23,569 nt of DNA from a virus, in the IMG/VR virus record IMGVR_UViG_3300037961_003223, positions 1-23,569 of that record. One strand, written 5' to 3'. Under the pieces are notes generated by a model. That model ran no database searches. It saw only the letters and a list, made by a program, of their open reading frames with translations, and was not told the DNA's origin. The first letter of the stretch is position 1; every line of letters begins with the position of its first letter. Position numbers and translations under genes: made by a program. Below are positions 1-23,569 of the stretch, one piece after another.

Positions 1-3
1 TTT

Positions 4-23
4 AAGGACATTTCGATGTCCTT
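4..23 (+). promoter_or_regulatory. UUCG-tetraloop hairpin over the gp25 ribosome binding site
   Basis: The arms aaggacat (4-11) and atgtcctt (16-23) are perfect reverse complements around the loop ttcg (12-15). The 5' arm holds the Shine-Dalgarno-like AAGGA (4-8), and the 3' arm begins with the gp25 start codon. When folded, both initiation signals would be paired. UUCG is a known stable tetraloop, although the usual closing pair is C-G and here it is U-A. T4 gene 25 is itself known for an mRNA structure in its initiation region, but with a different geometry. The fold is seen directly in the sequence; a regulatory effect is inference. Confidence 0.6.
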
Positions 24-375
24 TAAGGTAAGTCCGCTTACCTATGATTTGATTGCAAATAAAAATGAAACTGCAATAGCACGTTCCATACGTAATTTAA
101 TCCTTACTGCTCCTGGTGAACGTCCTTTTAATCCTGAATTAGGATCACAAGTGAGTCGTTTATTATTTGAACCTATTGATAATATTACAACTGAGGCATT
201 AAAGGAGCAGATCGAGAATACAATTAATAACTTTGAACCTAGAGTTAGATTGCGTAAAGTAGTAGTTCAACCAAACTTTGACGCAGGTGAATATGATATC
301 TCTATTCGTTATGACATTGTTGGTATAGAGGCAACTCCCCAGCAATTATCATTCGCATTACAACAGACACGATAA
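16..375 (+). CDS. 25: gp25-like baseplate wedge subunit / tail sheath initiator
   Basis: This 119-residue protein belongs to the GPW/gp25 family (T4 gp25 is 132 residues). In T4 it sits at the inner baseplate wedge and nucleates sheath polymerisation. Visible hallmarks are APGERPFNPELGS (about residues 32-44), matching the T4 KGSRPFDPEFG stretch, and NNFEPRVRL (about 71-79), matching the family EPR motif (NYEPRI in T4). A C-terminal strand pattern and PQQLSFAL end the protein. The start at 16 is chosen because AAGGA lies 7 bases upstream and MSFKV is the usual beginning of marine homologues as I recall them. The frame is open back to base 1, so an upstream start cannot be strictly excluded. 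Its stop overlaps the gp6 start by one base, so the two are probably translationally coupled. Confidence 0.93.
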   Translation: MSFKVSPLTYDLIANKNETAIARSIRNLILTAPGERPFNPELGSQVSRLLFEPIDNITTEALKEQIENTINNFEPRVRLRKVVVQPNFDAGEYDISIRYDIVGIEATPQQLSFALQQTR

Positions 376-2429
376 TGGCACTAGTAAACTTTGCCAATTT
401 AGATTTCGATCAGATTAAGCAGTCAATCACTGAATATCTGCGATCTAATTCTAACTTTACTGATTACGATTTTGAAGGATCGAATCTTTCAACAATTATC
501 GATGCGTTAGCATATAATACGTATATTACCTCATATAATGCCAATATGGTATCTAATGAGGTATTCATTGATTCCGCCACTCTCAGGGAGAATGTGGTGT
601 CTCTGGCGAGGAATATAGGATACACTCCTCGCTCTAGTAAGTCGGCAAGAGCTAATATATCTTTTATTGTTAACACCGCTAACTATAGCGTAAAGCCCCA
701 GACAATTACACTGAATAAGGGTATTGTTGCAATATCACAAAATTTTGATAGATCTAGTTATACGTTCTCCATCATGGAGGATATTACAGTACCAGTTGTA
801 AATAATATTGCTACGTTTAGTAATATTGATGTGTATGAAGGGACGTATGTAACCAGTGATTTTACATATAATACATATGATCCAGATCAAAGATATATCT
901 TAAGTAATCCAAACATCGACGTTTCCACAATAAATGTAACGTGGAAACCATCATCATTTTCATCAGTAAAAAGAAAATTCCGCAGATCTGATAGTTTATT
1001 TGAAGTTACTAGTGAGTCGCCCGTTTATTGGGTGCAAGAAATAGAAGATGAGAGATATGAATTAATATTTGGTGATGGTATATTTGGATTAGCATTACAG
1101 GAACCAAACTTTATTGAAGTTGCATATCTTGTTAATAATGGTAGTGATGCTAATGGTGTGTCTAGTTTATCATTTAATGGTAAATTAACCACATCGAGAG
1201 ATAATGTCGCAATCAATTCGGGTATCTCACGTTTAACTGTAAACACACCATCATTTGGTGGTAGTGGTGTTGAAAGTGTTGAGTCGATTAAGAAGTATGC
1301 AACTCAAACATACGCATCGCAGAACAGAGCTGTTACATCGACTGATTACGAATACATTATTCCTAAAATTTATCCAGAAGCAGAATCGATTTCTGTGTTT
1401 GGTGGTGAGGAATTAAGTCCCCCGCAATTTGGTAGAGTATTCGCTAGTATCAAACCAATCAACGGTGCATATCTTTCTAACCTTGTAAAGGATAATATTA
1501 AGAGAGAAATCAAAAAATATTCTGTAGGTGGTATTGATTTAGAAATTACTGATCTCAAGTATCTTTACATCGAAGCACTTGTCAATGTATATTACAATGA
1601 AAATGATGCAAATAGTGGTGATCAGGTTGTATCAATCGTATCAAACAACATTGAAAGATATGCAGATTCAACTGAACTTAATAAGTTTGGTGCAAGATTC
1701 AAGTATAGTAAGTTCCTGAATATTATTGATAGTAGTAATTCTGCAATTACATCTAATATTACAACAGTTCAGATGAGGAGAGACTTAAGAGCTGCTGTTA
1801 ATTCCTTTGCTGAATATGAGATTTGCTTTGGAAATCGCTTCCACATTGCAAATCACGGACATGGAACACATAATGGTAAAATTGGTTACAATATTAAGTC
1901 CTCTGGTTTCCAAGTTAGTGGAGTTGCAGGTACTGTTTACCTTGCGGATGCTGCTGATGACAGTTTAGAAACTGGAGTAATTAATCTTATCAGATTAAAA
2001 TCACCTACTGAAGCAGTTATTGTAAGAAGAAATATTGGAACGATTGATTACATAAAGGGCGAAATTAAGTTAAATCCAATTAATATTATATCCACAAACA
2101 TCAATAGACAGTTCCCATTAATTGAAATTTCTGCTATCCCATATTCTAATGATATCATCGGATTACAGGATCTTTATATTCAACTAGATACTAATAACGT
2201 AACGATAAATTCTGTTAGTGACAGAATATCCTCTGGTTATGATATATCAGGATCTGATTATATTGTTTCTTCAAGTTTTGCAAATGGAAGTTTAGTCCGT
2301 GGCACAGTTGACTCTAGAGTGATAACAACACAAGCACCCCGAACAAGTTCACCAGTTACGGCAACAACGTCTACAACGACTACTACAACAACTACAAGAT
2401 CAACTTCCTCACCTACTTATTCATACTAA
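375..2429 (+). CDS. 6: gp6-like baseplate wedge protein (Baseplate_J family)
   Basis: This 684-residue protein is close in size to T4 gp6 (660). In T4, gp6 forms the continuous inner ring of the baseplate and, with gp7, the wedge core bundle. The N-terminal region (about 1-100) contains FEGSNLSTIIDALAYNTYI and the block ending SLARNIGYTPRS, typical of T4-like marine gp6. The middle (about 225-430) has the Baseplate_J-like pattern: FGDGIFGL, GGSGVESVESIKKYA, then NRAVTSTDYEYI. A C-terminal part (about 490-600) includes a His cluster HIANHGHGTH (490-499) and GTIDYIKGEI. The last ~30 residues are a Thr/Ser-rich low-complexity tail. It starts directly on the gp25 stop (TAATG) without a clear Shine-Dalgarno sequence, which fits coupling. 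Confidence 0.95.
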   Translation: MALVNFANLDFDQIKQSITEYLRSNSNFTDYDFEGSNLSTIIDALAYNTYITSYNANMVSNEVFIDSATLRENVVSLARNIGYTPRSSKSARANISFIVNTANYSVKPQTITLNKGIVAISQNFDRSSYTFSIMEDITVPVVNNIATFSNIDVYEGTYVTSDFTYNTYDPDQRYILSNPNIDVSTINVTWKPSSFSSVKRKFRRSDSLFEVTSESPVYWVQEIEDERYELIFGDGIFGLALQEPNFIEVAYLVNNGSDANGVSSLSFNGKLTTSRDNVAINSGISRLTVNTPSFGGSGVESVESIKKYATQTYASQNRAVTSTDYEYIIPKIYPEAESISVFGGEELSPPQFGRVFASIKPINGAYLSNLVKDNIKREIKKYSVGGIDLEITDLKYLYIEALVNVYYNENDANSGDQVVSIVSNNIERYADSTELNKFGARFKYSKFLNIIDSSNSAITSNITTVQMRRDLRAAVNSFAEYEICFGNRFHIANHGHGTHNGKIGYNIKSSGFQVSGVAGTVYLADAADDSLETGVINLIRLKSPTEAVIVRRNIGTIDYIKGEIKLNPINIISTNINRQFPLIEISAIPYSNDIIGLQDLYIQLDTNNVTINSVSDRISSGYDISGSDYIVSSSFANGSLVRGTVDSRVITTQAPRTSSPVTATTSTTTTTTTTRSTSSPTYSY
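2364..2396 (+). repeat. Threonine-codon tract at the gp6 C-terminus
   Basis: A run of mostly ACN codons encodes TTSTTTTTTTT near the end of gp6, followed by an Arg/Ser/Thr/Pro tail. The codons are mixed (aca, acg, act), so it is not a pure trinucleotide repeat. It probably forms a disordered, exposed tail. Confidence 0.85.
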
Positions 2430-2438
2430 AGACGTAAG

Positions 2439-5400
2439 ATGATATCAACCGATTTACAACGAGTACAGATTCAGGACATTATTGAGTATCAATTACCTGC
2501 ATTTGTGAGGGATGATTTTCCCCTGGTTGGTGAATTTTTAAAGCAATATTATATTTCTCAGGAATATCCTACTTCTCCTTCTGATATTATACAAAATATT
2601 GATGAGTATGTAAAATTAGAAACTCTTCTTGGTTCTCAAGAACAGACAAAACTTTCTGAGAATATTTCTTTTAATGCGACTGAGATTCTTGCGGGCACGG
2701 ATATAGAATCTGGTGAGTTTGGAACATATAATTTTCCAGATAGATATGGACTGATTAAAATTGATGACGAAATTATTTTATACACATCTAAAAATAGAAA
2801 CACATTTAAAGGATGTATTCGTGGATTTAGTGGTGTTACTGAATTAAGTGATAATGATGAAAATCTAACTTTCTCTTCGTCCGAAGCAACGTCTCACACT
2901 CAAGGCAGTAAGATTGTTAATCTTAGCAATATTTTACTAAAAGAGTTTTTAATAAAACTGAAGCAACAGATTGCACCAGGATTTGAGAGAAGAGAAATTG
3001 ATTCTGACATAAATCAAAAACTTTTCTTATCAAGAACTAAAGATTTTTATCAAACTAAAGGAACAGATGAGTCGTTTAGAATTTTATTTGCAGCACTTTA
3101 TGGCGAAAAAGCAGAAGTCGTAAAACCAAAAGAATTTCTTTTTAGGCCCTCTGATGCCCAATATAGAAAAACAAAAGATATTGTTGTAGAGGCAATAGTT
3201 GGTGATCCCGCAAAATTAAAAAATCAAACCCTTTATCAGGATGCATTTCCTGAATATGATATCGAGAGTTCATTCGCAACTGTTGTTGACTCTCAAAAGA
3301 TTGTAAGGGGCGATAAAACATATTATCAACTTAGTGTTGATTTTGATTATAGTAAAGATATTGATCTTTCTGGAGGAACAGTATTAGGAGATTTTGTTGC
3401 ACATCCTAAAACACAAAACACAGTTTTAGTCGCATCTGGTTCATCTATAATTGACGTAGATTCAACGATTGGTTTTCCTGATAAAGGAGAAATTCAAATT
3501 GACGGTAAGAGTGGCATTTTAACTTATCGTTCAAAAACAATTAACCAGTTTACGGGAGTTGGATTAGCGCACACAACAATCTTTGGAACTAATTATGAAA
3601 TCGCTGTTGGAACCGAATTAAACCTAAATGCTAGTGCATATGGGTTTGAGGGGATTAGCGCCGTCTCAATCGCTTCTAGCGATGCCTCAGTGGTAGGAAT
3701 AGCTACCACCTCCAAGATTGAAGTAAGAATAGGAAAAGTTCTTGGGAAAAATGTAATCTCTGATGACACAGCAAATTTCTCAGTAAATGATAACATCCAG
3801 ATTAAATCTCTTGGTATTAATGCATCTAAGGTATTAGATAATAGTTGGTTTGTTAACGTTAGCCCTAAGTATAGCGTAAAAAGTTTATCATTGATTGATG
3901 CATCTAACTTTACATACTCTATTGTAACCTTTGCAGAAAATAATTTAAGAATCGGTGATAAAGCGATTGTTATTCAATCTGATGGTGTAGGAAAAGAAGG
4001 TATTGTTTTAGATGTTACCTCTGCAAACACTTTTACATTCTCTAGAGCAGGTAAATTAACTGGATCTACTTTCAATGTTAGAAGAGGCATCTTAAAACCC
4101 GACGTTAGTAATCTTAATTTTGATGATTATTCATACATTGACAAATCGTTTGCCAATGTTCAAAATGTTTACGCAAAATATAATGGTGATGTTTTAGTTG
4201 CATCACCATCAATTCCCAATTATCATGATTCTCCTCTTAATTTTTATGATAGAAAAGTAAAATTAAATGGAGAATTTAGTGGTGAATTGTTCAGTTTAAC
4301 TCGTAACCATGGGTTTTATACTGGAGACAAAGTATACTATGAATCTTATCCCTTTACAGCAGAATTTGGTATAGCACATGAGAGTAAGTTTTCTGAAATC
4401 AATCCTGGCGTTTTCTATGTAAAACGAGTTAACGACTCTCAATTTAAAATCGCATCTAGTTTAACTAACTTATATAATGACAATTTTGTTTCAGTATCTG
4501 GAATTGTAACTAATAATTATTTTTGTGCTAATGATTTCTTTAAAAAGAATCTTCAGCACCAAAAATTGTACAGAGAATTTAAATCACCAGTTAATAACGG
4601 AGGAGAATATACAACACTGCCAGGTAAAACTGGAATGCTAGTTAACGGTGTTGAAATTCTTAATTATAAATCTGGAGATAGTGTATATTTTGGAGAGATT
4701 AATGAAATAACTGTTGCTGCTCCTGGAACCGAATATGATATCATAAATCCACCCATTCTCTCAATTCAGGACTCTACCGGTATTGGTGCCACTGGACTTG
4801 TTAATGTAAAAGGTAATTTGGATAGAATTGAAATTCTAGATCCTGGATTTGATTATGTCACCAATCCAATTGTCACAATTAGTGGTGGAAATGGTTTAGG
4901 TGCTAATGCATATGCCAACACCAAACTCATTACACATTCAATTTCTTTTTATTCTACCTCTGATAATGTACAAGTTGGACTTTCTTCCGACACTATCGGT
5001 TTTACTACATTCCATAGATTCAGAGAAACTGAGAGAGTAGTTTACAAAACTGACGGACAAAGTGCGATTGGTGGTATTACAGATAATGCTGATTATTATG
5101 TAAAACTTGTTGATTCAAAAACAATACAACTGTTTAATAATGAAAGTGATTCTATTACAGGATCAAATCCCGTAAACTTAACTTCCAACGGAGTTGGTGT
5201 TCATAGATTTGAATCTTATAATAAGAAACGTGTTATTTCAGATATTATTGTTACTTCATCTGGTTCTGGTTATGAAAATAAAGAAAGAGTGTCTGGTATT
5301 GCCGGAATAAACACAGCACTTAATCAGATTACTATTTTAAACCACGGATTTAACTCTGGAGAAACTGTAACATATTCTGGTAATGCATCTGGACTTAGCA

Positions 5401-8400
5401 GTGATCAAAATTATATCATAACTGCAGTAGACTCTGATAACTTTAAGCTTTCGTCTGTTGGTATAGGAACAACTGCTAAGGAATTCTACTATAATACCAA
5501 TCAATATATTAATATTGAGTCTGTCGGATCAGGAACTCATACATTTAATTATCCAACAATTACTGTTAATGTTTCTGGTGAAATTGGTGTAACCACATTT
5601 AGTGGGCAAGATTTTAATGCAAAACTTCAACCAATATTCAGAGGATCTGTAGAGTCGGTACATTTGACTGATAATGGTGTAGGGTATGGTGCAAGTGAAG
5701 TAATTAACTTCAATAAGCAACCAGTATTTAAATTGCTTAGTGGAAGAGAGGCAGAACTTCTTCCCATCGTCAATAACGGTAAAATTGAACAGGTTCTTGT
5801 AATTAATGGTGGTTATGAATACAATTCACCTCCCGACTTAGTAATTAATGGATCTGGTAGATTTGGAAAACTGACGCCAGTTATTAGTAATGGACAAATT
5901 ACAAGAGTAATTGTTAATAACTCTGGAATTGATTATACTAATACTACAACTATTACCGTTAAACCCAGTGGACTCAATGCAAATCTGATCGCTGAAATTA
6001 ATCAGTGGACTATTAATTTATTTGAAAAATACCAAGATATTATCAGCGAAGATGATGGTATTTTAACTACTGCCATATCTGATAATTATGGTATTGAATA
6101 CACTCACCTATATGCTCCAAGAAAACTTAGAGAATCTGTTTTTGGAAAAGTTATTTCTGATGGAGATAGTACTAAGTACGGAGTCGCTGATTTAAGACTT
6201 GATTCTTCTAATTCCGAAACAGAGGCAGAATTTCACTCTCCTATTATTGGATGGGCCTATGATGGCAATCCAATTTATGGCCCTTATGGATATGATACAA
6301 ACACTGGAGGTAATGTAAGAGCACTCAGGAGTGGATATAAGTTAGCAACATTTTCAAATCGTCCTGCACTCTCTTCTTGGAAACAAGGTTTCTTCTGTGA
6401 GGATTTTGTATTTACTGGTGAAGGAGATCTCGATGAGCACAATGGAAGATATTGCGTAACTCCCGATTTCCCTAATGGAGTATATGCATATTTTGCTACT
6501 ATTAGTGACGGATTTGTTGAAAGTTCAGGGCCTTTTGAAAACTTCAAGTTACCTCAATATCCTTACTTAATTGGTAATACATTCAAGTCTAAACCAAATG
6601 AATTTAACTTTAAGAATGATTCACACCAAGGACAATATGATATTGTTGAAAACAGATGGTTAAGAAATACAACCCCATATGGATTAACTTTAGATAATGT
6701 CTCTTATGAATATGTGACTGAACCATATAAAATCTATGATGAAGTAATTGATATCACTTCTACCTCCACAGGAACCGTTGATAGTGTCGGGATCATCACC
6801 GGAGGAAGTGGGTATCAGGTTAATGATAGAGTAGTATTTGAGGAATTATCGGGTGCCACACCTGCCAAGGCAAAAGTATCCGAAGTCACTGGTAAAGTAA
6901 TCAATAGCATTAGTGTAGCGTCTTCTTCAATCACTGAACTTGAAATCGCACCTATTGATTCGTCCGGTAGATTTATTGCAGTTTCACCTTCACCCCATAA
7001 TTTTACTAATACTAACTTAGTAACAATATCCGGTATTAACACATCCGTTAATAAAATTAACGATTCGTTTAATATTGGAGTATCAACTGCATTCTTCAAT
7101 CTTGCAACTGGAGTTGGAGCTACAAGTGCAACAGGTATCATTACATACTTCTCGATCAGTGGTGGAATCATTGATAGAGGTGATCTTTCAATTCGTGATA
7201 ATGATATCTTAGAGATAGGTTCTGAAAAAGTTAAAGTTCTGAACGTTGATGCTCTAAATTCAAGAATAAGAGTTGAAAGAGCAGTTGATGGCACTGTTTC
7301 GTCTGCACATACCGCTACAACTTCTATTGTTGAGCAAAGTCGCAAGTTCACTTTTAATTCTAATAGAGAAAATAATGTAAAATTTGAACTTAACAAACAA
7401 ATCTATTTTGATCCAAAAGAATCAGTTGGTGTAGGAACTTTAACTGGAACTGGCGTTGGATCCACCATTTTCTTCTCCAATCCTGGTGCAGGCATTACTC
7501 AAGTCTTTATTGAGAACAGAGGTATCTTCTTACCAAATCACAATTTAAAGACTGGCGATCAAGTCCTCTACAATAATGGCGGTGGAACATCCATAGAGGT
7601 TGTATCCGATCCTACTGCTGGCCCAAATTATACGATTGGTAATAACACACCACTATTCGTTGCAAGAATATCTGATGACATCATCGGTATTCAAACATTC
7701 AAGGTTGGTATTGGTTCTGTTGGTACTTTTGTTGGTATCGCAGATACCACAATGAATTCCGGATTGCTTTCCTTTACAGGAATTGGTGCTGGAACAAAGC
7801 ATAGTTTTAAGACAGTTAAGACTAATGTTGTAACTGCTGAAGCAACTAGGAACATCGTAACGGTATCTACGGCATCAACTCACGGATTAACGATTGGTGA
7901 TAAAGTCAAAATGTCCGTAACCCCCGGTATTACTACCACGGTTACAGTTAAGTATAACGATCACAATAGAAGGATTGTTTTCAATCCTCTTGGATTTACC
8001 ACTGCTGGAGTAAGCACAAGTCAGAATTCAATTGAAATTAGCAATCATGGATTTGAAACAGGAGATAAAGTAATTCTTGATGCAAATCCTGCTCCTATTG
8101 GATTACAAGATCAAAAGATTTACTATGTTTCAAAACTCTCCAAAGATAAAGTAAGACTTTGCAACTCTAAGTATGAGTCTGGTAAATTCCAACCCAATTT
8201 TGTAGGTATAGAGAGTGCAAGATCTGGAACACTTCTCCCCATAAATCCTCCAATTAACATCATTGAAGGAAACACTGTTATATTTGATCTTAGTGACTCA
8301 TCTTTATCTTCTTTGAATGCATCCACACTCTATTCTGCATTTGACATGAATCTCTACAGAGATTCTAATTTTACAGATAGATTTGATGGATCTCTCAATA

Positions 8401-11400
8401 ATAATAAATTTGAAGTTACAAAGTCTGGTAAAATTGGTGTTGACGCAACAGCTAAGTTAACTTTATCAGTTAATGAAGATGTTCCAGAAAATATTTTCTA
8501 TGAATTTAGTAATGTAAATTCTGACTTTATCGAACCTGTTAAAAAGGAAATCGTCATTGATAGAGAGGTAGACGGTTTTAACAAAATTAATAAAGTTGAT
8601 AGCGCGTATAATGGACAGTTTAAATTAACTGGAGCAACATCAAGTTCTTTCAAATATGACATTAAAAAACTTGCGGAGAGATCTTCCTATTCAACTAACG
8701 CAGGATTATCCTATGTTACAGATTCCACATTAGCATATGGTGGCATAGCAAACATTGATGTTACCTATAAAGGTGCTAATTATAAAGAAATAGTTGGAGT
8801 ATCTACAGTCGTAGGAATTGTAACAGGAACAGGTGCTGTTCTTGAACCCTCAAGTAATACCATCGGTAAGGTTCTTTCTACAAATATTGAAAATATTGGA
8901 TTTAATTATCCAACCGACTTCACTATCCGTCCTACAACGAATTTGCCAGAAGTTCTTCTCCTTGAATCTCTTACATCATTTGAAGAAATTGGAATTAGTT
9001 CTGCTGGAAGAAACTATAATATTGCACCAAACTTAATTGTGCTTGATGGATTAACTGGTAAGCACATTAAAGATGTTGATCTTTCCTATGAACTTGGAGA
9101 TTCTAAAGTAACTATTAGAAAAAATACAAGTGGACTTACAAACGTAACTCCAACTATCATTCCTATTAGCAACTCAAACGGTGTTGCAATTAGTGATATA
9201 TCTTTTGATATATCATCTAAAAATGTTACCGTAGGATTTGATACTGGATTTAGTGATCAATCACCATTTGCCGTTGGTGATAAAGTTTTGATTGAAAATA
9301 TTAGCGTTGGTGTTGGATCAACTGGTTCAGGATATAATTCTGTTGATTATGATTATCAGTTATTTACACTTACTGATGTTAATATTCCATTAGGAGGAAA
9401 TACTGGTGTAGTTACATTTAGTCTCTCTGGAATTATTGGTGATAGTCTTTATGCTGGTAATTTTGATTCATCAAATTCTGCAGGGAGAATTATTAACCAA
9501 AGTTCTTTTCCTCAATTTGATATCAAATTAAGAAAAAATAATTTCTTAGTAGGTGAGCAAGTTGTTTCTAACAGTGGAATAGGAAAAGTTGATAGTTGGA
9601 ACAATAGAATTGAATTGTTGAAGGTTTCTACTTCCAGAGATTTTAATGTTGGAGATTTAGTGGTTGGACAATCTTCAAGAACTCAAGGAATTGTAAAATC
9701 AAAAGTTGACTATAATTCTGAAATTGAAACTGAATCATCCGCTATTGTAGAAAAGGGATGGAATACTACATCTGGATTCTTTAATGATAATCAACAAAGG
9801 ATTCCTGATAACTTCTACTATCAGAATTTCTCATATGCTATTAAGTCTAAGATTCCCCTACAAGACTGGGATGATGCGGTAAGTTCTTTAAATCATACTG
9901 CAGGATTCCTTAAGTTCAGTGATCTAATAATTGAGTCAAAAGATGAAAACAACACTAAACTTGTAACTGGTATATCAACAGTCACATTTAATATTGATAT
10001 TCTTCCTACTACAACATATGGAAGTGGAGATTTTGGTGGAGCTATTAGTCTTAACTGCTATCCTGCTTTTGATCTTGTAACTGAGAATTCAAAAACTGCT
10101 TCGGGAACAGTATACTCAGATAGAATTTTCTTACAAAATAGAGTTCTTACCGATTACTTTGAATCAGTAGGAAATAGAGTTTTAACTATTGATGATTTTA
10201 GCACTCAATTTAACAGTGAGGAACGTCCGACAAGATTTAGTATTGTTAAAAAGTTCCCTGTCGATCAAAGATCTAAAAAAATCTTTACTTTCATTAGAGA
10301 CAAACTATACACTGGAGAAAGACAAGCATCTTTTGTAAATATAATTCAAGATGGATCTAACGCTTCAGTTCTTAACTATGCAAGAGTTGAAAGCGCAACT
10401 GACTTGGGATCTTTTGATTTTAATATTGCAGGTTCTGAGGGACAACTTCTTTTCTACCCAACAAAGTATCGATTTAATGATTACAATATTTCTCTGATGA
10501 GTTTTGATCTCGATAATAATGTTTCTGGTGTAGGAACATTTGCGCTCGGAGAAATTTGCGACATCTCATCCACACAAGTTAATGTAGCTGCAGGATCTAC
10601 AACTACAATTGTAGGTATTGCTTCTACTTATAGATCTTCTAAGATTCTAGTTGAGTATACAACAAATGATGGAAGGTTTGGAAACAATGAGTTGAATGTT
10701 ATTCATGATGGTACAACTGTTGATCTTGTTGAATATGGTAATTTAAACACAGGATCAGGTTTATTGGATATGGGAACATATTCTGCTGATATGTCGTCTG
10801 GCACTGTAAACGTCAACTTCACACCTGCTGCTGGATTAGCACTCACTGCCAACACCATTAGAGTATCAATGTCCAGCACTGAATCTGTTGGTGTTGGTTC
10901 TACTATTATCGGAAAGGCAACAGAAAACATTGGTTCGCTGCAGTCTTTCTACACCTCTATTGGATCCACTTCTTCTCCAGGTATTCATACAATTGCTACT
11001 TATACATGTGGTGGCGAAAATGATTATCAAGCAGCGTACTATCTTGTAAGTATTGAAGATACTACTAATGATCAATATCAATTCTCTGAAGTCATTGTTC
11101 TTAATGATAACTCTGAGTCTTACATCACAGAGTATGGAACTTTAACACCAGGTAGTGGTATTGGCACCATTGGTGCTTTCATGACAGCGACTGAGACGCA
11201 TCTTCAGTATACACCACCCGCAAGTGTAGATACCCAAATTCGTGTTTATCAACATGCAGTTCAGTTGGTTGAAGTTGATAACACTCTTGATAATGAAATA
11301 GATCTAAACAATGCCTCCATCACCGCTGGTTTTGGTTTCTATGATGGAACTGCGAAAGATGTCAGGAGACAATTTGGATTAACTCATAAAGGACAACCAA

Positions 11401-14400
11401 TATTCCTTAGAAATTTTGATGGAAGTGACACCTCAATCGTCGATACTACTAATGATACAATTAGAATTCCAGATCACTTCTTTGTAACTGGCGAACCTGT
11501 AAATTATTCTGTCGGAATCTCTACTCATGTTCGCATTAACATTGAAACAACTACATTTGCTGGAATTGGAAGTACATCTATTCTACCCACTAATGCAAGT
11601 GTTTACATCATTAAAGATAGTGATGCAACAGTTAGACTCGCTTCATCTGCTGAAAATGCACTTGCTTCTACTCCTGTCGCAATTGGTATTACAGGTGTTG
11701 GAATCGGAACTTTCCACACGTTTACTTGTAATAAACAAAACACTAAGTGTCTGATTGCACTTGACAATTTTATTCAAAATCCAATTGTCGCTACTGCAGT
11801 TACCACAACTATTGATAAAGAAATTGCACTTGCCGATTCAATTATTGAAACTATTGGTGTTACCTCATTCTTTGCCGCCGATCTTATTCAAGTTGAAGCA
11901 GAAATTATGAAGATTAATACTGTTGGTTTTGGTACAACTAATGGTATTTTAGTTGATCGTGGTTGGATGGGAACTGGCATTACAACTCACCCAGTTGGTG
12001 TTGCAGTAACAAAAGTTGACGGTGCTTACAATATTGTCAATAATACAATCAATTTCTATACTGCTCCTCAAGGGCCTACACCTCTAAGTTCAATCACTAA
12101 TCCACCCGATGAGAGAGATTGGACTGGTATTACAACTCACTCTAAATTCCAAGGAAGAACATTCCTTAGATCTCAGAGCACTGGTAGCACCGCTGATGCA
12201 TATGATACTAACTATATCTTTGATAGTGTTGCTGATTTATTTGACGCTCAAACGAAGACATTTACATTAAAATCTGAGCAAAGAGATGTTGTTGGATTCT
12301 CTACTAATAACGCAGTAGTTCTTATTAATGGCATATTCCAAGGGCCCACTGGACAATTGGGTATTGCTCAGGATTATTCTTTAAGTGAAGGTAATGGTAT
12401 TAGTAGCATTACATTTACTGGAACTGCAACATCGATTGCATATGATCCAAACAATGCTTCAATTCCTGTCGGAGGATATATTGTATCAGTTGGATCTACT
12501 GCTGGACTCGGATATCAACCTTTAGTATCCGCTGGTGGTACTGCTGTTGTATCTACTGCAGGAACAATTACATCTATCGCAATTGGAAGAACTGGATCTG
12601 GTTACAGACAAGGATCACAAACTGTAAATGTTGGAGTTTATACATCTTCCACAGGTATAACCGGTATTGAATTTATCGGTACTGCTGCTGTAAGCAATGG
12701 ACACATCGTGAGTGTTGCGATTACAAATCCCGGATCGGGATATCAAGTTGGATCAGAACCAGTGGTTGTATTTGATGAACCTTTGTCATACTCTAATATT
12801 CCTTTGGTTTACTCTGCAGAATCTCCCGTTGCAGGTGCAGGAATTGAGGCAACAGTTGATATTGTTGTAGGACAAGGATCTAGTGTCATTGATTTTGAAA
12901 TCAAAAACTTCGGATATGCTTATGGACAAAAACAGGTTCTGACTGTTGCCACAGGCGGAGCAACTGGAATTCCTACCGATACAAACTTTACATTTGATGA
13001 GTTCCAAATTACTGTAAACAGAGTTGATTCTGATAAATTCTCTGCATGGCATTTCGGTGAACTTGAGCGTCTTGATAATATTGATAGTGAATTTGATGGG
13101 GTAACTAGACAATTTACTCTTAAGAGAAACGGATCTCCAGTAACAGTTAGAGCAGCTGCTGGATCCAATATTGATGTTCAATCAGCAATTCTCATTTTTA
13201 TAAATGATATTTTACAAGTGCCTGGAGAGGCATATGAATTAAATGGCGGTAGTGTTATTAATTTTGCAGAGGCACCTCGCGGCACATTTGATAATGGAAC
13301 TACAGGTGGAGATACTTGTAAGATTCTTTTCTATAAAGGAAGTGGTGACATTGATGTAACTTTCCGTGATGTTCTTCCCACTTTAAAGGACGGTGATGAT
13401 CTTACTATAAGAGGTGATGATGATCTTGTTCCTAATTCTCTTGATCAGAGTGCAAGACTTATAACTGAGATACTCTCCACCGATACGGTAGAAACTAATC
13501 CTTATAGTGGAAGGGGAATTGATTCAAATCCTGATCACGCACGAACAGTAACTTGGTGTAAACAAACTGTTGATAAAGTTATCAACGGAAAGATTGTTAG
13601 TAAAGCAAGAGAACTGAACGCTGCTCTGATCAATCCAAAAACTAACCTGATTCAATCAGTTGGTGTTGGATCCACTCAGATTTATGTTGAAAGTGTCATT
13701 CCATTCTTCAATCCTGATGATGAAAATCAAACTGCCAAGAATAAGCAAACTGTAAGTATTGTTTCTCAAAATAATCTTGTAGCGGCTGCTGCGACTGCTA
13801 TTGTATCAATTGCAAACACTGTTGAGTCTATCGTTATTGGTTATGGTGGAACAGGTTATACTTCTGCTCCTTCTGTAACGATTGAAACACCAGTTGGACT
13901 TGGAACAACTGCTAGAGCAACTGCAACAGCAACTCTTACAGGTGATACTGTATCTTCTATCACAGTTTCCACACCAGGTGTGGGATATACAAGAACATCT
14001 GTTCCACAGGTTCTGATAGAGGCACCTAAAGCAACCAGAGAATCCAATAGAACTACTTTATATGAGGGTGATTTTGGTGATATTGTTGGATTAACTTCCA
14101 CATCTGTCGGTGTTGCTTCTACAGGATTTGTTATGGATCTCTTTATTCCCGTCGATTCTTTCTTACGCAACACTAAGGTTGTTGGAAGTGCAGTAACTCT
14201 TAGTGACATTTCGACGGGTGATTACTTTACTATTAAGAACAGCAATGTTGGTAGTGGTGTAACATCACTCTATCAAACAGGTAGTGTCTTAGGGGTAACA
14301 ACTCAGTTCCTTGATGCTGTTTATGAAGTTGCTGCAGTGTCTGTTGCCACAACTGCTGTTGCTGGCGTAGGTATCACTTATGTCAAGAGAGTTACAGTAA

Positions 14401-14603
14401 GTGTTGAAGATCTTGGCGATATCACTGGAATTGGACTCACAGAGTTCTATGGTGAGTTCTCTTGGGGCAAAATTACCCTTGGCGGTAGAACAAATGCAGC
14501 AGCATTTGACGCATATACTCTAAGAGGCACCTCTGGTATTACAACTGGTGGTGTCGTGAGCAGAGTCGAACCTCTCAAACTCATAGGATTCTCTACAACA
14601 TAA
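2439..14603 (+). CDS. Giant modular baseplate protein with gp7-like N-terminus
   Basis: One open frame encodes 4054 residues, about four times T4 gp7 (1032), in the gene 7 position between gp6 and gp8. The N-terminal ~240 residues resemble the C-terminal part of T4 gp7: a helical start with LPAFVRDDFPLVGEFLKQYY, then SRTKDFYQTKGTDESFRILF (198-217), against SRSYDFYSTKG in T4 as I recall it. A beta module (IKIDDEIILY, about 80-165) is inserted between these halves. Beyond lie GxGY-type and NHGF-TGDKV-type beta repeats, a YHYH domain (about 1265-1385), a duplicated EYG module (about 2733-2948), two FTLK modules (about 3268 and 3552), a VTWCKQTVDK segment (about 3704) and a C-terminal SWGKITLGGR segment. 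There is no signal peptide, membrane helix or enzyme motif. The first part probably belongs to the wedge core bundle; the rest is probably peripheral or fibre-like. The start follows gp6 by 9 bases with only a weak Shine-Dalgarno sequence. Structural role is well supported; the gp7 assignment is moderately sure. Confidence 0.88.
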   Translation: MISTDLQRVQIQDIIEYQLPAFVRDDFPLVGEFLKQYYISQEYPTSPSDIIQNIDEYVKLETLLGSQEQTKLSENISFNATEILAGTDIESGEFGTYNFPDRYGLIKIDDEIILYTSKNRNTFKGCIRGFSGVTELSDNDENLTFSSSEATSHTQGSKIVNLSNILLKEFLIKLKQQIAPGFERREIDSDINQKLFLSRTKDFYQTKGTDESFRILFAALYGEKAEVVKPKEFLFRPSDAQYRKTKDIVVEAIVGDPAKLKNQTLYQDAFPEYDIESSFATVVDSQKIVRGDKTYYQLSVDFDYSKDIDLSGGTVLGDFVAHPKTQNTVLVASGSSIIDVDSTIGFPDKGEIQIDGKSGILTYRSKTINQFTGVGLAHTTIFGTNYEIAVGTELNLNASAYGFEGISAVSIASSDASVVGIATTSKIEVRIGKVLGKNVISDDTANFSVNDNIQIKSLGINASKVLDNSWFVNVSPKYSVKSLSLIDASNFTYSIVTFAENNLRIGDKAIVIQSDGVGKEGIVLDVTSANTFTFSRAGKLTGSTFNVRRGILKPDVSNLNFDDYSYIDKSFANVQNVYAKYNGDVLVASPSIPNYHDSPLNFYDRKVKLNGEFSGELFSLTRNHGFYTGDKVYYESYPFTAEFGIAHESKFSEINPGVFYVKRVNDSQFKIASSLTNLYNDNFVSVSGIVTNNYFCANDFFKKNLQHQKLYREFKSPVNNGGEYTTLPGKTGMLVNGVEILNYKSGDSVYFGEINEITVAAPGTEYDIINPPILSIQDSTGIGATGLVNVKGNLDRIEILDPGFDYVTNPIVTISGGNGLGANAYANTKLITHSISFYSTSDNVQVGLSSDTIGFTTFHRFRETERVVYKTDGQSAIGGITDNADYYVKLVDSKTIQLFNNESDSITGSNPVNLTSNGVGVHRFESYNKKRVISDIIVTSSGSGYENKERVSGIAGINTALNQITILNHGFNSGETVTYSGNASGLSSDQNYIITAVDSDNFKLSSVGIGTTAKEFYYNTNQYINIESVGSGTHTFNYPTITVNVSGEIGVTTFSGQDFNAKLQPIFRGSVESVHLTDNGVGYGASEVINFNKQPVFKLLSGREAELLPIVNNGKIEQVLVINGGYEYNSPPDLVINGSGRFGKLTPVISNGQITRVIVNNSGIDYTNTTTITVKPSGLNANLIAEINQWTINLFEKYQDIISEDDGILTTAISDNYGIEYTHLYAPRKLRESVFGKVISDGDSTKYGVADLRLDSSNSETEAEFHSPIIGWAYDGNPIYGPYGYDTNTGGNVRALRSGYKLATFSNRPALSSWKQGFFCEDFVFTGEGDLDEHNGRYCVTPDFPNGVYAYFATISDGFVESSGPFENFKLPQYPYLIGNTFKSKPNEFNFKNDSHQGQYDIVENRWLRNTTPYGLTLDNVSYEYVTEPYKIYDEVIDITSTSTGTVDSVGIITGGSGYQVNDRVVFEELSGATPAKAKVSEVTGKVINSISVASSSITELEIAPIDSSGRFIAVSPSPHNFTNTNLVTISGINTSVNKINDSFNIGVSTAFFNLATGVGATSATGIITYFSISGGIIDRGDLSIRDNDILEIGSEKVKVLNVDALNSRIRVERAVDGTVSSAHTATTSIVEQSRKFTFNSNRENNVKFELNKQIYFDPKESVGVGTLTGTGVGSTIFFSNPGAGITQVFIENRGIFLPNHNLKTGDQVLYNNGGGTSIEVVSDPTAGPNYTIGNNTPLFVARISDDIIGIQTFKVGIGSVGTFVGIADTTMNSGLLSFTGIGAGTKHSFKTVKTNVVTAEATRNIVTVSTASTHGLTIGDKVKMSVTPGITTTVTVKYNDHNRRIVFNPLGFTTAGVSTSQNSIEISNHGFETGDKVILDANPAPIGLQDQKIYYVSKLSKDKVRLCNSKYESGKFQPNFVGIESARSGTLLPINPPINIIEGNTVIFDLSDSSLSSLNASTLYSAFDMNLYRDSNFTDRFDGSLNNNKFEVTKSGKIGVDATAKLTLSVNEDVPENIFYEFSNVNSDFIEPVKKEIVIDREVDGFNKINKVDSAYNGQFKLTGATSSSFKYDIKKLAERSSYSTNAGLSYVTDSTLAYGGIANIDVTYKGANYKEIVGVSTVVGIVTGTGAVLEPSSNTIGKVLSTNIENIGFNYPTDFTIRPTTNLPEVLLLESLTSFEEIGISSAGRNYNIAPNLIVLDGLTGKHIKDVDLSYELGDSKVTIRKNTSGLTNVTPTIIPISNSNGVAISDISFDISSKNVTVGFDTGFSDQSPFAVGDKVLIENISVGVGSTGSGYNSVDYDYQLFTLTDVNIPLGGNTGVVTFSLSGIIGDSLYAGNFDSSNSAGRIINQSSFPQFDIKLRKNNFLVGEQVVSNSGIGKVDSWNNRIELLKVSTSRDFNVGDLVVGQSSRTQGIVKSKVDYNSEIETESSAIVEKGWNTTSGFFNDNQQRIPDNFYYQNFSYAIKSKIPLQDWDDAVSSLNHTAGFLKFSDLIIESKDENNTKLVTGISTVTFNIDILPTTTYGSGDFGGAISLNCYPAFDLVTENSKTASGTVYSDRIFLQNRVLTDYFESVGNRVLTIDDFSTQFNSEERPTRFSIVKKFPVDQRSKKIFTFIRDKLYTGERQASFVNIIQDGSNASVLNYARVESATDLGSFDFNIAGSEGQLLFYPTKYRFNDYNISLMSFDLDNNVSGVGTFALGEICDISSTQVNVAAGSTTTIVGIASTYRSSKILVEYTTNDGRFGNNELNVIHDGTTVDLVEYGNLNTGSGLLDMGTYSADMSSGTVNVNFTPAAGLALTANTIRVSMSSTESVGVGSTIIGKATENIGSLQSFYTSIGSTSSPGIHTIATYTCGGENDYQAAYYLVSIEDTTNDQYQFSEVIVLNDNSESYITEYGTLTPGSGIGTIGAFMTATETHLQYTPPASVDTQIRVYQHAVQLVEVDNTLDNEIDLNNASITAGFGFYDGTAKDVRRQFGLTHKGQPIFLRNFDGSDTSIVDTTNDTIRIPDHFFVTGEPVNYSVGISTHVRINIETTTFAGIGSTSILPTNASVYIIKDSDATVRLASSAENALASTPVAIGITGVGIGTFHTFTCNKQNTKCLIALDNFIQNPIVATAVTTTIDKEIALADSIIETIGVTSFFAADLIQVEAEIMKINTVGFGTTNGILVDRGWMGTGITTHPVGVAVTKVDGAYNIVNNTINFYTAPQGPTPLSSITNPPDERDWTGITTHSKFQGRTFLRSQSTGSTADAYDTNYIFDSVADLFDAQTKTFTLKSEQRDVVGFSTNNAVVLINGIFQGPTGQLGIAQDYSLSEGNGISSITFTGTATSIAYDPNNASIPVGGYIVSVGSTAGLGYQPLVSAGGTAVVSTAGTITSIAIGRTGSGYRQGSQTVNVGVYTSSTGITGIEFIGTAAVSNGHIVSVAITNPGSGYQVGSEPVVVFDEPLSYSNIPLVYSAESPVAGAGIEATVDIVVGQGSSVIDFEIKNFGYAYGQKQVLTVATGGATGIPTDTNFTFDEFQITVNRVDSDKFSAWHFGELERLDNIDSEFDGVTRQFTLKRNGSPVTVRAAAGSNIDVQSAILIFINDILQVPGEAYELNGGSVINFAEAPRGTFDNGTTGGDTCKILFYKGSGDIDVTFRDVLPTLKDGDDLTIRGDDDLVPNSLDQSARLITEILSTDTVETNPYSGRGIDSNPDHARTVTWCKQTVDKVINGKIVSKARELNAALINPKTNLIQSVGVGSTQIYVESVIPFFNPDDENQTAKNKQTVSIVSQNNLVAAAATAIVSIANTVESIVIGYGGTGYTSAPSVTIETPVGLGTTARATATATLTGDTVSSITVSTPGVGYTRTSVPQVLIEAPKATRESNRTTLYEGDFGDIVGLTSTSVGVASTGFVMDLFIPVDSFLRNTKVVGSAVTLSDISTGDYFTIKNSNVGSGVTSLYQTGSVLGVTTQFLDAVYEVAAVSVATTAVAGVGITYVKRVTVSVEDLGDITGIGLTEFYGEFSWGKITLGGRTNAAAFDAYTLRGTSGITTGGVVSRVEPLKLIGFSTT
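2679..2930 (+). repeat. RG-type beta module, copy 1, inside the gp7-like region
   Basis: The pattern is GLIKIDDEIILYTSK, then GCIRGFSG, then SHTQGSKIV: a hydrophobic strand, a D/G-E-I turn, an R-G turn and a closing H-x-x-G-x-x-V strand. Related segments lie near 3466-3615 (GEIQIDGKSGILTYRSK), 7170-7330 (ILEIGSEKVKVL with VERAVDGTVSSAHTA) and 11868-12015 (IQVEAEIMKI with DRGWMGTGITTHPVG). Another is in the last gene near 22495-22640 (YLKIGEEIVSYES with QRGIDSTVAKNY). Boundaries are approximate. Confidence 0.6.
4305..4490 (+). repeat. NHGF-TGDKV beta module, first of a dispersed family
   Basis: NHGFYTGDKVYY is followed by a strand FYVKRVNDSQFKIASS. Recognisable relatives begin near 5340 (NHGFNSGETVTY with YIITAVDSDNFKLSS), 7538 (NHNLKTGDQVLY), 7879 (THGLTIGDKVKM), 8043 (NHGFETGDKVIL with YYVSKLSKDKVRLC) and 11473 (DHFFVTGEPVNY). 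All follow the same layout: a turn with His, a G-D/E-x-V strand, then a Y-x-V/I strand and a final K/R-L strand. Domain limits are approximate. Confidence 0.65.
4707..5975 (+). repeat. Cluster of GxGY-type beta repeats
   Basis: At least six units share the pattern I-x-V/I-x-x-x-G-x-x-Y followed by P-x-(I/V)-x-I. They are ITVAAPGTEYDIINPPILSI (about 4707), IEILDPGFDYVTNPIVTI (4826), IIVTSSGSGYENKERV (5242), VHLTDNGVGYGASEVI (5658), VLVINGGYEYNSPPDLVI (5793) and VIVNNSGIDYTNTTTITV (5908). Another lies near 6786 (VGIITGGSGYQVNDRVVF), and weaker ones lie near 8756 and 8990. They are diverged at DNA level, so they are old duplications or independently acquired modules. Confidence 0.7.
6231..6585 (+). 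other. YHYH-like domain within the giant protein
   Basis: Residues about 1265-1385 contain GWAYDGNPIYGPYGYD (from 1271), then a Cys in FFCEDF, DLDEHNGRYCVTPDFPNG, and YAYFAT in place of the name-giving YHYH (1349-1352). The D-G-x-P-I-Y-G-P, D-E-x-N-G-R-x-C-V-T-P-D and G-x-Y-x-Y order matches the YHYH family, whose molecular role I do not know. The two His of the YHYH signature are replaced by Ala and Phe here. Confidence 0.75.
10635..10883 (+). repeat. EYG module, copy 1 of an internal tandem duplication
   Basis: The segment begins SSKILVEYTTNDG and contains LVEYGNLNTGSG and NFTPAAG before ending TIRVSMSS. It aligns over its whole length with the segment at 11031-11279, with the EYG-x-L-x-x-G-S-G core in the same relative place. 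Confidence 0.75.
11031..11279 (+). repeat. EYG module, copy 2 of an internal tandem duplication
   Basis: The segment begins AAYYLVSIEDTTND and contains ITEYGTLTPGSG and QYTPPAS before ending TQIRVYQHAV. It starts 396 bases (132 codons) after copy 1. The copies are clearly related in protein but much diverged in DNA. Confidence 0.75.
12240..12420 (+). repeat. FTLK module, copy 1
   Basis: FDAQTKTFTLK is followed about 14 residues later by AVVLINGIFQGP and YSLSEGNGISSITFTG. A related segment lies at 13092-13360. In phage fibre-like proteins this kind of module is usually a beta-sandwich repeat; that fold assignment is inference. Confidence 0.65.
12577..12960 (+). repeat. Second cluster of GxGY-type beta repeats
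   Basis: Three units: IAIGRTGSGYRQGSQTVNVG (about 12577), VAITNPGSGYQVGSEPVVVF (about 12715) and the weaker FEIKNFGYAYGQKQVLTV (about 12894). The first two are among the closest matches to the shared pattern in the window. Confidence 0.7.
13092..13360 (+). repeat. FTLK module, copy 2
   Basis: FDGVTRQFTLKRNGSPV is followed by ILIFINDILQVPGEAYELNG and CKILFYKGSGD. Compared with copy 1 it keeps F-D-x-x-T-(K/R)-x-F-T-L-K and the (L/F)-I-N-(G/D)-I-(F/L)-Q strand. Confidence 0.65.
13831..14026 (+). repeat. Third pair of GxGY-type beta repeats
   Basis: IVIGYGGTGYTSAPSVTI (about 13831) and ITVSTPGVGYTRTSVPQVLI (about 13960) are adjacent units, separated by an Ala/Thr-rich strand. Confidence 0.7.
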
Positions 14604-14605
14604 CT

Positions 14606-14613
14606 GATAAATA
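14606..14613 (+). promoter_or_regulatory. T4-like late promoter box (NATAAATA) upstream of gp8
   Basis: The octamer gataaata matches TATAAATA, the T4 late promoter core, at 7 of 8 positions, and fits the NATAAATA form reported for cyanophage late genes. It lies in the only gap of any length between genes here (14604-14632), 19 bases before the gp8 start, leaving room for a leader of about 10-15 bases. No -35 element is expected for late T4-type promoters. Chance matches are common in AT-rich DNA; the intergenic position is what supports it. Confidence 0.55.
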
Positions 14614-14632
14614 AGTAAAAAACCACGCAAAA

Positions 14633-16192
14633 ATGGCTGAGATTATAACTGATCAACTTCGTATATTAAACGCAAAAGATTTTGTTGCTAGTATTGCATC
14701 CACTAGCAACTCTTTCTATTCATTCGTGGGACTTCCTAATCCCACTGATGTTGATGCAAGTTGGGATAGCAGTCCTCCAGATCCCAGAGATAATTTTAAT
14801 GAGGAGAACAATTATTGGGATACAATGATTGCTCTTAAAAAAATTGATGCTGAAGACGTAAAGCAGGTGATCAAAAAAATCACTTGGCAGTCTGGCACTA
14901 CTTATGACATGTATCGTGCTGATGTAAAAGCGGAAAGTCCTTCGCAACCATCAAATGCTATCACTTTATATGAAGCAAATTATTATGTAATGAACTCTGA
15001 TTACAGAGTTTATATTTGTTTGCAGAATGGATCGAATCCTGAGAATCCAAGTGGAAGAGCATCTCTGGACGAACCTACTTTTACCGATTTAGAACCAAGA
15101 GAAGCAGGAACTAGTGGTGATGGGTATATCTGGAAATATCTTTATACTATCAAACCTGGAGATATCGTAAAGTTTGACTCTACAAACTTTATGCCAGTTC
15201 CAAAAGATTGGACTACAACCACAGATGCAAATATTTCTGCAGTTAGAAATAATGCTGAAACTAGTGGACAACTCAAAATTGTAAAAATAACTAATAGAGG
15301 TGTTGGTTTAGGAACTGCGAATAGAACTTACACACAAGTTCCAATTAAAGGTGACGGAAATGGTGCAGAGTGTACTATCACTATTAACAACAATTCAAAC
15401 GTAGAGTCTGTAACAATATCAAAAGGTGGATCTGGATATACATTTGGAACTATCGATTTAGTATCAGGTAATGTCCCCACTGGATCTACCCCACCAGTTT
15501 TTGATGTAGTTATTCCTCCACAAGGAGGACATGGTGCTGACATTTACAGAGAACTTGGAGCAAGAAATGCATTAATCTACTCCAGAATTGAGAACGACAC
15601 TGAGAATCCTGATTTCATCACTGGAAACGAAATTGCAAGAGTTGGATTAGTTCAAAATCCAAAAGCATATAATACATCGTCAAATCTTTCACTTGATAAA
15701 GCCGCTGCTACTTATGCACTTAAATTGACAGGTGCTGGTTATAGTTCTGCAACATTCACAGCAGACGCTTTTATCACTCAAACTGTTGGACTTGGTTCAA
15801 CTGCTGTTGGTAGAGTTGTATCTTATGATCAAGTAACTGGGGTTCTCAAATATTGGCAAGATAGATCTACTGCAGGATTTAACACTGACGGAAGTAAGAA
15901 TACGAGTCCAGAATATGGATTCAGAATGAACAGATTTTCATCAAATATTACTAGTGATGGATCTTTTAATATCATAGGTGGATCCGCGACTCTTGCCATT
16001 CAAACATCATTTACGGGTATATCTACCGAAATAAATAGTCGTACTTATTACCTGGGGCAGTCCTTCGACGAGGGTGTTGCTCAGCCTGAAGTTGAAAAAT
16101 ATACGGGTAATATCATTTACGTAGATAACAGGCCCTCAATTACAAGATCGTCCAGTCAAAAAGAAGATATCAAAATTATCTTGCAGTTCTAA
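14633..16192 (+). CDS. 8: gp8-like baseplate wedge protein, enlarged
   Basis: This 519-residue protein clearly belongs to the T4 gp8 family; T4 gp8 has 334 residues and bridges gp7 and gp10 on the wedge. Conserved features are NSFYSFVGLPNP (about 27-38), DTMIALKKIDAEDVKQVIKK (about 63-82) followed by TWQSGTTYDMY, YRVYICLQNG (about 124), GDGYIWKYLYTI (about 162) and the C-terminus GNIIYVDNRP...EDIKIILQF. The C-terminus lines up with GEMIYMENRPP...EEINILFTF in T4 as I recall it. About 185 extra residues lie in the middle and include GxGY-type repeats near 15278 and 15411, before PPQGGHGADIYRELGARN (from about 297). It is preceded by a late-promoter-like box but only a weak Shine-Dalgarno sequence. 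It is followed 6 bases later by the DUF4815 gene. Confidence 0.94.
   Translation: MAEIITDQLRILNAKDFVASIASTSNSFYSFVGLPNPTDVDASWDSSPPDPRDNFNEENNYWDTMIALKKIDAEDVKQVIKKITWQSGTTYDMYRADVKAESPSQPSNAITLYEANYYVMNSDYRVYICLQNGSNPENPSGRASLDEPTFTDLEPREAGTSGDGYIWKYLYTIKPGDIVKFDSTNFMPVPKDWTTTTDANISAVRNNAETSGQLKIVKITNRGVGLGTANRTYTQVPIKGDGNGAECTITINNNSNVESVTISKGGSGYTFGTIDLVSGNVPTGSTPPVFDVVIPPQGGHGADIYRELGARNALIYSRIENDTENPDFITGNEIARVGLVQNPKAYNTSSNLSLDKAAATYALKLTGAGYSSATFTADAFITQTVGLGSTAVGRVVSYDQVTGVLKYWQDRSTAGFNTDGSKNTSPEYGFRMNRFSSNITSDGSFNIIGGSATLAIQTSFTGISTEINSRTYYLGQSFDEGVAQPEVEKYTGNIIYVDNRPSITRSSSQKEDIKIILQF
15278..15475 (+). repeat. GxGY-type beta repeats within gp8
   Basis: IVKITNRGVGLGTANRTY and VTISKGGSGYTFGTIDLVSG (from about 15411) carry the same repeat pattern as the giant upstream protein. 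They lie in the part of gp8 that has no T4 counterpart that I can recall. Confidence 0.65.
16030..16037 (+). promoter_or_regulatory. Possible late promoter box inside gp8
   Basis: The octamer aataaata fits NATAAATA and lies about 160 bases before the DUF4815 gene. It is within coding sequence, and several chance matches are expected in a window of this composition, so it is only a candidate. Confidence 0.2.
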
Positions 16193-16198
16193 GGAATT

Positions 16199-19100
16199 AT
16201 GTCACAGGAAACCAATCTTAACGTCGCTCCATATTTTGACGACTTCGATCCTCAGAAGGATTATTACAAGGTTTTATTTAAACCAGGTTATCCAGTGCAG
16301 GCGAGAGAGTTAACCTCTCTTCAGTCTATCCTGCAAAATCAAGTTGAAAAGTTTGGACAGCACTTTTTTAAGGAAGGTGCTAAAGTAATTCCCGGCAATA
16401 CGACATATTCAACCAATTATCATTGTGTTGTATTAGAAAACACATACTTAGGAATTCCTATTTTTGATTACATCGATCAATTAGTAGGAGCACAAATAAA
16501 AGGACAAGATTCTGGTGTTACTGCAGTTGTTGATAGTTATATCTTAGAATCAGAATCTACAAGAGGACAAGTAACTCTGTATATTAATTATTCTGGATCT
16601 GGTACAAATAATCAAGAGTCAGTCTTCAGAAGTGGAGAACTTCTGACTGCAAACGTAACTATTTCTACTGCCAATACCCTTATAGGTGAAGGCGTTCCTT
16701 TCGCCACTACTGTTCAACAAGGTGCAACCGCAACAGGATCTGCATTCTTCATCAGTGATGGTGTGTATTTTGGCAAAGGAACTTTTTTAAATGTAAGTGA
16801 TCAGACATTAATATTAGATCAATATTCTAACACTCCCAGTTATAGAATTGGATTATTAGTTGAAGAGACAATTATTAATCCCGATTTAGATCCAACACTG
16901 ACTGACAATTCAGCGGGATTTAATAATTTTGGAGCTCCAGGTGCAGATAGACTTAAGATTACCGCATCACTTCAAAAAAAAGATATTAGTGACTTAGATG
17001 ACAGTAATTTTCTTGAGATTGCAACTGTAGTTAATGGTGTTCTTCGCGAAAAAAATACGAGTGAATACTCATTTATCACAGATGAACTGGCTAGAAGAAC
17101 ATATGCAGAATCTGGTGATTATTATGTTAAGTCTTTTGGTATTAATGTAAAAGAATCTCTTAACAATAGAGAGGGAAACAGAGGACTCTTTACAGAAGAT
17201 CAAACTACATACTCCGGATCTATACCATCTGATGATTTAGCGATCTATCAAATTTCCCCTGGTAGAGCATTTGTAAAAGGATACGATGTAGAAACAACTG
17301 CGCCAGTATTTCTTGATGTCCCTAAACCTAGAACCACAAAGACTTTAAAAGCACAACAAATTAATTATGAGACAGGTGAGACACTTAAACTCAATAGAGT
17401 TCATGGTTCTCCAACAATAGGTATTGGTAATACTTATGTATTAAGTCTCAGAGACGCTAGGGTAGCTAATAGTTCAACTGGCATCGCTGGTAAAGAAATA
17501 GGATTAGCAAGAGTTTATGACTTTAGATTAGACTCAGGAACTTACAGCGGTTCCAATTCAAACATTAACGAGTGGGGATTATCTCTATTTGATGTTCAAA
17601 CAACCACTGAAGTTACATTAAACGAAACTATTACATTATCAGTTCCTACTTTTATTAAGGGTAAAAATAGTGGTGCAACTGCATTTTTGAAAGACGCAGC
17701 CACTAATACAAAATCTCTTGTATTATACGAAACTTCTGGTAAGTTTATTCTAAATGAAAACTTTATTATTGATGGAATTGAAAATTCAAGAGTAGCAACT
17801 GCAATCACTTCCCACGGTATTAGTGATGTACTATCAGTTTTTGGTAGTGCAAATGGAGCTGAGGTTGGAGCCGCAAGAACTTTCTCTGCTGATGTGGTTC
17901 TTTCCCCCAATTTTAATGTCGGGGTTGCAACTATCACTGCTGCGGCTTCTAATACATCAACACTGAGATCTACAAATCCTCTTTTCCCAGGACAAATTAA
18001 GGTAGGAAATATTCTTTCCTTTTCTGGCAGTTTATCTCAAGATTCAGTTTTTGCATCTGTCGTTAGTGTTGCGACATCATCTGTAACAATTACTGGTGTT
18101 TCCACAGTAGAAGGTGTTTGTAGTGGTGCTCTTCCAGCGTCAGCAACTACCCTTAATGATGTTAAAGTGATCGCTGGAGATCTTGGTATTTCTAATGACA
18201 GCACTCTGTACACAGAGATGCCTAAGCGTAATATTTCTAATGTAGATTTAACTGACGCCACACTCACAATTAGAAAGACTCAGCAAGTTAACATTGTTGA
18301 CAATAAGTTATCTGCTGCTGTTACAACTGAATCTAATGAAACGTTCTTACCATTTACCCCTGAAAGATACACTCTTATTAGAAGTGATGGTACAACTGAA
18401 GAACTTACCTCAGATAAGGTTCAGTTAAATTCTGGTTCTAATCAATTAGAAATTTTCAATCTTGGCGGTGATGATGAGGCAACTCTTGTCACAACTATTT
18501 CTAAGATTAAACCTAAAGCAAAAAATAAAATAAAAAACAGAGTCAACTCTGTTGTTATTGACAAGTCTGTAAAGAGTGCTTCTGGTATTGGTTCTACAAC
18601 TCTTAATGATGGACTGACTCATGGTAATTATCCTTTCGGTACTAGAGTTCAAGATGAATTTATTTCACTAAATTCTGCAGACTTGATTGAAGTTCATGGA
18701 ATCTATGAATTAGCGACTGATCCATCTGCTGATAATACAGATCCATCAGCACCCTCAATGACTCTTGCAAATTTGACAGGGCCTACTGCAAAAACTTCCG
18801 ATCTTGTAATTGGAGAATCTGTAATTGGACAAACATCAGGCGCTCACGCTATCGTTGGTGTAAAACAAACTGCTTCTAAAATAGCATTCCTTCCTAAAAA
18901 TCAAATTAGTTTCAAAGAAGGAGAAATTGTTGTATTTGAAGAATCTGGAGTAAGAGGATCTCTAACCACTTTAGATACTCCAAGTAAAGATATTTCATTC
19001 AAGTTCAAATCTCGAAATGGGCAAAATGGAGAGTTTTATAATCATGGTGTTCTGAAAAGAAAAAATGATGAAGAGGCTCCTCAAAGAAAAATAATTGCAT

Positions 19101-22100
19101 ATTTTTCAAATGGATATTATGAGTCTACAGATGATGGAGATATCACAACTGCAAATTCATATTCATCTTTCGACTATTCAAAAGAAATTCAAAATGTAAA
19201 CTTTATCAGAAACTCTGACATTATTGACATTCGTCCTAAGGTTTCTGATATTGAGACAGTATCTGAAGGTGATAGATCTCCATTAGAATTTTATGGAAGA
19301 TCATTCAATATAACTGGCAACTCTGCACCAAATATTCTTGCTTCAAATGAAGGAATTCTGACTGATTTCTCCTTCTATCTCGGAAGAATTGATAGAGTTT
19401 ATTTGACTAAAGATGGTGCGTTCCAAGTTAAATATGGAACTCCCGCAGAAATCCCAGAAAGTCCAACTTCGGTAGATAATGCACTAGAGATTGCAAGAAT
19501 TTCTTTACCACCTTATCTTTACGATGTATCTAATGCATCTAAGAAATTCTTAGAGCATAAGCGTTATAGAATGGTTGATATTAAGCAACTTGAGAATAGA
19601 ATTAAAAATCTTGAATTTTACACTTCACTTTCATTACTTGAAACAAATACTGCAAATTTATTTGTTCCAGATGCTAATGGATTAAACAGATTTAAATCTG
19701 GTTTCTTCGTTGATAATTTTACATCATTCCTTGCACAGGAAACCTCTGTTGAATTTAAAAATAGTGTTGACTTTAAGAGAAAAGAAGCACGTCCTAAGCA
19801 TTACACCACTCAAACTGATTTAACCCAAAGTCTTACTGGATCTGGTGATTTAAAATTCACAAATCCTGATGGCACAAATATTAAAAAAACAAATGATATT
19901 GTTACTCTTGACTATACAGATGTTGAGTGGTTAAAGCAATCATTTGGCACTCGCACTGAAAGTGTAACTCCTTTTATTGTTGGTTTCTGGCTTGGAGCTC
20001 TTGAACTTCTTCCGGCATCGGATTCTTGGACTGATCAAGTCAGACTTGAAGCAAACATAGTTCAAACTGAAGGAAATTTCACAGAAACTCTTGAGACTGC
20101 AACTAGAACTCTAAATATTGATCCTCAAACTGGATTTGCTCCTGCTATCTGGAATTCTTGGGTTAACAACTGGACTGGACAAGAAGAAGTTCTCGGATCT
20201 GAAACTAGAACAGCAATTCAGACAGTAGGTAATGTCACTACCACAACTACTTTTGAAGATACAACTCTTCAAATATTTGATACTGGCGTTGCAACCAGAA
20301 CCGGAAATCAAACATTTGTTACCGAACAGTTTGATAATGAATCTCTTGGCGATAGAGTTGTTAGTAAAGATCTAATTTCTTTTGCTAGATCTAGAAATAT
20401 TGAATTTATTATCAAAAATCTGAAACCAAATACTCAAGTTTATGCGTTCTTTGACGGAGTTGCTGTAAGTGAATATTGTATTCCAAAACTTCTTGAGATA
20501 AGCATGGTTGAGGGCACCTTCCAAGTTGGAGAAACTGTCAGGGGAACTATGCGTCCTGTCGGTGACACTGAGTCTTCAGAGGGTGATCCATCAATTTCAT
20601 TTAGAGTTGCACAGGCAAATCACAAATCAGGTTCATTTGATAATGCAACAGAAGTTTTTACAAACAGTCCATATAACAATTCTCAAATACTTCCCAGTGC
20701 TTACTCTCCAACATCAACTATATTAAATGTTGATACATTTTCGTTATGCGATCAACCACAAGGCGCATTTGCTGGCAGTGTTGCCCCCGAGATGATATTA
20801 GTTGGAGAAACAAGTGGCGCTCAAGCAACTATTTCTCAGGTAAGACTTGTATCTGATTTTACTTCTACTCTAATTGGTAGTTTGTTCCTTCCAGATCCAA
20901 ATGTAGACACTAATCCTAGATTTGAAGTTGGTACAAAAGTTCTCACTTTCATTGATGATGTAAATAACAACTTGTTTAATGCATCAACTCGTGCAACTTC
21001 TACTTTCTTAATTAGTGGTATTATCGAGACAGTTCAAGAAGACATTATTTCCGTAAGAAATGCTTCGATACAATCTCAAGAAATCAATGAAGAGCAAGAG
21101 ATTTCACAGGTAAATGAAACAGTCAGTACACAAGTTATTGCATCGGAAGTTGTAGATACATCTGTAACTGTAACCAATCCGCCAGATCCTCTTGCACAAA
21201 CATTTGTTATTGAAGATACTACTGGTATTTTCTTCACTAAGTGTGATATTTTCTTTGAACAAGTTGATAATCTTGGCATTCCCGTCATCTTTGAACTCAG
21301 AACTGTTATTAATGGAATTCCCACCACGAAGATTCTTCCACTTTCTCAATCAATCCTATATCCCGATCAAGTAAATGTAAGTAGTGATGGATCTGTTGCA
21401 ACAACATTTACACTTCCAGCTCCCGTTTATCTAGAACCAGGTATAGAATATGCAATGGTTCTTAGATCTGCATCTGCAAGATATAGAGTATTCATTTCAA
21501 GAGTTGGGGAGAACGATTTAGTTACACAGACTTTTGTTTCCAATCAACCTTATCTTGGATCTCTTTATAAGTCTCAAAACGGATCTGTTTGGGAACCAAG
21601 TCAGTGGGAAGATCTTAAGTTCACTATCTATAGAGCAGATTTTGTAGAAAATGGTTCTATTGAAGTTTATAGTCCTGAACTGAGTCGTGGTAATAATCAA
21701 GTTGCTAAACTGCTGCCAAATTCGATCAATCTTGTATCGAGATCAGTACGTATTGGCATCGGATCTACACTTCAAGATACAGATCTTACACTTGGTAACA
21801 CTATTGTTCAACACGGTAGTAATGCATCTGGAGATTTTATCGGGAAAGCAGGTATTGCGACTGGTACTCTGAATATTATCAACTCTGGTATTGGATTTAC
21901 GCCTTCTTCTGGTTATCTTAAATATACAGGTGTTGAACTTGTAAACATTACCAGTAATGGTAGAAATGCTAAGGCTGACATCGCGATTAGTAATGGAGTT
22001 GCCATTGCTGCTACAATTTCAGAATCTGTAGCAGCAAGTGGTGGACAAGGATATGTTGTTGGAGATGTGTTGGGCATATCCACTATTGGTAATAATGATT

Positions 22101-23569
22101 TGGGTAGAAATCTGAGACTTTCACTGGTTTCTATTGCCAACACAAATGAACTCCTCTTAGACAATGTTCAGGGAGATTTTGTAACAGGAGCAGGCAACAC
22201 GGTTCAGTTCATCAATAACTCTGGACTAAGAACTGATCTGAATGCTTCTTTCGGTGGTAACGTTCTTATCGACGGCATTAATGATGTTGTTTCTGATGGT
22301 ATTCATTTTACCGTTAATCATAAAAACCATGGTATGAATTTTGCAGATAACAGAGTGGCTATCTCTGATGTCGAGTCAGATATTCTTCCCGTTAAACTTA
22401 CTGCAGCACTTAGTGCTTCATCTACATCACCTATAACAGTTGATGCTACCACTGGATTTGACACTTTTGAGAATGTTGGAGTTGGAACTACCAACCTTGG
22501 TTATCTTAAGATAGGCGAAGAAATTGTCTCTTATGAGTCTGCCTCTGGTAACACCATTACTATCACTCAGAGAGGAATTGATAGCACAGTTGCTAAGAAT
22601 TATCTTTCTGGCACTAAAGTGTCCAAGTACGAACTCGGTAGTGTATCTCTTAGAAGAATTAACAAAACTCACAACCTTAATGATGTAACTGCTGCAAGTC
22701 CACGTACATTTGACACTTACAAAGTTAAACTTGATATGGGTTCAAGTGGAGTTGGCCGTTCAACTGGCGAGAGTTTCCCAATTCTTTATATGGGTGATAC
22801 AAAATCCACTGGCGGAAGTAACATTAAAGCAACTCAAAACATTCCTTTTGAAATTCTGACTCCACAAATTCAGCATGTTACCGTAAAGGGTACAAATATT
22901 GATGCTGAAGTCAGAACTATCTCTGGTACTTCAATTAATGGAACTGAAATTCCTTACATTGATCAAGGTTTTGAAGCAATCTCCATTTCTAGATCAAATT
23001 ACTTCTCTACCCCAAGAATTATTGCCTCTAAGGTAAATGAGGATGCAAAACTCACTACTTTACCTGGTAATAAGTCCATGACTATGAGACTTAACTTCGG
23101 CACCACCGATTCTAGAGTTTCTCCTGTTATTGACACCCAGAGAATGAGTGTTATTTACACATCAAACCGTGTAGATAGTGTAATTAGTAATTATGTCACT
23201 GATAGTAGAGTCAATGGCATTGATACTGATCCAACTGCTTTCCAATATCTCTCGAAAGAGATTTCTTTGGAAAACCCTGCAACATCACTGAAAATTATCG
23301 TTGATGTTTATAAAGATAGAGATGCTGGTATCAGAGGATTTTTTGCAATCTCTGATCATCAGAACTTTAATCCCATTTATGAAGCATTCCCTGGATTCAA
23401 CAATATTGATAGGAGAGGACAAATAATCGATGTTGCAAATAATGACGGTTCTAGTGACACTTTTGTCTCCCCTGCTGAAGACTATAGAGAGCACACATTT
23501 ACAATTGACGAACTCCCTTCCTTCAAGTCATACAGAGTCAAACTTCTCCTCACCTCTACCAACCAAGCA
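16199..23569 (+). CDS. DUF4815-domain virion structural protein, 3' end cut by window
   Basis: The frame is open for 2457 codons to the last base with no stop. The start follows the gp8 stop by 6 bases, with AAGGA overlapping that stop. The N-terminus (VAPYFDDFDP, GYPVQARELTSLQSILQNQV, FGQHFFKEG) is characteristic of DUF4815, found in T4-like marine phage virion proteins. Further landmarks are ISPGRAFVKGYDVETTAP (about 353), SGIGSTTLNDGLTHGNYPFG, FYLGRIDRVYL (about 1060), YRMVDIKQLENRIKNLEFYT (about 1123), LKPNTQVYAFFDGV (about 1410) and a Glu/Gln/Ser-rich linker (about 1612-1655). A conserved block starts at DPLAQTFVIEDTTG (about 1663) and includes QPYLGSLYKSQNGS. GxGY-type repeats follow (about 1890-1965), then an RG-type module (about 2102). 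It occupies the place T4 uses for genes 9 and 10. The final visible YRVKLLLTSTNQA resembles the ending of relatives as I recall them, so only a few residues may be missing. The exact baseplate role is unknown. Confidence 0.92.
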   Translation, partial: MSQETNLNVAPYFDDFDPQKDYYKVLFKPGYPVQARELTSLQSILQNQVEKFGQHFFKEGAKVIPGNTTYSTNYHCVVLENTYLGIPIFDYIDQLVGAQIKGQDSGVTAVVDSYILESESTRGQVTLYINYSGSGTNNQESVFRSGELLTANVTISTANTLIGEGVPFATTVQQGATATGSAFFISDGVYFGKGTFLNVSDQTLILDQYSNTPSYRIGLLVEETIINPDLDPTLTDNSAGFNNFGAPGADRLKITASLQKKDISDLDDSNFLEIATVVNGVLREKNTSEYSFITDELARRTYAESGDYYVKSFGINVKESLNNREGNRGLFTEDQTTYSGSIPSDDLAIYQISPGRAFVKGYDVETTAPVFLDVPKPRTTKTLKAQQINYETGETLKLNRVHGSPTIGIGNTYVLSLRDARVANSSTGIAGKEIGLARVYDFRLDSGTYSGSNSNINEWGLSLFDVQTTTEVTLNETITLSVPTFIKGKNSGATAFLKDAATNTKSLVLYETSGKFILNENFIIDGIENSRVATAITSHGISDVLSVFGSANGAEVGAARTFSADVVLSPNFNVGVATITAAASNTSTLRSTNPLFPGQIKVGNILSFSGSLSQDSVFASVVSVATSSVTITGVSTVEGVCSGALPASATTLNDVKVIAGDLGISNDSTLYTEMPKRNISNVDLTDATLTIRKTQQVNIVDNKLSAAVTTESNETFLPFTPERYTLIRSDGTTEELTSDKVQLNSGSNQLEIFNLGGDDEATLVTTISKIKPKAKNKIKNRVNSVVIDKSVKSASGIGSTTLNDGLTHGNYPFGTRVQDEFISLNSADLIEVHGIYELATDPSADNTDPSAPSMTLANLTGPTAKTSDLVIGESVIGQTSGAHAIVGVKQTASKIAFLPKNQISFKEGEIVVFEESGVRGSLTTLDTPSKDISFKFKSRNGQNGEFYNHGVLKRKNDEEAPQRKIIAYFSNGYYESTDDGDITTANSYSSFDYSKEIQNVNFIRNSDIIDIRPKVSDIETVSEGDRSPLEFYGRSFNITGNSAPNILASNEGILTDFSFYLGRIDRVYLTKDGAFQVKYGTPAEIPESPTSVDNALEIARISLPPYLYDVSNASKKFLEHKRYRMVDIKQLENRIKNLEFYTSLSLLETNTANLFVPDANGLNRFKSGFFVDNFTSFLAQETSVEFKNSVDFKRKEARPKHYTTQTDLTQSLTGSGDLKFTNPDGTNIKKTNDIVTLDYTDVEWLKQSFGTRTESVTPFIVGFWLGALELLPASDSWTDQVRLEANIVQTEGNFTETLETATRTLNIDPQTGFAPAIWNSWVNNWTGQEEVLGSETRTAIQTVGNVTTTTTFEDTTLQIFDTGVATRTGNQTFVTEQFDNESLGDRVVSKDLISFARSRNIEFIIKNLKPNTQVYAFFDGVAVSEYCIPKLLEISMVEGTFQVGETVRGTMRPVGDTESSEGDPSISFRVAQANHKSGSFDNATEVFTNSPYNNSQILPSAYSPTSTILNVDTFSLCDQPQGAFAGSVAPEMILVGETSGAQATISQVRLVSDFTSTLIGSLFLPDPNVDTNPRFEVGTKVLTFIDDVNNNLFNASTRATSTFLISGIIETVQEDIISVRNASIQSQEINEEQEISQVNETVSTQVIASEVVDTSVTVTNPPDPLAQTFVIEDTTGIFFTKCDIFFEQVDNLGIPVIFELRTVINGIPTTKILPLSQSILYPDQVNVSSDGSVATTFTLPAPVYLEPGIEYAMVLRSASARYRVFISRVGENDLVTQTFVSNQPYLGSLYKSQNGSVWEPSQWEDLKFTIYRADFVENGSIEVYSPELSRGNNQVAKLLPNSINLVSRSVRIGIGSTLQDTDLTLGNTIVQHGSNASGDFIGKAGIATGTLNIINSGIGFTPSSGYLKYTGVELVNITSNGRNAKADIAISNGVAIAATISESVAASGGQGYVVGDVLGISTIGNNDLGRNLRLSLVSIANTNELLLDNVQGDFVTGAGNTVQFINNSGLRTDLNASFGGNVLIDGINDVVSDGIHFTVNHKNHGMNFADNRVAISDVESDILPVKLTAALSASSTSPITVDATTGFDTFENVGVGTTNLGYLKIGEEIVSYESASGNTITITQRGIDSTVAKNYLSGTKVSKYELGSVSLRRINKTHNLNDVTAASPRTFDTYKVKLDMGSSGVGRSTGESFPILYMGDTKSTGGSNIKATQNIPFEILTPQIQHVTVKGTNIDAEVRTISGTSINGTEIPYIDQGFEAISISRSNYFSTPRIIASKVNEDAKLTTLPGNKSMTMRLNFGTTDSRVSPVIDTQRMSVIYTSNRVDSVISNYVTDSRVNGIDTDPTAFQYLSKEISLENPATSLKIIVDVYKDRDAGIRGFFAISDHQNFNPIYEAFPGFNNIDRRGQIIDVANNDGSSDTFVSPAEDYREHTFTIDELPSFKSYRVKLLLTSTNQA
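21870..22083 (+). repeat. GxGY-type beta repeats in the DUF4815 protein
   Basis: LNIINSGIGFTPSSGYLKY (about 21870) and VAASGGQGYVVGDVLGI (about 22030) follow the repeat pattern of the giant protein and gp8. They are inserted after the conserved DPLAQTF block. Confidence 0.6.

Follow-up and report, generated by a model that had tools for sequence, protein, structure and literature searches.

T4 gp7 and TssG of the T6SS each pair with a dimer of gp6, or of a gp6-like protein, within the baseplate wedge. T4 gp7, a wedge protein, occurs in six copies (PMC3004832). TssG, the T6SS counterpart, anchors two TssK trimers through two loops (PMC6300606); in XM1 gp17 (242 residues), an internal loop (residues 80-106) holds six spikes and the C-terminus another six (PMC10457771); and in Alg12 the gp7-like part lies exposed, touches the tail fibres and has been called a re-engineering hotspot (PMC8894135). 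For pelagi- and cyanomyophages, T4 gp7 has been described as absent and apparently replaced by VrlC (PMC7029224). The searches made turned up no solved baseplate structure for a T4-like marine cyanophage.

The window analysed here, a virus record from IMG/VR that is 23,569 bases long, carries an operon in the order gp25-gp6-gp7-gp8-VrlC (Table 1). Judging from its relatives, it belongs to a T4-like marine phage whose host is most likely a cyanobacterium. An earlier note on this DNA had described an uninterrupted frame filling the gene 7 slot, flanked by gp6 and gp8 and about four times as long as T4 gp7. Each of these points holds: the frame is single and intact, with 4,054 codons and no internal stop, its neighbours are gp6 and gp8 by both Pfam and PHROG, and the gp7 of a T4-like phage has 1,032 residues. 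Beyond occupying the slot of a T4 gp7 orthologue, the giant also carries the gp7 core itself. The VrlC/DUF4815 gene is a second giant structural gene within the same operon.

Table 1. Features of the window; residue numbers refer to the giant gp7, and a plus sign marks the strand where recorded.
Feature	Position	Residues	Strand	Support or remark
gp25	1-375			PF04965, E 1.2e-17
gp6	375..2429		+	PF21379; phrog_219, E 2.8e-193; expected wedge partner
Giant gp7 gene	2439..14603	4,054 aa	+	ATG start; 436.5 kDa predicted
Core block 1	2457..2618	7-60	+	Counterpart of gp7 helical domain; common to all short gp7s
Core block 2	2988..3119	184-227	+	Motif DFYxxKGTxxSxxILFxALYGE
Insertion	3159..9749	~2,200 residues	+	Separates blocks 2 and 3; T4-type gp7 domain V site
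Three putative FCCH-like beta modules	4356..5543	640-691, 871-923, 980-1035	+	Iterated HMM
YHYH domain	6225..6515	1263-1359	+	PF14240, E 1.1e-23
Further putative FCCH-like modules	7614-7805, 8082-8231, 11583-11720			Iterated HMM
Core block 3	9759..9938	2441-2500	+	Motif YYQxFSYxIKSxxPxxxWxDxxxSxxHPAGF
C-terminal extension	9939..14600	~1,550 residues	+	At the T4-type gp7 domain VI site
gp8	14633..16192		+	PF09215; phrog_438, E 6.6e-161
VrlC/DUF4815 gene	16199-23569	at least 2,457 aa		PHROG 358, function unknown; open at contig end

Stops or frameshifts that would split the frame are absent from eight independent IMG/VR contigs, which hold stop-free orthologues of 4,055-4,070 aa. In three other close relatives (L007, L015 and L019) the giant gene is broken into several frames, presumably through assembly errors. 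Comparison of the window with the eight orthologues gives an overall dN/dS of 0.095-0.119, and every 250-codon block examined lies at 0.02-0.17, with none above 0.17, so the whole giant chain is under purifying selection; by the same measure, the arms contain no hypervariable stretch among these close relatives. Together, the independent contigs and the dN/dS values rule out an assembly artefact or chance frame. Tandem Repeats Finder reported no DNA repeats, and a blastp search of the protein against itself found no internal repeats.

The size of the protein, which the earlier note had taken as unusual, is typical of a known and named cyanophage family. PHROG 2885 ('baseplate wedge subunit', a profile of 4,179 positions) matches the giant gp7 over the full-length profile at 3,511 bits, with residues 7-3408 as the best matching stretch, and the first 987 residues are matched in 466 phage records, many of them labelled 'baseplate wedge initiator'. 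NCBIfam holds no model for the giant gp7. We computed the length of the core-bearing gene directly after gp6 in each phage. Short and T4-like gp7s range from 503 aa in Mendera through Cr30 (767), Mosig EXVC030M (874), OLIVR5 (881), Astolliot (994), phiM12 (1,007), HTVC008M (1,016) and the T4-like LF82-35 (1,032) to V09 (1,165). Those of cyanophages span about 3,000-6,200 aa: S-SSM7 3,007, S-PM2 3,048, Syn1 3,274, S-BM3 3,849, S-CAM9 3,884, the window 4,054, Bellamy 4,067, S-SM2 4,156, P-TIM68 4,307 and, as the longest members, P-SSM2 5,195 and S-ShM2 6,198. On the strength of these lengths and of PHROG 2885, the window gp7 is an ordinary member of the giant family, and what we add is its anatomy. 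The cyanophage giants (Bellamy gene 111 and the proteins of S-SM2, P-TIM68, S-CAM9 and P-SSM2) are alike in slot, split core, YHYH domain and architecture, and differ from the window gp7 only in sequence and arm length; Bellamy gp7 is 44% identical to it over the full length, and relatives of about 90% identity occur in IMG/VR.

Profile comparisons indicate that the giant protein is almost certainly a gp7 orthologue with a split core. The gp7 is not uniformly enlarged: its conserved core comprises no more than about 200 residues and is split into two parts, and the extra length was added at two defined sites. In direct alignments, a T4-like gp7 aligns to window residues 175-227, and the gp7s of phiM12 and HTVC008M align twice, to the N-terminal region and to residues ~2430-2516. 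Iterated HMMs keep the order of block 2 followed by block 3 in every gp7 examined, with block 1 weak or undetected in T4-like gp7s. As a control, HMMs derived solely from the giants were tested on 11 short or T4-like gp7s together with 451 decoys made by shuffling or reversal: the profiles of blocks 2 and 3 ranked 11 of 11 above all decoys, whereas that of block 1 recovered the six short gp7s and left the T4-like ones at noise level.

Searches against the PDB point the same way. The N-terminal profile retrieved T4 gp7 first (E 6.3e-6, at residues 725-758, corresponding to block 2); block 3 alone had gp7 862-894 as its top match at an E-value that is not significant by itself (0.71); and the three blocks joined gave gp7 chains at E 3.8e-10 and 5.4e-10, the next match standing at 0.67. 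The joined profile also spans block 1 in the gp7 of 9f4a. Core profiles alone gave such matches, as phmmer with the whole giant gp7 found nothing in the PDB, and the Pfam Baseplate_wedge model PF23786 (cut-off 27) likewise rises from 14.5 bits for the whole protein to 31.9 bits for the joined core. The phiM12 gp7 has a match to TIGR02242, the P2 gpI tail domain, at E 1e-5, yet below the cut-off of that model. In a PDB search concerning the core fold, the phage baseplate chains that ranked highest were two of gp7 length, at rank 1 (E 1e-3) and rank 3 (E 2e-2). Because the AlphaFold model of a whole short relative has low confidence in its core, the position of the insertion is taken from sequence.

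Some neighbouring observations concern annotation and internal structure. In S-ShM2 and S-SSM7, the giant directly after gp6 carries the gp7 core blocks, and downstream genes labelled gp7 (L021:20940-22661 and L039:13651-22656, respectively) are without them; these labels are probable misannotations. A ~65-residue module lying between blocks 1 and 2 (residues 57-121, 2607-2801) recurs after block 2 at residues 310-375 (3366-3563), and again in the proteins of S-PM2, Syn1 and S-ShM2.

The two growth sites can be read against T4 gp7 (PDB 5hx2, 5iv5), with which the giant shares the order of blocks 2 and 3 and the position in the operon, and whose domains V and VI mark the sites of growth. In the T4-like gp7 of Astolliot, block 2 lies at 697-732, Pfam domain V at 739-835, block 3 at 837-870 and domain VI at 895-984, after block 3. 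T4 gp7 has about 640 residues before the core and only some 100 separating blocks 2 and 3, whereas the cyanophage core begins at the N-terminus and the giant lacks the ~640 residues that precede the core in T4-like gp7s. Short gp7s of Pelagibacter, Sinorhizobium and Caulobacter phages (PF23786) resemble the giant in their N-terminal core and in an insertion between blocks 2 and 3, and differ in their length of 767-1,016 aa, a C-terminal extension of 20-210 residues and the lack of YHYH. Insertion and tail lengths vary independently between phages, at ~800 and 20 residues in phiM12, ~2,190 and 534 in S-SSM7, ~2,240 and 2,670 in P-SSM2, and ~2,750 and 2,665 in S-ShM2; the largest extra pieces of P-SSM2 map to window residues 3380-3469. 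Most of the giant gp7 is thus extra sequence, in keeping with the earlier proposal of a large mass without a T4 counterpart.

In the arms, iterated HMMs show the repetition to consist of diverged modules: six, which by our reading are E1-FCCH-like, recur, as do about eight short G-x-G-Y repeats. An AlphaFold model covering residues 646-1660 only (54 sequences; mean pLDDT 81, pTM 0.63) is a chain of beta domains. With this model, Foldseek returned no PDB match at E <= 0.001; ubiquitin E1 chains (by our reading in the FCCH region) and a JBD30 baseplate chain scored high probability over short stretches and are suggestive only, and among viral models (BFVD) Bellamy gp7 was best. The earlier note's description of the protein as fibre-like finds no support in the sense of a trimeric tail fibre: no tail-fibre, collagen or tail-collar model in Pfam or PHROGs matches the giant gp7, and the modelled stretch is a string of beta domains. 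Window residues 1111-1191 (5769-6011) and, weakly, gp8 residues 205-272 match PHROG 460 'head closure Hc2', which suggests a beta module shared by wedge and neck proteins.

Within the first arm lies a YHYH domain, matched by PF14240 at 84.7 bits against a cut-off of 25. In phage records whose names contain Synechococcus, Prochlorococcus or Cyanophage, YHYH is matched in 457 and gp8 in 458. Seven gp7s lack the domain (those of phiM12, Cr30, Mendera, OLIVR5, Astolliot and two Pelagibacter phages), and it has no match in any Pelagibacter or Methylophilales record. The association with cyanobacterial hosts is near-perfect but confounded with phage ancestry. No solved structure resembling the YHYH region was found by sequence search. 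YHYH matches with 48-58% identity also occur in bacterial or archaeal MAGs (L200-L204, L206, L224), in at least L200-L202, L204 and L206 within very long gp7-like frames; these loci have the look of phage contigs assigned to cellular genomes during binning. Further YHYH proteins are found in giant viruses of eukaryotes (BFVD A0A5B8IDC5 and A0A5J6VJS1; Mimiviridae sp. ChoanoV1 and a Megaviridae environmental sample).

Taken as a whole, the explanation we favour, to which we give a probability of roughly 60%, is a gp7 orthologue with a split wedge core and outer arms for host contact or fibre docking. The three-block core of ~200 residues would pair with the gp6 dimer to form one of six wedges, presumably with one gp7 copy per wedge. 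Since the insertion is tied to the core on either side, it would have to loop out as a first arm, and the C-terminal extension would form a second. Small wedge proteins hold spikes or TssK by loops or by their C-terminus, from which we infer that the arms belong to the outer, host-facing baseplate, contacting the cell surface or docking fibres. XM1 gp17 and TssG are wedge adaptors that associate 2:1 with a gp6-like protein and hold host-facing or receptor-binding-protein-like partners by loops, as proposed for gp7; they bind separate spikes or TssK, whereas the giant gp7 would carry the additional domains in its own chain, and the equivalence of the sites is drawn by analogy and not from sequence homology. 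By that analogy, the arms are probably peripheral in the baseplate, and the odds that they act in host contact or fibre docking are about even; the adhesive role raised earlier is plausible.

In Bellamy, no gene between gp8 and the neck genes is annotated as gp9-gp12, which makes the arms and VrlC candidates for that work. The arms may take over the tasks of T4 gp9-gp12. A bolder and rather doubtful version would have them replace these proteins outright, with host contact and the contraction trigger covalently joined to the core and YHYH as a cyanobacterium-specific contact element. Incorporation into virions is supported for the family, not for the window phage, by a shorter orthologue in the same slot, S-CREM2 ORF122, which was detected in virions with 91 unique peptides (PMC10665884); by its coordinates it has 1,937 aa, and it contains a YHYH match.

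A serious rival, which we nevertheless consider somewhat unlikely, holds that the arms are mainly structural, bracing the wedge, its neighbours and VrlC, and that separate fibres alone contact the host. The selection is even and purifying, with none of the fast-evolving, hypervariable stretches that a receptor-binding tip might show; the chain is beta-rich without a recognised receptor-binding model; and these phages have other large structural proteins (VrlC and long-tail-fibre candidates). The great variation of both arms between genera, however, and the near-perfect tie of YHYH to cyanobacterial hosts fit a host-facing role better. Such a role could also be enzymatic, the YHYH domain turning the arm into a metal-dependent hydrolase that cuts cell-surface material. 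The Pfam match agrees with this, as do the invariance of His1266 and the acidic positions in the YHYH alignments and the prediction by Iyer et al. of such an activity in jumbo phages, made from a His triad and Asp (PMC7824862). In the window, though, the motif reads YAYF, with both eponymous histidines replaced; the same holds for nearly all gp7 relatives and for most of the aligned cellular ones, so that a binding or structural role is likelier than catalysis and a hydrolase improbable.

Even less probable is cleavage of the chain after synthesis, with the N-terminal wedge part alone kept in the virion. S-SSM7 does have a gp7 of 3,007 aa and a separate protein of 3,001 aa in the same slot, but the core flanks the insertion, so that cutting away all that follows the N-terminus would destroy the core; purifying selection acts on every block, and the S-CREM2 orthologue reaches 27.2% coverage in virions, a figure for its chain as a whole. 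That gene 7 is missing altogether, with VrlC in its place and the giant an unrelated structural protein, has the published statement (PMC7029224) in its favour and is very improbable indeed: the gp7 core stands beside VrlC in six loci, namely the window, HTVC008M, phiM12, OLIVR5, Mendera and Mosig EXVC030M. As the two coexist, gp7 is not missing, nor has VrlC taken its place, and the core match rules out the replacement.

The giant gp7, read as an orthologue with a split core, contradicts the published claim of a missing gp7 replaced by VrlC. From the split core, structural biologists can tell which ~200 residues should be fitted first and which are to be expected on the outside, and the close link between YHYH and cyanobacterial hosts makes this domain a testable candidate for host contact.
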